Part shown: positions 1-64,000 of the stretch, one piece after another
How positions within the stretch are numbered: position 1 is the first letter of the stretch
Layout: the number at the start of each line of letters is the position of its first letter
Source: Balneolaceae bacterium
GTDB lineage: Bacteria > Bacteroidota > Rhodothermia > Balneolales > Balneolaceae
Length of the DNA stretch: 64,000 nucleotides
Assembly (NCBI GenBank): GCA_020832285.1
Contig: JAFIFB010000075.1
Span: 1 to 64,000 of the forward strand
Direction: 5' to 3'
Notes under the pieces: generated by a model
Told to the model about the DNA's origin: nothing
Seen by the model: only the letters and a program-made list of their open reading frames with translations
Database searches by the model: none
Translations under genes and position numbers: made by a program

Positions 1-51
1 TCAACCTTCTGATCCGAAGTCAGACGCTCTATCCAGTTGAGCTACGGGCGC
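1..51 (-). tRNA. tRNA-Arg(TCG), 5' half only (gene runs off the window edge)
   Basis: Read on the minus strand this begins GCGCCCGTAGCTCAACTGG, giving acceptor 5' strand and D-arm, followed by an anticodon arm with loop CTTCGGA and anticodon TCG. The T-arm and acceptor 3' strand must lie left of base 1 and cannot be seen. If they are there, this is the functional copy, and its 5' half and upstream region now come from the inserted island. Confidence 0.8.
1..51. repeat. attL: left copy of the 51-bp island attachment repeat
   Basis: Bases 1-51 are identical and in the same orientation to 48519-48569. The repeat covers the tRNA-Arg(TCG) 5' end, D-arm and anticodon arm. The integrase gene starts 177 bp inside it. 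This is the usual result of site-specific integration by a tyrosine recombinase into a tRNA gene. The repeat could extend left of the window. Confidence 0.9.
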
Positions 52-135
52 AGTTAGAAAATGCCTTTTATAACTTAAATAAGTTAACTTTTTGTTTCAG
101 CTTGTTTCAAGGTGATCTATACTGTTTAGTATTCT

Positions 136-155
136 ATTCCCCTCAGATTCCCCTT
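136..155. promoter_or_regulatory. Probable left integrase arm-type site
   Basis: Two copies of ATTCCCCT spaced 11 bp apart start at 136 and 147. The same 20-bp arrangement, differing at one base, is found at 48392-48411 inside the right end. Its position about 85 bp from the core repeat and its presence at both ends suggest binding sites for the arm-binding N-terminal domain of the adjacent integrase. Inferred from repetition and position only. Confidence 0.55.
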
Positions 156-227
156 GAATCAAGACTTTAACTTTCAGAATTTCAACAGACTTCAAATATC
201 AGAATTATTTAATTAAATAAAAAGAAA

Positions 228-1385
228 ATGGCAAAAAGAAAACTTACAGATGCATTTATTAGGAGCGTGAATGAGCCTGGCGAGTATTATGATGAAGTTG
301 TTAAAGGTCTATGTCTCAGGGTAACACCAAGGTTAGCTAAATCCTACAGCTATGAGTACAACTATAATGGAAAGAAAAAAAGAAAAACATTTGGGCAGGC
401 AGACAATACTTCACTAAAAGAAGCGAGAGATCAATGCAGAGAAACGAAAGTATTACTTATAAATGGGATTGATCCCATGGAAGAAATAGATCATCGAAAA
501 AATAAATTAAGTATAACGGTTTCTGACTTAGCAGAAATGTACATACGAGAGCATTTACCATCATTAACAGAGAAGACCCAAATTGATTATAAACGATATT
601 TAAAAAAAAGAATCTTAAAAAAATTTGGCAGTAGAGAAGTCAATAAAATCAATAGGCGTGAAATTATTGAATTCCTGGATGAAATAGCATTCACAGAAGG
701 ATATGCAGTAACATCTAACAGAGTTCTGGCAACTTTGTCTGGACTCTTCACATTTGGATTAGAAAAATCCATAATACAAAAGGATCCGACAAAAAATATA
801 AAGAAGAAACAAGAGAAGGCGAAGGAGAGAGTATTTACCAATAAAGAAATTAAAATATTGTGGGATTACTTTAGCAAAATGAAAATGCCTACTGGTAATT
901 TATACAAGATTATTTTGCTTTATGCCCGACGAAAAACAGAAACAATGAAAGCGGAATGGTCAGATATAAATAATGGTATATGGACAATACCTGGGAAAAA
1001 CACTAAAAATAATAAAGATGTTATACTACCCATAACCGATCTTGCACAACAAATATTTAATGAACTGGAGAAATATTCAGGCAAATCAAAATATATCTTC
1101 GAGTCACCCAGGATACCAAACACTCATTTACAAAATGATACAAATTCCCGCAAACGTATACAGGATAAAACAGATATTAATGATTTTACTCCCCATGACT
1201 TGCGTAGAACCGCAATAACAAAATTAGCTGAAATAGGCACTCCAGAACATATCGGCAAAGTAATTGCAAATCACTCACAGGGAGACAAGAATGATGTGTT
1301 CAAAGTGTATAATAGATACAAATATGCGAAAGAAATCAAGTCATATATATCTATGTTTCATGAACATATACATGAAATAATATAA
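228..1385 (+). CDS. Tyrosine recombinase, P4-type island integrase
   Basis: Catalyses integration and excision of the island at the tRNA-Arg site. Residues 1-85 resemble the DUF4102 arm-binding domain of P4-type integrases. Residues about 93-195 are the SAM-like core-binding domain. The catalytic domain shows the expected residues: Arg in YARRKTE (R234 or R235), H323 and R326 in HDLRRT, H349, and Y361 in VYNRY. The length of 385 aa is normal for the family. It is the first gene inside attL and is transcribed away from the tRNA. Very AT-rich coding sequence, like the accessory genes and unlike the chromosomal backbone. Start ATG at 228 follows an A-rich stretch with no clear Shine-Dalgarno. 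Confidence 0.95.
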   Translation: MAKRKLTDAFIRSVNEPGEYYDEVVKGLCLRVTPRLAKSYSYEYNYNGKKKRKTFGQADNTSLKEARDQCRETKVLLINGIDPMEEIDHRKNKLSITVSDLAEMYIREHLPSLTEKTQIDYKRYLKKRILKKFGSREVNKINRREIIEFLDEIAFTEGYAVTSNRVLATLSGLFTFGLEKSIIQKDPTKNIKKKQEKAKERVFTNKEIKILWDYFSKMKMPTGNLYKIILLYARRKTETMKAEWSDINNGIWTIPGKNTKNNKDVILPITDLAQQIFNELEKYSGKSKYIFESPRIPNTHLQNDTNSRKRIQDKTDINDFTPHDLRRTAITKLAEIGTPEHIGKVIANHSQGDKNDVFKVYNRYKYAKEIKSYISMFHEHIHEII

Positions 1386-1504
1386 TATCTTATTTAAATT
1401 AAACTTTAATTTATTTAATTTAAAATATATATTATAATTTACTAATAAATTTATTATGCATTTTTTTAATTCTTATATTTCATGAGTATAAATATTAGAA
1501 TATT

Positions 1505-1681
1505 ATGAATATTATAAAACAGAATGATCTACTTAATAAACTAAATATAAGTCGTTCGACACTCTGGAGATTACGTAATTTCCCTGAATATGATTTTCCT
1601 AAAGAAGTGAAAATTTCTCAAAATCGTATTGGCTGGATTGAAGGTGAAATTCATGAGTGGATCATAAAAAATAAAAAGTAA
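1505..1681 (+). CDS. AlpA-like excisionase/transcriptional regulator, 58 aa
   Basis: Small protein with an N-terminal helix-turn-helix (LLNKLNISRSTLWRLRN) followed by a hydrophobic beta hairpin and a helix ending in EWIIKNKK. This is the layout of AlpA/MerR-like DNA-binding domains (P4 Vis/AlpA type), usually found beside P4-type integrases, where they act as recombination directionality factors or integrase regulators. It lies 120 bp downstream of the integrase in the same direction. Unlike the usual AlpA motif it has no Phe-Pro-x-Pro, but NFPEYDFPKEV occupies that place. The family call rests on pattern and context. Confidence 0.75.
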   Translation: MNIIKQNDLLNKLNISRSTLWRLRNFPEYDFPKEVKISQNRIGWIEGEIHEWIIKNKK

Positions 1682-1861
1682 GTGAGAGATATTACTTACC
1701 TGATAAAATGATACGAATTTAGTAACGTGGCTCATTTCCTCATTCAAATGATATAAAATAATCAAGAATAATATCATAAGAGGTGTCACCAAAAATTATT
1801 TTTATACTTATATCGGTATTTGAGGCTGCTTTAATGTACATGATATTTTTCACTTATATAG

Positions 1862-3556
1862 ATGACTAAAGTCATATATATAACAAGTGAACAACTTTAT
1901 TCTAAAATTCAACTTTTTAACAATCTAAAAACAATTAACATGAAAACATTAAATTACAAAACAGATAATAATACAAAAACTTTTATCGATTCATTGTATT
2001 TATACCGTTCAATGAATGGCGATGTATTCAGTAAAGCAAAGACTTATAAGAGACAAAAAGACCCCTATGTATGCACTACTTTATATGATCCTGAGAAACA
2101 AATGAATTTTTTAACTTTAGATATCAAGGTAAAGGGATTCTCAAAGAGCTTCCTGGTAATGAGATTTGAAAAGTATAAGTCAACCTACAAGGGGAAGAGG
2201 AATAATAATGATATATATAGCACAAAAGTCTATATTGACATTCATTTATCTAATTTTTTGTATCAAAGATTTGATATTAGATATATTCCTTTTGATACCA
2301 TCAAAAATGAATTAGAAAGTGTAATTAAACACTATACTTTTTTACGAATAGATTTAGACAGATTATATTTGAAACAAATTGATATAGCTGCTGACATTAT
2401 TGTTGATTATGAATATGACGAATATTTCCAGTTATTGGATACATTTATATTTCCTAATAAAGTTATCCATTTAAATCAGAATCATCATACTCTTAGTTGT
2501 CATAACATTGGTACAATAGAAACCATAGAATCAGATCACGATACTCCACGATATTTCACAATGTACGATAAAACAAGACAGATGAAGGATGTTCATGGCA
2601 CTGATCTTGATTTGAATATTATAAGAGTTGAAGGCAAATTTAAAGTAAGAGACAAGAATAAAAAAATAAAGTTAACAAATGGAAAAACAGGAGTTAAAAA
2701 GTTTAGTGATATTGCTTTCTTGGACACATCAACAGTAATGAAAACTTTGATATTTGATAAATTTATAAATCTTTATAGCGACTTAAATATTGAGGAATTT
2801 ACAAAGAAAAGACAGTATAAGAGCCAATCCAAAAAGTATTCTTTAATCTTTAAATCCCAAGTGGATTATTATCAACAAAAAGAAGCTATAGATCAGAAAA
2901 GGGAAAAAATAAAATCAGAAATTAAAAAAGATTGTCTTGTTTGGGTTAAACAACAGAGAGAGACAACAACTAACTCAATAAAAAAAGTTTTATGGGAAAA
3001 AATAGTAATATATCTTCATGGTAAAAATGAATCTTCTATATTAACAAATGATATTGAAAATATAGAAAATACATTCTTTAATGTCAGTATAAATGAATTT
3101 ATAGATCTATATTCAGATGATTATTATGGATATAATAAAAGTGGGGAACCTATTATTTGGAGTATCTCAGATAAGGTAGATTCATACCTAAAGAGTATTT
3201 ACAAGAAAGTTTTTGAAAGTGAAATAAATGAAAGGTTAAAACCAGTAAGAAAAGAAATAAGAGACATTCAAGGGAATTTCAAAAAATATAATAAACATCG
3301 ATTTGTGATATTAGCGCAAAAGAAATTTGGTGATAATTTGAATGGGTCCGATATTTACAGACAGTTCCGTACTAAATGTAACCAGCTGGTTGATTCTAAA
3401 ACTTCATTGGGATTTGCGAATATATACAGCACCTATCAGAGTAATTATAAATCAACAATAGATTACAATAATCGACCTACTGATATGAATCCAATTGAGT
3501 TATTATTAATTGTACTTGGAAAAAATGAGAACAATGATTCTTATCTTAATGGTTAA
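1862..3556 (+). CDS. Probable replication initiator (gene II/X or Rep_trans-like)
   Basis: 564-residue, Lys-rich, soluble protein. The middle holds a run reminiscent of phage/plasmid replication initiators: QIDIAADIIVDYEYDEY near residues 176-192, then MYDKTRQMK near 232-240 and IIRVEGKFK about 15 residues later, the YDK...E order typical of gene II/X and Rep_trans proteins. The C-terminal 200 residues are helical and unrecognised. A second ATG at 1940 gives a 538-aa form. Flanked by AlpA and an AAA+ ATPase, so a role in replication of the excised element is plausible. Similarity is judged by eye, so confidence in function is limited; the gene itself is clear. Confidence 0.5.
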   Translation: MTKVIYITSEQLYSKIQLFNNLKTINMKTLNYKTDNNTKTFIDSLYLYRSMNGDVFSKAKTYKRQKDPYVCTTLYDPEKQMNFLTLDIKVKGFSKSFLVMRFEKYKSTYKGKRNNNDIYSTKVYIDIHLSNFLYQRFDIRYIPFDTIKNELESVIKHYTFLRIDLDRLYLKQIDIAADIIVDYEYDEYFQLLDTFIFPNKVIHLNQNHHTLSCHNIGTIETIESDHDTPRYFTMYDKTRQMKDVHGTDLDLNIIRVEGKFKVRDKNKKIKLTNGKTGVKKFSDIAFLDTSTVMKTLIFDKFINLYSDLNIEEFTKKRQYKSQSKKYSLIFKSQVDYYQQKEAIDQKREKIKSEIKKDCLVWVKQQRETTTNSIKKVLWEKIVIYLHGKNESSILTNDIENIENTFFNVSINEFIDLYSDDYYGYNKSGEPIIWSISDKVDSYLKSIYKKVFESEINERLKPVRKEIRDIQGNFKKYNKHRFVILAQKKFGDNLNGSDIYRQFRTKCNQLVDSKTSLGFANIYSTYQSNYKSTIDYNNRPTDMNPIELLLIVLGKNENNDSYLNG

Positions 3557-3744
3557 TATGTCAATAATTTGCATTATAGCTCTGTTTACGGCAATAATAA
3601 TTATCTGAGAATTTTCTTATATTGTTGGTTGTTGAATTAACTGATAGCCATTATACCCCCTCACTCACTCAGTTTTTTTTACTACTTCAATGCTTTTTTT
3701 AGTGCATTGATACTTCTCTTCTAACCAAAAAAAAAATAAAGCAT

Positions 3745-4815
3745 ATGGCTACGTTATCAGGTATATCAAAAACTATCAAAGATGAATTTACATCGTTCCA
3801 AAACAATCAATTAAAGAACTACGCTATAGATACTGGCACTACATTGTTCTTTCCGGTAAATCCTGTTCAAACTCATATTCCTGCGGGTATTTATTACCCT
3901 CAACGGTCACGGGATCATGATTTCGTACTTTCTAAAATAGGTAGTGATAATACCATAGTAAACGATCAAGAATCCGATGAATTCCTGGCAGAGTTGATGT
4001 GGGCATTAGATGATGAATCAATCAGTCAATCTGCAAATGCCAAATTTGTTGATGTTCAAAGAAAAAGAAAAGTTGAGTATCTGGGAGATGGGTATTTCCC
4101 TTTGCATGAATATAATACAGAACTAATTGATGTTCATGATGGCATTATTAAGTGGTTGAATAATAAAGAGTTCTTTAATCAGTCAAAATTGGGTTTCAAA
4201 CGTTCAATTCTCTTGTATGGTGAAACTGGATCAGGCAAAAGTCGATACATTGACTGGCTTTCGAAAGAATTGATCCAGGAACTGGAAGCAATTGTAATTC
4301 GTGTTACAACTGTTAACGATGTTGATCTTTTAAATGAGCATGGGTTATTAACATTAAATAGAGTACTGAAAAACAGACTGCTTATAATAATCATAGAAGA
4401 ATTGGCATCCATAGTGAGTTATAGAAATGGTCATATTGGTTTACTCAATTTACTGGATAGTCCATTATTAAGAGAAAACGTAATGTTCTTATCGACCACC
4501 AACAATCCAGATCGTATCCCTTCAAATATCATTGAACGGCATTCCAGATTAGATGTACTTGCTGAAATTTGCTCAAAAAATAATTCACCAGAATTCCCAA
4601 AGGCTTTCTATCAATTTGTTTTCCAGGAGGCTCTGGAGTCAAAATACGAAGCCTCAGAGTGGTATATGAAGTCAATGACACCTGCTGCACTGAAAGAGCT
4701 TTTTATTTATTCAAAAATCCATCAAGTTTCATTGGATGAGTCGTACGAGAAGATCAAAGAGAGAAGTGAAATAATTGATCGTAACTTCTCACCTGCTGAA
4801 AGATTGGGCTTTTAG
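3745..4815 (+). CDS. AAA+ family ATPase of the island core
   Basis: 356 aa. Walker A GETGSGKS at about residues 159-166, Walker B in LLIIIIEE around 212-219, a sensor-1-like segment FLSTTNNPDRIP and an Arg-rich ERHSRLD that could supply an arginine finger. The N-terminal 150 residues carry no recognised domain. The ATPase ends 2 bp before a small gene and 320 bp before a second, paralogous one; the three probably form one transcript. Possible roles are replication or partition of the excised island, or a stand-alone defence ATPase. The sequence does not decide between these. Confidence 0.75.
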   Translation: MATLSGISKTIKDEFTSFQNNQLKNYAIDTGTTLFFPVNPVQTHIPAGIYYPQRSRDHDFVLSKIGSDNTIVNDQESDEFLAELMWALDDESISQSANAKFVDVQRKRKVEYLGDGYFPLHEYNTELIDVHDGIIKWLNNKEFFNQSKLGFKRSILLYGETGSGKSRYIDWLSKELIQELEAIVIRVTTVNDVDLLNEHGLLTLNRVLKNRLLIIIIEELASIVSYRNGHIGLLNLLDSPLLRENVMFLSTTNNPDRIPSNIIERHSRLDVLAEICSKNNSPEFPKAFYQFVFQEALESKYEASEWYMKSMTPAALKELFIYSKIHQVSLDESYEKIKERSEIIDRNFSPAERLGF

Positions 4816-4817
4816 AA

Positions 4818-5129
4818 GTGGGTAATCGCAAACACATACATACAAAAGAACATGTAGTTGGATTGGCTACCAGAATTGCTGTTTTGAGGAGTTTAATAAG
4901 CCCTCAAAATCGGTATTCAGTGATCAGAAGGTACAATAAGGATCATCCAATTCGAGAAATTATTAAGCATGAAGAATTCCCTGATTGGGTAGAAGATGTC
5001 AATGATAAGAATGGAATAGTCTTTTTGATCTCACCTGATAATAAACTCTACGAAATGGATATTGATGTATTTCTTGAAGTTAAGGAAAAAATGAGAAGAA
5101 TGATTATCCGAGAACTATGTGTCAACTGA
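4818..5129 (+). CDS. Small protein, first of a paralogous pair
   Basis: 103 aa, basic N-terminus, no signal peptide or membrane segment. It aligns along its length with the next gene: both have RI.xLRSL, then a HPI[RK]E[IL]I[RK] motif, then a predicted beta hairpin around an aspartate/glutamate- and Asn-Gly-containing stretch (DKNG in one, FENG in the other), and a helical end finishing in VN or LN. No known family is recognised. Start is GTG at 4818, 2 bp after the ATPase stop, suggesting translational coupling. Confidence 0.65.
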   Translation: MGNRKHIHTKEHVVGLATRIAVLRSLISPQNRYSVIRRYNKDHPIREIIKHEEFPDWVEDVNDKNGIVFLISPDNKLYEMDIDVFLEVKEKMRRMIIRELCVN

Positions 5130-5135
5130 TTATGG

Positions 5136-5441
5136 ATGATTATGGAAAACTATACATCAATATCAGAAACGAAAAGGATTATACAACGGATTGTTCTTCT
5201 TAGATCCCTGATGACCAGGGATTCTAAAAGTGAACTGAATAAGAAGTTTAAACGTCATCCAATAAAGGAATTGATCAGGCTAAATGATCTTCATGATTTG
5301 ATAGATCCGACATTTGAAAACGGCTACCATGTAGTTATTAAATTGAAGAATGAAAGAAAGACGGTCTTGAAGATTAAGGATCTTGAATATACTTTAAGTA
5401 TGTGTCAATCAATTTTGAGAAATAAATTAGTTCTTAATTAA
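5136..5441 (+). CDS. Small protein, second of a paralogous pair
   Basis: 101 aa. A diverged tandem duplicate of the preceding gene, sharing IVLLRSLM, RHPIKELI and the closing helix. It begins 6 bp after that gene's stop; ATG at 5136 and ATG at 5142 are both usable. Co-transcription with the AAA+ ATPase is likely. Partners of an ATPase that keep two diverged copies often form hetero-oligomers, but that is inference only. Function unknown. Confidence 0.65.
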   Translation: MIMENYTSISETKRIIQRIVLLRSLMTRDSKSELNKKFKRHPIKELIRLNDLHDLIDPTFENGYHVVIKLKNERKTVLKIKDLEYTLSMCQSILRNKLVLN

Positions 5442-5585
5442 CTTTATTTAAATGATAGATGCCACATCACAATTCTTCTATGGATATGTATATCGACTCA
5501 AAATTGAGACCATTGGTAAAGTCGATAATGGTGCTAAATAAATACTATAAATTATTGCAATACTTTTCAATACAATAGCGTCTAT

Positions 5586-7379
5586 TTATTCTGATTCCCT
5601 TCTGAATTCACGTGATTTGTCTTGTAGTTTTTCTCCACTTTCAATTAAATAAATGGCATTATCATCAGAATTTTTACTCGCAGTCCTTTCTTTATAAACT
5701 TTAATACTCTCATAATACTGTGTCATGTCTGAAACACCAAATCCAAATATATTTGTAATATTGGGAGCAGATATATTAAGAGTTCCACTAAACAAAGTCT
5801 GCCTTTGATTATTATTAAATGATTGCATATTTACAGTATAAATATCATTTAATTTATTAAGTTCAATCATATAGCGTTCATTTTTTACATATTTTATATT
5901 AACACTTTCAAAAGCATCAGAATTCCAATTATTATTAACTTTATGTTCAAAATACACACCATTTTCTTCGATAAATACGGCACTATAATTTTCATTATCC
6001 AAGTAATTAAACATGATTACAACAAATTTATCATCGCCGTGGATATCATTAACATCGAAAGTTTTTTCAATTTTAAAATTTTCATTAAATGAAAAATTAT
6101 TAATCGAAGCAGTATTATAATGAAAATAACCTGCTTTATCATTTGTTAGTTCTCTTCCTGACGGAAAAGAATAATCTAATATTTCAACCCATTTCTCAAC
6201 AAATAATGCATTAATTTTAAGATTATCTTGGATAACAATTTCAATAGTATCTTCCGAACTATTTATATCTCCCGACCATTGGTCAAAAACAAATTTTGCA
6301 TTTGGAATGGCTGCAAGATTGACAATTGATTCATAAGCATATTTGCCGTCACTAAATGTGCCGACAAGTAGCTCTTTATTTACCGCCCCACCACCTTCTA
6401 TTGTTATATCTAAATCAAACATTAGTCTCTCAAAATGAGCTACCAAGGATTTATTCCCATTCATTGTTAAACTGAATGGGTTTAATGAACCGCTGAAATC
6501 CCCTTCCCAACGCTCAAATTTCCAACCATGATTAGCAACTGCTTCCACATTGAATGTTGTATCCCGTACATACTCCCCCACATTTGGAGTAATACTTCCA
6601 GCTCCTTCGGGCTGAATATCCGTAGAGAGTGTAAATGAGCGTTCAAATTCAGCAGTTACATTTTTGAGATCATCAATGGTAATGGTGACGGGATTCTCAG
6701 AGCCTGTTACATCCCCAGACCATTTCAAAAAGACCCAGTGTTGCTCCGCTACAGCCGTCAGCTCTACAAGTGTTCCATAGTCATACTCCGTTGTCTTTGC
6801 CTGTACGATCTCTTGGTGGACTTGTCCTTCTCCTATGGTTTCAATAGTGAGTGGATAGGTGATCACTTCAAAGACGGCGGTTATGGTAGTTTCCTCACTA
6901 ACTGTTAATTCATAGGGGTTCTGTGTGGATTCAATATCCCCAGCCCAGCCAATAAATGCCCATCCAGTTTCTGGCATGGCATTAAGCTTCACTACTGTTC
7001 CATGAGGATAATCAGTGGTTTTGGGTTGAATGATTTCTTGTTCTACTGCACCTTCACCCTCAATAGTGATTGTCAGCGGGTAGTCTCTTTTTCCAAATAA
7101 TGCTGTTACATTTTTATCCCGATCCATCAAAATGGAAGCGGGATTCTCTGTCCCAGAATGATCCCCACTCCACCTGTCAAATACCCAATGCTCATTTGCA
7201 TTTGCGGTAATGGTAATTGTTCCTCCCTCTTCAGTTTCAGTAGCACTTTGAGTTACCGATCCAGCTTCAGTGGGTTCCAAAGAAGTGTTCAACTGATATA
7301 CAGGTGTGCTATCTGTTGAACAGGATAGCATAAGAACGATTGAAATAAGAAGTAGAATGGCGATAGTTGATACCCTCAT
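5586..7379 (-). CDS. Lipoprotein with five InlB B-type repeats and a C-terminal beta-sandwich-like domain
   Basis: 597 aa. A hydrophobic signal segment ends in the lipobox LMLSC (Cys20). Residues about 27-395 hold five repeats of 65-75 aa, each with a Gly-rich strand (GEGAVEQ, GEGQVHQ), a Trp-containing core (W.F..W.GD) and an end like ...ITAVFE. This is the divergent InlB B-repeat (Flg_new_2) pattern. The last 200 residues look like a LamG or DUF1080-type jelly roll (NFSFNENFKIEKTFDVND). Probably an outer-membrane-anchored surface adhesin or binding protein. Monocistronic and opposite in direction to its neighbours. Base composition rises in the repeats and falls in the C-terminal part, which may mean a domain fusion. 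Confidence 0.85.
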   Translation of the reverse strand: MRVSTIAILLLISIVLMLSCSTDSTPVYQLNTSLEPTEAGSVTQSATETEEGGTITITANANEHWVFDRWSGDHSGTENPASILMDRDKNVTALFGKRDYPLTITIEGEGAVEQEIIQPKTTDYPHGTVVKLNAMPETGWAFIGWAGDIESTQNPYELTVSEETTITAVFEVITYPLTIETIGEGQVHQEIVQAKTTEYDYGTLVELTAVAEQHWVFLKWSGDVTGSENPVTITIDDLKNVTAEFERSFTLSTDIQPEGAGSITPNVGEYVRDTTFNVEAVANHGWKFERWEGDFSGSLNPFSLTMNGNKSLVAHFERLMFDLDITIEGGGAVNKELLVGTFSDGKYAYESIVNLAAIPNAKFVFDQWSGDINSSEDTIEIVIQDNLKINALFVEKWVEILDYSFPSGRELTNDKAGYFHYNTASINNFSFNENFKIEKTFDVNDIHGDDKFVVIMFNYLDNENYSAVFIEENGVYFEHKVNNNWNSDAFESVNIKYVKNERYMIELNKLNDIYTVNMQSFNNNQRQTLFSGTLNISAPNITNIFGFGVSDMTQYYESIKVYKERTASKNSDDNAIYLIESGEKLQDKSREFRRESE

Positions 7380-7631
7380 GGCGTAGCAGATTAGTTCGTT
7401 ATTTTATGTATACCCCTTATTACCTAATAACTGAAAAAACAATGATGCATACAAATTATTTCGAATCTATGGGTCTTAGCTATGGTCGCTCATTTGCCAA
7501 AAATTGTAATAGATTGGTCTAATTCAACATCCCATATGATGAATTTGATGTACTATTATTTATTGTTTTTGTCTGTATATAGGTAAAAACACAGAAAATA
7601 TACTTAAGGGATCAGATAAACCTTCTTCAGT

Positions 7632-7814
7632 TTAAAAAAAGGGCATATTTTTTCTCTGTAAACCAGTTTCATAAATCATGTTATCAATTAAAATGTAATT
7701 CAGTAAACCTGGATCTTCATCAAGGTATTCAAATAATTTATCCTGGTCTTCATCACTCAACCCACCTCTAACATAATGGTGTACAAGCTTTGCGACTTCG
7801 ATTTCATTTTTCAT
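7632..7814 (-). CDS. 60-aa acidic helical protein, copy 1 of a repeated unit
   Basis: Begins MKNEIEVAKLVHH. The core LSDEDQDKLFEYLDEDPGLLNYI resembles, only in spacing, the helical hairpin at the start of FecR-type anti-sigma factors (xLS.EE...L...L..DP.L...). No membrane segment or signal. A homologue of equal design is encoded at 24194-24382, and a decayed one at 19491-19655. A longer form starting at TTG 7901 (89 aa) is open in this copy, but the same frame is closed by a stop in the other two, so the ATG at 7814 is preferred. It is preceded by a conserved structured leader and a promoter motif. Function unknown. Confidence 0.6.
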   Translation of the reverse strand: MKNEIEVAKLVHHYVRGGLSDEDQDKLFEYLDEDPGLLNYILIDNMIYETGLQRKNMPFF

Positions 7815-7933
7815 AATAAGCCGATGTAGTTTATTTATTTGAAAATCAGGAGCTGTGATTTTCCACCACAGCTCCCGGAATGTCAAAAATGGTGTGCTCA
7901 ATCACCACCTTTATTTTTTCGTGTTCTCATATG
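7815..7933 (-). ncRNA. Conserved structured 5' leader, copy 1
   Basis: Between the promoter motif and the 60-aa gene. Arms 7849-7857 and 7867-7875 form a perfect 9-bp stem with a 9-nt loop; 7890-7894 pairs with 7903-7907. The same two hairpins occur in copies 2 and 3. The leader also contains a short frame beginning TTG at 7901 with SD-like AAAGG, encoding STPFLTFRELWWKITAPDF, which recurs with mostly conservative changes in all three copies. Could be an attenuator or riboregulator, a leader peptide, or both. Confidence 0.5.
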
Positions 7934-7962
7934 TATTAACCAAAAAATGAAAATTCCTTACA
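7934..7962 (-). promoter_or_regulatory. ECF-like promoter, repeat copy 1
   Basis: Minus-strand TGTAAGGAA (7954-7962) and TTAATA (7934-7939), offset 20 bp. Three other sites in the window have the same first box and a TTCATA second box at exactly the same offset. The first box contains GGAA, as do many ECF sigma -35 elements. Confidence 0.5.
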
Positions 7963-8316
7963 GAATTTTTCAAATTTATCTCCTGTAAGCAAAGGATAAT
8001 TACATATTAATCTGCGCTTTTCTTAATGAAAACACCTGAAATACGAAACTATCTATCAGTCTTGCTACTGGTAAGCTAAGAGATGGGTTTTAATACATAA
8101 TGCATTGGAAACTCAGATCATGGATCAGGTTTCTTTGAGAATGACCATTTTCTATTAAACTCTAAAGGTTTTCGATTATATCACATGAATAAAAAAGTTC
8201 ATTACTGTAGAATATTTCTCAGTTTATTAGATGAAATTGCGGTAAATCACATATTGAATTTGTGCTAAATTTTTGGAAATAGTAAATTATTTTATCCAAA
8301 ATAGACTATAAAAAAT
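7963..8316. other. Intergenic region, nothing recognised
   Basis: AT-rich stretch between the divergent 60-aa gene and the secreted coiled-coil gene. No open frame with coding character, RNA gene or strong hairpin was seen. It must hold the promoter of the downstream gene, but no convincing boxes stand out. Confidence 0.5.
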
Positions 8317-9621
8317 ATGAAGTGTACAAAATTTCATTTCATTTCAGCAATAATCTGCTGTATGGTATTATTACCAGTACAGGCTAAATGTCAACAGCAC
8401 CTTGATTTGCTAAAAGAAATGTTGGATAGAAAAATAAGTCAGGAGATAATAACTCAAGAAAGAAAAGCTGAAATCGAAAATTTCATTATTGAATCAAGGC
8501 ATCGTACAGAAGCGAATAATTTAAATTTCATACGTACACTTTATAACCGAAATTTAAATCAATTAAATGAACAGATAATTACGCTCAATACTTTCAACAT
8601 TGGCACTCCATATTCATTGGAAAATTTTTTACCCGGAATAAACCAAACGCTATCACCGAGTCAAGAATCCACCTATTATATTGAAATCATTCCAATATTG
8701 AATCAAATCGTTAATTATAACTTTGAAGTGATTTCATATTTAAATAGTGGTGCTATTGAAGCAGGAATAATTAGCGATGATGATGCTATGGATTACTTCG
8801 AGAAATTCGAAAACAGATCCGATGATTTGTCCTTTCTCAACTTCCGTAAAACATTTTTTATGAATTATTTATCACAAAGGACTGATCTACCCGATAACAT
8901 GAGAGATTTTTACATCATTGGAATTGAGAAGGAATTGTTATCAGAAATTAGATATGATAAAATCCGTTTAAATCGAGAGAGAAGAAATGCATTTATAAGG
9001 GATGAAAAATTACAAGAGCTTCAAATTAGTGTACTAAAGGATAAAATTAAATTATCTGAAAGAAAGGCAAATCTAATGCAAGATAGAAAAAAATTAGATG
9101 AAAATAGAACTGAATTATTAAGAAATAATCATGAAAAACTTAAAGCCGAAGAGAGAAGAATTCAATTAGAAGAGACAATAATTCTAATGGAAGAAATGAG
9201 AATACAGTCACTTGAGAAAGAGATCGAATTAGAACGTTTAAAAATTGATACTAATAATTCAGTTATTCAAAGTGGTTTAGAAAATGCTAAGAACAATAAG
9301 TTTCAGAATTTAGAAGGCACATCAATAGTATCCGAAAATGGTACCTTTTTAGGAAAAATTACAAAAAATTTGTTTGATATTAATTCAATCAGTAATAGCA
9401 CTGGACCTTACGGAAACCGGAATTATTCGCCTTCAATCTTTAATCGTATGAGTATTTATGGGGGGACTTATTCACAATATTCTCCTTTCAGCACTTTTGC
9501 TACAAATCCTCCTAAAATATATAATGGTGATACATTTGTTGGTTACTTGACAATAAACAGATCTAAAAATCCAAGATTTGACACAAACGAACTGTTGGAA
9601 TGGCTTAATATGGGTAAATAA
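8317..9621 (+). CDS. Secreted coiled-coil protein of unknown function
   Basis: 434 aa. A signal peptide runs through residues 1-25 (IICCMVLLPVQAKC). A short LDLLKEMLDRKISQEIITQE segment resembles a SHOCT-type helical hairpin. Residues about 205-320 are a long charged coiled coil rich in Glu, Arg, Lys and Leu. The last 90 residues are Asn/Ser/Tyr-rich and probably loosely folded, with a VGYLTINRS segment near the end. Likely periplasmic or outer-membrane associated. No known family recognised. It stands alone, with 230 bp or more of AT-rich DNA on each side. Confidence 0.75.
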   Translation: MKCTKFHFISAIICCMVLLPVQAKCQQHLDLLKEMLDRKISQEIITQERKAEIENFIIESRHRTEANNLNFIRTLYNRNLNQLNEQIITLNTFNIGTPYSLENFLPGINQTLSPSQESTYYIEIIPILNQIVNYNFEVISYLNSGAIEAGIISDDDAMDYFEKFENRSDDLSFLNFRKTFFMNYLSQRTDLPDNMRDFYIIGIEKELLSEIRYDKIRLNRERRNAFIRDEKLQELQISVLKDKIKLSERKANLMQDRKKLDENRTELLRNNHEKLKAEERRIQLEETIILMEEMRIQSLEKEIELERLKIDTNNSVIQSGLENAKNNKFQNLEGTSIVSENGTFLGKITKNLFDINSISNSTGPYGNRNYSPSIFNRMSIYGGTYSQYSPFSTFATNPPKIYNGDTFVGYLTINRSKNPRFDTNELLEWLNMGK

Positions 9622-9858
9622 TTACTTTCTTCTTATTGGCGATAACAGATAGTTGAACACACAATAGCTTTTATTCATTACTCATTTTTGAATTATAATG
9701 CGGGTGATTAGTCTGTGGATAAAATTGTGAATAAATACGAGTTATACTCTATTTTACTCAAGCGTTTCTTATCGACCTGATGTGTGATTCTAATCCCATA
9801 GCACTATCAGATTCGGATTAAACCACCTCTCTTATTTGAATTTTTCAGAGATTTGAAT

Positions 9859-10410
9859 ATGTCCAAAATATTAAATCCATTTAGAATGAAACAATTACTC
9901 TTTCCAATATTCATTTTGATTTTATTCATTGGTTGTTCTACTCCTCGAATTGAAATACCAAATTTGGAAGAAAGACTGAATATTTATTTTAATTCAAATA
10001 TCCCTGTCAGAGATTTATCAGGAAACTTATTAAATGGTGTTGGATACAGTAGGTATGCAACTGGTCAAACAAGAATTAATGTACCTTTCAGACAAGGTGT
10101 TCCTCATGGCAAAATCGAGTATTTTTTCGAAAACGGACAGTTAATGATGAGAGGAAACCTAAAAGATGGTGTATATGCTGGTATTCGGGAATGGTACTAC
10201 GAAAATGGTCAGTTGAGATGGATAGAATTCTACAACGATGGATATGAAGATGGGCTTTGGGAGGGGTATTACGAGAACGGTCAGTTGAGTTGGAAAGGAA
10301 CCTATAAAGATGGGGAAAAAGAAGGTCTTTGGGAGGAATATCATGAAAACGGAAAGTTGGATACCACTAAATCAGGATTTTACGAAAATGGAGTGAAAAT
10401 CTCTGATTAA
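9859..10410 (+). CDS. YwqK/MORN-repeat lipoprotein
   Basis: Signal sequence ends in lipobox LFIGC. Then four to five repeats of the form YYENGQLRW...DG..DGLW, the MORN-2 variant typical of the so-called YwqK antitoxin family. Such repeats are common in Bacteroidota surface lipoproteins, and the antitoxin name need not apply. ATG at 9859 gives a 26-residue signal; ATG at 9886 gives a tighter 17-residue one. A hairpin terminator follows directly. No toxin-like partner gene is adjacent. Confidence 0.8.
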   Translation: MSKILNPFRMKQLLFPIFILILFIGCSTPRIEIPNLEERLNIYFNSNIPVRDLSGNLLNGVGYSRYATGQTRINVPFRQGVPHGKIEYFFENGQLMMRGNLKDGVYAGIREWYYENGQLRWIEFYNDGYEDGLWEGYYENGQLSWKGTYKDGEKEGLWEEYHENGKLDTTKSGFYENGVKISD

Positions 10411-10424
10411 ACAACCACCTACAA

Positions 10425-10454
10425 AAAAGGAGTAGGTCTTAACCCACTCCTTTT
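10425..10454. terminator. Hairpin terminator after the YwqK-like gene
   Basis: AAAAGGAGT (10425-10433) pairs perfectly with ACTCCTTTT (10446-10454), and GG/CC pairs inside. A- and T-runs on the two sides make it usable in both directions. Confidence 0.75.
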
Positions 10455-10655
10455 CTACAAATCAATAGAAACCTTTACACCAAATCACTCATTCCTTTGA
10501 CCTACCCGATCAATTGAGTTCCACAACCTACAATCATACTGATCTCTCTTTATGTATATCCAACGCAGGCAATTTGCAATACGAATGCAAAAAGTTAACC
10601 GATGTCTACGAATACTACACGGGGAAAATATTTAGACTCCCTTATCTAACACAAG

Positions 10656-10934
10656 GTGAAAAAGAGCAGGAATAACTTACCAGGTTCTACAAAAAGACCC
10701 AGACTAAAAAAGGGCGGCAGTAAATATATTGAAGCTGAACACATTAAACCAAAACATCAAAAAGGTAGAGAAACTCTTGAAAATATTATCTTACTCTCTC
10801 CCAATCATCACAAAGAATTTGATTTAGGTGATCGGGTAATAAAATCACATGAGAATAACTTTATTGAGATCCTTCTTAATGGACAGCGTTACAAAATAGA
10901 TTTGACAACAGAACTAAGTACAAACAATTACTAA
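10656..10934 (+). CDS. HNH endonuclease-like protein, possibly an N-terminally truncated fragment
   Basis: 92 aa starting at GTG 10656. The HNH core is clear: EAEHIKPKHQKG, then ENIILLSPNHHKEFDLG, with the paired His, Asn and final His of the beta-beta-alpha metal fold. Many relatives carry a longer N-terminal part with a Cys pair or a DNA-binding domain, and none is seen here. Upstream 10455-10655 has no matching frame, so this may be the surviving end of a larger gene or a minimal HNH nuclease. Confidence 0.6.
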   Translation: MKKSRNNLPGSTKRPRLKKGGSKYIEAEHIKPKHQKGRETLENIILLSPNHHKEFDLGDRVIKSHENNFIEILLNGQRYKIDLTTELSTNNY

Positions 10935-11005
10935 TTACCAGACCGTTAGCAGCTTCTGAATTGAACCATAAAACTCCTTCAAATTAAATTCTACAAAAAC
11001 ACCAT

Positions 11006-11854
11006 ATGAAAATCAAAGTTGGTGAATGGAAAATAAATCTTCGAAGTCTAATCGACTTAAAGCTCAATAAATATTACGTTCCCAATCTTCATGTTCACGA
11101 GAAGCTTGAAAAGCCGCTTCGCTTCATAATTTGGGGTCTTACGGTTGTTGGTATATTAGGTAGTTTAGTTGTTTTTGAAGAGTGGTATTGGTCCTTAGCT
11201 TTTTCAATTGGATTGACATCTGTAACGTTATTTTTTGACAAGTCTGCAATTCAATACTCAACAATTTTAGTAACACCTTTACCAAATTTTGACCTACATT
11301 CTGATGAATGGAACGGCATGGCTTATATGTTACCAACTCAACCACAGTATCCACCAATAATGGGTCCAACATTTAAGTCAAAGGATTTTGCTCTTAAATT
11401 CTATCAATTATTAAGAAGCTGGAATTATGATGAAATAGATGATCGAGAAGACAACAATATTAAGATTTCAATTGTTGTAGAAAACAATCAAGGTTATTCA
11501 ATTTATTTATATCCAAATCCAGATCGAAAAACAGTTATAAACTTCTTTGAAAAATCAAAAAGAATACAAGCATTTGAAAAGAAATGTAAGAGGCAACAAG
11601 AATTGGTTACAATGGTGATTTTTTGTCGCATCTTCCCTTTTGGAGTAAATTCTAATATTAGGAAATTTGTGAAACTATATAAGTGGGGTACCCCTTTTGG
11701 ATTATCAGTTTTTTTAAGAGATGAAGAAACAAATGAAATAAGTTTTATCGAAGAGGTTGAGACAATTAGGAAATGTCATCTCAGATATATGGAAAGGAAA
11801 TATGTTCCTGACAATAGTATTGAAAACATGCACAAACCCAATATCAGCCGCTAA
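11006..11854 (+). CDS. Membrane protein of unknown function
   Basis: 282 aa. Two adjacent hydrophobic segments at about residues 38-58 and 66-82 (FIIWGLTVVGILGSLVVF and a second), with a soluble remainder that is probably cytoplasmic. A CRIFPFG motif and a basic region lie in the second half. A two-segment membrane anchor before a soluble domain is common in island effectors, but no catalytic motif is visible. The next gene starts 36 bp later in the same direction, so they may be co-transcribed. Confidence 0.65.
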   Translation: MKIKVGEWKINLRSLIDLKLNKYYVPNLHVHEKLEKPLRFIIWGLTVVGILGSLVVFEEWYWSLAFSIGLTSVTLFFDKSAIQYSTILVTPLPNFDLHSDEWNGMAYMLPTQPQYPPIMGPTFKSKDFALKFYQLLRSWNYDEIDDREDNNIKISIVVENNQGYSIYLYPNPDRKTVINFFEKSKRIQAFEKKCKRQQELVTMVIFCRIFPFGVNSNIRKFVKLYKWGTPFGLSVFLRDEETNEISFIEEVETIRKCHLRYMERKYVPDNSIENMHKPNISR

Positions 11855-11889
11855 TTGCCAGACAGTTAAACAACTTAGCACAAATAAAA

Positions 11890-12903
11890 ATGGCTTATAA
11901 ATCACGTCCTGTTTATTTACAACATGTGGATGTTGTCACTCCAGAATTGCAAGAAGAAATTAATAGTTTTCTTAATACGTGGTTGAAAAAGCACAGTTTA
12001 GAAGATGATTTACTTCTATACCATTACACTGATTTATCCGGCTTACAAGGAATAATAAAAGAAAGAGAGATATGGATAAGCCATATTAGCTCATTAAATG
12101 ATCCCCTTGAAGTTAAATATGGACAAGAATTGATAATAAATGAACTAAATGAAAGAATTCTCAATGAAAATGATGAAGATTTGCGTGAATTTTTCAATAG
12201 TATGCGTATTTCTGTTGGTGCTTTTGGAAAGGTTATGTTTCATACATTTATTGCTTGTTTCTGTGAATCTGAAAATCTTCTAAGCCAATGGAGAGCTTAT
12301 TCAAATAAAGGTGGAGGTTATAATATAGGATTTGAATTTAAGTTGAATACATTCAGTTCGCTAAACAAGAAAAATCTTGACAATAAGAACAAACCTTTAT
12401 TGAGAAAAGTTATTTACGACAAAGAGTTGCAGATTTGTTTAATTAGAAATTATTTAGAGAAAATTACAAATGGTGTGAAAAAGGGGTTTACAGGATCGAT
12501 TGGCATTAAAAATAAGAGGAACCTTCACGCAGCAATAATGGGATCCCAGGCATCTAATGTTTTGCTTGACATGTTACTTACTTTCAAAAATCCAGAGTTT
12601 GAAGAAGAGCAAGAATGGAGGTTAATTCATGTCAGTCTTAGCGATCATCAACCAGAACAATTGAAATTCCGTGAAGGTGCTAATGGACTTATTCCCTACA
12701 AAGCAATGTCAATTTACGATTTACGAGAAGATTCGATTTCATTTCCTCTTAAATCAATAATGATTGGACCGTCGCTTGACAAAGAAGGGCAAAATGCAGC
12801 GATTACTTTATATGTAAATTATAGTACAACTATAAAGAATCCTATATCTATTTTAAATCCACAACTTATTCGTATAAAAGATGCAGGATATGACTTAAGG
12901 TAA
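11890..12903 (+). CDS. DUF2971 family protein
   Basis: 337 aa. Characteristic DUF2971 blocks: LYHYTDLSGLQGIIKEREIW, SSLNDPLE, then CFCESENLLSQWRAYSNKG and GFEF, and EEQEWRLI later. The family has an ADP-ribosyltransferase-like look (Y.Y...L..I) and is abundant in defence islands and mobile elements, but its activity is not established. It is followed by the SEFIR gene at 126 bp and preceded by the membrane protein; the three may be one accessory block. Confidence 0.85.
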   Translation: MAYKSRPVYLQHVDVVTPELQEEINSFLNTWLKKHSLEDDLLLYHYTDLSGLQGIIKEREIWISHISSLNDPLEVKYGQELIINELNERILNENDEDLREFFNSMRISVGAFGKVMFHTFIACFCESENLLSQWRAYSNKGGGYNIGFEFKLNTFSSLNKKNLDNKNKPLLRKVIYDKELQICLIRNYLEKITNGVKKGFTGSIGIKNKRNLHAAIMGSQASNVLLDMLLTFKNPEFEEEQEWRLIHVSLSDHQPEQLKFREGANGLIPYKAMSIYDLREDSISFPLKSIMIGPSLDKEGQNAAITLYVNYSTTIKNPISILNPQLIRIKDAGYDLR

Positions 12904-13029
12904 GTTAAAAGATGTATAACAAGTTAAAACAAGTGTTTGCTTCTGAACGATTTAGAATTTTTGCTAAATATTTAATTTGGATACCCGATCACAAAAATTC
13001 ATAGTCGATATATGCATTAAACCACCATC

Positions 13030-14254
13030 ATGAATCTAATAGTACAATTTGGCAATCCGAGGAATATTTCACCAGGTGATCTTGATGGCATTATTATTAG
13101 ATTTCCATTTACCATCACTTATACAGGTAAAGGAGCGCGAAAAGATGAGGTCAAACAGTATCGAATAGATGTTGGGATTTCTGGTACTCTTTATTCAATG
13201 TGGGGATTCGAGCATTTATTTGAAAGTGAACAACCAATTAATGTAATTAAAACATTGTTTCAATTTGCTAAAGATGAAATTGAAAATAAACTTCAATCCG
13301 GGACATTGTCCGAACATGAAGAAATCATGTTGTCTACTTCCGAGTTTAAAGAAAACCCATACGATGTCAAAAAAATTAAATACTCTTCTGAATCATCTTT
13401 CGTCGTAACTATTCAGGGGAATGATACCGTTGTAGAAAAATCAGTAAATTTGAAAAACCCTATGGTACCAAATGTATTTATATCATATTCGTGGGATAAT
13501 GACACGCATCGTGGATGGGTACGAAAACTTGCTGAGGCGTTAAGAGCTGATGGAGTAAATGTTACCTTAGATCAATGGCATCTTGCTCCAGGTGATCAAA
13601 TGACAGAATTCATGGAACGCGCGGTCCGGGAAAATGACCTTGTTCTAATAATTTGTACTACCAGATTTAAGCAAAAGTCTGATACTCGTACAGGTGGTGT
13701 AGGGTATGAAGGTGATATAATGACAGCTGAAGTTTTGTCTAATAATAATCACCGTAAGTTTATTCCTATTTTACGTGAAAAGCCATGGAAAGAAGTTGCA
13801 CCATCTTGGCTTCTTGGGAAATTGTATATTGATTTGAGTGGCGATCCTTATTCCGAAGATCAGTATAAGGATTTAGTAGCAACAGTACATAATCAAAGAC
13901 CTTCTCCTCCTCCTGTTGGTTCTCCGCCTGCATCAACAACAACTTTGAAGTCAAGTTATAAGCAGGATAAAAGTATCACTCTAATCAATCAACCAACCAA
14001 TAGCAATTGAAGGAGTTGTTATTGATGAAGTTACATTGCCAATAAAGGATGGGAATCCAGGAAGTGCACTATATGCAATTCCCTTTAAACTTACTCGACG
14101 ACCTACTGCAACATGGGCAAGTGCATTTATTCAAGCTTGGGATAAACCCTCTATATCCTCAATAATGCACCGCTCAGGTATTGCACGAGTATCAGGTGAC
14201 AAAATTATACTTGATGGGACTACAATAGAAGAAGTGGAAAAAACATCATCGTGA
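13030..14254 (+). pseudogene. SEFIR (TIR-like) domain protein, 3' part broken by frameshifts
   Basis: The intact frame 13030-14010 (326 aa) has an unrecognised N-terminal domain (1-145) and a SEFIR domain (about 150-275) with FISYSWDNDTHRGWV, LDQWHLAPGD and GVGYEGDIMTAEV. SEFIR domains are TIR relatives found in bacterial anti-phage proteins. After it, coding potential moves to another frame (QPIAIEGVVIDEV...WASAFIQAW...GTTIEEVEK), the usual tail of such proteins. The shift coincides with a 4-bp tandem duplication, AACCAACC, near 13990. A second shift at the A-run near 14241 moves the reading to HHRDT. The SEFIR domain itself is undamaged, so a shortened protein could still be made. Confidence 0.7.
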
Positions 14255-14841
14255 TACTGTCCTTGTAATTGTCAGCACGTTAGTACTAATGAGGTCGATT
14301 CTCCTATCAAACTTGACTCAACTAACTCTTAAATTAATTTTATTTTTAATCTTAAATGAAATAGAAATAATATGAGGGTAACGTTAGAAATTAATCAGAT
14401 AGGGCTTGGGAAAGAAGAATCTCAATGAGTTATTGAATCAAATAGACAAGAAAAAAATCAATCCTGTTATTATTGATCATATAGAGAATCTTAATTATTT
14501 ATAGGAATTTCCTTTCATTTTCAACCTTATCCTTGTCTGCTAATTACCACCAGATCCTCATATTTTCGATATTCCAGGCTATCCAGACTCGTAAGTCAAA
14601 TAAACCAATTAATCAATATCACTCTTCTAAACCAATATCTATACCAATCTATTTTGTTGAAATTTTAACTCTTAAATAAAGGGATCAGTTTTTCAAGAAA
14701 AGGGTAATATGACTAATTTTTCAAAAAATACAGGAAAAAATAACTACGTATTTTATTTCTCATAAAAATTAGTTTGATTATACACAATGCGGATAATCAT
14801 AAGCAATGTTGCTTTAAATACTTTTATAATAAGTGGTTTTT
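14255..14841. other. Gene-free stretch with decayed coding traces and one copy of a dispersed repeat
   Basis: Short open stretches around 14370-14500 look like gene remnants and are broken by stops. From about 14510 to 14680 the sequence is similar to 23120-23290, including 33 identical bases at 14634-14666. No RNA gene recognised. Confidence 0.5.
14634..14666. repeat. Dispersed noncoding repeat, copy A
   Basis: 33 bases identical to 23247-23279, embedded in about 170 bp of weaker similarity that includes a shared TCCAG.CT segment. No open frame crosses both copies. Could be remnants of a mobile element or of a duplicated intergenic region. Confidence 0.6.
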
Positions 14842-15606
14842 ATGAGTACTGTTAAACAATGTGAATGGTGTGGTTCCGGCACAGTTAATTTTATATATAG
14901 GTTTATTATTGAACCTGAATACACTCTCTATTTACGATCAAGAATGATAAGTTATCATGATCACCAACGGCAAAATGTTGTTTTAGACGATGGTAGGGAA
15001 TTTGAATATTCATTTTTGCAACCGAACGACACTGCAATACAAGTAACAGAGGCTATTCCGCATATATTTTGTTCTGAGAGCTGTGTCGACAATTTTTTAG
15101 AACATCATTCTGTAATCACAAATAAGAGCATTCACGAAAAAACACCAATTTATTCGTTTAAGCAGGAAGGATACTTTGTACCATTGATTGTTGAACCCAG
15201 AGAAGTTTCACACCGAGAATATATATGTAGTCAATGTGGAATATCATTTCCCAACATTAGTAAGTTGTTTCGTGCATTCTTGATTAAAAATGTAGAAGAA
15301 ATACCTGGCAACTTAAATGATGGACCTACTTATAGGTCTGATATTATACTATCTGATATGTCAAAAGAAAATCCTAACGGCACTTTTTATCACTTGAATT
15401 TTAACCAACCAATGGCTCCAATTGACAAGATGGTTAAATTTTGTTCAAATGAATGTTCATTTGATTTTTCAGTTAGGAATAATTGCATGGTGATGTTCAA
15501 GGATAATATAATGAAAGGAGCTTCTGCAATTATATCACCATTTACCAAAAAAATTAATATTGGACTTAGAAACCGATATACTATAAGACCACATAAACTT
15601 AGGTGA
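14842..15606 (+). CDS. Protein with several Cys-pair (treble-clef-like) zinc motifs
   Basis: About 254 aa from ATG 14842 (a GTG at 14833 is less likely). Four Cys clusters are visible: CEWCG near the start, FCSESC about 85 residues later, CSQCG in the middle, and FCSNEC near residue 205, two sets of C..C plus FCS..C. This pattern suggests two zinc-binding domains of FLZ/MYM or treble-clef style. No catalytic motif is evident. Function unknown; binding of nucleic acid or protein is the natural guess. Confidence 0.7.
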   Translation: MSTVKQCEWCGSGTVNFIYRFIIEPEYTLYLRSRMISYHDHQRQNVVLDDGREFEYSFLQPNDTAIQVTEAIPHIFCSESCVDNFLEHHSVITNKSIHEKTPIYSFKQEGYFVPLIVEPREVSHREYICSQCGISFPNISKLFRAFLIKNVEEIPGNLNDGPTYRSDIILSDMSKENPNGTFYHLNFNQPMAPIDKMVKFCSNECSFDFSVRNNCMVMFKDNIMKGASAIISPFTKKINIGLRNRYTIRPHKLR

Positions 15607-15763
15607 TTTTCTAAACACTTCTAATACATATGAATAAATCCACTCATTCTTTTAAAACTTATAAGTATTAATCGATTATTTTTATAAAGAAAGCTAAAAT
15701 TGAATTTTTTACAATTAACTTCGTTCTCTCTCTTCTCAACTTTTATATAAATAACAATTGATT

Positions 15764-16114
15764 ATGACTTTAAATAGTATAAACTCAATACAAAAAAAAG
15801 CAATAGCACATACACTGTATTACATCGCAAATGCAGATGGGATTATTTGTGATACTGAAAAAATGATATTTACGACATTTCATGTATTTGGTTACTTTTC
15901 AAAAACTGATATAGAAGAGTCAATACATATGAGCATAACAGATTGTGCAACAATTATTCGAGAACTATCAAACAGTCAAAAAGAGCACCTAATTAGTAAT
16001 ATGATATCTATTACAAGTGCTGGTGGCGAGAATTTAGACAAAGTAAAAGCATTTATGACTGTTTGTAAGTTAGCTGATCTTACTCCACCAGGAGCATTGG
16101 CAAAATACCTTTAA
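15764..16114 (+). CDS. Small helical protein, TerB-like
   Basis: 116 aa from ATG 15764. YYIANADGIICDTEK resembles the acidic metal-binding signature of TerB/DjlA-type domains (ADG.I...E). All-helical prediction, and the length fits a single TerB domain. TerB-like domains occur in stress and phage-defence loci. The match is short and no other ter gene is nearby, so the call is tentative. Confidence 0.5.
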   Translation: MTLNSINSIQKKAIAHTLYYIANADGIICDTEKMIFTTFHVFGYFSKTDIEESIHMSITDCATIIRELSNSQKEHLISNMISITSAGGENLDKVKAFMTVCKLADLTPPGALAKYL

Positions 16115-16474
16115 CACTTTCTTTAATATCATTAATTACAAATAACATTAAATATATTTTTATTAAAAATTAAAAATCATTGGATTATAATTAATAAAAT
16201 TTTAAAATGAAAAAGATCATATAATCTATACTTGAGAAACTCATAACTAAGTAATACTCATAGCGCGTATGTGATGATTAATATACCTATAAATAGCAAT
16301 CAAGCAACAGGAATTCAAAATCGATATGGCAAGTTTCAAAACAATGATGATCTGCGATTGACAATGTGCATACCATCCAATTTGGAAAAAAATGTGGAGG
16401 CAAGTACCCACCCACTAAAAAAAAGTGGCGAAACCAAAAAGCCATTCGAGTAGGAAAATTTTAATAAGGCAAAT

Positions 16475-16810
16475 ATGAAACAATTGTTTTTAATCGCAAC
16501 AATGCTTTTTACTTATAGTGGTGCTACTGCTCAAAAAGTATTTTCTGTTGATTATGAAAGTCAGGCAGACATTAAGGTATTTGTCGTTCAATACGAGAGT
16601 CAAGCAGACTTAAAGGTTTATCAAGTAAAATATGCGACCCAAGCAGGAAGTAATAATGGAAAATGGTTCTTCACCCAGTATTCTAATCAAGCTAAAAAGA
16701 ATATATTATTTGTAAAATACGAGAGTCAATCTGATCTAAAAATTTACTTTGTAGGCTATGAAAGTCAAGCTGGTTGGAGAAATTCATCAAAGAAACACTT
16801 GATGTATTAA
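16475..16810 (+). CDS. Secreted DUF6150-type repeat protein
   Basis: 111 aa with a signal peptide cleaved after ATAQ. It then consists of five to six repeats of about 18 residues built on [YQ]Y[EAS][ST]QA[DG]xK[VI], for example VDYESQADIKVF and VKYESQSDLKIYFV, ending AGW. This matches the DUF6150 family of Bacteroidota. Probably a small secreted beta-strand protein; role unknown. Confidence 0.8.
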   Translation: MKQLFLIATMLFTYSGATAQKVFSVDYESQADIKVFVVQYESQADLKVYQVKYATQAGSNNGKWFFTQYSNQAKKNILFVKYESQSDLKIYFVGYESQAGWRNSSKKHLMY

Positions 16811-17343
16811 AACAGCCCAAAACAGCGTACAAGCATAGAGAACACCACTAAAGAGGTAATAAAAAGACATTACAAAGGCAGTAAAGAGTTCTTTCGTTTT
16901 TTCAATTTCATTGTATGATTCAATAATTATTTCCGCTTTAATAACATGTTGGTTTTCTTGCAAGACGAATCAGTGTATCGACCCCGACCAACTTTTTATT
17001 GGATTTACCCAGCGGATTACATTTAAGTAAGGTTTTGATGGTATAATGATGGCAAGTCATTGTATTTGATACCCCAATATTTATAGGTATGAATGTTAAT
17101 AGACTTCTGATTGCATAATGTTTACTTGGTCTGTCTGCTGGTTTTCCATTGATCCACCAAAGCAAACATGGTCTCGGTTTTTGTTTTAGCTGTTATCGTT
17201 TTTTGACAAGCAAGCTACCACCCTCGCCATTCCCCCGAAAGATGTAGTTGGTCGGGCGGATACAAGATTACAGATCTAAAATTAGAAATGCTTTAACTAT
17301 CTTTAGTATTCCTTGAACCAAAAAAGCCTTCAATAATCTATTT
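16811..17343. other. Gene-free stretch holding an IS66-type remnant
   Basis: About 330 of these 530 bases are the decayed IS66-like end annotated separately (16938-17263). The remainder is AT-rich, and no feature is seen in it. Confidence 0.6.
16938..17263 (-). mobile_element. IS66-family remnant, end plus broken tnpA
   Basis: On the minus strand it begins GTATCCGCCCGACCAACTAC, followed by a broken gene starting MFALVDQWKTSRQTK and then a stop. MF.L...W..S..TK is the start of the IS66 accessory protein TnpA. The same end and start occur in the opposite orientation at 25875-26092. No TnpB or TnpC sequence is present, so it cannot move by itself. Confidence 0.65.
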
Positions 17344-17898
17344 ATGAATAAGGAGAATAAACTATTAGAATCATTGAAATCCTTTCATGAGATGATAATT
17401 GAAATAAACAAATCTCAGGGCATTGATCGTAATAAAAAAGGATATTACTATAGCTCACCTTTTGACCTTATTATACAAGAGGGAAGGATATTTAAATCAA
17501 TCAAATTGACATCCAATGAAACCATTTTTATAAATAATGTAATTGAACGCTACGAGTTTAACCAAGGCGAATGTTTTTATAATTCACAACTAATTTGTGC
17601 CTTCGATAAAACTAATAAGATTGAATATTGGGAAGGATTTACTGACTCATTCCCAGTCGGGATTCCAGTTATTCATGGGTTTAATGTTTTAAATGGAAAA
17701 GTCATTGATGTAACTCTCAAAATTGATGGGAAACCAATTTTAGGTATATATCCAAACGTTAAAGAATATATCGGAATCAAGATCCCTAAAGAAATAGTAA
17801 TAGACAGATTTCATAACCATCCTACTTCAATATCATTTATTGATAATCTGAGTGATGGTTTTCCTCTTCTGAAATACAAATTGGACAATACAAAGTGA
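17344..17898 (+). CDS. Hypothetical protein, 184 aa
   Basis: Soluble, mixed alpha/beta, no signal peptide or membrane segment. Visible points are a YYYSSPFDLII stretch, a DGKPILGIYPNVKEYIGIKIPKE strand-rich core and an FHNHPTS motif near the end. No family recognised. It stands alone between an IS66 remnant and the convergent DUF3006/MBL operon. Confidence 0.6.
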   Translation: MNKENKLLESLKSFHEMIIEINKSQGIDRNKKGYYYSSPFDLIIQEGRIFKSIKLTSNETIFINNVIERYEFNQGECFYNSQLICAFDKTNKIEYWEGFTDSFPVGIPVIHGFNVLNGKVIDVTLKIDGKPILGIYPNVKEYIGIKIPKEIVIDRFHNHPTSISFIDNLSDGFPLLKYKLDNTK

Positions 17899-18040
17899 GT
17901 TAAACACTCTAAAGCACTAAGAATTTCATTAAAAAACCATTACAAGTTACAGGTATTGTAAGGTGGAAAGTGTACAGATGACAAATAAGGCTCAATTCAA
18001 TCCTTTCCACATCCCGATGAATAGTACATGCCCTCATCCA

Positions 18041-18304
18041 TCACTCCGGTCTCTTTCTCATCCTGCTTCTCAATTTTTCCATTTTTCTTTCAATCCTCTT
18101 TCTGACTGCTACTGTTTCAGCCTCATCAAATACAATTTCTCGAATTTTATTATCAACAATTTCTAATTGCAGCCAGTCCCCTTCTCTATATTTCCGGTCG
18201 TTTGGTAATTTCTCCCTGGAAATCACCATTTCTTCCTCATCACTTTCTGTTAGAAGAGTTACTTTTTCAATTGTTAATTCTTCTATAACTGCTTTTATTT
18301 TCAT
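18041..18304 (-). CDS. DUF3006 family protein
   Basis: 87 aa: beta-rich N-terminus (KAVIEELTIEKVTLLTESDE), EGDWLQLEI in the middle, and a basic helical C-terminus (RKRIERKMEKLRSRMRKR). This is the DUF3006 pattern. These small proteins are regularly encoded next to ComEC-like secreted metallo-beta-lactamases, as here, 12 bp downstream of one. Function unknown, perhaps an accessory of that enzyme. Confidence 0.85.
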   Translation of the reverse strand: MKIKAVIEELTIEKVTLLTESDEEEMVISREKLPNDRKYREGDWLQLEIVDNKIREIVFDEAETVAVRKRIERKMEKLRSRMRKRPE

Positions 18305-18316
18305 TCCGTACTAAAT

Positions 18317-19414
18317 TTATATACATGCGTCCGGTAATTGATTGCAATCAATGAGACAAGATCCTTCATAGCAAACAGTACCTTCTGCACATTCAACATC
18401 TACACATAGAGGATCATTTTCCTCATTACAAAGATCTGGATTCTCTTCGCAATTTACTGGTCGAAAACACCCACCTTGATGGCATACAAAACCATCCTGA
18501 CATACAATTTCTCCACAATAATTATCAGCACTGAAATGTAAAAATAAATGGTCGGCAGTAACATCAGAACTGGTCACCGCTGTTTCATAAATAATTCCAT
18601 CTGTTTTAACAATCACACTGCCATTAATATCAGTACCATAAATTGTAATACCCATACTTTTTACTCTGTTTATAACATCTGGATGAGGATGATTATAAGA
18701 ATTTCCTATACCAGCAGAATAAATTGCTATTTCTGGATTAACAGCATTCAAAAATTGATACGAAGACGAAGTTCTCGACCCATGATGACCCATTTTAAGT
18801 ATATGTGCACCAATATCCATGTCTCCATGAACCATTTCATCTTCTGCCCTTAATTCAGCATCACCGGTAAATAGAAAGACAATTTCTCCATAGGTGATTC
18901 TGGTCACGATTGAACCATCATTTAAGTCACCATTTACATACTGTGGATGTATTACCTCAATAAATGCTGAACCGTAATTAAATGTTTCTCCAGCTCTGGG
19001 TTCGTAATAAGGTAGATTATGTTCTTCAATAGCATCAATGGTTCTCTCAAATGTTCGAGTTGTATGTATATCTCCAGACATCCAGATTTCACCAATTGTA
19101 AATTGATCGATAATCCTTGGAAACTGCCCGATATGATCTGCATGGGGATGGGTACCAATCAATAAATCAATTTCTTCAATACCAATTTGGCGTAAATATG
19201 GTTCGACATTATTTCTATCATGCCTTCCGGCATCAATTAAAATGGTGAAGTCTGGTCCCACTAAAAGAGTCGCATCACCTTGCCCGACATCAAAAAAATA
19301 GACTGTTAGATATTTCTCTTCAGGATTATTGTATTGTGCACCATTGACATTGACTGATAAAAAGCCAATGAATAGGACTAAGATTGTAAATATTGATTTA
19401 TTGAAGGTATTCAT
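18317..19414 (-). CDS. Secreted ComEC-like metallo-beta-lactamase-fold hydrolase with Cys-rich tail
   Basis: 365 aa. Signal peptide 1-25. The MBL domain (about 33-265) has FDVGQGDATLL, the metal motif HPHADH (H89, H91, D93, H94), KMGHHGS and a downstream Asp/His set, as in the hydrolase domain of ComEC/Rec2, but without its membrane channel. The last 75 residues carry many Cys residues in CVDVECAEGTVCYEGSC-type units, probably disulfide-bonded outside the cytoplasm. A secreted nuclease or phosphodiesterase is plausible. Operon with DUF3006 downstream. Confidence 0.85.
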   Translation of the reverse strand: MNTFNKSIFTILVLFIGFLSVNVNGAQYNNPEEKYLTVYFFDVGQGDATLLVGPDFTILIDAGRHDRNNVEPYLRQIGIEEIDLLIGTHPHADHIGQFPRIIDQFTIGEIWMSGDIHTTRTFERTIDAIEEHNLPYYEPRAGETFNYGSAFIEVIHPQYVNGDLNDGSIVTRITYGEIVFLFTGDAELRAEDEMVHGDMDIGAHILKMGHHGSRTSSSYQFLNAVNPEIAIYSAGIGNSYNHPHPDVINRVKSMGITIYGTDINGSVIVKTDGIIYETAVTSSDVTADHLFLHFSADNYCGEIVCQDGFVCHQGGCFRPVNCEENPDLCNEENDPLCVDVECAEGTVCYEGSCLIDCNQLPDACI

Positions 19415-19490
19415 GGTTTCCTTGTTTAAGGGTTCAACAACATTTCGCTTTCTGTTATAAACCGGTACTACAAGTACTTCCTGTAATCTT

Positions 19491-19655
19491 ATGGTTTGAT
19501 AAACCTATATTATATACCAATTCATCAATCTAGATCAAATCCAGAATTTCGGGATCTTCAAGTATATAGTTGATGAGTTTATTCTGTTCACTTACACTAA
19601 TCCCACCTCTCACAAAGTAGTGTACAAATTATGCAATTTCGATTTCTTTCTGCAT
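19491..19655 (-). pseudogene. Decayed copy 2 of the 60-aa repeated gene
   Basis: From ATG 19655 the frame reads MQKEIEIA, stop, FVHYFVRGGISVSEQNKL, then ...EDPEILDLI, stop, IDELVYNIGL. This matches the proteins at 7632-7814 and 24194-24382 over their full length, with two in-frame stops. Promoter motif and leader are still present upstream. Confidence 0.75.
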
Positions 19656-19766
19656 AGTCAATTTAGTTTAATCAAAAATCGGGAGCTATGTTTTTCCACC
19701 ACAACTCCCGGAAGGATAAAAATGGTGTGCTCAATCACCACCTTTATTTTTTCGTGTTCTCATATG
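19656..19766 (-). ncRNA. Conserved structured 5' leader, copy 2
   Basis: Same design as copy 1. The main stem has changed on both arms yet still pairs as RNA through G-U pairs: GGGAGTTGTG with CATAGCTCCC, in the region 19681-19710. The second hairpin (TGGTG...CACCA, 19722-19739) is unchanged. The TTG frame reads STPFLSFRELWWKNIAPDF then stop. Confidence 0.5.
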
Positions 19767-19795
19767 TATGAACCGAAAAATGAAAATTCCTTACA
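19767..19795 (-). promoter_or_regulatory. ECF-like promoter, repeat copy 2
   Basis: TGTAAGGAA (19787-19795) and TTCATA (19767-19772) on the minus strand, same 20-bp offset as the other three sites. The rest of 19415-19962 outside the repeat unit shows no gene. Confidence 0.5.
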
Positions 19796-19962
19796 AAAAA
19801 AGTTCAATATTTTTGATCCTTAATATTGAATCTTTGGAAGAAAAACCAGTTTTTATAATACATGCGCTTCAGTTGGTTTTTTATTGAATGTCAAGGGGTA
19901 GGTTCATCAATAATCAGCTATTGAAACTTTTTAACTCAAAATCTCACAAAAAAATTACAGAT

Positions 19963-21351
19963 ATGGAGAATACAAGAGAGAACTCATGCCAATTAATAAT
20001 TTTACTTTTCAGTCTCTCACTAATCTTATCAAGTTGTGCTTCTAAAGAAAATGCTACTTCGAATAAAGGCAATGATATAATTATTGATTATGACTTTACA
20101 GAAGGGAAGTTTAATAACATGGTAAAGTACATAGAATACAGGGATATGGTGTCGCTTAGAGTAACGAACCTGAATCGTCAGGCAGTAGATACGCAAATTG
20201 GTATTTCATTAATTGACTATGAATCTGAGATGCCCGAAGCATTAATTAATTTAACTACTACGGAATTAGGTGAAGAAACAAAAATTGATACTCTAATTGT
20301 AGACGAGAGGACAGAGAAATTTAGGTCAAGTTATTCTCAATTTAGAGGCACATACATAGAACTTTTTAAGATAAATACACTGTTTCACCAAATTGAATCT
20401 ACTTCAAATGACCCTTTTATAACAAAAGATATTTTTTTAGAGCGGGTTAAAGACCACTGTAAACAAATCACACTAAATAAAAATGTATGCGATTTTGATG
20501 ATGAAAAGTTAAGGAATATAATAGTAGCAGAAGTGATTGAGGTAGATGAGAGGTTCAATAGCCATTATCTTAACCTCATTCATGAAATACGAGATTTAGA
20601 ACAAGAAGAAAAATACCGAGAGGATGTAAGAATAATAGAGGAAAGCTTAAAACCAATTTTTGAAAACTATCAAAAATTGGAAATTATTAGTAATGCACAA
20701 AAAATTCATACTTTGATTGATAAAATGAAGCGGCATCAAAACTATATTCAAACTTCTGCACCGGTACAAGCCACATCTAACATTGTTCGATTCGATTATA
20801 CTGTAAAGCATACTGAAGAGGATGACCAAATAATCACTTTTGAATTACCTGTTAAAGGTAAGGATCAATTAACTTTTAGTACTGGATTCTCAATTAATAA
20901 CTTATGGTGGCGCAAATTTGAGGAATTCAATGTGCGAAGTGTTACCGATAGTACAAGTACAATTGGTAGGGATCAATTTAGAAGTTATGGTCCCAAACTA
21001 TCAGTTTTTGCTCATTATTTTCGAACCTGTAATTTTTTAAATTCATTGGATAGATTTAATTGTGATCGCTTCCCAAATCTTGGACTTTTCGGTGGTATAA
21101 GTCTTGAAGGTACGGATTTAGCTGATACGAATTACTTAGCAGGATTAAGCGTTATAATAGGAAGAAATTATCAGTTTAATATTAACGCCGGAGTCTCCTT
21201 TAAAAAGGTAAATGTGTTGAGATCACAATTTGAAATAGGAGAAATATATTCAGATGATCAACTTAATGACTCAATTACTCGAAACACTTATAAACCCGGA
21301 TTAATGTTTGGGATTTCTTATACAATTATAAATAGATCAGAACGTGATTGA
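19963..21351 (+). CDS. Lipoprotein with coiled coil and outer-membrane-like C-terminal domain
   Basis: About 462 aa when started at ATG 19963, which places the lipobox LILSSC correctly; the upstream frame to 19888 adds 25 implausible residues. Residues about 170-290 are helical and charged. The last 150 residues alternate as beta strands ending in aromatic residues (LGLFGGISLEG, YLAGLSVIIGRNYQF, GLMFGISYTII), suggestive of a small barrel or sandwich at the outer membrane. No family recognised. Confidence 0.7.
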   Translation: MENTRENSCQLIILLFSLSLILSSCASKENATSNKGNDIIIDYDFTEGKFNNMVKYIEYRDMVSLRVTNLNRQAVDTQIGISLIDYESEMPEALINLTTTELGEETKIDTLIVDERTEKFRSSYSQFRGTYIELFKINTLFHQIESTSNDPFITKDIFLERVKDHCKQITLNKNVCDFDDEKLRNIIVAEVIEVDERFNSHYLNLIHEIRDLEQEEKYREDVRIIEESLKPIFENYQKLEIISNAQKIHTLIDKMKRHQNYIQTSAPVQATSNIVRFDYTVKHTEEDDQIITFELPVKGKDQLTFSTGFSINNLWWRKFEEFNVRSVTDSTSTIGRDQFRSYGPKLSVFAHYFRTCNFLNSLDRFNCDRFPNLGLFGGISLEGTDLADTNYLAGLSVIIGRNYQFNINAGVSFKKVNVLRSQFEIGEIYSDDQLNDSITRNTYKPGLMFGISYTIINRSERD

Positions 21352-21495
21352 TAATTAACTAATCATAGTTTTAAACCGAACTCAGTAAAAAAGGTGCCTG
21401 TTTTGAGTGTGCTGGACATGGAATAATTCCTCACTCTAACTGCTTTCGAATGGAGCCAAGGATTTTTAACATTACTCCAGAATTAAAAACGGAGA

Positions 21496-21835
21496 TTAAT
21501 ACACCTTCACAATATCTGTCATTTCTGATGTGGTTATCATTTTACACTTGGTTGGAATGTCAATGGAATCCATATTAAACTCTTCGTCATTTAACATTCT
21601 CCGACCCTCATCCCATGCCCCCAATCAAAATCAATAATTATAGGCATCTCATAAACTGCCTTCCGAAATTCATCAATGATAGGTGCCTCTTTAAATTGTG
21701 ACAACAATATTTCGCCATTTTCATTAATTCCTAATGGCTCTGAAACAGAAAATTTTAAAGTGCTTACAATTTTGGGAATCAAATCTAAAAGTGGCTGCCA
21801 ATCCTGAATGCCAAATGATCGGATTACTTTATTAT
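21496..21835 (-). pseudogene. DUF6508-like gene, frameshifted
   Basis: The minus strand reads DWQPLLDLIPKIVSTLKF and, later, IIIDFDWG. A G-run near 21623 then breaks the frame, and coding resumes as AWDEGRRMLNDEEFNMDSID...TKCKMIT before a stop at 21496. F[DE]W..W.EGR.LL.D......D..T.CKLIT is the DUF6508 signature. One missing base would restore it, but the expected C-terminal part is also missing. It lies just downstream of the endonuclease gene. The remaining bases 21352-21495 show no gene. Confidence 0.55.
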
Positions 21836-21887
21836 TCTATTCTTCTGTAAGCATCAACCATACCTCGTATGATTGTAGAGCATACCA

Positions 21888-22826
21888 TCAGTTCCAGTAC
21901 CGTTGCTCTAAATAGTTAATTGCAGACAAGCTATCTAAACATTCTTTTGCTGGGGAAATAAAATTATTAGGGTCAATCGTTTGATATTTCCCAGGTGACC
22001 TCAATTGATTCTTCCAGGTGTCATGAAGTCCTTTACCATCAAGCTTTCCTGCGGCTGTATTTACGTTCTTCAATTCTTTGTTGGCTGTTGGAATAATATG
22101 AAGATGGTGGTAGTCTGTAGCACCATACTCTTTCGCTTTTGTCATTTCATTGGCAAGCAGAGTTTGTCGCAGTAATTGGTAATAAGGCTCTGTGAATAGT
22201 CCATTAATATTCCCAATTATTACAGGGCAATCCGTTTGTTCTAAAAGTGGTTTGTAAATATTTAATCTTGTCTGACCACTTTTCCCCTCTGCTTTTGATG
22301 GCTGGCTTTTGTAGTTCTCTACATATTTCCATTCAATGAAATAAAGTTTACGGATTCCATTTTTCATTTCAGCAAGCATCATGGCATCAACAGAAGTTGC
22401 ATTTGCTCCACGAGTATGTTGTTTTTCACCAAGGTAGTTTTTGGCTCCGATGACTTCAAAGTCCACAAAGCCAGAATCTGCAACACCATTGTCCATGCGC
22501 AACGCACACTTTACATTTTTGTCAACCCCTTGCAAAATTGCAGTTGAAGTGTCCTGGCGTTGCCTCACAAAATAAAGATGATTAATACATGCAATTTGAG
22601 ATGAAAGTAAATGTCCTGTTGGTTCATTTCCACTGACCCAAAATGGAATACTGTGACGATTGAAGTAAGCAATCGCATCATGCCTTACTCCAGCCCAAAT
22701 GTTTAGGGCTGCATCATTTAATACAAACTCTCGTTCTCTCTTTTTGAAAATTCCGTTCCCTGGGTCTCTGAAAATTAGATCCCGAATTTCAATAGCCCTT
22801 TTTCTCTGCGTTTCGATATAACTCAT
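21888..22826 (-). CDS. PGN_0703-type putative restriction endonuclease
   Basis: 312 aa. N-terminal IRDLIFRDPGNGIFKKRERE is typical of the PGN_0703 family, followed by a middle block with SVDAMMLAEMKNG and LYFIEWKYVENY. The D...EWK spacing fits a PD-(D/E)XK nuclease core, and a QTRLNIYKPLL segment follows. No methyltransferase partner is adjacent, so it is either a solitary or modification-dependent nuclease or one using another host modification. Followed by a broken DUF6508-like gene. Confidence 0.75.
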   Translation of the reverse strand: MSYIETQRKRAIEIRDLIFRDPGNGIFKKREREFVLNDAALNIWAGVRHDAIAYFNRHSIPFWVSGNEPTGHLLSSQIACINHLYFVRQRQDTSTAILQGVDKNVKCALRMDNGVADSGFVDFEVIGAKNYLGEKQHTRGANATSVDAMMLAEMKNGIRKLYFIEWKYVENYKSQPSKAEGKSGQTRLNIYKPLLEQTDCPVIIGNINGLFTEPYYQLLRQTLLANEMTKAKEYGATDYHHLHIIPTANKELKNVNTAAGKLDGKGLHDTWKNQLRSPGKYQTIDPNNFISPAKECLDSLSAINYLEQRYWN

Positions 22827-23505
22827 TTCTATAAGTATTTTTGTCGAGGGTCACGAGTATTCCCAACCCAAGTCCTTTAGCTTTTCTCACATATATTTGA
22901 AGATATCCCATTTAATTTAGAACGTTATTTCGTTGGTTACCAATTATGACAGTGAATTATTTATCCGATGTATTAATTTAAAATCGAATCACCCATTCAT
23001 TTCGAGTAATCAAATGGGTAAAGTTTTGGTATTTCGCTTATAGAAAGTGGCACAATATGACGGAAATAGCCAATCAGATTGAAAGAGTTGATTTAAAAGA
23101 TGTTTAAAAATCTATAAACTTCACCTTCCATTTTCAAACCTCCTTAACACCTATCAAATGCCCCCAGAGCCTCACATTTTCAATCTCCCAAGCTATCCAG
23201 GCTTATGGGATAGGGATATCATTCACCAATATCGCTTGTCTAATTCAATATCTATACCAATCTATTTTGTTGAAATTTTCACTAACAAGAACTGATATCA
23301 AAAGACCGGACTCTGTTATTTGGTGGATATACAGATCCTTCAGATAAAGGAGAGTACAGTTTTAAAGATCAAAAAATAGCTTGATGGGCAGAAACATTTT
23401 GATTCTGATAAGAACAGGAATTTAGTTCCTGAAACAAACGAACTTAAATAGTAAGAGGGCGAAAAGTATTTTTATTATTTTTGTATAAATAGTTTACACA
23501 CTCAA
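22827..23505. other. Gene-free stretch with dispersed repeat copy B
   Basis: About 680 bp. 23120-23290 resembles 14510-14680. Only very short open frames are present. The bases next to 22826 should contain the endonuclease promoter, but none is convincing. Confidence 0.5.
23247..23279. repeat. Dispersed noncoding repeat, copy B
   Basis: Identical to 14634-14666 over 33 bases, same orientation, with weaker similarity over about 170 bp. Confidence 0.6.
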
Positions 23506-23964
23506 CTAATAATCTAAACTAAATCCCTTCGTATGGTTATATAAGTAATCATAATGATTATTTAGAATTTTTTTTGAACATAATGAATCTTGATTCTTTT
23601 TTAATTTGAAAAATTTATCCGACAGAATTATAGCTTCAACTAAAGAATTTGGATTGGGTAGGTATATTAAGTGTGCTATTTCAGAATTATTTGAATTTAA
23701 CGTCAGACGCCAACCAGGTGATCCAACAACTTCACTATTTAAATAATATGTTAGACTTATTTTTTCAAATTTATTTATTTTTAAAGAGTAATTTAAATGT
23801 TTAAAAGAAAAATCTATTTCTGAAGATTCATTATGCAAATAATAGTGTACACTCTGTTTTAATTCAACAGCCCAATTGTTTGGGGATATTTCATTTACAA
23901 AATGTTTGCCAATATATATAAATTTAAACTCAACTTTTTTCCTAACATAATCATAATATTTCAT
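23506..23964 (-). CDS. Hypothetical protein, 152 aa
   Basis: Soluble, strand-rich and AT-rich (Asn, Lys, Tyr, Phe rich). Contains a GSPGWRLTLN segment. No signal peptide, membrane span or known motif. It stands alone, and its codon use matches the accessory zone. Coding character is good over the whole frame, so the gene is probably real, but nothing can be said about its role. Confidence 0.5.
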   Translation of the reverse strand: MKYYDYVRKKVEFKFIYIGKHFVNEISPNNWAVELKQSVHYYLHNESSEIDFSFKHLNYSLKINKFEKISLTYYLNSEVVGSPGWRLTLNSNNSEIAHLIYLPNPNSLVEAIILSDKFFKLKKNQDSLCSKKILNNHYDYLYNHTKGFSLDY

Positions 23965-24193
23965 ATATTATAAAGAGATCAAAATAATCACAATCACGAT
24001 GTATTCAACCATTAAACATGTATTTTAGTCAAAATTTGCCTTTATTAAATAATGCATGTGCATTGGATATACAAACAAGCCGTCAAATTTCAATATCTTC
24101 AGAGTCGAAAATAATTAATCCTATTCATATTTTAAAGACCACTACTAATAACAACTATATAGCATATCAGTAAACGGCTCTACTAAAATCAAC

Positions 24194-24382
24194 TCAAATG
24201 AATGAATTAATTTTTCTCTTTTTCTGTAAGCCAATCCTATAGACCAGTGTATCCAACATAATATATTCCAGTAAGCTCTGATCTTCGTGAAGATAAGCAA
24301 ACAGCTTATCCAGTTCTTCATCACTCAGCCCACCTCTGACAAAATGGTGTACAAGCTGTGCAATTTCGATTTCATTTTCCAT
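24194..24382 (-). CDS. 62-aa acidic helical protein, copy 3 of the repeated unit
   Basis: Begins MENEIEIAQLVHHFVRGG and continues SDEELDKLFAYLHEDQSLLEYI, matching copy 1 at about two of three positions over the first 50 residues, with a basic C-terminal end. Start ATG 24382 aligns exactly with the copy 1 ATG and is preceded by a stop in the leader frame, which supports the shorter start in both. Promoter motif and two-hairpin leader are conserved upstream. Possibly a FecR-like anti-sigma fragment judging from the LS.EE...L...L.ED spacing; unproven. Confidence 0.65.
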   Translation of the reverse strand: MENEIEIAQLVHHFVRGGLSDEELDKLFAYLHEDQSLLEYIMLDTLVYRIGLQKKRKINSFI

Positions 24383-24506
24383 AATAAGCCGATGTAGTTA
24401 GTTTATTTAAAAATCAGGAGCTGTGATTTTCCACCACAGCTCCCGGAATGTCAGAAGTGGTGTGCTCAATCACCGCATTTTTTTCTGTGTTTTTGTTTTC
24501 TATTGG
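24383..24506 (-). ncRNA. Conserved structured 5' leader, copy 3
   Basis: Perfect 9-bp stem 24417-24425 with 24435-24443, identical to copy 1. The second hairpin is also kept, with weaker pairing. The TTG frame reads STPLLTFRELWWKITAPDF then TAA. Confidence 0.5.
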
Positions 24507-24535
24507 TATGAACCGAGAAATCGAATTTCCTTACA
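24507..24535 (-). promoter_or_regulatory. ECF-like promoter, repeat copy 3
   Basis: TGTAAGGAA (24527-24535) and TTCATA (24507-24512) on the minus strand, offset 20 bp, although the surrounding sequence has diverged from copies 1 and 2. The remaining bases 24536-24815 hold only broken open frames. Confidence 0.5.
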
Positions 24536-24815
24536 GATTTTTTTTAATCTTATAGTAATTAATAACACTCAATATAATTTATTGAGCTATAAGTAATCTA
24601 AAAGCGGAAATAAAATACTTTAGAAAAGAGATGTTTTATGACAGCTATGGAATATCGAAAATCTTTCAGAAAATATTGATGATAATATCACAACAACTCG
24701 ATATAAATCATTGAATGAAGAAGCATTTAATACAAGGAGTATGACGATAAATTTAAGTAAATGTGATCCGGTAGAAATTCTGGAGGACCTTTAAATCATC
24801 CATTCTTAATTTGCA

Positions 24816-25448
24816 TTACCATTTTTGTTTTTGAGCTTCTTCTGCCAGGTAAGGATAATTTTCTGCTATTATATCAAGGATTTTATTTCGTTGTTTAATT
24901 TTTACTTCACGAATGCCAACCTTACCACCTAAATCAGCATCAATCCTCGAAAGATTATTGTCATATTTAGTTTCCATATGACGGAGATAATTAACGCAAA
25001 TTCTTTTTAGGAAGTTTTCATATTCTTCTTCAGATCCATTGAAATCCTTAAAAGTTTTAATTTCAAAAAAGTCATACTCTTCTCTTTCATATGAGCGAAG
25101 TAGTTTCTGTTGATTATAATGATCTAAAGCGTTTCTTTCTATTTGTTCTTTACTTAGAATTTTGCCAATTCTGTAACTTAGCTCATCCAATTTTTTTATT
25201 GCTTTTTCTCGTTTCGTAGCTATAGCTTTTTTTGCACTTTTTTTTCGTTTTAAAGACTTCTCATAAGCTTCTTTAAATTCTTTTGTAGATTCTGCCTTTT
25301 TAACCCTGTCAATTTTAAACAATTTGATTTTTGTGCTATAATAGCGTTGCTCTTTTTCTTCATCTGGCTCGCCTAAAAAATCTCTGATTAATGTATCTGT
25401 CCATCCCCTTTTTTTCACTTCAGTTTTTGTAAAAGAATCTTTTTTCAT
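24816..25448 (-). CDS. Highly charged helical protein with N-terminal RGWT/FLGEPD motif
   Basis: 210 aa. The N-terminus FTKTEVKKRGWTDTLIRDFL, followed by GEPD and a strand LFKIDRVKKAE, looks like a small DNA-binding-like module seen at the start of various bacterial proteins. The rest is Lys/Glu-rich helix with a probable coiled coil at 60-130. No enzymatic motif. I do not know a name for the family. Transcribed away from the BREX operon. Confidence 0.6.
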   Translation of the reverse strand: MKKDSFTKTEVKKRGWTDTLIRDFLGEPDEEKEQRYYSTKIKLFKIDRVKKAESTKEFKEAYEKSLKRKKSAKKAIATKREKAIKKLDELSYRIGKILSKEQIERNALDHYNQQKLLRSYEREEYDFFEIKTFKDFNGSEEEYENFLKRICVNYLRHMETKYDNNLSRIDADLGGKVGIREVKIKQRNKILDIIAENYPYLAEEAQKQKW

Positions 25449-25688
25449 AACTGTAATTATTTAAAATGACCGTATAAATACAATATAATAGGTAATGACA
25501 CTCCCTCAAATACATGATCTTGCATTCTGGATATTCCACATTTCCGGATAGTGATCTGTGATCACATACCAGCCATAGGTTTTTTGTATAGATCTAACCC
25601 TTGAAGTACTCCCCCATTTAATTGGCCATTGGTTAAGAATTATACTGATAAAGTTAAATGACCTGAAAATACTTACGTTCATAAAGAA

Positions 25689-25838
25689 ATGGTTCAGTAT
25701 TTTAAAAACCAGGAAGGATTTGAATGTATCGACAGTTATTCTAAGGAATTAGGTAAATTTGATGAGGTTGGTGTTCGTCTTCACCTACTGCTTTTAAAGC
25801 CAGATTTTGAATACATTATAAGGTTAAAAGATGACTAA
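25689..25838 (+). CDS. Possible 49-aa protein or gene remnant
   Basis: Frame beginning MVQYFKNQEGFECIDSYSK and ending IIRLKDD. The frame is open a further 10 codons upstream without a start. Amino-acid usage looks natural, but no relative is recognised. It may be the tail of a lost gene. Confidence 0.3.
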   Translation: MVQYFKNQEGFECIDSYSKELGKFDEVGVRLHLLLLKPDFEYIIRLKDD

Positions 25839-25874
25839 AAAAGCCTCAAAATTTTAATCACCTACAATCTCAAA

Positions 25875-26092
25875 GTATCCGCCCGACCAACTACAACTTT
25901 CGGGGGATTGATGAGGGTGGTAGCTTGCTTGTCAAAAAAGGATGACAGCAAAAAAAAAAGACCGAGACCATGTTTGCCCTGATGGATCAGTGGAAGACCT
26001 CCGGGGTTACAAAAAACCAAGTTGGTAAGTATTTTTTTAAGATTAGTGCATGGAATTGCCATTCTAATGTTATGCATGAAGACTCACAATAG
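25875..26092 (+). mobile_element. IS66-family remnant, end plus tnpA fragment
   Basis: Starts GTATCCGCCCGACCAACTAC, matching the end of the 16938-17263 remnant in inverted orientation. ATG 25970 opens MFALMDQWKTSGVTKNQV, the IS66 TnpA N-terminus, before sequence similarity ends; a stop follows at 26090. The metalloprotease gene begins 55 bp later, so the insertion may have cut off the original promoter region of the operon or supplied a new one. Confidence 0.6.
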
Positions 26093-26147
26093 ATTACTTA
26101 TATTTCTCAATCTGAAGAAATGGAATCTGGCATAATAACCCTGACGA

Positions 26148-28127
26148 ATGACCATTACCCAAAACCTCGATTTTCTTTACAACCTTTTTCCAGACGTTCA
26201 AGATGATGATTACAAACTGATAGAAGTTGTTAAGAGATATTATTCAGTAGGTCCTTTTGAACCAAAAGTTAATCGAGAGGGGGATCAGATACACATCACC
26301 CTGGATGTGGACAGGATAGAGGCAGACAAAGAGAAGTACGCCAATCTGGTATCTCTTGCAGAGAATAAGAAATTTGATGAAGCCAAAAGCCTTGCCAATG
26401 AACTGATCGAAGATGCTCCAAACATCTCTGAATATCACAGAATACTTGGACAAATATATTCCGATACAGGTGAACAGGACGCTGCTATCGATGCACTTAT
26501 TGATGCCCTTCGGTGGAATCCGAAAAACGAGTGGGCGCTGATTATGATGGGAAACATCTATGCCCGATATAAGAAGGATGTGGATACCGCCATGACCTTT
26601 TACAATGAAGTTCTTGCCATCAAACCGGATGATCATCTGACATTGAACAACATTGCTGTGCAGCTTATGGAGTCCGGCAATCTTGAGCAGGCGAAAGCCA
26701 CCTTTGAGAAAGCTCACAAAGCCAACCCTGATTATCCCAATACCTTGCATGCATTAGCAATGATCGCTCATAGGAAATCCGACAACCGGTATGCTTTCGA
26801 TAATGCACTCCAGGCGATCCGTAAGAACCCAAACCGGGATGAACTCTATCACCATAGCATTAGCCTGGCTTTAACAGCAGCGAAGGCATTGATAGAAGAA
26901 ACCGATGTACAGCCGGTCATTGACCAATTTATCAAAGAGCTTGAAGAGCGCACCGGCACACCAATCCGAAAAGAAACCGATCCGAACCTGCCTACGGCAG
27001 CCACGATCCAGTATGCTGAGGTTTATAACCGCAATCACCATTTGGTGAAATACAAACCCAATCATCCTGCTGGTGACCATCTGGTCATGCATGAACTGGT
27101 ACACCTGGAATTACGCGAAGAAGCCCGCAGCGATGCCAAGAACAAGCTGTTTATTACGCATGAATCCTATAAGGCGGCATTTCTGAACCGGTTTAAAAAG
27201 GATGTGGAGAAGTTAAAGCGCCGGGGAGTACCAGAAGAAAACGTTAGAAAGTACCTTGAGTCATTGCATGAAGGTATCAACCGGCAGGTGTTCAATACTC
27301 CGATAGATCTATTCATTGAAGACCGAATTTATGATCGCCATAAGGAGCTGCATCCATATCAGTTTCGTTCTCTATATGCCAATATTATGGAAGGAGCTGA
27401 TGCCGTAACCAAAAAAGAGACGATTAAAAGCAGTCCGGGAAAAATCCTTTCCAATTCGGTAGTCTACAGCCTAATCAATGCTTTGCACTTTAAAACGCTC
27501 TACGGAGTTGATCTGCTGGCTGATCACAATCCTAAACGAATGGAATTGGAGTATGCCAACAAGTTTTACGAGGAGTATCAAGAGTACCGGGAAGATAAGC
27601 AAACGGGAGAGGAATATGAGCTGATCGAATACTGGGCTGATGATCTGAACCTCTCCTCTTTCTTCGAGCTTGTGGATGAAGGTGAAATTGATCGGAAAAC
27701 CGCAGAATCGGTGCTGGACGACATCGAACGTGATCCCTATGGTCAGGAGTCGAGTGATCCGCTGGAAGATCGTCAGATGAAAAAATTCATCGAAGCTCAT
27801 GCCGATAAAGACACCAACCAGGCGGTGGTCATGTATATGGTTAGTGCACTACAGTACTTTGATGAGATGCCGAAAGAAGAAATTAAAACGATAGCCATGG
27901 ATATTGCCAAGGTGGGTATGACCGGTATCGATCCAAAGAAAAAGAACTATCATATTCCGTCTATACCGGACAGCAGTTTTTCAGGGTACAAAGCATTGGC
28001 ATATTACTATGTAAGCTGGTCACTGGCTATCCCACATATGGTGAAGGAACTTGGTCTGCCTTTTGAGAAAGAATTTATGTTGGCTAAACAGGTTGTTGAC
28101 GATTCGTTCAATAACAATAATTATTAA
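26148..28127 (+). CDS. TPR-repeat protein with HExxH metalloprotease motif, first gene of the BREX operon
   Basis: 659 aa, soluble. Residues about 60-230 are TPR units (YHRILGQIYSDTGEQDAAID, LTLNNIAVQLMESGNLEQAK and others). A zincin motif HELVH is at 315-319, followed about 80 residues later by PIDLFIEDRIYD, whose acidic residues could provide the third zinc ligand. The rest is helical. TPR plus protease is a design seen in other prokaryotic immune effectors (for example TPR-CHAT). It ends 15 bp before brxA and matches the operon in base composition, so co-transcription is likely. It is not one of the six core type 1 BREX genes. Alternatives: housekeeping TPR peptidase captured by chance. 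Confidence 0.7.
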   Translation: MTITQNLDFLYNLFPDVQDDDYKLIEVVKRYYSVGPFEPKVNREGDQIHITLDVDRIEADKEKYANLVSLAENKKFDEAKSLANELIEDAPNISEYHRILGQIYSDTGEQDAAIDALIDALRWNPKNEWALIMMGNIYARYKKDVDTAMTFYNEVLAIKPDDHLTLNNIAVQLMESGNLEQAKATFEKAHKANPDYPNTLHALAMIAHRKSDNRYAFDNALQAIRKNPNRDELYHHSISLALTAAKALIEETDVQPVIDQFIKELEERTGTPIRKETDPNLPTAATIQYAEVYNRNHHLVKYKPNHPAGDHLVMHELVHLELREEARSDAKNKLFITHESYKAAFLNRFKKDVEKLKRRGVPEENVRKYLESLHEGINRQVFNTPIDLFIEDRIYDRHKELHPYQFRSLYANIMEGADAVTKKETIKSSPGKILSNSVVYSLINALHFKTLYGVDLLADHNPKRMELEYANKFYEEYQEYREDKQTGEEYELIEYWADDLNLSSFFELVDEGEIDRKTAESVLDDIERDPYGQESSDPLEDRQMKKFIEAHADKDTNQAVVMYMVSALQYFDEMPKEEIKTIAMDIAKVGMTGIDPKKKNYHIPSIPDSSFSGYKALAYYYVSWSLAIPHMVKELGLPFEKEFMLAKQVVDDSFNNNNY

Positions 28128-28142
28128 ATTTTTTACTTACAG

Positions 28143-28778
28143 TTGATAATTATCCGGGAAACGAAAACCAACAAAAAATACACGTTGAAATACCGATTCT
28201 CTTTTACCGGAGCAAGCGCTATGATCTCCGAGTTCATAAAGATTGCTGAACTTGTTCATCAGGGGAAAAGTATCGATGAGCTCAATGAGAAGTTATTGGG
28301 CAGAGAAAAGGTTGAAACAAACCGTAGAGAATTTCGAGAACTAAAGCATCGAATTAATTCTCTCACCCCTTTACAAATTGAAATTCTTACCCAGGGAAAT
28401 TTTGATGAGCAAAAACAGATTACACACCTTGCTCTGTGCAAAACTTACCGGATCTATCGGGATTTTGTAGTAGATGTATTAGCTGAAAAAGTTAAGGTGT
28501 ATGACCATACCATAACTGATTTAGATTACAATAGTTTTATAAGTAAGAAGAGCCTGGATCACCCTGAACTGGAGAATCTCGCAGAAACCACCAAGAAAAA
28601 AGTAAAACAGGTGATGTTCCGTATGCTTCAACAGGTTGGTATTATTGATACTATCACAAATTCTTCTATTTTAACCCAACAACTAACTACACAGGTGGAA
28701 CACGCAATCATCGAAGACGATCCGGCTTTGTTGGCTTGCTTTTTTTACAGAGAAGAGCAAGTAAAAATGCTGCTATGA
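28143..28778 (+). CDS. brxA: BREX protein BrxA (DUF1819)
   Basis: 211 aa. Contains YRFSFTGASAM near the N-terminus and an all-helical body with LCKTYRIYRDFVVDVL, KVKQVMFRMLQQVGII and a closing LLACFFYREEQ, the pattern of DUF1819/BrxA, a NusB-fold DNA-binding component of type 1 BREX. First start available is TTG 28143; the next ATG (28221) would remove the conserved N-terminus, so TTG is preferred. Overlaps brxB by ATGA (28775-28778), implying coupled translation. Confidence 0.92.
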   Translation: MIIIRETKTNKKYTLKYRFSFTGASAMISEFIKIAELVHQGKSIDELNEKLLGREKVETNRREFRELKHRINSLTPLQIEILTQGNFDEQKQITHLALCKTYRIYRDFVVDVLAEKVKVYDHTITDLDYNSFISKKSLDHPELENLAETTKKKVKQVMFRMLQQVGIIDTITNSSILTQQLTTQVEHAIIEDDPALLACFFYREEQVKMLL

Positions 28779-29359
28779 AAGAGGAAGATTTACATACCAA
28801 ATTTACCCATATCCATAAGGTGATTTTAAAGCCCTCTTTTTTAAAGATGGATGCACTTGGTGGCGAAATTCCATTTTGGATCTCTACATACGATCCAACA
28901 CAAGAAATTGCTGTTCAAGGGGAGATCGAAAACCTTGCTAAGAAACTTCAGAATGAGGGGATAAAACCACACCTGATCAACCTGTTTACACTATCTGTTG
29001 AGATCATTGAAGAACATATCGGCTTGGAAAAGATCTTTAAAGTTGAAAAACGAAAGAGCAAGGAGAGATTTAAAAAAGCACTTGAGTCTTCCATCAACAT
29101 CCATGAGCGGCTTATTCCTGCTATTCAACAACAAGTTCAGGAACACCAGCCACAGTTATTAATGATTCATGGAGTGGGTTCTGCATTCCCTTTTATTCGA
29201 TCTCACAATGTGCTTAACAACCTGCAAAGTGCAGTCAAAGATATTCCCACGATCATGTTTTTCCCCGGTGTGTATACCGGACGGTCCCTCGAACTATTTG
29301 GGCTGCTTAAAGATGACAACTATTACAGAGCGTTTAACATCGACAATTTCAAAATATAG
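28775..29359 (+). CDS. brxB: BREX protein BrxB (DUF1788)
   Basis: About 194 aa from ATG 28775, which overlaps the brxA stop in an ATGA arrangement; the frame is open further up, but this start fits the family. Motifs are HTKFTHIHKVILKPSFLKM, LLMIHGVGSAFPFIRSH and IMFFPGVYTGRSLELFG, a Rossmann-like core typical of BrxB. Required for BREX defence in studied systems; exact role unclear. Next gene follows after 2 bp. Confidence 0.93.
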   Translation: MKEEDLHTKFTHIHKVILKPSFLKMDALGGEIPFWISTYDPTQEIAVQGEIENLAKKLQNEGIKPHLINLFTLSVEIIEEHIGLEKIFKVEKRKSKERFKKALESSINIHERLIPAIQQQVQEHQPQLLMIHGVGSAFPFIRSHNVLNNLQSAVKDIPTIMFFPGVYTGRSLELFGLLKDDNYYRAFNIDNFKI

Positions 29360-29361
29360 AT

Positions 29362-32300
29362 ATGAAGCTAACTAACTACTTCAAGAAAGATTTTAATCGA
29401 AATATTGAGACAGTTATTAAAGCCGATGATATGTCTCATATTCTTCAAGAGGTGGAAGAGTATGTTATTACCTCAGAAATTTCTCAGAAGGTTGCAGATT
29501 TTTTTGAGCAGTACAATAACTACGAAGGGGCAAACGGGGTATGGATCTCCGGTTTCTTTGGATCGGGAAAATCCCACTTATTGAAAATTCTCAGTTATGT
29601 TCTTGAAGACCGGACGATCAATGATACCCATTTAGGAGAGCTCTTTGCAGAAAAAGTTACGGATGATGCAAAGCTCAAAGGGGATATTAAAGCGGCAACT
29701 CGAATTCCATCGGAAAGTATACTTTTTAACATTGATCAGCAGGCTCAAATTACCTCTAAAACCGATGCAAATGCCATACTGCAGGTCTTCTATAAGGTTT
29801 TGTACGAACACCAGGGATTTTACGGATTTCAACCGCACATAGCTGAGTTTGAACGATGGTTGAGTAAAGAGGGCAAATATGAATCATTTAAAGAGGGCTT
29901 TGAATCCGAATTTGGCAAGCCCTGGACGATCGCTCGAAATGATTATGTAGATCCCATGGTAGAAGATGCCATTGCTGAGGTTTGCGGATCTCTGTTTGGG
30001 AGTGATCCCGAAAAATACCTGGATATCCTCGACAAGTTCGAAGATAAAACCAAATTCTCAATAGAAGATTTCGCCCATAAAGTTCAGGAATTCATCAACT
30101 CTAAATCTTCAGGTTTTCGGCTTAATTTCTATGTGGATGAGGTTGGGCAATACATCGCTGAAAACACAAAGTTAATGCTGAACCTGCAGACCATTGCTGA
30201 ATCTCTTGCTACCAAATGCAAAGGACAATCATGGATTATTGTTACCTCGCAGGAAGATCTTGGCAGTTTGGTAGGTGATGATCGGGCAACTCAATCTGAT
30301 GACTTCTCCAAAATTCAGGGACGATTTAAGATCCGGATTCCCCTTACCTCTGCCAATGTGGATGAGGTGATTGAAAAACGTCTTCTTGCCAAAAACGAAC
30401 AAGGAGAGAAACTGCTCACATCTCTTTATAAGAGCGAGAAAGACAATATGGCAACCCTTCTCTCTTTTTCTGATGTGGGTATACAATTTAAAGAGAGCTA
30501 TAAAGATGCTGATGAATTTATTGCCAAATATCCCTTTGTAACGTATCAGTTTGATCTGTTTCAGCAGTGTATTAAAGCGCTCTCCCGTCATAATGCTTTT
30601 CAGGGGAAGCATGCCTCCGTTGGTGAGCGGTCTATGCTTGGGGTCTTTCAAGAGGTGCTAAAAGGGCTTAAGAAATTTAACGAACGCAGCCTGGTTAGTT
30701 TTGATCAACTGTTTGAGGGGCTTCGTTCTACCATGCGAACAGAGGTCCAGAACTCCATTATTCTTGCGGAGAGAAATCTTTCGAATAATCCGTTAGCTAT
30801 TCGAATTTTGAAAGCCCTCTTTCTTGTAAAATATTACGACAGTTTTAAATCTACGACCCGGAATGTATCGGTACTTCTTCTCAATGATCTGGATGTAAAT
30901 CCACATACTCATCAGAAAGAGATTGAAGAAGCCCTGAATTTGCTTGAACAGCAGAACTATGTTCAGCGACATGGTGATCTTTATGAATTTCTTACAGATG
31001 TTGAAAAAGATATTCAGGAAGAGATTAAATCCACAGATATCGATTCCACTCAAGTAACCGATCTATTTAATACACTTCTGTTTGACGGTATTGTAAGAGA
31101 TACCCGAATACAATTTGAAGAGAACAAGCAGTACTACGATTTCACTAAAAAAGTAGACGGGGTTCAATTTGGGCGGGAGAAGGAGTTAACCATTGAGCTG
31201 GTGACTCCAAATTTTGACCGATTTGATGATCAGAATTACTACCAGGGTCTCTCAATGGGAAATCAAACCCATATGTTGATGAAGCTTGCTTCTCATGATC
31301 GGATTGTTCGTGATGCGAGGCTTTATATACAGACAGAAAAATATATCAAACAAACTCAATCAACATCCAACAAGGATGAAGTAAAACGGATCTTATTTGA
31401 GCAGGGGCAACAAAATCAGGAGCGGAAACGTGAGATTTTGGCTGCCCTCAATGAAATGCTTGCAGATGCTACCGTCTTCTTGAACGGGACCGAACATAAG
31501 GTTTCTTCCACCGGCGACGGTAAAACGAAAGTCATCTATGCTTTTCAGGATCTGATTCGTCTTGCCTACAGCAAACTGAAGCTTTTGGGTGATACAACCT
31601 ATGATGAAAATCGGCTTCAGAGCATCATGAAAGGTAAACAGGATGATTTGTTTGGGGGTGATGATGAATCGATGACTGTTCCCGAAAATGAAGTTCTTAA
31701 TTTTATTCAGCGAAGGAAAAAACAGAATGACAGAACAACTCTATCGGATCTGAAAGAGCATTTCTCTAAAAAGCCTTACGGCTGGGGTGAAATGGCGATT
31801 TGGTGTATAACAGCAATGTTGTTTAAACGCGGCAAAATTGAAAGTAAGCAAGACAGTGATATTCTCGAAGACCCTGAGTTTTTAAATGCACTGATGAACA
31901 ACCGGGCACATGCCAATACGTTGATCTACCCGCAAATTGAATTTGATCAGGGTCAGATCCGTACTTTGAAAAATGTACATAAGGATTTGTTTAACGAATC
32001 CAATCCACACAACGAAGCCAAGGAAGCTGCTGGCTTATTTAAAGAAAAGCTAAATGAGGAGGTGGAAACCATTGGCGCTTTTATCGCTCAGCAGTCGAGC
32101 TATCCCTTCATGAAACAGCTGCAGCCACTGCTTGAACGTTTGAAGAGTTTACGGCAGATGGATTACGCCAGGTTAATTACCACCATCGAAACGGTTGAAG
32201 ATGAAATCCTTGATCTCAAAGAAGATGTTCTCGATCCCATTAAACAGTTTATGAATGGTGGACAACGAAATATTTATGATCGCCTGAGACAGTTTGAAGG

Positions 32301-32865
32301 CTACAACCAAGCCAATTTCAGCTATATTGATGCAGACGAGAAGCATGTTATATCGCAAGTAAAAGAAGATCCTACCCCTTATCTCGGATCTGCTATGAAG
32401 GATGCCAAGGAAGCGATGGATACCATCGAACAACGGGTGAAGGGCGCAATCACTGAGGAACGAGAAAAGACTGTCAAACGGATCGAGAATAAAATTTCCG
32501 ATCTGACTCAAAAAAAGGAGTATTCTGAACTATCGGGGTCGGAAAAAGATCAGGTTTTGGCACCCTTAAACAGTTTGAAATCACAGGCGAAGGAAGAACG
32601 ATTTATCGGAAACCTGAAAACGATTCAAACGGGGCTTGGAGATGTTTATACGAATCAGCTGAACCTAATGATTGAACTTTCGATCCCTGAAGATGGTGGA
32701 GACGATGCTGAACCTAAGCGACAGTTCATTAAACAATCTAATATCAAACACTTTTTCAAAAAGAAAGAGCTGGAAGATGAAGAGGATGTGGATGAATATC
32801 TGAAATCCCTCCGGGAGTCGATGATCATACAGATTCAGAAAAACAGGAGCATCATCCTCGATTAA
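29362..32865 (+). CDS. brxC: BREX ATPase BrxC
   Basis: 1167 aa, the usual BrxC length. Walker A GFFGSGKSH at residues 64-72 within the diagnostic WISGFFGSGKSHLLK. A conserved NFYVDEVGQYI Walker B-like block and SWIIVTSQEDL follow. The C-terminal third is largely helical with coiled-coil potential (about 880-1120). P-loop ATPase of the STAND/ORC-like class, thought to assemble on DNA with other BREX components. No disruption seen. The AbiE pair follows after 30 bp. Confidence 0.96.
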   Translation: MKLTNYFKKDFNRNIETVIKADDMSHILQEVEEYVITSEISQKVADFFEQYNNYEGANGVWISGFFGSGKSHLLKILSYVLEDRTINDTHLGELFAEKVTDDAKLKGDIKAATRIPSESILFNIDQQAQITSKTDANAILQVFYKVLYEHQGFYGFQPHIAEFERWLSKEGKYESFKEGFESEFGKPWTIARNDYVDPMVEDAIAEVCGSLFGSDPEKYLDILDKFEDKTKFSIEDFAHKVQEFINSKSSGFRLNFYVDEVGQYIAENTKLMLNLQTIAESLATKCKGQSWIIVTSQEDLGSLVGDDRATQSDDFSKIQGRFKIRIPLTSANVDEVIEKRLLAKNEQGEKLLTSLYKSEKDNMATLLSFSDVGIQFKESYKDADEFIAKYPFVTYQFDLFQQCIKALSRHNAFQGKHASVGERSMLGVFQEVLKGLKKFNERSLVSFDQLFEGLRSTMRTEVQNSIILAERNLSNNPLAIRILKALFLVKYYDSFKSTTRNVSVLLLNDLDVNPHTHQKEIEEALNLLEQQNYVQRHGDLYEFLTDVEKDIQEEIKSTDIDSTQVTDLFNTLLFDGIVRDTRIQFEENKQYYDFTKKVDGVQFGREKELTIELVTPNFDRFDDQNYYQGLSMGNQTHMLMKLASHDRIVRDARLYIQTEKYIKQTQSTSNKDEVKRILFEQGQQNQERKREILAALNEMLADATVFLNGTEHKVSSTGDGKTKVIYAFQDLIRLAYSKLKLLGDTTYDENRLQSIMKGKQDDLFGGDDESMTVPENEVLNFIQRRKKQNDRTTLSDLKEHFSKKPYGWGEMAIWCITAMLFKRGKIESKQDSDILEDPEFLNALMNNRAHANTLIYPQIEFDQGQIRTLKNVHKDLFNESNPHNEAKEAAGLFKEKLNEEVETIGAFIAQQSSYPFMKQLQPLLERLKSLRQMDYARLITTIETVEDEILDLKEDVLDPIKQFMNGGQRNIYDRLRQFEGYNQANFSYIDADEKHVISQVKEDPTPYLGSAMKDAKEAMDTIEQRVKGAITEEREKTVKRIENKISDLTQKKEYSELSGSEKDQVLAPLNSLKSQAKEERFIGNLKTIQTGLGDVYTNQLNLMIELSIPEDGGDDAEPKRQFIKQSNIKHFFKKKELEDEEDVDEYLKSLRESMIIQIQKNRSIILD

Positions 32866-32894
32866 ATATTGATATTTCAAATTAACGGCACATT

Positions 32895-33695
32895 ATGGTA
32901 AATTGTGCCAATAATTTGAATGTAAAACCGACTATTTTCGCAGACTATAACCTACATATCGAAGAGCTGAAAGATCATTTCAGTGGAAAAGACCACTTTC
33001 AGACAAATGATGTCGTTGAGTTTTACCGCTCAATTGAGACAGACTTAAACAGATCGACTATAAATTGGCGGGTCTACAAATTGGTAGATCGGGGTATTTT
33101 AAAGCGGCTTGGGAGAGGGGTGTTTAAGTTGGGAGAAAGTGAGCAATTTACACCTGTTTTAGCCAAACCTCTCAAAACACTTTATAAAAAAGTGAAAAAC
33201 GAATTCCCATACATTGAATTTTGTGTCTGGAACACCTCTTTTCTGAATAATCTGATGCTCCATCAGCCTTTCAACTTTTTTACGCTTATTGAAACGGAAA
33301 GAGAAGTAACAGAATCTGTTTTTCAATATGTAAATGAATTGAAATCAAATGTATTTCTAAGTCCAAACAAAGAGATTCTTCAAAATTATGTACAGGGTAG
33401 TCAGGATGCCATTGTCGTGAAGCCACTGATTTCTGAAAGCCCTTTGGAAGAGATTGATGGCGTAATAACAGCAACTCTGGAGAAAATATTAGTAGACCTG
33501 TTCTGTGATACAGACCTGTATGCAACGTACCAGGGAGTTGAACGGAGACGTATTTTTCAGGAGGCATTTTCAACATATACCATCAATGAAAAAATGATGT
33601 TAAGATATGCTGATCGCAGAAAACGAAAAGAAGAGCTTGTAGAATATTTGAACCAACTTGAGCTGTTGACTTTAAATCAAATAAGCAATGATTGA
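32895..33695 (+). CDS. AbiEi-like type IV antitoxin (DUF6577-like)
   Basis: 266 aa. N-terminal winged helix about 10-75 (NDVVEFYRS...INWRVYKLVDRGILKRLGRGVFKL), the AbiEi DNA-binding style, then a nucleotidyltransferase-like antitoxin domain with PYIEFCVWNTSFLNNLM. It overlaps the AbiEii gene by 8 bp, the normal arrangement for this pair. The antitoxin usually represses its own promoter through inverted repeats; no obvious pair was found in the 30-bp gap after brxC. More AT-rich than brxC. Confidence 0.85.
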   Translation: MVNCANNLNVKPTIFADYNLHIEELKDHFSGKDHFQTNDVVEFYRSIETDLNRSTINWRVYKLVDRGILKRLGRGVFKLGESEQFTPVLAKPLKTLYKKVKNEFPYIEFCVWNTSFLNNLMLHQPFNFFTLIETEREVTESVFQYVNELKSNVFLSPNKEILQNYVQGSQDAIVVKPLISESPLEEIDGVITATLEKILVDLFCDTDLYATYQGVERRRIFQEAFSTYTINEKMMLRYADRRKRKEELVEYLNQLELLTLNQISND

Positions 33696-34752
33696 CCAAA
33701 ATCAACTTACTACTGAATGGGTACGGCAGGTATCAAAGAAACACAAGGCTGATCCATTGCTCGTTGAAAAGGTTATCCGCGCATTAATGCTGCTGGAAGG
33801 GCTGGTTAAGCATGAGCTCGATTTTATATTTAAAGGCGGTACATCCTTAATGCTCCATTTTGATTCTACAAAACGTCTTTCTATTGACATCGACATCATT
33901 CTCCCAGACAAAGAAGTAGAATTGGACGACGTTCTTGATTCAGTAGTAAAAGGTCAGGGGTTTAGCCGATGGGAGCTTCAGGAGCGCAATGCAAGGTCAA
34001 GTATCGAGAAAGCACACTATAAGCTTCACTATGAGCCTCTACACCGAACTGGCAAAGAGGAAGAGTATGTACTCCTCGATATTTTGTTTGAACAGGATCA
34101 TTATACAACTCTTACTAAGCTGCCTATTCAATCCCATTTTGTGCCTCAAAAGGGTGAGCCATTAATGGCTGAGGTTCCATCCATCGAAGATCTGCTTGGA
34201 GATAAACTTACTGCCTTTGCACCCAATACCACAGGAATCCCCTATTTCAAAGGAGATGACAGTATGAGCATGGAAATCATTAAACAGCTCTATGATATTG
34301 GAAACCTTTTTGACGCAACTGAAGATCTACAAACCGTAAAAGGGACGTTTCAAAGATTTGCAGATGCAGAGTTAGTCTATCGCGAAACGGATGGATTAAC
34401 CGCTGGAGACGTACTTGAAGACATCTATCAAACCTCATTGAGTATTGCCACTCGTGGGAAAGACGGAAAAGCTAATTTTGATGAATTGCAATCGGGCATA
34501 AAACGTCTTCAAAGCTTCATTTTTTCTGAGCGATACCACCTCGAAAAAGCAATTTCTCATGCTACAAAAGCGGCTTACGTAGCTTCATTGATTAAACAGG
34601 ATACTGATCGTTTTGAACGATTCGACCCTGCAGAAAAAATGGGTGATTGGCAAATTGAACACCCTATGAATACTCGGGTTAACAAACTGAAGAAGTCAAA
34701 CCCAGAAGCTTTTTTCTACTGGTATAAGATATTTGAACTAACTAAAGAATAA
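33688..34752 (+). CDS. AbiEii/AbiGii nucleotidyltransferase toxin
   Basis: 354 aa. FKGGTSLML (GGTS at residues 50-53) followed by KRLSIDIDIIL, the GG[ST]-x(n)-DxD core of the AbiEii/MenT-like nucleotidyltransferases, then EDLLGDKLTAFAP, another family block. MenT relatives inactivate tRNAs by adding nucleotides to the 3' end. It sits with its antitoxin between brxC and pglX, in frame with operon direction, so it is likely transcribed with BREX. Only 6 bp separate it from pglX ATG. Confidence 0.9.
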   Translation: MIDQNQLTTEWVRQVSKKHKADPLLVEKVIRALMLLEGLVKHELDFIFKGGTSLMLHFDSTKRLSIDIDIILPDKEVELDDVLDSVVKGQGFSRWELQERNARSSIEKAHYKLHYEPLHRTGKEEEYVLLDILFEQDHYTTLTKLPIQSHFVPQKGEPLMAEVPSIEDLLGDKLTAFAPNTTGIPYFKGDDSMSMEIIKQLYDIGNLFDATEDLQTVKGTFQRFADAELVYRETDGLTAGDVLEDIYQTSLSIATRGKDGKANFDELQSGIKRLQSFIFSERYHLEKAISHATKAAYVASLIKQDTDRFERFDPAEKMGDWQIEHPMNTRVNKLKKSNPEAFFYWYKIFELTKE

Positions 34753-34758
34753 TTGTCC

Positions 34759-37700
34759 ATGAACACCAACCAACTCAAAAAATTCGCACAAGAAACCCGA
34801 CGTAAACTTCTGAAGCAGGTGAACGGAAAATTGGAGCATGTGCTTAGTTCAGATAACGGAGCGCTGAGGGATAAAGCCCATGTTTTAAAGGATCTGAAAA
34901 AGGATCTTGACCGATTGGGACGTGAAACGTTGGTAGACAAGGTTGCATATACGTGGTTTAACCGTTTTGTGGCTTTGAGATATATGGATGTGCGGGGATT
35001 TCAGCCATTAGAGATGTCGATTCTCTCCCCGCAAGAGGGACAGGTAAGCCCTCAGATTTTGCAGGAGGCGATGGCGGGGCATATACCCGATGAGCTGAAA
35101 GTTGACCGACAGCAGATTATGGATATCCTCGACGGGAGAACAGCAAGCAGCAATCCCGAAAATGAGGCGTACCGACAGCTACTGGTGGCAAGCTGCAACC
35201 ATCTGCACTCTATTTTTCCCTTTCTTTTTGAGTCGATTGATGACTACACCGAATTGTTGCTGCCCGATGATCTGACAAGTGAGTTCTCTATTATCCATGA
35301 TGTGATTAAGGGGATGACCGAAGAGGATTGCGAACAGGTTGAGATCCTCGGATGGCTGTATCAATTCTACATTTCGGAGAAAAATTATGAGTTGATTAGC
35401 TCTAAAAAGAAATACAAAAAAGAGGATCTTGCCCCAGCTTCCCAGTTATTTACTCCAAAGTGGATTGTACAGTACATGGTAGATAATACGTTGGGACAGA
35501 TTTGGTCTGAAATTAACCCAAACACATCTATTCTGAGTGAATTGGAGTTCTATATCAAACCTGCTTATGAAGAACAGTTGGTCGACAGAGAAAGAAAAAG
35601 TGTTGAGGAGGTCACTTTTTTTGAACCATGTGTTGGTTCAGGACATATTCTCTCATATGCTTTTGATGTTTTCTATAAAATGTATGAAGAGATGGGATAT
35701 AACCCGAGTGATATTCCTACACTGATTCTTACTAAAAATCTCTTTGGAGTGGATATCGATCAGCGTGCAACACAAATTGCGGGATTTGTCTTGATGATGA
35801 AAGCTCGTGAAAAGTCTCGTCGATTCTTTAGAAAACAGGTTCAACCCAATGTTTATTACTATGAAGACTTTAAGGACGACGAGAAATTTAAAAACGCTAC
35901 TACTTTAGGATCATTGGTACAAGTTGCTTCTGAAGAGTATAAAGCTATTTCTGTTGATGGGGACTCAATTTTTGGACATCAGAAGCAAAAACTTAAAGAT
36001 CTATACAAACTTCTTGGACAGAGTTATGATGTGGTCGTTACAAATCCTCCATACATTGGCTCAAAACGAATGGAGCCAAGCCTGAAAAAGTATGTGAATG
36101 AGCATTACGAAGATACGAAATCTGATTTGTTTGCTACGTTTGTGATTCGCTGTCTTGAAATGAGTAATGAAAGAGGGATGACTGGGTATATGACTCCATT
36201 TGTATGGATGTTTATCTCAAGCTATCAAAATTTAAGAGAAGAAGTCATTGATAACCACTTCATTAATAACCTGATTCAACTTGAATACTCAGGCTTTGAT
36301 GGAGCTACAGTTCCTGTTTGTACTTTCACACTGCGTAATGAATACTTAGAGCATTGTGAGGGAAGTTATATTCGATTAAGTGATTTTAAAGGTGCTAAAG
36401 TTCAGGCTCCAAAAACACTCGAAGCCATTAAAAACACTGATTTTGGTTGGTTCTACACTGCCGATCAAAAAGATTTCGAAAAAATTCCTGGGAGTCCGAT
36501 TGGATATTGGGTGAGTAATTACGAATTCGAACTTTATACTAAGGATAATCTAATAAAAAACTATTCCCATCCAGCGAAGGGAATAGACACTGGTGAAAAC
36601 GCTTTTTTCTTAAGGTATTGGTATGAAATACCAAACATTCTTTTTGACAAAAATGATGCAAAAGGAGATTGGGTTCCATACAATAAGGGTGGGGCTTTCA
36701 AAAGATGGTATGGAAATCGTGAATATGCGTTAAGATGGCATGGAGATGGGAAAAAATTAAAATCTCGATTGAGTTGGAAAAAAAGAAAACCGACTCTAAG
36801 AAATAAAAAGCATTGGTTTAAAGAAGGTTTTACTTGGACAACAATTTCATCTGGCGGTTTTTCAGCAAGATACTGTGAGAAAGGGGCTCTTTTTGATAAT
36901 GGCGGTTGCACATTATTTACTGATGAGAACTTAATGATCTTTGGGGCTCTACTTAATTCAAAAATCAGTGATAGATATCTTGAATTTTTGTCACCCACAT
37001 TAAATTTTCAACCCGGTGATATAGGCTCTATCGCATTACATCCTGATTATTTAAAGGCTAATCAAAAGATGGATGTAATAAAGATATGTATAGAAGTTGC
37101 AAAAAATGATTGGAACTCAAGAGAAACCTCATGGGACTTCGAAAAAAACGAACTGATCCGCTTCAACAAAGAAGGCGGCATTGAAACCATTGAAGAAGCC
37201 ACAGATCTCTACAAACAATACTGGACGAATAAGTTCATTCAGCTCCATGAAAATGAAGAAGAGCTGAACCGTCAATTTATTGACATCTACGGTCTGCAGG
37301 ATGAGCTTACCCCCGTTGTGCCGCTAAATGAGATTACAATTTTGCAGGAGGAGTTGGATTCCAAGAAGTTGAAAAAGATTGACAAACAATGGAGAGGAAA
37401 TTCCAATGGTACTAAGCCTGCACTGCCGTTCAAGGATAAGGAAGTGTTTGCGCAGTTTGTTAGTTATGCTGTGGGGTGTATGTTTGGTCGGTACTCTCTG
37501 GATAAAGAGGGGCTGATCCTTGCCAATCAGGGAGAAACACTGGAGGATTACCTTGAGAAAGTTGAGCTTAGTAAACAGGACGTTTCATTTTTACCCGACA
37601 AAGACAACATCATTCCAGTTCTCGATGATGAGTGGTTTGAAGATGATATCGTCACCCGTTTCCACCAGTTTCTGAAGGCAAGCTTCGGGGAAGAACACTT

Positions 37701-38226
37701 TCAGAAAAATATCTCCTTCGTAGAAGAGCAGCTTGGCAACAACCTTCGGAAATATTTCACCAAAGACTTCTATAAAGACCACTACAAGCGATATAACAAA
37801 CGCCCGATCTACTGGAAGTTCTCCTCACCCAAAGGGTACTTCAATGTACTGATCTACATGCACCGCTACACGCCTGATACCCTCAACAATATTCTGAATA
37901 ACTACCTGCGGGAGTTCATCAACAAACTGAGCACCCGCAAAGAGCAGATGCAGCATTTGGAGAATACAGGTTCTGCCTCCGAAAAAGCACAAGCAAGCAA
38001 GGAGATCGACACCATCAACAAGATGCTTGCCGATTGCCAACACTATCAACGCGAGATCCTGTATCCCTTGGCTTCAGAACGCATCGAGATGGACTTGGAT
38101 GATGGGGTGCTGGTTAACTACAATCTGTTCGGAGATGCTGTTGAGGTAATTAATGGGGTGAATGATAAAAAGAAGAAAAAGAAGGTCAAGGAGTTTGATT
38201 GGATTGACTCTTCCAAAATAAGGTGA
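34759..38226 (+). CDS. pglX: BREX-1 adenine-specific DNA methyltransferase PglX
   Basis: About 1155 aa from ATG 34759 (TTG 34753 also possible). SAM-binding FEPCVGSGHILSYAFDVF and catalytic VTNPPYIGSKRM (NPPY near residue 429) identify a gamma-class N6-adenine methyltransferase. Target recognition lies in the section encoded by about 36430-37130, which is visibly more AT-rich than both flanks, consistent with exchange of the specificity domain. The C-terminal part is helical with YNKRPIYWKFSSPKGYFN. In BREX it marks host DNA at a non-palindromic site and is needed for defence. Intact. Confidence 0.95.
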   Translation: MNTNQLKKFAQETRRKLLKQVNGKLEHVLSSDNGALRDKAHVLKDLKKDLDRLGRETLVDKVAYTWFNRFVALRYMDVRGFQPLEMSILSPQEGQVSPQILQEAMAGHIPDELKVDRQQIMDILDGRTASSNPENEAYRQLLVASCNHLHSIFPFLFESIDDYTELLLPDDLTSEFSIIHDVIKGMTEEDCEQVEILGWLYQFYISEKNYELISSKKKYKKEDLAPASQLFTPKWIVQYMVDNTLGQIWSEINPNTSILSELEFYIKPAYEEQLVDRERKSVEEVTFFEPCVGSGHILSYAFDVFYKMYEEMGYNPSDIPTLILTKNLFGVDIDQRATQIAGFVLMMKAREKSRRFFRKQVQPNVYYYEDFKDDEKFKNATTLGSLVQVASEEYKAISVDGDSIFGHQKQKLKDLYKLLGQSYDVVVTNPPYIGSKRMEPSLKKYVNEHYEDTKSDLFATFVIRCLEMSNERGMTGYMTPFVWMFISSYQNLREEVIDNHFINNLIQLEYSGFDGATVPVCTFTLRNEYLEHCEGSYIRLSDFKGAKVQAPKTLEAIKNTDFGWFYTADQKDFEKIPGSPIGYWVSNYEFELYTKDNLIKNYSHPAKGIDTGENAFFLRYWYEIPNILFDKNDAKGDWVPYNKGGAFKRWYGNREYALRWHGDGKKLKSRLSWKKRKPTLRNKKHWFKEGFTWTTISSGGFSARYCEKGALFDNGGCTLFTDENLMIFGALLNSKISDRYLEFLSPTLNFQPGDIGSIALHPDYLKANQKMDVIKICIEVAKNDWNSRETSWDFEKNELIRFNKEGGIETIEEATDLYKQYWTNKFIQLHENEEELNRQFIDIYGLQDELTPVVPLNEITILQEELDSKKLKKIDKQWRGNSNGTKPALPFKDKEVFAQFVSYAVGCMFGRYSLDKEGLILANQGETLEDYLEKVELSKQDVSFLPDKDNIIPVLDDEWFEDDIVTRFHQFLKASFGEEHFQKNISFVEEQLGNNLRKYFTKDFYKDHYKRYNKRPIYWKFSSPKGYFNVLIYMHRYTPDTLNNILNNYLREFINKLSTRKEQMQHLENTGSASEKAQASKEIDTINKMLADCQHYQREILYPLASERIEMDLDDGVLVNYNLFGDAVEVINGVNDKKKKKKVKEFDWIDSSKIR

Positions 38227-38233
38227 GGAAGCT

Positions 38234-39928
38234 ATGAATCGTGAACAATTAGAACAGATGGTAAAAGCAGGAGAATCTAATCATATTGAATACAAAGAGT
38301 GTGGTAACCGTGTACCCGATTCATTCTATGAAACAGTTGTTAGTTTCTCCAACACAGATGGCGGCACCATTTTACTTGGGGTAGACGATGATAAAAACAT
38401 TAAAGGAGTTAAAGCTGGTAAAGAAGAGAAGATCAAGACAGATGTAATAACTGCGCTTAATTCGCCTGACTGTATTAGCCCACCAATTTTTGTTGATCCT
38501 ATTATTCATAATATAGATGGAAATTCACTTATTTCGGTATATATCCCTTCAAGTTCTCAAGTCCATAAACATGGAGAAAATATATACGTTCGTGACCATG
38601 AAAGTGATATAGATATCACGAACAATCAAAAGCGTCTGAGTGAACTTTACAACAGAAAACGCACCCAATTTACTGAGTCGAATATCTATCCAAACCTTTC
38701 AATGGCTGATTTGGATGAAGCTCTCTTCGAAAAAGCCAGAAAGTTAATTAAGGCAAATAAAAGTGATCACCCATGGCTTTATCTTGAAAACGAAGAATTA
38801 CTTCGTGAATCCATTCTTTATCGGAAGGATTATCAAACAGGTAAGGAGGGATTAACCCTTGCATCCGCACTCATTTTTGGCAAAGATATTACAATCCAAA
38901 GCTTATTACCCGCATACAAAGTTGAAGCAATGGTGCGGATTGAAAATGTAGATCGATGGGATGATCGTTTAACTCTCCGCACCAATCTTATTGATACCTA
39001 TCAGCAACTAAAAGCATTTGTTTACAAACATCTTCCTGAAAAGTTTTACTTAGAGGGAGATCAAAGAGTTGATCTTAGAGATAAGGTATTTCGCGAAGTG
39101 ATTGGCAACGCCATTGTGCACCGTGAATACACCAGTGCTCTATCTACTGACTTAATTATTGGTAGAAATAAAGTATTAATAACAAATCCCAACAAAGCTC
39201 TTTTCCACGGTCCAATTGACCCTTTATCTTTCAATCCATATCCCAAAAACCCAAACATTCGTAAATTTTTCACTTCTTTTGGATGGACTGATGAAATTGG
39301 ATCGGGTATTAGAAATACTAATAAATGGTTACCAAGGTACATACCGAATTCAAAACCAGTTTTTATTGAAAATGATGTTTTCAAAACAGTAATACCACTA
39401 AAAGTAGAGGCATTAGGAAACTTTGCTGAATCATTTAGAAAATGGCTACAATTATCTGATGATTACGATGAGCACATATCGGAAGGGTTACAAAATATTC
39501 CACTTCCCACATCTTTGGCTGATGCATCATTTAAAGAAGTACTAACACATTTGGTACCAAGTTGGACCAAAGTTGGTACCAAGCTAAAGCGCCTTGATTG
39601 GGCTAATAACGAGATTTCAAGCAAAGATGAAGTTCAAAAGGTATCAAGCTGGTACCAGGATGGTACCAAGCTGTTACACAAAAAAACAGTTTACTTGATA
39701 CAGATTCTAACCCTTGCATCTAAAGCAATTTCATTAGATGACATGATGAATGCCATTGGATATAAAAACCGTGCTTCTTTTCGGAAAAATTATTTGGATG
39801 CTTTAGAAAGTGTTGAACTTGTAACCAAAACAATTCCAGACAAACCAAATTCACCAGATCAAAAATATGCAGTTACTGAGAAAGGGAAGCTGTTTTTAGC
39901 TGGTTACAATTTTGAGCTCAATGAATAA
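38234..39928 (+). CDS. AlbA_2 plus GHKL-type ATPase domain protein
   Basis: 564 aa. N-terminal AlbA_2/Schlafen-like domain (about 10-130): ESNHIEYKECGNRVPD, FSNTDGGTILLGVDDD, and VHKHGENIYVRD. Then a HATPase_c_4 region with VIGNAIVHREYTSA and WTDEIGSGIRNTNKW, which approaches GHKL N and G boxes. The C-terminus holds short tandem repeats around WTKVGTKL/WYQDGTKLL and a winged helix. GAGGAAG precedes ATG 38234, a good Shine-Dalgarno. More AT-rich than the core BREX genes. It ends 8 bp inside pglZ, so it is translated with it. Probably a regulator or accessory. Confidence 0.85.
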   Translation: MNREQLEQMVKAGESNHIEYKECGNRVPDSFYETVVSFSNTDGGTILLGVDDDKNIKGVKAGKEEKIKTDVITALNSPDCISPPIFVDPIIHNIDGNSLISVYIPSSSQVHKHGENIYVRDHESDIDITNNQKRLSELYNRKRTQFTESNIYPNLSMADLDEALFEKARKLIKANKSDHPWLYLENEELLRESILYRKDYQTGKEGLTLASALIFGKDITIQSLLPAYKVEAMVRIENVDRWDDRLTLRTNLIDTYQQLKAFVYKHLPEKFYLEGDQRVDLRDKVFREVIGNAIVHREYTSALSTDLIIGRNKVLITNPNKALFHGPIDPLSFNPYPKNPNIRKFFTSFGWTDEIGSGIRNTNKWLPRYIPNSKPVFIENDVFKTVIPLKVEALGNFAESFRKWLQLSDDYDEHISEGLQNIPLPTSLADASFKEVLTHLVPSWTKVGTKLKRLDWANNEISSKDEVQKVSSWYQDGTKLLHKKTVYLIQILTLASKAISLDDMMNAIGYKNRASFRKNYLDALESVELVTKTIPDKPNSPDQKYAVTEKGKLFLAGYNFELNE

Positions 39929-42422
39929 AATCCAACAATCCATAGAGATGCTACTTCAGAAACATCGCATCCTTTTATGGTACGATGCAGAACAATCGTT
40001 TGCGGAAGAGTTTGAATCGCTTGACTTAGATGAAGCCACAAAGCTTGAAGTAAATGGCAACGAATTCGAAACCAAGGTTCGGGTTCTTCACCAGGAGCCT
40101 GATCAAAAATTTCTTCTCTACCTCCCTAAAGAGAAGCCTGATGATGAAGAGAATTGGTTGCTGGATATTGAACTCGCACACCATGTGTATCATACCGATC
40201 AAGAGGCACTCTACCTGCAGGAGGTTGGGTTAGGGTATCATTATAAACAGTGGCTCAGCCAACATGTTGAGTTTTTTAAAAACAAGGAGCGGGTTGCTGC
40301 ATTTAAAGATATAGCACGCGAAGAAGATGGAGATCATCTGCTCTCTCTTAAATTGATTCAGGTAGTTTTTGGGGCAGAAACCCTGTCATTCGACCTCTTT
40401 TTAAGAAACTATGCATCTGCAAATGTTCACGATCAAGAGGATTCCATCAACCGGGAATTGGATCGGTTTCAGCTTACAGAGCTCTTTTGGGAGGAAGTAT
40501 CAAAACGGTACGGTTATACTCATGATGAACCGGTGATTTACGATTTTCTTCTCGAAGCTTTTCAGAAGAATTATACTCCATTGCGGTCGCAGTCTGTAGT
40601 TAACCGGGAAACAGGTGTGCTATTATCTTCATGGAAAGACACTCTTTCATTTCAGGAAGATTTTAAAACCATATCCAATCGAATACAGAAGGATCTCCAA
40701 ATAGAAGACACATTAAACAGTGCATCACTTGATGAAATTGTTGGTGATGACCTGTTTGAATTGATAGATCAGCGAGTTATTTCCGAGCTTATTCGTGGCA
40801 TTTTGGATGGCAGTATCGACCAGCAGCGGTTAGAATCCGTCATCAAAAAGCGTGAATCCCTCTACTGGTATGATCGATATGTGCAATTTTATGATGCCTT
40901 GCGGGTTGGTTTTAATCTGCTTGAGACCATACGGAATACAGAAAAAATTGAGATCCCAACATTTGAAGAAGGGGTAGAAAACTACACTCAAAAATGGTAT
41001 CAGGTAGATCAAAACTACAGGCTATTTATTCAATATTACCGGGAAACCAATCAGAATAATGTACTCAACCCTCTCTATGGAGAAGTAAACAAAGCCTACA
41101 GCAATAACTGGCTGCTAAAACTGAGTGATCAATGGCAGAAAACTCTTGATCGTCAAAATACATGGACAAAACATTACCGCACCCAAACCAATTTTTTCAA
41201 GTATCAAGTCAAGCCATTTTTAAGCAAAAAAACTCGTCTCTTTGTAATTGTATCTGATGCGCTTCGATATGAATGTGGAGTATCATTCCACCAACAGATG
41301 CTGAAAGAGAATCGCTTTGAAAGTGATCTCGAATATCAGATTACTCCTTTGCCTTCTTTTACTCAGTTAGGAATGGCTTCTCTTTTACCGCATAAAGAGC
41401 TTTCTTTTGGAAAAGGTGACGATATCTTAGCTGATGGCAAGAGTACAAAAGGACTTCACGCAAGAAGGAAAGTACTGCAGGAGAATACCGATGTAAATGC
41501 AACTGCAGTTCTTGCAGAGGAACTTATGAAAATGGCATCAAAAAGTGAGGAAGCCCGAGAGTTGGTTTCCGGTCACGATTTGATCTATATCTATCACAAT
41601 CGAATTGACAAGCTTGGGGATGATAAGAGTTCCGAAGAAAAAGTGATTGAAGGTGTTCGGGATGAGATTCAATTTTTAATCGATCTCATAAAAAAAGTGA
41701 CCAACATGGGAGGATACAATCTCATTGTTACGGCAGACCACGGGTTTATCTATCAAAATGACCCCATTGATGAGAGTGACTTTGCCGATGCGGATGTTAA
41801 TGGCGATATAATAAAATCTAACCGGCGCTTTGTGTTGGGGCACAATCTTACTCACAAAGATAATGTTATGCCATTTAGCTGTAACGATCTTGGAATAGGT
41901 GGAAACCTACAGGTATTAATTCCTAAAAGTATAAACCGGCTACGGGTTCAGGGTGCAGGTTCCCGATTTGTACATGGCGGTGCCACTTTGCAGGAATTGA
42001 TCACACCCATAATTAAAGTGAAGAAGAAACGAGAGGATACAGTAAAATTTGTAGATGTTGATGTACTGAATAAACGTAATAACAAAATCTCTACAAATAT
42101 CCAGCGAGTCAGTTTTTATCAGTTGGAGCCTGTTGGTGAGCAAATTCTGCCCCGAACATTAAAGATCCAGTTTAAATCGAAAGATGGAAATTCGCTTAGT
42201 GATGTATTTACGTACACGTTCGATTCCGACACTCAGAGCTCCAAAGACAGGGAAGTTATCCATCGATTTCAGCTTTCGAGCAAGGCAAGTAATTACCACA
42301 GTAATGAAGAGGTTTACCTTGTTCTCGAAGTACAGGTTGAGGGCAGCAACAAATGGAGAGAGTACAACAAATATCCGTATGAGATTAAAATTTCATTCAC
42401 CAACGATTTTGAAGATTTTTAG
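39921..42422 (+). CDS. pglZ: BREX phosphatase-domain protein PglZ
   Basis: About 833 aa from ATG 39921, inside the end of the previous gene. PglZ domain (alkaline phosphatase superfamily) at about 435-690 with LFVIVSDALRYECGVSF, TPLPSFTQLGMASLLP, and NLIVTADHGFIYQ, giving the Asp, Thr/Ser and Asp-His metal ligands. The N-terminal half is helical, as usual. A core BREX protein; homologues show metal-dependent nuclease or phosphodiesterase activity. brxL starts 3 bp later. Confidence 0.95.
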   Translation: MNKIQQSIEMLLQKHRILLWYDAEQSFAEEFESLDLDEATKLEVNGNEFETKVRVLHQEPDQKFLLYLPKEKPDDEENWLLDIELAHHVYHTDQEALYLQEVGLGYHYKQWLSQHVEFFKNKERVAAFKDIAREEDGDHLLSLKLIQVVFGAETLSFDLFLRNYASANVHDQEDSINRELDRFQLTELFWEEVSKRYGYTHDEPVIYDFLLEAFQKNYTPLRSQSVVNRETGVLLSSWKDTLSFQEDFKTISNRIQKDLQIEDTLNSASLDEIVGDDLFELIDQRVISELIRGILDGSIDQQRLESVIKKRESLYWYDRYVQFYDALRVGFNLLETIRNTEKIEIPTFEEGVENYTQKWYQVDQNYRLFIQYYRETNQNNVLNPLYGEVNKAYSNNWLLKLSDQWQKTLDRQNTWTKHYRTQTNFFKYQVKPFLSKKTRLFVIVSDALRYECGVSFHQQMLKENRFESDLEYQITPLPSFTQLGMASLLPHKELSFGKGDDILADGKSTKGLHARRKVLQENTDVNATAVLAEELMKMASKSEEARELVSGHDLIYIYHNRIDKLGDDKSSEEKVIEGVRDEIQFLIDLIKKVTNMGGYNLIVTADHGFIYQNDPIDESDFADADVNGDIIKSNRRFVLGHNLTHKDNVMPFSCNDLGIGGNLQVLIPKSINRLRVQGAGSRFVHGGATLQELITPIIKVKKKREDTVKFVDVDVLNKRNNKISTNIQRVSFYQLEPVGEQILPRTLKIQFKSKDGNSLSDVFTYTFDSDTQSSKDREVIHRFQLSSKASNYHSNEEVYLVLEVQVEGSNKWREYNKYPYEIKISFTNDFEDF

Positions 42423-42425
42423 GCT

Positions 42426-44471
42426 ATGAAAGAACTCAATGAAAAAATTAATGAGCACTTTGCAGGAAAGGTTGTTCGAAAAGATCTGACAAATCTGATA
42501 AAAGGAAATGCAAGCATTCCCACGTATGTCCTGGAATATCTGCTGGGTCAATATGCCGCTACGGATGATGAAGAGACTATAAAAGAAGGGGTTGAGACTG
42601 TAAAGAGTATCATCACCAAACACTTTGTACACCGGGATGAAGCTCAGGTTATCAAATCTACTGTTCGGGAGCGCGGATCACACAGAATCATCGATAAAGT
42701 AGCTGTAAAACTGAATGACAAAAAAGATATTTATGAAGCTTCTTTTGGTAATCTTGGACTGAATAAAGTTCCTATCCATGATTCTTTCGTGAAAAAGCAC
42801 CCTAAGTTATTGTCAGGCGGGGTATGGTGTATTATTACGTTGGGTTACCAGCCATCAGAGGAACGTGATTCTATCCCCTGGACGATAGAAAAGCTTAAAC
42901 CTATTCAAATCTCAGGGATTGATCTTGAAGATTACAAACAGCTTCGAAAAGAATTTACAAAAGATGAATGGGTGAATTTATTAATGCAATCCATTGGATT
43001 GAACCCTGAAGAGTTTTCAGATCGGTCAAAGCTACTCCAGCTAACACGCCTGGTTCCATTTGCAGAAAAGAATTATAACCTGATTGAGTTGGGTCCAAAG
43101 GGAACCGGAAAGTCTCACCTCTATTCTGAACTGTCTCCCCATGGAATTCTGATTTCAGGAGGTGAAGTATCTAAAGCCAAACTTTTTGTAAATAACAGTA
43201 CAGGAGAAATAGGGCTCGTAGGTTATTGGGATGTGGTTGCCTATGATGAGTTTGCAGGAAAAACGAAACGCACAGATCGTGGTTTGGTTGATATCCTGAA
43301 GAACTATATGGCGAATAAAAACTTCTCGCGAGGTACACAGGTCTATCAGGCAGAAGCTTCTATGGTATATGTGGGAAATACAGACCATTCGGTTCCCTAT
43401 ATGCTCAAACACACAGATCTGTTTGATGCCCTGCCAAAAGATTATTACGATTCTGCATTTTTAGATCGGATTCACTGTTATCTACCAGGATGGGAAGTGC
43501 AAAAACTAAGAAACGAGATGTTTACTGATGATTATGGATTCATCGTTGACTATCTCGCAGAGGTGTTGAAAGAGCTTCGTAAAGAAGACTACATGAAATC
43601 GTATCAGAAGTATTTCGACCTTTCGGAAAGTATAACAACGAGAGACAAAACATCCATTGAAAAGACGTTTTCTGGTTTGGTGAAGGTAATTTATCCCCAT
43701 GGAGAGTTTAGCGCTTCAGAAGCCCGTCAGCTAATTGACTTTGCCATAGAGGGACGGAAACGAGTGAAAAATCAGCTACGGAAAATGGACGAAACCTTTA
43801 ATGATGAGGTTGTTCACTTTCAATTTAACACAAAGGATGGAAAATCTCACAAAGTAGAAACACTGGAGGTGATTGAGTATGGAGATCCCAAATTGGATAT
43901 TCCTGCTGGCGGAGAAGACAGCGGGAATGGTAAATTAATCGCTAATAAAGATGTCACGTCAGATTCAATTAATGAGGAACCCAAGAAAAAGGAACTGAAA
44001 GAAGGGCAGAAAATCATACGGGAGAACCAGACAGGAATCAGTTATAAAAAGCTGTTTGGTGATTATTTAGAAGATGCTACTGAAATTGAGGTGATTGATC
44101 CATATATCCGTCTTCCCCATCAGATGAAAAATTTTATGGAGTTGGCTCGACTTATTGCAGAGCAAAAACAACCTGATGAAGAAGTAAGCATTCACCTGAA
44201 GACCAACAATAACGAAGAGTACATCTCAAATTCTAAGGAAGCATTTTCAGACATGATGGATTCTTTAGAGCCGATTGGCATCAAGTTTACCTATGAGTTT
44301 GATGAAGATCTCCATGATCGATCTATCAATCTAAATAATGGGTGGAAAATCCTATTAGGAAGAGGACTCGACATTTTCCAAAAAACCAATGGATGGTTCG
44401 ATATTGCCGATCACTATCAGGAAGTACGCAAATGTAAGGGTTGTGAGGTTACTTTTTTGAAGGAGGTTTAA
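42426..44471 (+). CDS. brxL: BREX Lon-like AAA+ protein BrxL
   Basis: 681 aa, the normal BrxL size. Walker A GPKGTGKSHLY near residue 223, then SPHGILISGGEVSKAKLFVN and VVAYDEFAG (Walker B). A C-terminal Lon-protease-like part follows after a linker near 500-545. BrxL assembles on DNA as a hexameric ring in characterised systems, and its presence, not PglW or BrxHI, marks this as type 1 BREX. The next gene starts 3 bp downstream. Confidence 0.95.
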   Translation: MKELNEKINEHFAGKVVRKDLTNLIKGNASIPTYVLEYLLGQYAATDDEETIKEGVETVKSIITKHFVHRDEAQVIKSTVRERGSHRIIDKVAVKLNDKKDIYEASFGNLGLNKVPIHDSFVKKHPKLLSGGVWCIITLGYQPSEERDSIPWTIEKLKPIQISGIDLEDYKQLRKEFTKDEWVNLLMQSIGLNPEEFSDRSKLLQLTRLVPFAEKNYNLIELGPKGTGKSHLYSELSPHGILISGGEVSKAKLFVNNSTGEIGLVGYWDVVAYDEFAGKTKRTDRGLVDILKNYMANKNFSRGTQVYQAEASMVYVGNTDHSVPYMLKHTDLFDALPKDYYDSAFLDRIHCYLPGWEVQKLRNEMFTDDYGFIVDYLAEVLKELRKEDYMKSYQKYFDLSESITTRDKTSIEKTFSGLVKVIYPHGEFSASEARQLIDFAIEGRKRVKNQLRKMDETFNDEVVHFQFNTKDGKSHKVETLEVIEYGDPKLDIPAGGEDSGNGKLIANKDVTSDSINEEPKKKELKEGQKIIRENQTGISYKKLFGDYLEDATEIEVIDPYIRLPHQMKNFMELARLIAEQKQPDEEVSIHLKTNNNEEYISNSKEAFSDMMDSLEPIGIKFTYEFDEDLHDRSINLNNGWKILLGRGLDIFQKTNGWFDIADHYQEVRKCKGCEVTFLKEV

Positions 44472-44474
44472 AAA

Positions 44475-45245
44475 ATGCTAATAGAAAATCCCATACCAGA
44501 TGACTGGAAAGCTCTTCAAGAGAGTATTAAGAATATTTTTCAAGAAATTGGTTACAGTGCAGAAACCGAAAAAAATATACTAACTCCACGAGGAAATGTA
44601 AAAGTGGATGTTTATGCAATTGATAAAAGCAATGTTGATGAAATCAAATATGTGATAGAGTGCAAAAATTGGAATAGCAGAATTCCACAGTCAATTGTTC
44701 ACAGTTTTATGACACTAATGAACGAAACGGGTTGTAATAAAGGAATAATTGTTTCAAAGAAAGGACTTCAAAAAGGTGCACGTGAATATATCAAGAATAC
44801 AAACATAATTGGTCTTTCATTTACTGAATTTCAGCTACATTACTATGATATGTGGTATAAAATGAAATTTTCATCAAAATTAGATGAAGTATCTGATTCC
44901 TTAATTCAATATGTAGAACCATTCAACTCCCGAAGGACTAAAGAAACCGAAAAATTATCGCTAAAAAAGCAGACAAGTTTGATAAGACAGGTTAATAAAT
45001 ACGAACTATTTGGAATAATAGTAAATAATTTAGTTGTAAGAAGATTATATGTAACTGAAAAAAAAAGGTATAGTCCTGATGATGCTCTTTCTCTAAAAAT
45101 GAATTTAGAGAATAGCTTGCAAGGAAGTTACAGGTTTAAATCGGAATTTTTGAGAGACTTTCTCGATGAGTTAACTGAATTAATTTATCGAATTACTACA
45201 GAATTTGACTCAATATTTGCAAGAAATATTTTTCCTGAAAAATAA
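44475..45245 (+). CDS. Mrr-type restriction endonuclease-like protein
   Basis: 256 aa. N-terminal Mrr_cat PD-(D/E)XK fold: D45 in VKVDVYA, E62 and K64 in YVIECKNW, then a Gln-containing helix and GIIVSKKGLQKGA. The C-terminal 130 residues are unrecognised. Begins 3 bp after brxL, so it is the last gene of the operon. Mrr-type enzymes often cut modified DNA; here it could complement BREX against phages with modified genomes, like BrxU in other BREX loci, but the folds differ. AT-rich compared with brxL. Confidence 0.85.
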   Translation: MLIENPIPDDWKALQESIKNIFQEIGYSAETEKNILTPRGNVKVDVYAIDKSNVDEIKYVIECKNWNSRIPQSIVHSFMTLMNETGCNKGIIVSKKGLQKGAREYIKNTNIIGLSFTEFQLHYYDMWYKMKFSSKLDEVSDSLIQYVEPFNSRRTKETEKLSLKKQTSLIRQVNKYELFGIIVNNLVVRRLYVTEKKRYSPDDALSLKMNLENSLQGSYRFKSEFLRDFLDELTELIYRITTEFDSIFARNIFPEK

Positions 45246-45268
45246 TCACTTTATATAATTCTATGAGA

Positions 45269-46225
45269 TCATATATCCTCTTGATTACTTTTAATTTGTC
45301 CTATATCAAGATCCTTTAACTCGGAAGTGGAATAATAAGGAACTTTTCCCGATGGTACGATTAAACTTGCCGTTTTTAAGTGTCTATCTTGATCATCAAA
45401 AAAGAAATGTGCGCCAAATGCTTTAAGTACTTTATCTTTTGATAATCCACCTAAGAAATACGCTTCGTCCACATAGACTCCCCATTTTCTTAATGTTTTA
45501 ATTACTCTCATATGAGATGGTGCGTTTCTTGCTGTTACAATAGCAAGTCTCAATGGAGATAGTTCAATTGTGGAAGGGAAATGATCTTGAATTTTAGAAA
45601 GCTTAATTAATAAATTAGCAAAAGGTCCCTCTTTTAATGGTTCATCTTCATGTTCAGATTCAAATTGATGAAATGCATCCATGCCTTTTTTCTTGTATCT
45701 CAATTCAGATTCATCAGAAAAAAGAACTGCATCAGCATCAAATGCAATTTTGACACGATTTGATTCTGGATCAAACTTCTTAGGTGGTTCAAATATTTTT
45801 GCAGCAGCACAGGCTTGAGAGTCAATTACAGTCTGTACATCTTTAGAGTCCATTGATAAAAATAAATCGACATTAAAAGCGTCAATATAAGGTGCCAATG
45901 GTTCACCCCCAGACAAAGCAATTCTTGTGATATCCAATTCATACTTTCTAATAGAATTAAGCATTCGCACACCCGTTTCAGGACTATTTCGAGACATAAC
46001 AATTACTTCGACAATTCTTTTATTTGCTTGATTATTTAGATCCAGTAAGCTCTTAATTAAGGCAAAAGCAGTTCCTTTACCTAAAGCCTCTTCCTCATTT
46101 TTTTGTTGATATAATCTGAATTTTTCTATGCCTTCATCATCATATATCCTATTTTCTTCTTCGAGATCAAATAAAGCTCTTGATGATACTCCAATTACAA
46201 GCATCTCAGAAAAGTTTTGCGACAT
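45269..46225 (-). CDS. Cytosolic 5'-nucleotidase type I-like protein
   Basis: 318 aa. Carries the blocks of the NT5 cN-I family (PF06189): LVIGVSSRALFDLEEE, ALSGGEPLAPYIDAF, KIAFDADAVLFSDESE (DxDxV phosphatase nucleophile), IVTARNAP and FFDDQDRH. Members dephosphorylate nucleoside monophosphates. Bacterial homologues are scattered and often on mobile elements. It converges with the Mrr gene (23 bp gap) and diverges from the dTMP-kinase-like gene, with which it may form a nucleotide-handling pair. Confidence 0.85.
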   Translation of the reverse strand: MSQNFSEMLVIGVSSRALFDLEEENRIYDDEGIEKFRLYQQKNEEEALGKGTAFALIKSLLDLNNQANKRIVEVIVMSRNSPETGVRMLNSIRKYELDITRIALSGGEPLAPYIDAFNVDLFLSMDSKDVQTVIDSQACAAAKIFEPPKKFDPESNRVKIAFDADAVLFSDESELRYKKKGMDAFHQFESEHEDEPLKEGPFANLLIKLSKIQDHFPSTIELSPLRLAIVTARNAPSHMRVIKTLRKWGVYVDEAYFLGGLSKDKVLKAFGAHFFFDDQDRHLKTASLIVPSGKVPYYSTSELKDLDIGQIKSNQEDI

Positions 46226-46558
46226 TGAATTTATATCTGATTTTGTTGGAATAGTTTAGTTATTTTTTAATCACCTGCGCAATAGATACGATTAATATAG
46301 ATATAACTTTAGAATATATGTTAAACTCTAACCATGCAGTAAATATCTAACTACATATAATAATGTCATCTAAGGTCAACACTGACAACTTATTTTTGAG
46401 AACTGTAAACATAGGGAATCAATAAATACAAATATTTATATCCTGCTTTAAGCAAATCTGTTATTAGAACATCATTTGCAGATAATTTACATATAATTAA
46501 TTATTGGCTAATCCCTATTTTAGATAGATATTTTAGAATATTAAAAAAATATAATTCT
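46226..46558. other. Divergent promoter region of the nucleotidase/kinase pair
   Basis: 333 bp of very AT-rich DNA between two divergent starts. It must hold both promoters, but no clear operator, hairpin or RNA gene was recognised. Confidence 0.5.
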
Positions 46559-47314
46559 GTGGTATTGGAAAAAGGTATTTTAGTAGCATTTGAAGGAATA
46601 GACGGTGCTGGAAAGACTACTCAAGTCCACTTATTAGGTAAAGCTCTTAAAGATGCAGGTGAAAATGTCATCGTATCCAAGGAACCTACCGATGGTGCTT
46701 GGGGACAAAAAATTAGAAAATCTGCTTCAACTGGAAGGCTACCTTTAGAAGATGAACTTGAGGCTTTTATTCAAGATCGAAAGGAGCACATCGAGAATTT
46801 GATTGCCCCAAATCTTGCTGAAGGAAGAATTGTGATACTTGACAGATACTTTTATTCAACTGTTTCATACCAAGGTTCAAGGGGTGCTGATTTTGAAGAG
46901 GTTGAAAAAAACATGAAAGAATTTGCGCCAGTTCCAGACATGGTATTTCTTCTTGATATTGACCCAGAGACCTCTTTGAAGAGAATTGCAGAACTTAGAA
47001 AGGAAATTCCCAATCAGTTTGAAAAGCTTGAAACGCTTACTTCAGTTCGTAAAGTGTTTAATGCAATTGAAAAAACTGATGATGAAATTTGGAAATTAGA
47101 CGGTAAGAAATCAATTGAACTCATACATAATACTATAAAAAATCTACTCCTCGACAATGTATTGCACAAAAAAAGATGTGCTAAAGATTATCAATGTCAG
47201 GATTTCATAAATTGCTCTTTCCGATTGTCTGAAGAATGTGACTGGTATAAGTTGAATAAAAAATTGAGACCAAATAGAGATAGTTTTACGGAAACAGCCT
47301 TTATTCAAGATTAA
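46559..47314 (+). CDS. dTMP-kinase-like protein with C-terminal Cys-rich extension
   Basis: 251 aa. P-loop FEGIDGAGKTT (about 10-20), SKEPTDGAWGQ, ILDRYFYSTVSYQG (DR motif) and DIDPETSLKR are standard thymidylate kinase blocks. A tail of about 45 residues has six Cys (KKRCAKDYQCQDFINC and SEECDW), which ordinary Tmk lacks, possibly a metal site. Starts at GTG 46559. A housekeeping tmk would be expected elsewhere, so this is probably a specialised island copy. Confidence 0.8.
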   Translation: MVLEKGILVAFEGIDGAGKTTQVHLLGKALKDAGENVIVSKEPTDGAWGQKIRKSASTGRLPLEDELEAFIQDRKEHIENLIAPNLAEGRIVILDRYFYSTVSYQGSRGADFEEVEKNMKEFAPVPDMVFLLDIDPETSLKRIAELRKEIPNQFEKLETLTSVRKVFNAIEKTDDEIWKLDGKKSIELIHNTIKNLLLDNVLHKKRCAKDYQCQDFINCSFRLSEECDWYKLNKKLRPNRDSFTETAFIQD

Positions 47315-47646
47315 ACCATAGTTTTAATATTCATTGATTCCGAATAATTTTTGTATTAAAAATCTTCATTATCGGACATACTGATAACAGCAAACCAATT
47401 AACCATTTGATTGCATCCAGATATATATATGGGAGTAATATCAGCTAAAATTTTTTCGAGAGGCTGTGCTTCACTTCTCATATCTTGTTTCCCATTGCCA
47501 AAACACAGTGTGCACCTATTTTATCCAATTCTTTACGAGCTGTTCGATCAATTGACAATACGCCGGGTTGATCCAATATGAAGTACATTGGGGGAATACA
47601 AATTAATGACCATAAATAAGGAATCATTCAGTCTTGATCTTTTCAT
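47315..47646. other. Gene-free stretch with one short minus-strand frame
   Basis: 47478-47588 on the minus strand encodes a 36-residue frame reading MYFILDQPGVLSIDRT and onwards, natural-looking and probably a gene remnant. Nothing else is seen. Confidence 0.35.
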
Positions 47647-48198
47647 TCAAACATCTATACCCAGTCTCATAGCTTGAAGGGATAGATTTTTTCCGCATAT
47701 TTCCAGATCTAACAAATCACGGTAATACTTCACAACCTCATAATACTTTTCTCTGCCATCAATCTGATTCACAATGGATATACCCATTTCAGAAAAAGCC
47801 TTCAGAAATACATTTGATATAACTGGGTGTTGGATCTTCAAATAAATGTCTAAATCAGTATTAAATAGTAATGCTCTGAAGGTAATCGTTTTAAGGTACT
47901 GATTTAAAATTCTTGCTGAATAGGAATAGGGGTTGTCTATTGACACCACCAAATTGCTTCTATATAAATGATAAATATCTTTGTGAAATGGGATTAAGAT
48001 CTCATCTATATACTGATCGTACTCAACTCTGGTAACTATATCGACCAATGGGTTTACATTGACTCGATTCAGTATTTCAATAAATTCATCTCTTGCCCCC
48101 TTCTTAAATATACCCATGTTAACAGGAGTAATTACCTCTTGAATAGCGCGTTGAAATAATTCGGTGTACAGTTGATCTTCGAAATTTGATATATCCAT
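47647..48198 (-). CDS. Hypothetical protein, 183 aa, last gene of the island
   Basis: Soluble, mostly helical, with no signal peptide or membrane segment. Features such as NPYSYSARILNQYLKTITFRA and a C-terminal YYRDLLDLEICGKNLS do not match a family known to me. It points into the island, about 190 bp inside the right arm-type site. Codon use matches the AT-rich accessory zone. Confidence 0.55.
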   Translation of the reverse strand: MDISNFEDQLYTELFQRAIQEVITPVNMGIFKKGARDEFIEILNRVNVNPLVDIVTRVEYDQYIDEILIPFHKDIYHLYRSNLVVSIDNPYSYSARILNQYLKTITFRALLFNTDLDIYLKIQHPVISNVFLKAFSEMGISIVNQIDGREKYYEVVKYYRDLLDLEICGKNLSLQAMRLGIDV

Positions 48199-48391
48199 TC
48201 TCTTGAAATTTTATTAGCCCGATTTAGGCTCTATATATAAGTATCAAATCTCTCAATTTTTTTAAAAGAAATTTTAATAGCCCCTTTAAAAAAAGTGCCG
48301 AAAAGAAGGGGTGCTGAAAATGTAAATCAAATTCCAGATGGGATTAAACTTGTATGAATTTTTGACAAAAAGAGGGGGTAAAATGTATTGT

Positions 48392-48411
48392 ATTCCCCTC
48401 ACATTCCCCTT
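48392..48411. promoter_or_regulatory. Probable right integrase arm-type site
   Basis: Two ATTCCCCT copies 11 bp apart, 19 of 20 bases identical to 136-155 and in the same orientation. It lies about 108 bp inside the right core repeat. Together with the left site it gives the P and P' arm layout expected for a tyrosine recombinase. Confidence 0.55.
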
Positions 48412-48518
48412 ATCTTTAAAGAGGCAATTTTTAGAATAGATTTCCTTGTCAGAAAAGGACGTATAAAATATTATATTTTATACGCTTAAGATGGGTAATA
48501 TTATTAAAAAATATTTTT

Positions 48519-48569
48519 TCAACCTTCTGATCCGAAGTCAGACGCTCTATCCAGTTGAGCTACGGGCGC
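48519..48569. repeat. attR: right copy of the 51-bp attachment repeat (tRNA-Arg 5' half fragment)
   Basis: Identical to 1-51. Left of it (48480-48518) is AT-rich and not tRNA-like, so this is only the 5' half of tRNA-Arg(TCG), cut off by the insertion. To its right lies the presumed original upstream region of that tRNA. Confidence 0.9.
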
Positions 48570-48599
48570 TTACGGTGTTTCACCTAATCAATAAAAGTA

Positions 48600-48622
48600 G
48601 TACACCCGACAGGATTCGAACC
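48600..48622 (-). pseudogene. tRNA-Arg 3' end fragment (T-arm and acceptor strand)
   Basis: Twenty-three bases are identical to the start of the intact tRNA-Arg copy at 48721. The similarity stops abruptly at a 17-bp palindromic element (gcggagc act gctccgc, 48623-48639). No D- or anticodon arm follows, so it is not a working gene. A leftover of an old tandem tRNA or of an earlier insertion at this site. Confidence 0.7.
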
Positions 48623-48721
48623 GCGGAGCACTGCTCCGCAATGTCAAAGCCTTCGATAGCTAATACAAGATAAATCTAACAAAAGTAAAATTCACTAATT
48701 AGATATCGGGAGTTGTACTTG

Positions 48722-48795
48722 TACACCCGACAGGATTCGAACCTGTAACCGCCTGATTCGTAGTCAGGTACTCTATCCAGTTGAGCTACGGGTGC
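48722..48795 (-). tRNA. tRNA-Arg(ACG)
   Basis: 74 nt on the minus strand: acceptor GCACCCG with CGGGTGT, D-arm AGCTCAACTGGATAGAGT, anticodon arm CCTGA-CTACGAA-TCAGG with anticodon ACG, T-arm ACAGG-TTCGAAT-CCTGT, discriminator A. CCA is not encoded. Intact, so it is the nearest functional Arg tRNA right of the island. Confidence 0.95.
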
Positions 48796-49049
48796 AGAAT
48801 CAGTGTAAAAAATCATTAAATGATGACTTCCGGACAATGTCCCGCCTGATTATCACCATTCTATATTCATTCTACTGAAAAAATTTCAAGACTTCAAAAA
48901 TAAGCTTTTTCTGATTTGCAATCAACTTTAGTAAAGATTGTTTCTTGCCACTACTCCAAAACCACAATCAAACCGAACGTTTAAAGTCGGTGATTTATTC
49001 AATACATTCAGACAGAGATTAATTATACCGGAAATCTATACCACAGAAT

Positions 49050-49970
49050 TTGAAATCAGAAATCAAAATTACGGATCATTTGGGTAAATCGCTCCATGCG
49101 TTGCAATGGAAACCGGATGACATCCCGCCAAAAGCTGTTGTACAGATTGTGCATGGAGTTTCTGAGCATATTGAACGCTATAATCACTTTGCAAATTTCC
49201 TGAAAAAAAATGGTTTTGCAGTTGTAGGCCACGACCATCGCGGGCATGGTAAAACCGATCCGGATCATCTTGGTTATATAGCCGAAAAAGAGGGTTTTGA
49301 ACTCATGGTAAAAAACATTCGTGATGTGAAAGATTTTGTTGAAGGTACTTTCAAGGGGGTTCCCCACATCTTTTTTGCCCACAGCATGGGATCCTTTCTT
49401 GTTCAGCGGTATTTCCAGGTATATGATGACAATCCCGCAGCAATCATTTATTCCGGAAGCAATGGCAAGCCTCCATTATTGCTGAATTTTGGAATTTTTT
49501 TAACTGCTCTGCTTATGAAGGTGAATGGACCACAGGCAAAAAGTCCGCTGATCAATAAACTCAGTTTCGGGGAGTACAACAAAAAATTCAAACCTAACAG
49601 AACAAACTACGACTGGCTCAGCCGCGACACCAACACCGTTGATCTTTACAAGGATGATCCTTACTGCGGGTTTATTTGTTCTATGTCGTTTTACCATCAG
49701 CTTTTTACCGGCTTAAAAAAGCTGCACTCCCACCGGCCGTTTGCCGGGAACGATGAATCTGTCCCAATTCTGTTGTTGGCCGGTTCACAGGATCCCGTTT
49801 CTAATATGAGCAGAGGAATAAAAAATCTTCACAAAATCCTTATTCAATCGGGTATTCAAACAGTGGACAGACAGATTTATGAGGGCGGCCGTCACGATAT
49901 ATTGAATGAAACTAACAGGGAAGAAGTCTATTCGAACCTGCTCAGATGGATCAATCAGCAGATAAAATGA
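49050..49970 (+). CDS. Alpha/beta hydrolase, monoacylglycerol-lipase-like
   Basis: 306 aa starting at TTG 49050; no ATG in frame fits. VVQIVHGVSEHIERY, VVGHDHRGHGKT and the nucleophile elbow AHSMGS place it in the Hydrolase_4 (serine aminopeptidase S33-like/MGL) group. SQDPVS supplies the acidic residue and GGRHDILNE the catalytic His. Probably cleaves lipid esters or a lysophospholipid. First protein gene right of the island; the next gene follows after 13 bp. Confidence 0.88.
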   Translation: MKSEIKITDHLGKSLHALQWKPDDIPPKAVVQIVHGVSEHIERYNHFANFLKKNGFAVVGHDHRGHGKTDPDHLGYIAEKEGFELMVKNIRDVKDFVEGTFKGVPHIFFAHSMGSFLVQRYFQVYDDNPAAIIYSGSNGKPPLLLNFGIFLTALLMKVNGPQAKSPLINKLSFGEYNKKFKPNRTNYDWLSRDTNTVDLYKDDPYCGFICSMSFYHQLFTGLKKLHSHRPFAGNDESVPILLLAGSQDPVSNMSRGIKNLHKILIQSGIQTVDRQIYEGGRHDILNETNREEVYSNLLRWINQQIK

Positions 49971-49983
49971 AATCTTCTTTGGA

Positions 49984-50403
49984 ATGATTGTCAAATTCAG
50001 AAAAGCGATTAAAAAAATTTTCCCAGTTGTTGCAGTGATTTTACTGATCGCATTTGTCCTTTCCCGCGTGTTTACGACCGACCGTTCCTCTGCACCTGAA
50101 ATTCGCATTTCTGCGCATGAAGCAAAAGATTACGTGAGCACTCCGGCAGAAGTTTGCGGGGAAGTAGCTTCAACCTCTTTTGTTGAAGAATTGGAAGGAC
50201 AACCCACATTCATCAACTTTGAGCGGCCTCACCCCGAACAGGTTTTTACCGTGGTGATCTGGGGGAAATATCGCCAGCAATGGCAAAATCCACCCGAGCA
50301 ACTTTACCGCAACCGGTCGTTATGTGTAACGGGTCGGATTGTTCTGCACGACGGCGTTCCGCAAATTGCTGTTAGAACTCCCGGTCAGGTTCGCATTCGC
50401 TGA
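49984..50403 (+). CDS. Membrane-anchored OB-fold-like protein
   Basis: 139 aa. One membrane segment at about 13-30 (FPVVAVILLIAFVLSRVF), then an extracytoplasmic domain with EVCGEVAST, PTFINFERPHPEQVFTVVIW and SLCVTGRIVLHDGVPQIAVR. The V.G.V...........G.P.I.V pattern is that of small OB-fold proteins resembling nucleotide-binding or YhcR-type domains. Co-directional with the hydrolase before it. Function unknown. Confidence 0.7.
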   Translation: MIVKFRKAIKKIFPVVAVILLIAFVLSRVFTTDRSSAPEIRISAHEAKDYVSTPAEVCGEVASTSFVEELEGQPTFINFERPHPEQVFTVVIWGKYRQQWQNPPEQLYRNRSLCVTGRIVLHDGVPQIAVRTPGQVRIR

Positions 50404-50640
50404 TCAGTGATGATCATCCAGAGTATAGTCGATCTGATCTATAAGATTTTCGCAGGCTTCATCGTAAGAATCTCCTTCAGCAGTAAGCATAATTCCTTTG
50501 CTGTTTTTCCCTACCACCTGTACAGCACCTTCCACCCGCTGGGATCCACCACTAAGTGAAAACCCTCTGTATCCCTTTCCTTTGAGAATGTTAACCCGCT
50601 CTTGTAGAGTAGATTTTGGATTGAAATCATCTGGAAACAT
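50404..50640 (-). CDS. Small conserved-looking protein, 78 aa
   Basis: Reads like a compact alpha/beta fold: LQERVNILKGKGYRGFSLSG, then VVGKNSKGIMLTAEGDSYDE and an acidic helix ending DYTLDDHH. No known family. Its stop abuts the end of the convergent OB-fold gene. GGAGGAT upstream of the ATG is a plausible ribosome site, rare in this window. Confidence 0.65.
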   Translation of the reverse strand: MFPDDFNPKSTLQERVNILKGKGYRGFSLSGGSQRVEGAVQVVGKNSKGIMLTAEGDSYDEACENLIDQIDYTLDDHH

Positions 50641-50731
50641 GGCATCCTCCTTCGATTATTTCCTCTTCTTATTTACTTGAAAAATACAAAAAAAGGCTCT
50701 TCTGTGCAGGAATCTCACCGGCATTATTTCT

Positions 50732-51469
50732 CTATTTTCGTTTGTCTTTAATATAGATAGCTTTTGAATGTCCTTCACCGGTTTTACGCTCCTCTAATTC
50801 GAAAAGCTTCATGGCGTTCAGGAGTTCACCCAGTTTCCGGTAGCCGTAATTTCTGGGATCAAAACCCGGAGATTGTTTAGCAATATAACTTCCCACCGGG
50901 GCAAGATGTGCCCATCCGCTTTCATCTGATGAAGCATCAATTGCATTTCGAACCAGGTTAACCAGTTTTGTATCCTGCTTCAGCTGGTTGGCAGGCTTCT
51001 GTTTACGTTCTTCTTTTTCCTCGTCTTCCTTGGCAAGCACTTCCGTGTAAATAAACTTGTCGCAGGCTGCCACAAACGGATCGGGAGTTTTCTTCTCACC
51101 AAAACCATAAACAACCAGCCCTGATTCCCGGATACGGGCAGCAAGTTTAGTAAAATCACTGTCGCTGGAAACAAGGCAAAATCCATCAAACCGGCCGGTG
51201 TAGAGCAGGTCCATCGCGTCTATAATCAGTGCGCTGTCGGTAGAATTTTTTCCTTTGGTGTACCCAAACTGCTGAATGGGCTGGATGGAGTATTCGAGCA
51301 AAATATCTTTCCATCCGCGCAGCTGAGGCAGAGTCCAGTCGCCATAAATTCGCTTCACGCTGGCCGTTCCGTATTTGGCAATTTCAGCAAGCAGATTTTC
51401 TGTTATTGCCGGTTGGGCATTGTCAGCGTCAATAAGTATGGCAAGCTTTTGAGTGGTTTCAGTATCCAT
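50732..51469 (-). CDS. NYN-domain ribonuclease-like protein with OST-HTH/LOTUS domain
   Basis: 245 aa. NYN/PIN domain about 8-145 with the acidic residues in LAILIDADN, NSTDSALIIDAMDLL and LVSSDSDFTKLA. A Lys/Glu-rich linker and a C-terminal LOTUS domain follow (VNLVRNAIDAS...FDPRNYGYRKLGELLNAM), which binds RNA. This domain pair is common in bacteria and probably acts in RNA turnover. Monocistronic. Confidence 0.88.
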   Translation of the reverse strand: MDTETTQKLAILIDADNAQPAITENLLAEIAKYGTASVKRIYGDWTLPQLRGWKDILLEYSIQPIQQFGYTKGKNSTDSALIIDAMDLLYTGRFDGFCLVSSDSDFTKLAARIRESGLVVYGFGEKKTPDPFVAACDKFIYTEVLAKEDEEKEERKQKPANQLKQDTKLVNLVRNAIDASSDESGWAHLAPVGSYIAKQSPGFDPRNYGYRKLGELLNAMKLFELEERKTGEGHSKAIYIKDKRK

Positions 51470-51571
51470 TCTATTCTCAGTGATTTTTTATGACCGTAAG
51501 GTAAGTAAAACATAGAACAAGTATACCGAACACCTCACGAGTTACAAGAAGGCCTGAAATAGCGGTACCCT

Positions 51572-51856
51572 TCAGGTTGATTTTAAGATGTGGCTAAGAT
51601 TCAGTTTATGAATGGGGATCAGGTATTTGTTTGAAAAAACATCCTTTTGAATGCCGAGTAAACCCGTTCCTCTGAAGTCAACCACACAGTAATTATCATG
51701 GGCATTTACAACTTCACCGATTCCATAATACTCCGGTGAGGGGCCATAGTAAACCAGATCTCCAAGTTGGAGAGTGTTTGATGCTCGTCGGTGATAGGGG
51801 TATATGACGGGGAGCAAATCAAGCCGATATGAAAGTCGCCGGTTCTTTGTTGCCAT
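51572..51856 (-). CDS. Small beta-rich protein, 94 aa
   Basis: LQLGDLVYYGPSPEYYGIGEVV and NYCVVDFRGTGLLGIQKD suggest an SH3-like or CarD/KOW-like barrel. No known family identified. It follows tsaE by 12 bp and is the last gene of the porX-tsaE transcript. Confidence 0.6.
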   Translation of the reverse strand: MATKNRRLSYRLDLLPVIYPYHRRASNTLQLGDLVYYGPSPEYYGIGEVVNAHDNYCVVDFRGTGLLGIQKDVFSNKYLIPIHKLNLSHILKST

Positions 51857-51868
51857 TTCGGGTACTGC

Positions 51869-52282
51869 TTAATGGAAAATAATTTCGCGTTCGTTTTTAC
51901 CAGTTGCAGTTAGAGTTATCTGTTTGGAATGAGGCGGTAACAATTCTGAAATTCTTTCAGGCCATTCGACAATGCAAACGCCATCTCCATAAAAATATTC
52001 TTCAGCACCAATTTCAAGAGCTTCAGTATAATGTTCAAGCCTGTAACAATCAAAATGATAAACGGACAGATTTCCGTTGTATTCATTAATAATTGTAAAG
52101 GTTGGGGAAGATACCACATCTGCATCTAAACCAAAAACCTGAACAAATCCGCGTACAAATTGAGTTTTCCCTGATCCAAGATTTCCCGTAAGGCAAACAA
52201 CATCGCCCGGCTTTGTCTCTTCCGCAAACTGCCGGGCAATCTTCATCGTATCAGCTTCGCTGCGGCTGATCAGTTTTTTCAT
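51869..52282 (-). CDS. tsaE: tRNA threonylcarbamoyladenosine biosynthesis ATPase TsaE
   Basis: 137 aa. Walker A LTGNLGSGKTQFVRG, SSPTFTIINEY, YHFDCYRLE and IVEWPERI are all diagnostic. TsaE works with TsaB and TsaD to make t6A37 in ANN-decoding tRNAs. Four bases downstream of porX, so co-transcribed. Confidence 0.95.
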   Translation of the reverse strand: MKKLISRSEADTMKIARQFAEETKPGDVVCLTGNLGSGKTQFVRGFVQVFGLDADVVSSPTFTIINEYNGNLSVYHFDCYRLEHYTEALEIGAEEYFYGDGVCIVEWPERISELLPPHSKQITLTATGKNEREIIFH

Positions 52283-52286
52283 CTTT

Positions 52287-53834
52287 TCAGCCCCGGGGTT
52301 TCATCGTGGCTACCGGCAATATCATCTCTTCCATTGAAGCACCTCCGTGCTGGAATGTATCGCGGTAACGGTTTTGAAATTTATTATAATTATTGGGATA
52401 CACAAAGAAGTAATCTTCTTTAGCGATGATGTAACTGTTTGCAGGAGGGTCTACCGGAAGCTGATAATTGTGAGGCTTGTCAATATAAATCGCTGCGCTC
52501 TCCTGAGCTTTCAAATTTCGGCCATATTTGTACCTGAGATTTGTAGCGGCGTCTCTGTCTCCAAATACTTTAGTATCCCGCATCGACCGAACCGACCCAT
52601 GATCAGTAGAAACCACTACGGTTACATCTTCATTTGCAAGCTCTTTGAACATCCTGAAAAGAGATGAGTGCTGAAACCACGTTTCAGTAAGAGAACGAAA
52701 AGCTGATACATCCGGGGCGAGCTGTTTCAAAACCTCGGAATCGGAACGGCTGTGAACCAGCGTATCAACAAAATTATAGATAATAGTTGTGAAGGCTGAC
52801 TGTGTATAGTTCGAAATTTTATCTGCAATTCTGTTCCCATCTTCAGGCTGAATAATTTTCTCATATTTCACCTGTTCCGGCAGCTGGTTGCGGTGCAGAT
52901 ACTTTTTCAGTAATTCCTCTTCATGGCGGTTCAGGGATGTTTCATCTTGTCCCATCTCCCACAAATCGGGATAACGCCGCTGAATTTCGAGCGGAAAAAG
53001 CCCTGAATAAATAGAATTCCTCGAGAATGGAGTAGCCGTTGGTAAAATGGAATAGTAGAAATCGGTATCGATCACATAATAATCATTCAGCATACTCTCA
53101 AAGAGCAGCCACTGATCATATCTCATACAATCGATCAAAAAGAAAACAACCGACTCCTTATTTTTCAAATGAGGAAAAACCTTTCGTTTTAAGAGATCCG
53201 GGCTGAGCGTAGGATGCTCATTTTCTTTACGCTGCAGCCAGCTTCTGTATTCCAGTTTAATGAAACGGCCAAATGCCAGGTTAGCCTGCTGAAACTGATC
53301 CTGTAAGACCTGCTGTAGAGCATCATCACCCGTTTCCAGGTTCAGATCCCAGTGAGTAAGTGTTTTATAAATACTGATCCACTCTTCCCAGCTTGTTTGT
53401 TCATTAAATTTGGCAGAAAGTTCATTGAAATTTTTCAGGTACGACTGAGCTGCCTTTTCGTTCTGAATGCGCCGCTTGTCCAGGATTCTCTTGATGGTAA
53501 GTATAATCTGGTTTGGATTGACCGGCTTGATGAGATAATCGGAAATTTTGTTTCCGATGGCATCCTCCATAATCGATTCTTCCTCGCTTTTTGTAATCAT
53601 CACAACGGGAAGTGAGGGACGAACACTCTGGATCTGCTCAAGCGTAGCCAGGCCGTCCATGCCCGGCATCTGTTCATCCAGAAAAATAATGTCATATGTA
53701 TTTTTCCTGATCAGAGAAACAGCGTCCTCGCCATTGGTCACAGGTGTAACTTCAAATCCTTTCCCCTCAAGGAAAATAATGTGTGATTTCAGCTGATCAA
53801 TTTCATCATCAGCCCAAAGTATTTTATTCGACAT
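52287..53834 (-). CDS. porX: PorX-type response regulator with PglZ domain
   Basis: 515 aa. Receiver domain 1-120 with ILWADDE acidic pocket, phospho-acceptor Asp in [11 protein letters not shown], and VMITKSEE. A helical linker leads to a PglZ (alkaline phosphatase-like) domain: [25 protein letters not shown], and [12 protein letters not shown]. PorX controls type IX secretion genes together with PorY and an ECF sigma factor (SigP) in Porphyromonas, and its PglZ domain is a nucleotide phosphodiesterase. Not part of the BREX locus despite the shared domain. Confidence 0.92.
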
Positions 53835-54370
53835 TCTTCAAAATTAAAACGTTAATCATCCGCCCATACCACGAATATTTCTATGGATTTGTATCATATA
53901 TAAACCAATTCCCGCAATCCATTGTTTCTCAGGTATTTGTTATAACTACCCGAACAAAATGAATATTTTACAATTTTTCAATTTCCGGTAAATCCTCAGA
54001 GCGAAATATTTAGCGTTCTATAAGATACTGAATGCTAATTCGCATAAAAATTATACATTCAATACGATTGTTAATTTTTTAAAAACCTGAATTCAACCTT
54101 CACTGATTTGATCTGAATTATACAACAAGCTCCTTTTTATCCCGCAAATCGAATTTTTTGGCAAGGCGAAGTCCGTGTAGAAATACACAGCACTGTGTTA
54201 TGTCAAAGATAAAACGTTGGGGAAGTCATCAGACGAGTTTTTCTAAAAAAAATCCAATGAAGATGATTGGGATGATCCCGGATCGACTCGTCTGATGACT
54301 CTCTTGTACTTATACAGTTGACACGACAATAGAATATTTGAAAATAAATTGTGAATAACTCAGTTCGAGC
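53835..54370. other. Gene-free region upstream of porX
   Basis: About 535 bp. No coding frame. It holds a large inverted repeat (54224-54300) described separately. The porX promoter should be in its left part. Confidence 0.55.
54224..54300. repeat. Perfect 15-bp inverted repeat with 47-bp loop
   Basis: AGTCATCAGACGAGT (54224-54238) and its exact reverse complement (54286-54300). The loop itself carries partial palindromes (GATGATTGGGATGATCCCGG). No T-run follows directly, so it is not a typical terminator. Could be an RNA hairpin, small mobile repeat or protein site. Confidence 0.65.
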
Positions 54371-54904
54371 TTACAGCCTGATCAGTGGCTTGATCACTTC
54401 CAGGCGCCGTTCACCAATTCCCCGGACTTCAATCAATTGCTCTTTTGATGTAAACTCTCCGTTCTCCTCCCTCCATTCAATAATTCGTTCGGCAAATGCA
54501 GGGCCAATCCCCGGAAGTTCCTGAAGTTCTTCTTCGCCCGCTTCATTTATATTTATCCTTTCCTCGCCCGCTGCCGGTTGATCACGGGTGGTATCGGCCT
54601 CAACCGTTTCCGGAGTGACTGTTTCTGGCTGTAAAGCAGCCACCTGCACACCATCCGGCTCAGATTCATAGCGGGCTAAAATCTGTTCTTCTTCCATTCG
54701 TACCATCTGGCTTCTCGCTTCAAATAGTTGTTCCAGTTCTGCGTAGTAATCGACATCATAATTGGCGTCCGGCTTCAACATAGCATTGTAACTGCTAAGA
54801 ACCAGTAAAGAGACAAAGAGCACCGAGACAGCAATACGCTCACTTCGCTGCACTTCAAGTTTATCTATCAAAAAGAATAATTTTCGTTTCATATCTGGCC
54901 TCAT
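54371..54904 (-). CDS. ComEA-like helix-hairpin-helix protein with N-terminal membrane anchor
   Basis: 177 aa. Membrane segment at about 22-42 (RIAVSVLFVSLLVLSSYNAM), an acidic linker, then ComEA-type double HhH at 115-177: INEAGEEELQELPGIGPAFA and LIEVRGIGERRLEVI. ComEA binds incoming DNA in competence; membrane-anchored relatives are widespread. Its upstream region has an ECF-like promoter motif identical in spacing to those of the island's repeat units. ATG 54892 is an alternative start. Confidence 0.85.
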   Translation of the reverse strand: MRPDMKRKLFFLIDKLEVQRSERIAVSVLFVSLLVLSSYNAMLKPDANYDVDYYAELEQLFEARSQMVRMEEEQILARYESEPDGVQVAALQPETVTPETVEADTTRDQPAAGEERININEAGEEELQELPGIGPAFAERIIEWREENGEFTSKEQLIEVRGIGERRLEVIKPLIRL

Positions 54905-54989
54905 TTTTCTTGAAATTCTATTTTCCTGCCTGTTTCAACCGGCAGAATGATCAATCTTTTTATTAGAGTGAATAATGCTTCCGTATATT

Positions 54990-55018
54990 TATGAACCCGA
55001 AAAACCCATTTCCTTACA
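54990..55018 (-). promoter_or_regulatory. ECF-like promoter of the comEA-like gene
   Basis: TGTAAGGAA (55010-55018) and TTCATA (54990-54995) on the minus strand, 20-bp offset, preceded by a TTTTTCGGG spacer. Same boxes and spacing as in the three island repeat units. About 85 bp upstream of the gene start. Confidence 0.5.
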
Positions 55019-55030
55019 ATTTTTTTTCTA

Positions 55031-55828
55031 ATGACACCAATCTTTACTCAAATTGACGGAAATCGTGTGGCCTGGTATCAAACCGGCGAAGGAAAGCCGC
55101 TCATTATTCTGCACGGATGGGGAAGCAGCTCAAACGTGATGATGCCATTGGCACAGCAGCTGGGCAAGAAGCGCACCTGTTACCTGGTGGATTTCCCCGG
55201 TTTTGGCCGCTCCGCCGAACCAAAAGAGCCCTGGAGTGTGGGAGATTATGCAGATATGATCCGAGGTTTTGCAGACAAAACCCTCCCCGGTGCATCATTT
55301 GATCTTCTTGTACATTCATACGGGGGCAGAGTGGCAATAAAACTGCTTACAGACCCAGATTTTTCCGGGCGCGTCGGCAAGGTGATTTTTACTGGTGCGG
55401 CCGGACTTAAACCGAAACGGAGATTTACATTCTACTTGAAAAAATACACTGCAAAAACGCTGAAGCTTCCATTCTTGATATTACCATCCGGCTTCCGTGA
55501 AAAGGGGCTTAACCGGCTTCGAAACACAGCTCTCTGGAAAAAAATGGGATCCTCAGACTATCAGAAACTTTCTGGAGTGATGAGAGAAACATTTGTAAAA
55601 TCGGTAAACGAGCATATGGATCACCTGCTTCCGCAGATCAGCCATGAAATTCTGCTCATCTGGGGCAAGAATGATATGGCTACACCTCTTGAACAAGGAA
55701 AAAGATTTGAAAAATCCCTGCCTGAAAGTGCCCTCATAGTGCTTGAAGATGCCGGGCACTATGCATTTTTAGACAAGCCAAAACAGTTTGCGGCTGTTGT
55801 TCAAGCCTATCTCGATCCCGAAAAATAA
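55031..55828 (+). CDS. Alpha/beta hydrolase
   Basis: 265 aa. LIILHGWGSSSNVM (oxyanion loop), YLVDFPGFGRS, nucleophile elbow VHSYGGR, acid in LLIWGKNDMATP and His in EDAGHYAFLD. A compact AB_hydrolase_1 member without signal peptide. Substrate unknown. It diverges from the comEA-like gene. Confidence 0.87.
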   Translation: MTPIFTQIDGNRVAWYQTGEGKPLIILHGWGSSSNVMMPLAQQLGKKRTCYLVDFPGFGRSAEPKEPWSVGDYADMIRGFADKTLPGASFDLLVHSYGGRVAIKLLTDPDFSGRVGKVIFTGAAGLKPKRRFTFYLKKYTAKTLKLPFLILPSGFREKGLNRLRNTALWKKMGSSDYQKLSGVMRETFVKSVNEHMDHLLPQISHEILLIWGKNDMATPLEQGKRFEKSLPESALIVLEDAGHYAFLDKPKQFAAVVQAYLDPEK

Positions 55829-55848
55829 TGAAGTATCTGTGATTTTTT

Positions 55849-56019
55849 CTAAACCACCAGCTTATAACTGGTGCAGGTACCCTCCTCCTTGCCGTTCTTT
55901 TCGCATTCTTCTTTTTTTTCAAAACCACGGTTAGAAAACTCGAGGATATCACCTTTTTTGTTGGTTCTCCTCCATCTCCATTCGCCCTTTACATCCTGGT
56001 AAATTTCACACTTTGGCAT
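55849..56019 (-). CDS. DUF1508/YegP-like small protein, 56 aa
   Basis: Starts MPKCEIYQDVKGEWRWRRTN and continues with ILEFSNRGFEKKEECEKNG. The GEWRWR....N..I...S..GF..K..C pattern is DUF1508, a beta-beta-beta-alpha fold. It ends 20 bp from the convergent hydrolase stop. Function unknown. Confidence 0.75.
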   Translation of the reverse strand: MPKCEIYQDVKGEWRWRRTNKKGDILEFSNRGFEKKEECEKNGKEEGTCTSYKLVV

Positions 56020-56104
56020 AAAAGATTGATTTTTTATTGATTACTTATCTTCACTATATCATCAATTTTTCAATCATTTTCAACTTTTTGGGCAAAATTT
56101 CGCT

Positions 56105-57577
56105 TTATTCTGATTCTCTGTCGATGAATTTCCATAAATATCCAGTTGTGATCAGAATACCTGCGATCAGAATAGTTACTTTGCCGGCTAATTCTTCTGC
56201 ACCTGTCCACTCAATAATTATCGGACTGCCTAAAACCATAAAAGCCAGCACCGCCATTAAACCAAAACTTTCGGGAAGACGGTAGGGCACATCCATTATT
56301 TTTTTACTGAAAATACCGAGTGTTCCCGCCATGGCACCGTAACTAAGCAATGTCGCAATCGCCGAACCTGTCATGCCCAGTAACGGGATAAGGGCAAGAT
56401 TTGAGAGAATAGTGATCACAGCGCCCATCAGGGTAATTTTGTAAAGAACTTTTGTCCTCTCTTTGATGAAAACCCCGGAAGAAAAGTTGATGTACCAGCC
56501 GTGAAACCAGTAGGCGAGCAGCAGAAATGGCACAATCTCCAGGCCCGCCCAATAATCGCTGCCGATAAGAGTGGCGTTCAGTCCCGGAATCTGAATTGCA
56601 ACAATTTGCTCTTTAAACAGAGCCACAACCAAAAAAAGAAGAGCTGCAAAACCATTAAACCAGATGAATGCCTGGCCAAATAGTTTAGGTGAGTTTTTAT
56701 CATTGCCATGGCGCATAAAAAACGGCTGCCAGGCCATTCTATACATCTGTACCACCAGTAACATAAACACAGCCATTTTGTAGCAAGCGTTATAAATACC
56801 TACAATATCTTCCGGGGAGGTGCCTGCTCCATAAATTCGCTCAGTATTAGCCGGATCCATATTGTTGAGCAAAAAGCGGTCCAGCATTTCGTTAATCGCA
56901 TAGCCAATGCCCGACGGAACAAACGGCCACCCGAACTCGAAAGCCGTTTTCATCCATTTGCTGTTCCATTTGCCCTTCAGAAGACTGGCCGTACACGCCC
57001 AGACCAGGAGTGTCATTATCATTGAAGCAGCCAGGTTGGAAATAAACACCGCTTCAATACCAAAATTCAGCCCCAGGATCAAATACAGGTTCAGTCCGAG
57101 ATTAATGATGACATTCAAAAACTTGAGCGATGCGAAAAGCCAGGAACGGCGCACCAGTCTCAGTTCAGCCATCGGCACAATGGAAAGCGTATCAAACCAG
57201 AGTATGCCCAGCATCAGAAGAAAAATTCCAGAGGATTCAGGGCCGAGGTTAAATAGAGGCAGCAGCACCGGCATGGCCAGCCACAAAATAGCGCAAAGCA
57301 GTGTTGCGAAACCGAGCAGACCAAGCTGAAGTGTTTTAAAAATATTGGCTGCTTCCTTCCGGTTTTCGGCATAACGGAGATAGGCCGACTCCATACCGAA
57401 AGTGAAAATCACATTCAGAAATGAAATTCCTGCATACATGAGCCCCACAATTCCATATTTGGCAGGGCTGAATACATCGGTATATAGCGGAACCAGCAGA
57501 TAATTGATAAACCGCGCCAGCACACTGCTGATGCCATAGATTAATGTATCGGAAAAAAGTTCTCGGAGTTTTTTCAA
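56105..57577 (-). CDS. Polysaccharide flippase (MOP/Wzx-like)
   Basis: 490 aa with about 12-14 membrane segments. N-terminal LIYGISSVLARFINYLLVPL and FSPAKYGIVGLMYAG are typical of the oligosaccharide-lipid flippase family. FGWPFVPSGIGYAINEMLD lies in the middle. It exports lipid-linked sugars for surface polysaccharide. No glycosyltransferases are adjacent. Confidence 0.88.
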   Translation of the reverse strand: MKKLRELFSDTLIYGISSVLARFINYLLVPLYTDVFSPAKYGIVGLMYAGISFLNVIFTFGMESAYLRYAENRKEAANIFKTLQLGLLGFATLLCAILWLAMPVLLPLFNLGPESSGIFLLMLGILWFDTLSIVPMAELRLVRRSWLFASLKFLNVIINLGLNLYLILGLNFGIEAVFISNLAASMIMTLLVWACTASLLKGKWNSKWMKTAFEFGWPFVPSGIGYAINEMLDRFLLNNMDPANTERIYGAGTSPEDIVGIYNACYKMAVFMLLVVQMYRMAWQPFFMRHGNDKNSPKLFGQAFIWFNGFAALLFLVVALFKEQIVAIQIPGLNATLIGSDYWAGLEIVPFLLLAYWFHGWYINFSSGVFIKERTKVLYKITLMGAVITILSNLALIPLLGMTGSAIATLLSYGAMAGTLGIFSKKIMDVPYRLPESFGLMAVLAFMVLGSPIIIEWTGAEELAGKVTILIAGILITTGYLWKFIDRESE

Positions 57578-57686
57578 GGGCCGGTATTCTGGAAAATCCG
57601 CGGTCTGTTCTGTTTATGCAACCACAATGCGTTCTCAGTATTTACACATTTGCGGCAATTTTTTATAAAATACTGATTAGCTTTGG

Positions 57687-58121
57687 TTAGTTTCCTTTTT
57701 TCATCAATAAAGCGGCCTCAACACCCAGCAGATAACTATTGATTCCGAAACCTGTAATTATGCCGGACATCACTTTGCCGGTAACCGAGCGTTCGCGAAA
57801 TTCTTCCCGGGCATGAATGTTGGAAATGTGAACTTCCACTTTCGGAATATTTAAAAGTTCCAGGGCATCACGTATAGCCACTGAGGAGTGGGTAAAACCT
57901 CCCCAGTTTGCCACGATAGCATCCACTGTACCGGTTCTGGCCGACTGTATAGCATCGATCAGATCGCCTTCGTGATTGCTCTGTATAAAAATAAAATCGA
58001 TGTCCGAAAACTTCTCTTTCAGAATTGTTTCTACATCAGTCAGGGTTTGCGAACCATAGATATTTTTATCGCGCCGGCCCAAAAGATTGAGGTTGGGACC
58101 GTTAAGAATCATAATGGTCAT
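57687..58121 (-). CDS. aroQ: Type II 3-dehydroquinate dehydratase AroQ
   Basis: 144 aa, full length. ILNGPNLNLLGRRDKNIYG, FIQSNHEGDLIDAI, NWGGFTHSSVAIRDAL and EVHISNIHAREEFR carry the catalytic Tyr, Asn, His and Arg residues. Third step of the shikimate pathway. It overlaps the upstream HIT gene by 4 bp. Confidence 0.96.
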   Translation of the reverse strand: MTIMILNGPNLNLLGRRDKNIYGSQTLTDVETILKEKFSDIDFIFIQSNHEGDLIDAIQSARTGTVDAIVANWGGFTHSSVAIRDALELLNIPKVEVHISNIHAREEFRERSVTGKVMSGIITGFGINSYLLGVEAALLMKKGN

Positions 58122-58516
58122 AAAGACACCTCTGCAGAAATCTGCTTGGCAATCTCTTCCATTTTCTCCCTGGGTACCTCCACTTTGTTTCGAAGCGAAA
58201 CGTTCTGACGCTCATGGTAAATGGGCACCATGTGGATGTGGGCATGAGGTACTTCAAGCCCCTCTACGATAACTCCGGTGCGAATGGGTTTCAGCGACTT
58301 GTCGATGGCTTCCGCCACTTTCTTTGCAAACACCATCGTTTCACCCAACAGATCGTCGGGCAGATCAAAAACGTAATCGATCTCTTTTTTGGGCACCACA
58401 AGTGTGTGACCTTCCGCAATTGGATTGATGTCTAAAAAAGCGATATGCGTTTCATTTTCTGCAATTTTGAAACAGGGAATTTCGCCGCGTATGATTTTGG
58501 TGAAAATAGTTGCCAT
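58118..58516 (-). CDS. HIT family nucleotide-binding protein
   Basis: 132 aa. Catalytic histidine triad HAHIHMVP near residues 90-97, preceded by FLDINPIAEGHTLVVPKK. Hint-like hydrolase of nucleoside phosphoramidates or dinucleotides. First gene of a two-gene operon with aroQ. Confidence 0.94.
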   Translation of the reverse strand: MATIFTKIIRGEIPCFKIAENETHIAFLDINPIAEGHTLVVPKKEIDYVFDLPDDLLGETMVFAKKVAEAIDKSLKPIRTGVIVEGLEVPHAHIHMVPIYHERQNVSLRNKVEVPREKMEEIAKQISAEVSL

Positions 58517-58736
58517 AAAATAAATTGTTTAGATGTTGAACTACATCGCTACTTTATTCGTTAAAGATATAGATTGCATATGTAGAGAACAATTATGTAA
58601 CAGTACTATACAGGTTGAGTTACCCTATTAATTTCTGGTATTCTGAAAAATGATTATGGATCAGTTGATTTTCTTAAAAGAAATCTCTTATCTTGTAAGT
58701 CTTTGATGAATTGCTCAAGAAGCTATTAAGAAATTT

Positions 58737-58809
58737 GAATCGGTAGCTCAGCTGGTAGAGCAGCGGCCTTTTAAGCCGCGGGTCGAGGGTTCGAGCCCCT
58801 CCCGATTCA
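58737..58809 (+). tRNA. tRNA-Lys(TTT)
   Basis: 73 nt: acceptor GAATCGG with CCGATTC, D-arm AGCTCAGCTGGTAGAGC, anticodon arm GCGGC-CTTTTAA-GCCGC with anticodon TTT, T-arm AGGGTTCGAGCCCCT, discriminator A. CCA not encoded. The rest of 58517-59161 is noncoding apart from the terminator. Confidence 0.96.
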
Positions 58810-58853
58810 CGCGCTAAGAGCATAACATTATTTTTTAAGACTCTCTCTTGATT

Positions 58854-58892
58854 AACCTCTATCGGCTGATACCCGGTAGGGGTTATTTTTTT
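58854..58892 (+). terminator. Rho-independent terminator after tRNA-Lys
   Basis: AACCTCTATCGG (58854-58865) pairs with CCGGTAGGGGTT (58873-58884): 12 pairs including two G-U, 7-nt loop, followed by TTATTTTTTT-like T-run. Confidence 0.85.
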
Positions 58893-59161
58893 GCCTTCCA
58901 TTCAATCAGCCGTAACACACTGCTACACTAACCCCATCGTTGACGGCATGTTGAAATAGACTTCAATTCATTCAAACCGAACCTTTATCTTCCAGCCGGG
59001 CCTGACTTCCCGAAAAAGACAGAAACATCAAAAAAATAAAAAAACAACCGCATCATAAACCTGTTCAATAAAACAGGGGAAACGCTTTTGTTTATACGCT
59101 TTATTTAGAGTAATTTCGTAAAAATCACTACAGTAATATCAAAGAATACGGAAGGATGTAC

Positions 59162-59443
59162 ATGAAAGGTAAACGTACCTGGCTCATTGGCCTGCTTGCA
59201 GCCTTTGTTGCTGTCTGGTTTTTATTTTTTGATACTCACAGCCTGATGACAAAAATAAAACTGGAGAATCAAAAAAAAGATCTGATTGAGCGTACCGAAG
59301 AATATCAACTAAGAACTGCGGAACTTGAACAAAAAATCAAAGATCTTGAAACCAGCCCGGACTTGCTCGAAAAAATTGCCAGGGAAGATTACGGAATGAG
59401 AAAACCCGATGAAACGGTCTATAAAATTAAAGTCCAGGATTAG
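59162..59443 (+). CDS. FtsB/DivIC septum formation initiator family protein
   Basis: 93 aa from ATG 59162. GGAAGG at 59150-59155 is correctly spaced for this start and too close for ATG 59156. One membrane segment (WLIGLLAAFVAVWFLFF), then a coiled coil and the family end LLEKIAREDYGMRKPDE. Member of the FtsB-FtsL-FtsQ divisome subcomplex. Confidence 0.9.
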   Translation: MKGKRTWLIGLLAAFVAVWFLFFDTHSLMTKIKLENQKKDLIERTEEYQLRTAELEQKIKDLETSPDLLEKIAREDYGMRKPDETVYKIKVQD

Positions 59444-59554
59444 ACTGCATTAATCACAGCCTGATTACTTGCTGTATAATGCAGATTTGTAATCCAAGTA
59501 TTCATTGCTCAATATTTCTTTTGTCGAGACATTTGCACTAAAATCTTTACTAAC

Positions 59555-60502
59555 ATGATTTCTATTGGAATAGATTTGGGCGGCACCAATATTAAAGCCG
59601 CACTGGTTCACAAAAATAAGGGATTCATCCAAAAAACATCTATACCCACAAATGCCGAGATGGGTAAAAAGTATGTTTTTGATCGTATTGCAATGGCGGT
59701 AAATGATCTTGTGGAACAGCACGATGAAAAACCCATCGGCATTGGAATGGGACTGCCCGGTATGGTATCTATGAACCGGAAAATCGTAAAAAATCCACCG
59801 AACCTGCCCGGATGGGAAGTGGAAAAGGTAGCTGAAGAGGTCGGGAGCCGTACCAATTTGAATTGTATAATTGAGAATGACGCAAACCTTGCTGCACTCG
59901 GCTCAGCCAGATTCGGAGCGGGTAAAAATCTCGACAGTTTTATCATGATTACTCTTGGCACCGGTGTTGGCGGAGGGATCATTTTTGAAAATAAAATTTA
60001 TCGTGGAACGACCGGAAAGGCTGGTGAACTTGGCCATGTAATTATTGACTATCACGGACCGTTATCCAACAGTAATACACGGGGTGGTATTGAAGCGTAC
60101 CTGGGCCAGCGTTTTTTAAGCCGCTTCGCTGCAGACACTATTCGCCAAAATACCGACAATCCCCTGTATGAACAGTTCCACCATGACTTTAGTAAGCTGG
60201 AGCCGGTTGATCTGTATCACGCAGCCAGAGAAGGCAACGAACTGGCGATTCAAATTCTGCGCAAAACCGGTGAGAAACTCGGCTATGCTCTCGTTAACTA
60301 CATTCATATACTCGATATCAACAAAATCATTGTAAGCGGCGGAGTGGCCAAAGCCGGTGAATTTATTCTCGGGCCCGCAAAAGAAACCGCATCAAAACTT
60401 TTAATGCCTCCTTTCGTTGAAGGATTTGAAATTGTTTATGAAAACCTTGGAAACGATGCTGCACTACTTGGAGCCGCAAGCCTTGCGTTTGAAGAGTTGT
60501 GA
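59555..60502 (+). CDS. ROK family sugar kinase, probable glucokinase
   Basis: 315 aa. ATP motif IGIDLGGTNIKAAL, catalytic Asp in IENDANLAALGSARFGAG, LGTGVGGGIIFENKIYRG and GELGHVIID. The usual ROK zinc motif CGCGxxGC is absent; SNTRGGIEAYLG stands in its place. The lack of zinc Cys residues is unusual but known in some ROK kinases. 14 bp before the LptD-like gene. Confidence 0.88.
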   Translation: MISIGIDLGGTNIKAALVHKNKGFIQKTSIPTNAEMGKKYVFDRIAMAVNDLVEQHDEKPIGIGMGLPGMVSMNRKIVKNPPNLPGWEVEKVAEEVGSRTNLNCIIENDANLAALGSARFGAGKNLDSFIMITLGTGVGGGIIFENKIYRGTTGKAGELGHVIIDYHGPLSNSNTRGGIEAYLGQRFLSRFAADTIRQNTDNPLYEQFHHDFSKLEPVDLYHAAREGNELAIQILRKTGEKLGYALVNYIHILDINKIIVSGGVAKAGEFILGPAKETASKLLMPPFVEGFEIVYENLGNDAALLGAASLAFEEL

Positions 60503-60517
60503 TGCTTAGCTTTAAGC

Positions 60518-63304
60518 ATGCAAAAACCCCTCTCAACAAATAGATCTTTTTGGCTGATTTGGCCGTTTTTTCTCTTTTTTATTTTTGAGAGTAACGTAAT
60601 TTTTGCGCAAACCCTGCCCGATACACTCCAAACCACGGAGAATGACACTATCCCCCGGGCTGAAGAAGCTCTGCAAGATACGATTCCTCCCGCTCTCCAG
60701 GATACAATACCCGAAGCACCTGGCGCTGAACCGGCACTGGACGGAACCGACCCACAGGTTCCCCAAACACGCCAGGCCGACAGGCAGGCCGCCGCTGACG
60801 CCGTAAATTTCCAGGCCAGAGACTCGCTCACCTTTAATATGAGAGGACAGCGAGTTGCCCACCTTTATGGTTCCGGCAATGTGAAACACGAAAGCGGAGA
60901 ACTATCCGCTGGTGTTATTGAACTGGACCTGAACAAAAACCAGGTACATGCCAATACAACCACACCACAAGACACCCTCTCCTATCCGGTACTCAGGCAG
61001 GCTGGGAAAGATCTCAGGAGTACGCGTATTCTCTACAATTACAGGACAGAAAAAGGAAAATTTGAAGCTGCCGAAATTGAAATGCCCGATGGATACCTCA
61101 TTGGCACTCAGGTAAAAAATATATCCCGTAATGAGGTTTTTGTAGAAGACGGCATCTACTCCACCTGTCCGCCCGACCACATGTACTACTACATTAAAGC
61201 CCGGCGGATGAAAGTTGTGGATGAAGAAGAGGTGTTTTTTACAAACGCCCAGCTCTACATTCTGGACATTCCATACCCGCTGGTTTTCCCGTTTGGATAT
61301 GTACCAGCCGGTATAGACCGAAGGCGATCAGGACTGCTTGAACCGACCTATGTATTTCAAAACACCTCTGACCGGGGAATTGGGCTGCAAAACCTGGGAT
61401 GGTTTCAGTATATCAACGACTACTTTACGGCACAAACCTCGTTCGATGTATTTACTTCAGGAACGGTGTTTAACGAGTCACGGCTTCAGTATCGTAAAAC
61501 AGGCAGTTTTAACGGAAATATTGTACTCGGATACTCAAGTGAACGCGGACTGGAACCAACCGATCCGGGATTTACTGAATCTCGAACCCGGCGGGTCGCC
61601 ATCACCCATGACCAGCAGCTTTCGCCCTATGCAAATATTACAGCCAACATTAACCTGAGAAGCGCTGATTATTTCCAGCGAAATTCGTTTGACCTTGATG
61701 AACGTGCAGAAACAAGCACCACATCCCGGATTTCATATCGCTACAACCATCCCGAAGGAGCGTATAACTTTAGCGTAAGATCAAATTTAAATCAACAGTT
61801 CAACACGAACACCACCCGGCTTACCGGCCCTGAAATGAACTTTTCGCTTCGCCAGTTTTCTCCCTTCCAGCGCGACCGCCCCGGAATTGCCGAAGAGAGC
61901 TGGTATGAGCGTATCAGTGTCAGTTACCGGAATAATTTCCGATCTCAATACAACTTTGTGCCACTGGCCCGGGAAGATGCAGAGGTCAACTGGTTCGAAG
62001 CTCTGCTTGATCCCGCAAAATACCGGGAAGCCACGGGCGACGACCGCCACATTCGATATGGATTCGAACAGAGAGCACAAATCAGCGCTTCTCAGCTTAT
62101 TCCCAGCCAGTTCCTGAACATCAGCGCCAGTGCAAATTACACCGAGTATTGGTATCCCACATCCACACGACGGGAATTCATCGAAGAAGAAAACCGGGTA
62201 GAAACGCGAACAGACAGAGGATTTGTATCGGCTCGTGATTTTTCAACTTCCCTCAGTTTCAACACCACCTTTTACGGAATATCCCAGATGAGTATCGGAA
62301 ATTATGAAGGCCTTCGCCATACAGTGCGGCCTAACATCAGCTTCAGTTACAGCCCTGATTTTTCGAGCGACACCTGGGGTTTTTATCGTGAAGTTCAAAC
62401 CGATACGCTTGGTAATACCCAAACCTACTCTATTTTTCAGGATGAAATTTTCGGTGGGCCTGCAGCCGGTGAACAGCAAACCATGTCGTTCGGGTTAACC
62501 AATGTACTTGAAACCAAACGTGTTCGCCGCGACTCTACCGGAGAAGTTTCCTCTCAAAACATGCGCCTGATCGATAACTTGTCGGCAACATCAAGTTATA
62601 ATTTTGCTGCCGACAGCCTGAATTTTGGGCGGGTGAATGTTTCTCTTTCTTCAAGTGTGGTTGAAGGGCTTCGATTCCAGGCAGGAGCCACCTATTCCTT
62701 CTACAGCCGAAGCGAAACAGGGACAGAAATCGACCGGTATATCTGGCAGGATTCAAATAAAATACTTCAGCCAATATCTTATAACCTGAGCCTTTCCACC
62801 AACATCCGGCGGGGCAGGCGGGGCAGCACGAGAGTTTCAACACCTGCATATCGACCCTATGACCCTTATGATCAAACTTTTTTTGGCCCGATAGACGGCC
62901 GTTTTAATTCTCAGCCTGTTCAGGATTTTAATTCAACATTTGAAATGGGTCTCGACTTCAGCTACAGATGGACCTACCGTTTTGGTCAGGAGGCAACAAA
63001 ACGTGCTGTTCTTAATGCCAACAACATCCGCTTTAACCTCACCCCGAAATGGAGTGTGAGCACACGTATCGGTTATGATTTTATTGAGGGAGAACTGACT
63101 CCCTCGCAATTCAGTCTGCAGCGAAACATGGTTTGCTGGAACCTCTCATTTCAGTTCAATCCGTTCGGAGACTTCCAGTACTACAGCTTTCGTCTTTCGC
63201 TAACCGGAGGGCAAATTCAGAGCCTCTTCCAGAAACTGCCGGGGCTGAATAATCTTGAAAGGAGCTCCTCCCCAACCGGACGAAGGCCACCAACCGGTTT
63301 CTGA
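60518..63304 (+). CDS. LptD-like LPS-assembly outer-membrane protein
   Basis: 928 aa. Signal peptide ends FAQ near residue 31, followed by a Pro/Thr/Asp-rich stretch with degenerate repeats (ALQDTIPPALQDTIPEAP). An OstA-like jelly roll at about 100-240 has LTFNMRGQRVAHLYGSGNV and IELDLNKNQVHA. The remainder is a large beta barrel with LDIPYPLVFPFGYVPAG. Matches the LptD version of Bacteroidota. Inserts LPS into the outer leaflet. Confidence 0.88.
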   Translation: MQKPLSTNRSFWLIWPFFLFFIFESNVIFAQTLPDTLQTTENDTIPRAEEALQDTIPPALQDTIPEAPGAEPALDGTDPQVPQTRQADRQAAADAVNFQARDSLTFNMRGQRVAHLYGSGNVKHESGELSAGVIELDLNKNQVHANTTTPQDTLSYPVLRQAGKDLRSTRILYNYRTEKGKFEAAEIEMPDGYLIGTQVKNISRNEVFVEDGIYSTCPPDHMYYYIKARRMKVVDEEEVFFTNAQLYILDIPYPLVFPFGYVPAGIDRRRSGLLEPTYVFQNTSDRGIGLQNLGWFQYINDYFTAQTSFDVFTSGTVFNESRLQYRKTGSFNGNIVLGYSSERGLEPTDPGFTESRTRRVAITHDQQLSPYANITANINLRSADYFQRNSFDLDERAETSTTSRISYRYNHPEGAYNFSVRSNLNQQFNTNTTRLTGPEMNFSLRQFSPFQRDRPGIAEESWYERISVSYRNNFRSQYNFVPLAREDAEVNWFEALLDPAKYREATGDDRHIRYGFEQRAQISASQLIPSQFLNISASANYTEYWYPTSTRREFIEEENRVETRTDRGFVSARDFSTSLSFNTTFYGISQMSIGNYEGLRHTVRPNISFSYSPDFSSDTWGFYREVQTDTLGNTQTYSIFQDEIFGGPAAGEQQTMSFGLTNVLETKRVRRDSTGEVSSQNMRLIDNLSATSSYNFAADSLNFGRVNVSLSSSVVEGLRFQAGATYSFYSRSETGTEIDRYIWQDSNKILQPISYNLSLSTNIRRGRRGSTRVSTPAYRPYDPYDQTFFGPIDGRFNSQPVQDFNSTFEMGLDFSYRWTYRFGQEATKRAVLNANNIRFNLTPKWSVSTRIGYDFIEGELTPSQFSLQRNMVCWNLSFQFNPFGDFQYYSFRLSLTGGQIQSLFQKLPGLNNLERSSSPTGRRPPTGF

Positions 63305-63379
63305 TTCTCGTTGCAATTATGTATGAATTTGCGGTACAACAGCCGTACCTTTAGGCGGTAAATTTGAACAATACAAATT

Positions 63380-63817
63380 ATGCAGGACGCAGCTCGTTTT
63401 TTTGCCTATACAACCTGGGCACTGATGATATCACTCGGGATCATTATTTTTACACACCAGTTTTTCCCCTTTATGGATGAGTCGATTTGGCTGGCTTTGA
63501 TTATCGTTGCCGCTTTTGGTTTTCTTTATTTCAACCTTATATATGCGGTTATTAAACGATTTATCAAAAAAGTGCCTGCACCAACCAGTATGCATATTGC
63601 CCTGGCTGGAATTATACTTAGTCCTCCCTGTGTGTGGATTGTCGTTATAAACGATACTTTTTCTCAAAACGAACTATTATTGCTGCTGATACTGATCCCC
63701 GCTGCTGTTCTTGGAACCATCTACGGAAATCAGGCCGGAATCAAAGCGAGATTTGAATACGTTCAGAAACTGAAAGAGTATCAAAAGCAGGCGGAGGAAA
63801 AAAGGCAAAATTCCTGA
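63380..63817 (+). CDS. Membrane protein of unknown function
   Basis: 145 aa with four membrane segments (about 9-27, 36-58, 72-90, 100-117) and a basic cytoplasmic tail with coiled-coil character (FEYVQKLKEYQKQAEEKRQ). Topology is like small AtpI-type or DUF-type integral proteins, but no signature identifies it. Monocistronic. Confidence 0.65.
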   Translation: MQDAARFFAYTTWALMISLGIIIFTHQFFPFMDESIWLALIIVAAFGFLYFNLIYAVIKRFIKKVPAPTSMHIALAGIILSPPCVWIVVINDTFSQNELLLLLILIPAAVLGTIYGNQAGIKARFEYVQKLKEYQKQAEEKRQNS

Positions 63818-63850
63818 TTCTTTCACTATAACGCTCTTTTTATTTCTTAT

Positions 63851-64000
63851 TTATACCACTACCGGTTTCAGGAATTCTGCTTCTTCAATCTTCAGTTTTT
63901 TCCCTGTCACTTTTTCGAAAAGCAGGTTTTTTCGCATCGCACCCCATATTTCGAGCTGAGGATCGGCCTCTGTATTAATTTTGATTGTTACCGTTTTACC
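63851..64000 (-). CDS. C-terminal end of an unidentified protein (partial)
   Basis: The minus-strand frame is open from the window edge to a TAA at 63851, reading TVTIKINTEADPQLEIWGAM...FEKVTGKKLKIEEAEFL. Natural composition and codon use match the backbone. Its start lies beyond the window. Family not recognised. Confidence 0.55.
   Translation of the reverse strand, partial: GKTVTIKINTEADPQLEIWGAMRKNLLFEKVTGKKLKIEEAEFLKPVVV

Follow-up and report, generated by a model that had tools for sequence, protein, structure and literature searches.

The divergent genes for a cytosolic 5'-nucleotidase of the cN-I type and a phage-type thymidylate kinase (Tmk) located downstream of a complete BREX operon in this Balneolaceae genome probably form no conserved unit and are independent cargo of one mobile island. 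Within the window, that is, the whole 64,000-nucleotide stretch of DNA that was analysed, the nucleotidase gene (318 amino acids, HAD fold) occupies positions 45269-46225 on the reverse strand and the kinase gene (251 amino acids) positions 46559-47314 on the forward strand, head to head and separated by an intergenic gap of 333 bp. Both open reading frames are present exactly where an earlier note on this DNA had placed them, each matching the family named there; the suggestion made there that they constitute a nucleotide-based anti-phage module did not hold up, as recurrent linkage of the two families is absent.

For the linkage analysis, named genomes supplied 80 cN-I loci with flanks of up to 10 kb; to these were added eight annotated plasmid loci, further loci from Bacteroidota genomes and the Tmk loci of viral contigs, and three Tmk and two cN-I sequences served as queries against all gathered loci. 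Besides the window, no Tmk was detected near cN-I in approximately 100 distinct cN-I loci, 65 of which have flanks of 5 kb or more in both directions, and no cN-I was detected near Tmk in 101 viral-contig Tmk loci; nor do the annotated plasmid cN-I loci have a tmk neighbour. All records that contain both genes are of the window itself, and the candidate two-gene nucleotide defence module was rejected for lack of recurrent linkage (0 co-occurrences outside the window). The nucleotidase, by itself, does recur in defence settings.

Genomic setting of the two genes

We read positions 1-48569 of the window as an integrative element of 48.5 kb located at tRNA-Arg, a reading that is based on 51-bp direct repeats, an integrase and an intact tRNA gene in a relative. 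The left attachment-type repeat (1-51), which corresponds to the 5' part of tRNA-Arg(TCG), is matched by a perfect copy (100% identity) at 48519-48569 that adjoins tRNA-Arg(ACG) at 48721-48795; a tyrosine integrase of the island is encoded on the forward strand at 228-1385 (PF00589, E 2e-14; PF13356, E 5.5e-15); and tRNA-Arg(TCG) is intact in the same-genus relative G016 (L149:11146-11220). Since the contig starts with the left repeat, we infer the left junction. Past the right repeat, and before the intact tRNA-Arg(ACG), there is a broken second tRNA-Arg-like fragment (48601-48640).

The cargo of the island includes TIR, metallo-beta-lactamase, REase and BREX genes, with cN-I and Tmk at the distal end of the element. 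The BREX operon (28143-44471, forward strand) consists of brxA, brxB, brxC, pglX, pglZ and brxL along with genes for a DUF6577 protein and an AbiEii-like nucleotidyltransferase (32895-34752), placed between brxC and pglX, and for a Schlafen (SLFN)/AlbA_2 protein with a Fic-like C-terminal domain (38234-39928), flanked by pglX and pglZ; outside the operon, positions 52287-53834 encode a fusion of a response-regulator receiver with a PglZ domain. A gene for an Mrr-like restriction endonuclease (44475-45245, forward strand; PF04471, E 8.2e-14) follows brxL at a distance of 4 bp and is a neighbour of cN-I and Tmk, not a shown member of a common unit. The AT content of the cN-I and Tmk genes is higher than that of BREX and of the chromosomal gene at 60518. 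In the 333-bp gap, the number of promoter-like sites does not exceed the chance expectation and no RNA family was found. Beyond the kinase gene, positions 47647-48198 encode a 183-amino acid protein with a weak resemblance to Csx1/CARF in PADLOC (E 2e-4) and without a family in Pfam, NCBIfam or PHROG.

The nucleotidase and the neighbourhoods of its relatives

The nucleotidase matches, over its full length, both PF06189 (E 2.8e-122, 407.7 bits, cut-off 28.2) and the PADLOC candidate PDC-S08 (E 3.3e-128, 425 bits), and the HAD catalytic motifs, i.e. the nucleophile Asp, the Ser/Thr and the acidic pair, are intact (DADAV at 163, TARN at 231, FFDD at 275). Judged by its sequence, it is a complete cN-I enzyme, which would hydrolyse (d)NMPs to nucleosides. 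The similarity to PDC-S08 and PF06189 encompasses the full-length match, the catalytic motifs and the defence-island setting, with no structural difference. PDC-S08 is a 'guilt-by-embedding' candidate; in the one study found to mention it, its occurrence was divided equally among phage-resistant and phage-susceptible strains of Pseudomonas (PMC10855318). As it is a defence candidate only, membership is no proof of defence. We found no literature joining cN-I with BREX or restriction-modification (R-M).

cN-I is rare in the phylum, being present in 13 of 394 Bacteroidota genomes. In rumen Bacteroidaceae, 41 loci carry it in a conserved, ordinary chromosomal neighbourhood; outside this group it is found in scattered lineages, several of which have it within restriction operons. 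The cN-I gene overlaps that for a type III Mod by 4 bp at three loci (L061, L063, L067) and is found 1 bp from a type III methyltransferase (L151), 3 bp from HsdM (L116), 3 bp from GmrSD (L066), and 12 bp (L152) or 39 bp (L083) from Eco57I-type (type IIG) enzymes. A gene with methyltransferase motifs is located within 40 bp of cN-I at 7 of about 57 scattered loci; operonic R-M linkage is a feature of a minority of cN-I loci. Plasmid-borne copies occur near Dsr1 and type I R-M, near Hhe, or near type I R-M and Fic. Among 30 BrxL loci in a sample of the phylum, two have an adjacent cN-I, those of the window's own genome (G000) and of G016, where cN-I lies 72 bp past BrxL; the two nucleotidases come from the same genus and are clearly divergent in sequence. 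None of these 30 loci has a Tmk beside BrxL. Next to the BREX-linked cN-I of G016 there is accordingly no Tmk gene; the only Tmk in that genome is the housekeeping one.

The earlier note had also considered that both genes might be phage-derived genes for precursor pools. For the nucleotidase, a phage origin is not supported: cN-I is present in only 3 of 50,697 phage records, and a pattern scan of viral contigs yielded no relative. The kinase is the part of that proposal that stands.

The phage-type kinase and its cysteine tail

The kinase matches PF02223 (E 4.1e-45, 154.2 bits, cut-off 27) and the NCBIfam dTMP_kinase family TIGR00041 (E 3.1e-47, 160.8 bits, cut-off 83.25), and is composed of a core (residues ~4-195) and a C-terminal tail with four cysteines (C4 tail, ~200-237). 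Catalytic motifs are kept (P-loop GIDGAGKT; DRY at 95), and an AlphaFold2 model with a mean pLDDT of 88.9 has as its best PDB match 4s35 (TMt 0.91), the top matches all being Tmk. Family membership and motifs together suggest that the protein is a dTMP kinase. With the housekeeping-type Tmk of Aquifex (aq_969, PDB 4s35) it shares the fold, the P-loop and the DR motif, whereas it has EPTDG in place of the standard EPGGT, IPNQFE where the DR[FI]E lid is expected (N-Q-F-E as opposed to D-R-I-E), and the additional C4 tail. The first two differences are clade-wide, with EPTDG and NxFE in the phage relatives compared to EPGGT and DRIE in housekeeping enzymes. The possibility that the window kinase is the only tmk of the genome, to which the earlier note had drawn attention, is dispelled by a separate housekeeping gene (G000:C107:47157-47759), the product of which is 34% identical to the window Tmk.

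In a quick tree of 94 rows, with thin sampling beyond Bacteroidota chromosomes, the window Tmk belongs to a clade of 23 rows with an SH-aLRT support of 100, the other members of which are all from viral contigs; 30 Bacteroidota housekeeping Tmks fall outside this clade. The closest relatives are 44-57% identical, the top one (57%) being encoded on L161, and the contigs of the nearest relatives bear integrases, tail or tape-measure genes, or a single-strand-binding protein; relatives in plasmid records are only 27-43% identical. The core also matches the phage thymidylate kinases of phrog_761 (E 9.7e-36), in line with the grouping with Tmks from phage contigs, but the window protein differs from that family in having the C4 tail beyond the matched part of the profile and in being encoded in a chromosomal defence island. 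The tree suggests that the window Tmk is of phage origin, and it is from there that we infer the direction of transfer.

These data bear on the view that cN-I and Tmk are ordinary metabolic genes, carried as chance cargo and with no part in phage conflict. The conserved chromosomal setting of cN-I in rumen Bacteroidaceae and the kept catalytic motifs of the kinase are compatible with such a view, which nevertheless appears rather unlikely given that cN-I is rare elsewhere (the 13 genomes mentioned above) and recurs within R-M operons, and that the kinase is phage-like and redundant with the housekeeping copy.

The tail of the kinase, encoded at 47156-47269 on the forward strand, contains Cys207, Cys213, Cys219 and Cys227 and is conserved in phage Tmks. 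The earlier note was correct in that such a tail is present and has no counterpart in the housekeeping Tmk of the genome; the number of cysteines is four and not six. Six phage-contig relatives have the tail in common (L130/L157, L158, L159, L160, L161, L162). In the five tailed Tmks that could be fully aligned, the residues Arg206, Lys209, Cys213, Cys219, Cys227, Trp229 and Leu236 do not vary, and four of the five also have Cys207; since the overall identity of these proteins is only 45-54%, the tail is not a chance feature. Matches to Pfam, NCBIfam and PHROGs stop before the tail, which is not covered by any of these libraries, and the window is its only real match in 394 Bacteroidota genomes; weak matches on L127 and L128 were discarded because of stops inside them and the lack of a Tmk by tblastn. 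The confidence of the model in this part is moderate (block means of AlphaFold2 pLDDT, 59-85). Going by the cysteine pattern, the tail probably binds a metal, an Fe-S cluster or a partner protein, with metal or Fe-S only a guess. Two of the contigs that encode tailed kinases, L158 and L161, also encode, near the kinase, similar TerB-like proteins with a BRCT-like end (L158, 8766-9650; L161, 6261-7169).

In the prophage contigs L138 and L142, relatives of the window Mrr-like nuclease (36-48% identity) are encoded directly upstream of Tmks from the same clade as the window Tmk. With this neighbourhood in two prophages, joint travel of Tmk and Mrr, not of Tmk and cN-I, is possible, such that the Mrr-like nuclease and the kinase would have been acquired jointly from the cargo slot of a prophage, with later insertion of cN-I between them; another Mrr relative, encoded just past the tail-fibre genes of the phage-like plasmid L275, is consistent with that route. 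Nevertheless, the slot upstream of Tmk varies, being occupied by an SRAP/YedK-like gene in other prophages (L134, L160), the Tmks of L138 and L142 are without the tail, and the window Mrr gene begins only 4 bp after brxL, all of which makes this history quite improbable.

Possible roles and relation to known systems

A two-gene anti-phage module, an effector-immunity pair in which cN-I drains dNMPs and the thymidine pool is protected or redirected by the kinase, is in our judgement highly improbable, for although the genes are head to head around a single 333-bp intergenic region in a defence island and cN-I is itself a guilt-by-embedding candidate (PMC10855318), a second example of the pair is missing from the ~100 cN-I and 101 viral Tmk loci, the BREX-linked cN-I of G016 does without an adjacent Tmk in a genome that has only the housekeeping one, and promoter-like sites in the gap are not beyond chance.

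We favour the explanation that the two genes are independent cargo, both carried at the distal end of a single integrative defence element of 48.5 kb. The nucleotidase would destroy the dNMPs freed by DNA cutting, so that an infecting phage could not recycle them, a role that is suggested by the repeated occurrence of its relatives within R-M operons or after BrxL. The kinase would be a Tmk taken from a temperate phage, i.e. a precursor-supply enzyme that converts dTMP or a related phage dNMP, with ATP, to the diphosphate, with its C4 tail as a probable binding site for a metal, an Fe-S cluster or a partner protein. The two enzymes would accordingly act on monophosphates in opposite directions. 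Tentatively, cN-I may be a dedicated accessory of restriction defence that removes the dNMPs released by cleavage, keeping them from reuse by the phage, and that is translated with restriction genes of type I, IIG or III or placed after BrxL, and the C4 tail of phage Tmks an undescribed element for the binding of a metal or a partner; we regard this combined proposal as possible and not as the expected outcome.

If the independent-cargo reading is right, the island brought the two genes together by coincidence, a caution against taking neighbours in defence islands as systems. The defence candidate PDC-S08 shares operons with restriction genes in several lineages, and the phage thymidylate kinases with a conserved four-cysteine tail are a subfamily undescribed in the protein libraries searched.

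Nucleotide-depletion defences such as dGTPase and dCTP deaminase act on dNTPs. In the proposed role, cN-I would likewise remove DNA precursors, but its substrates would be monophosphates, as opposed to the dNTPs of the known enzymes.
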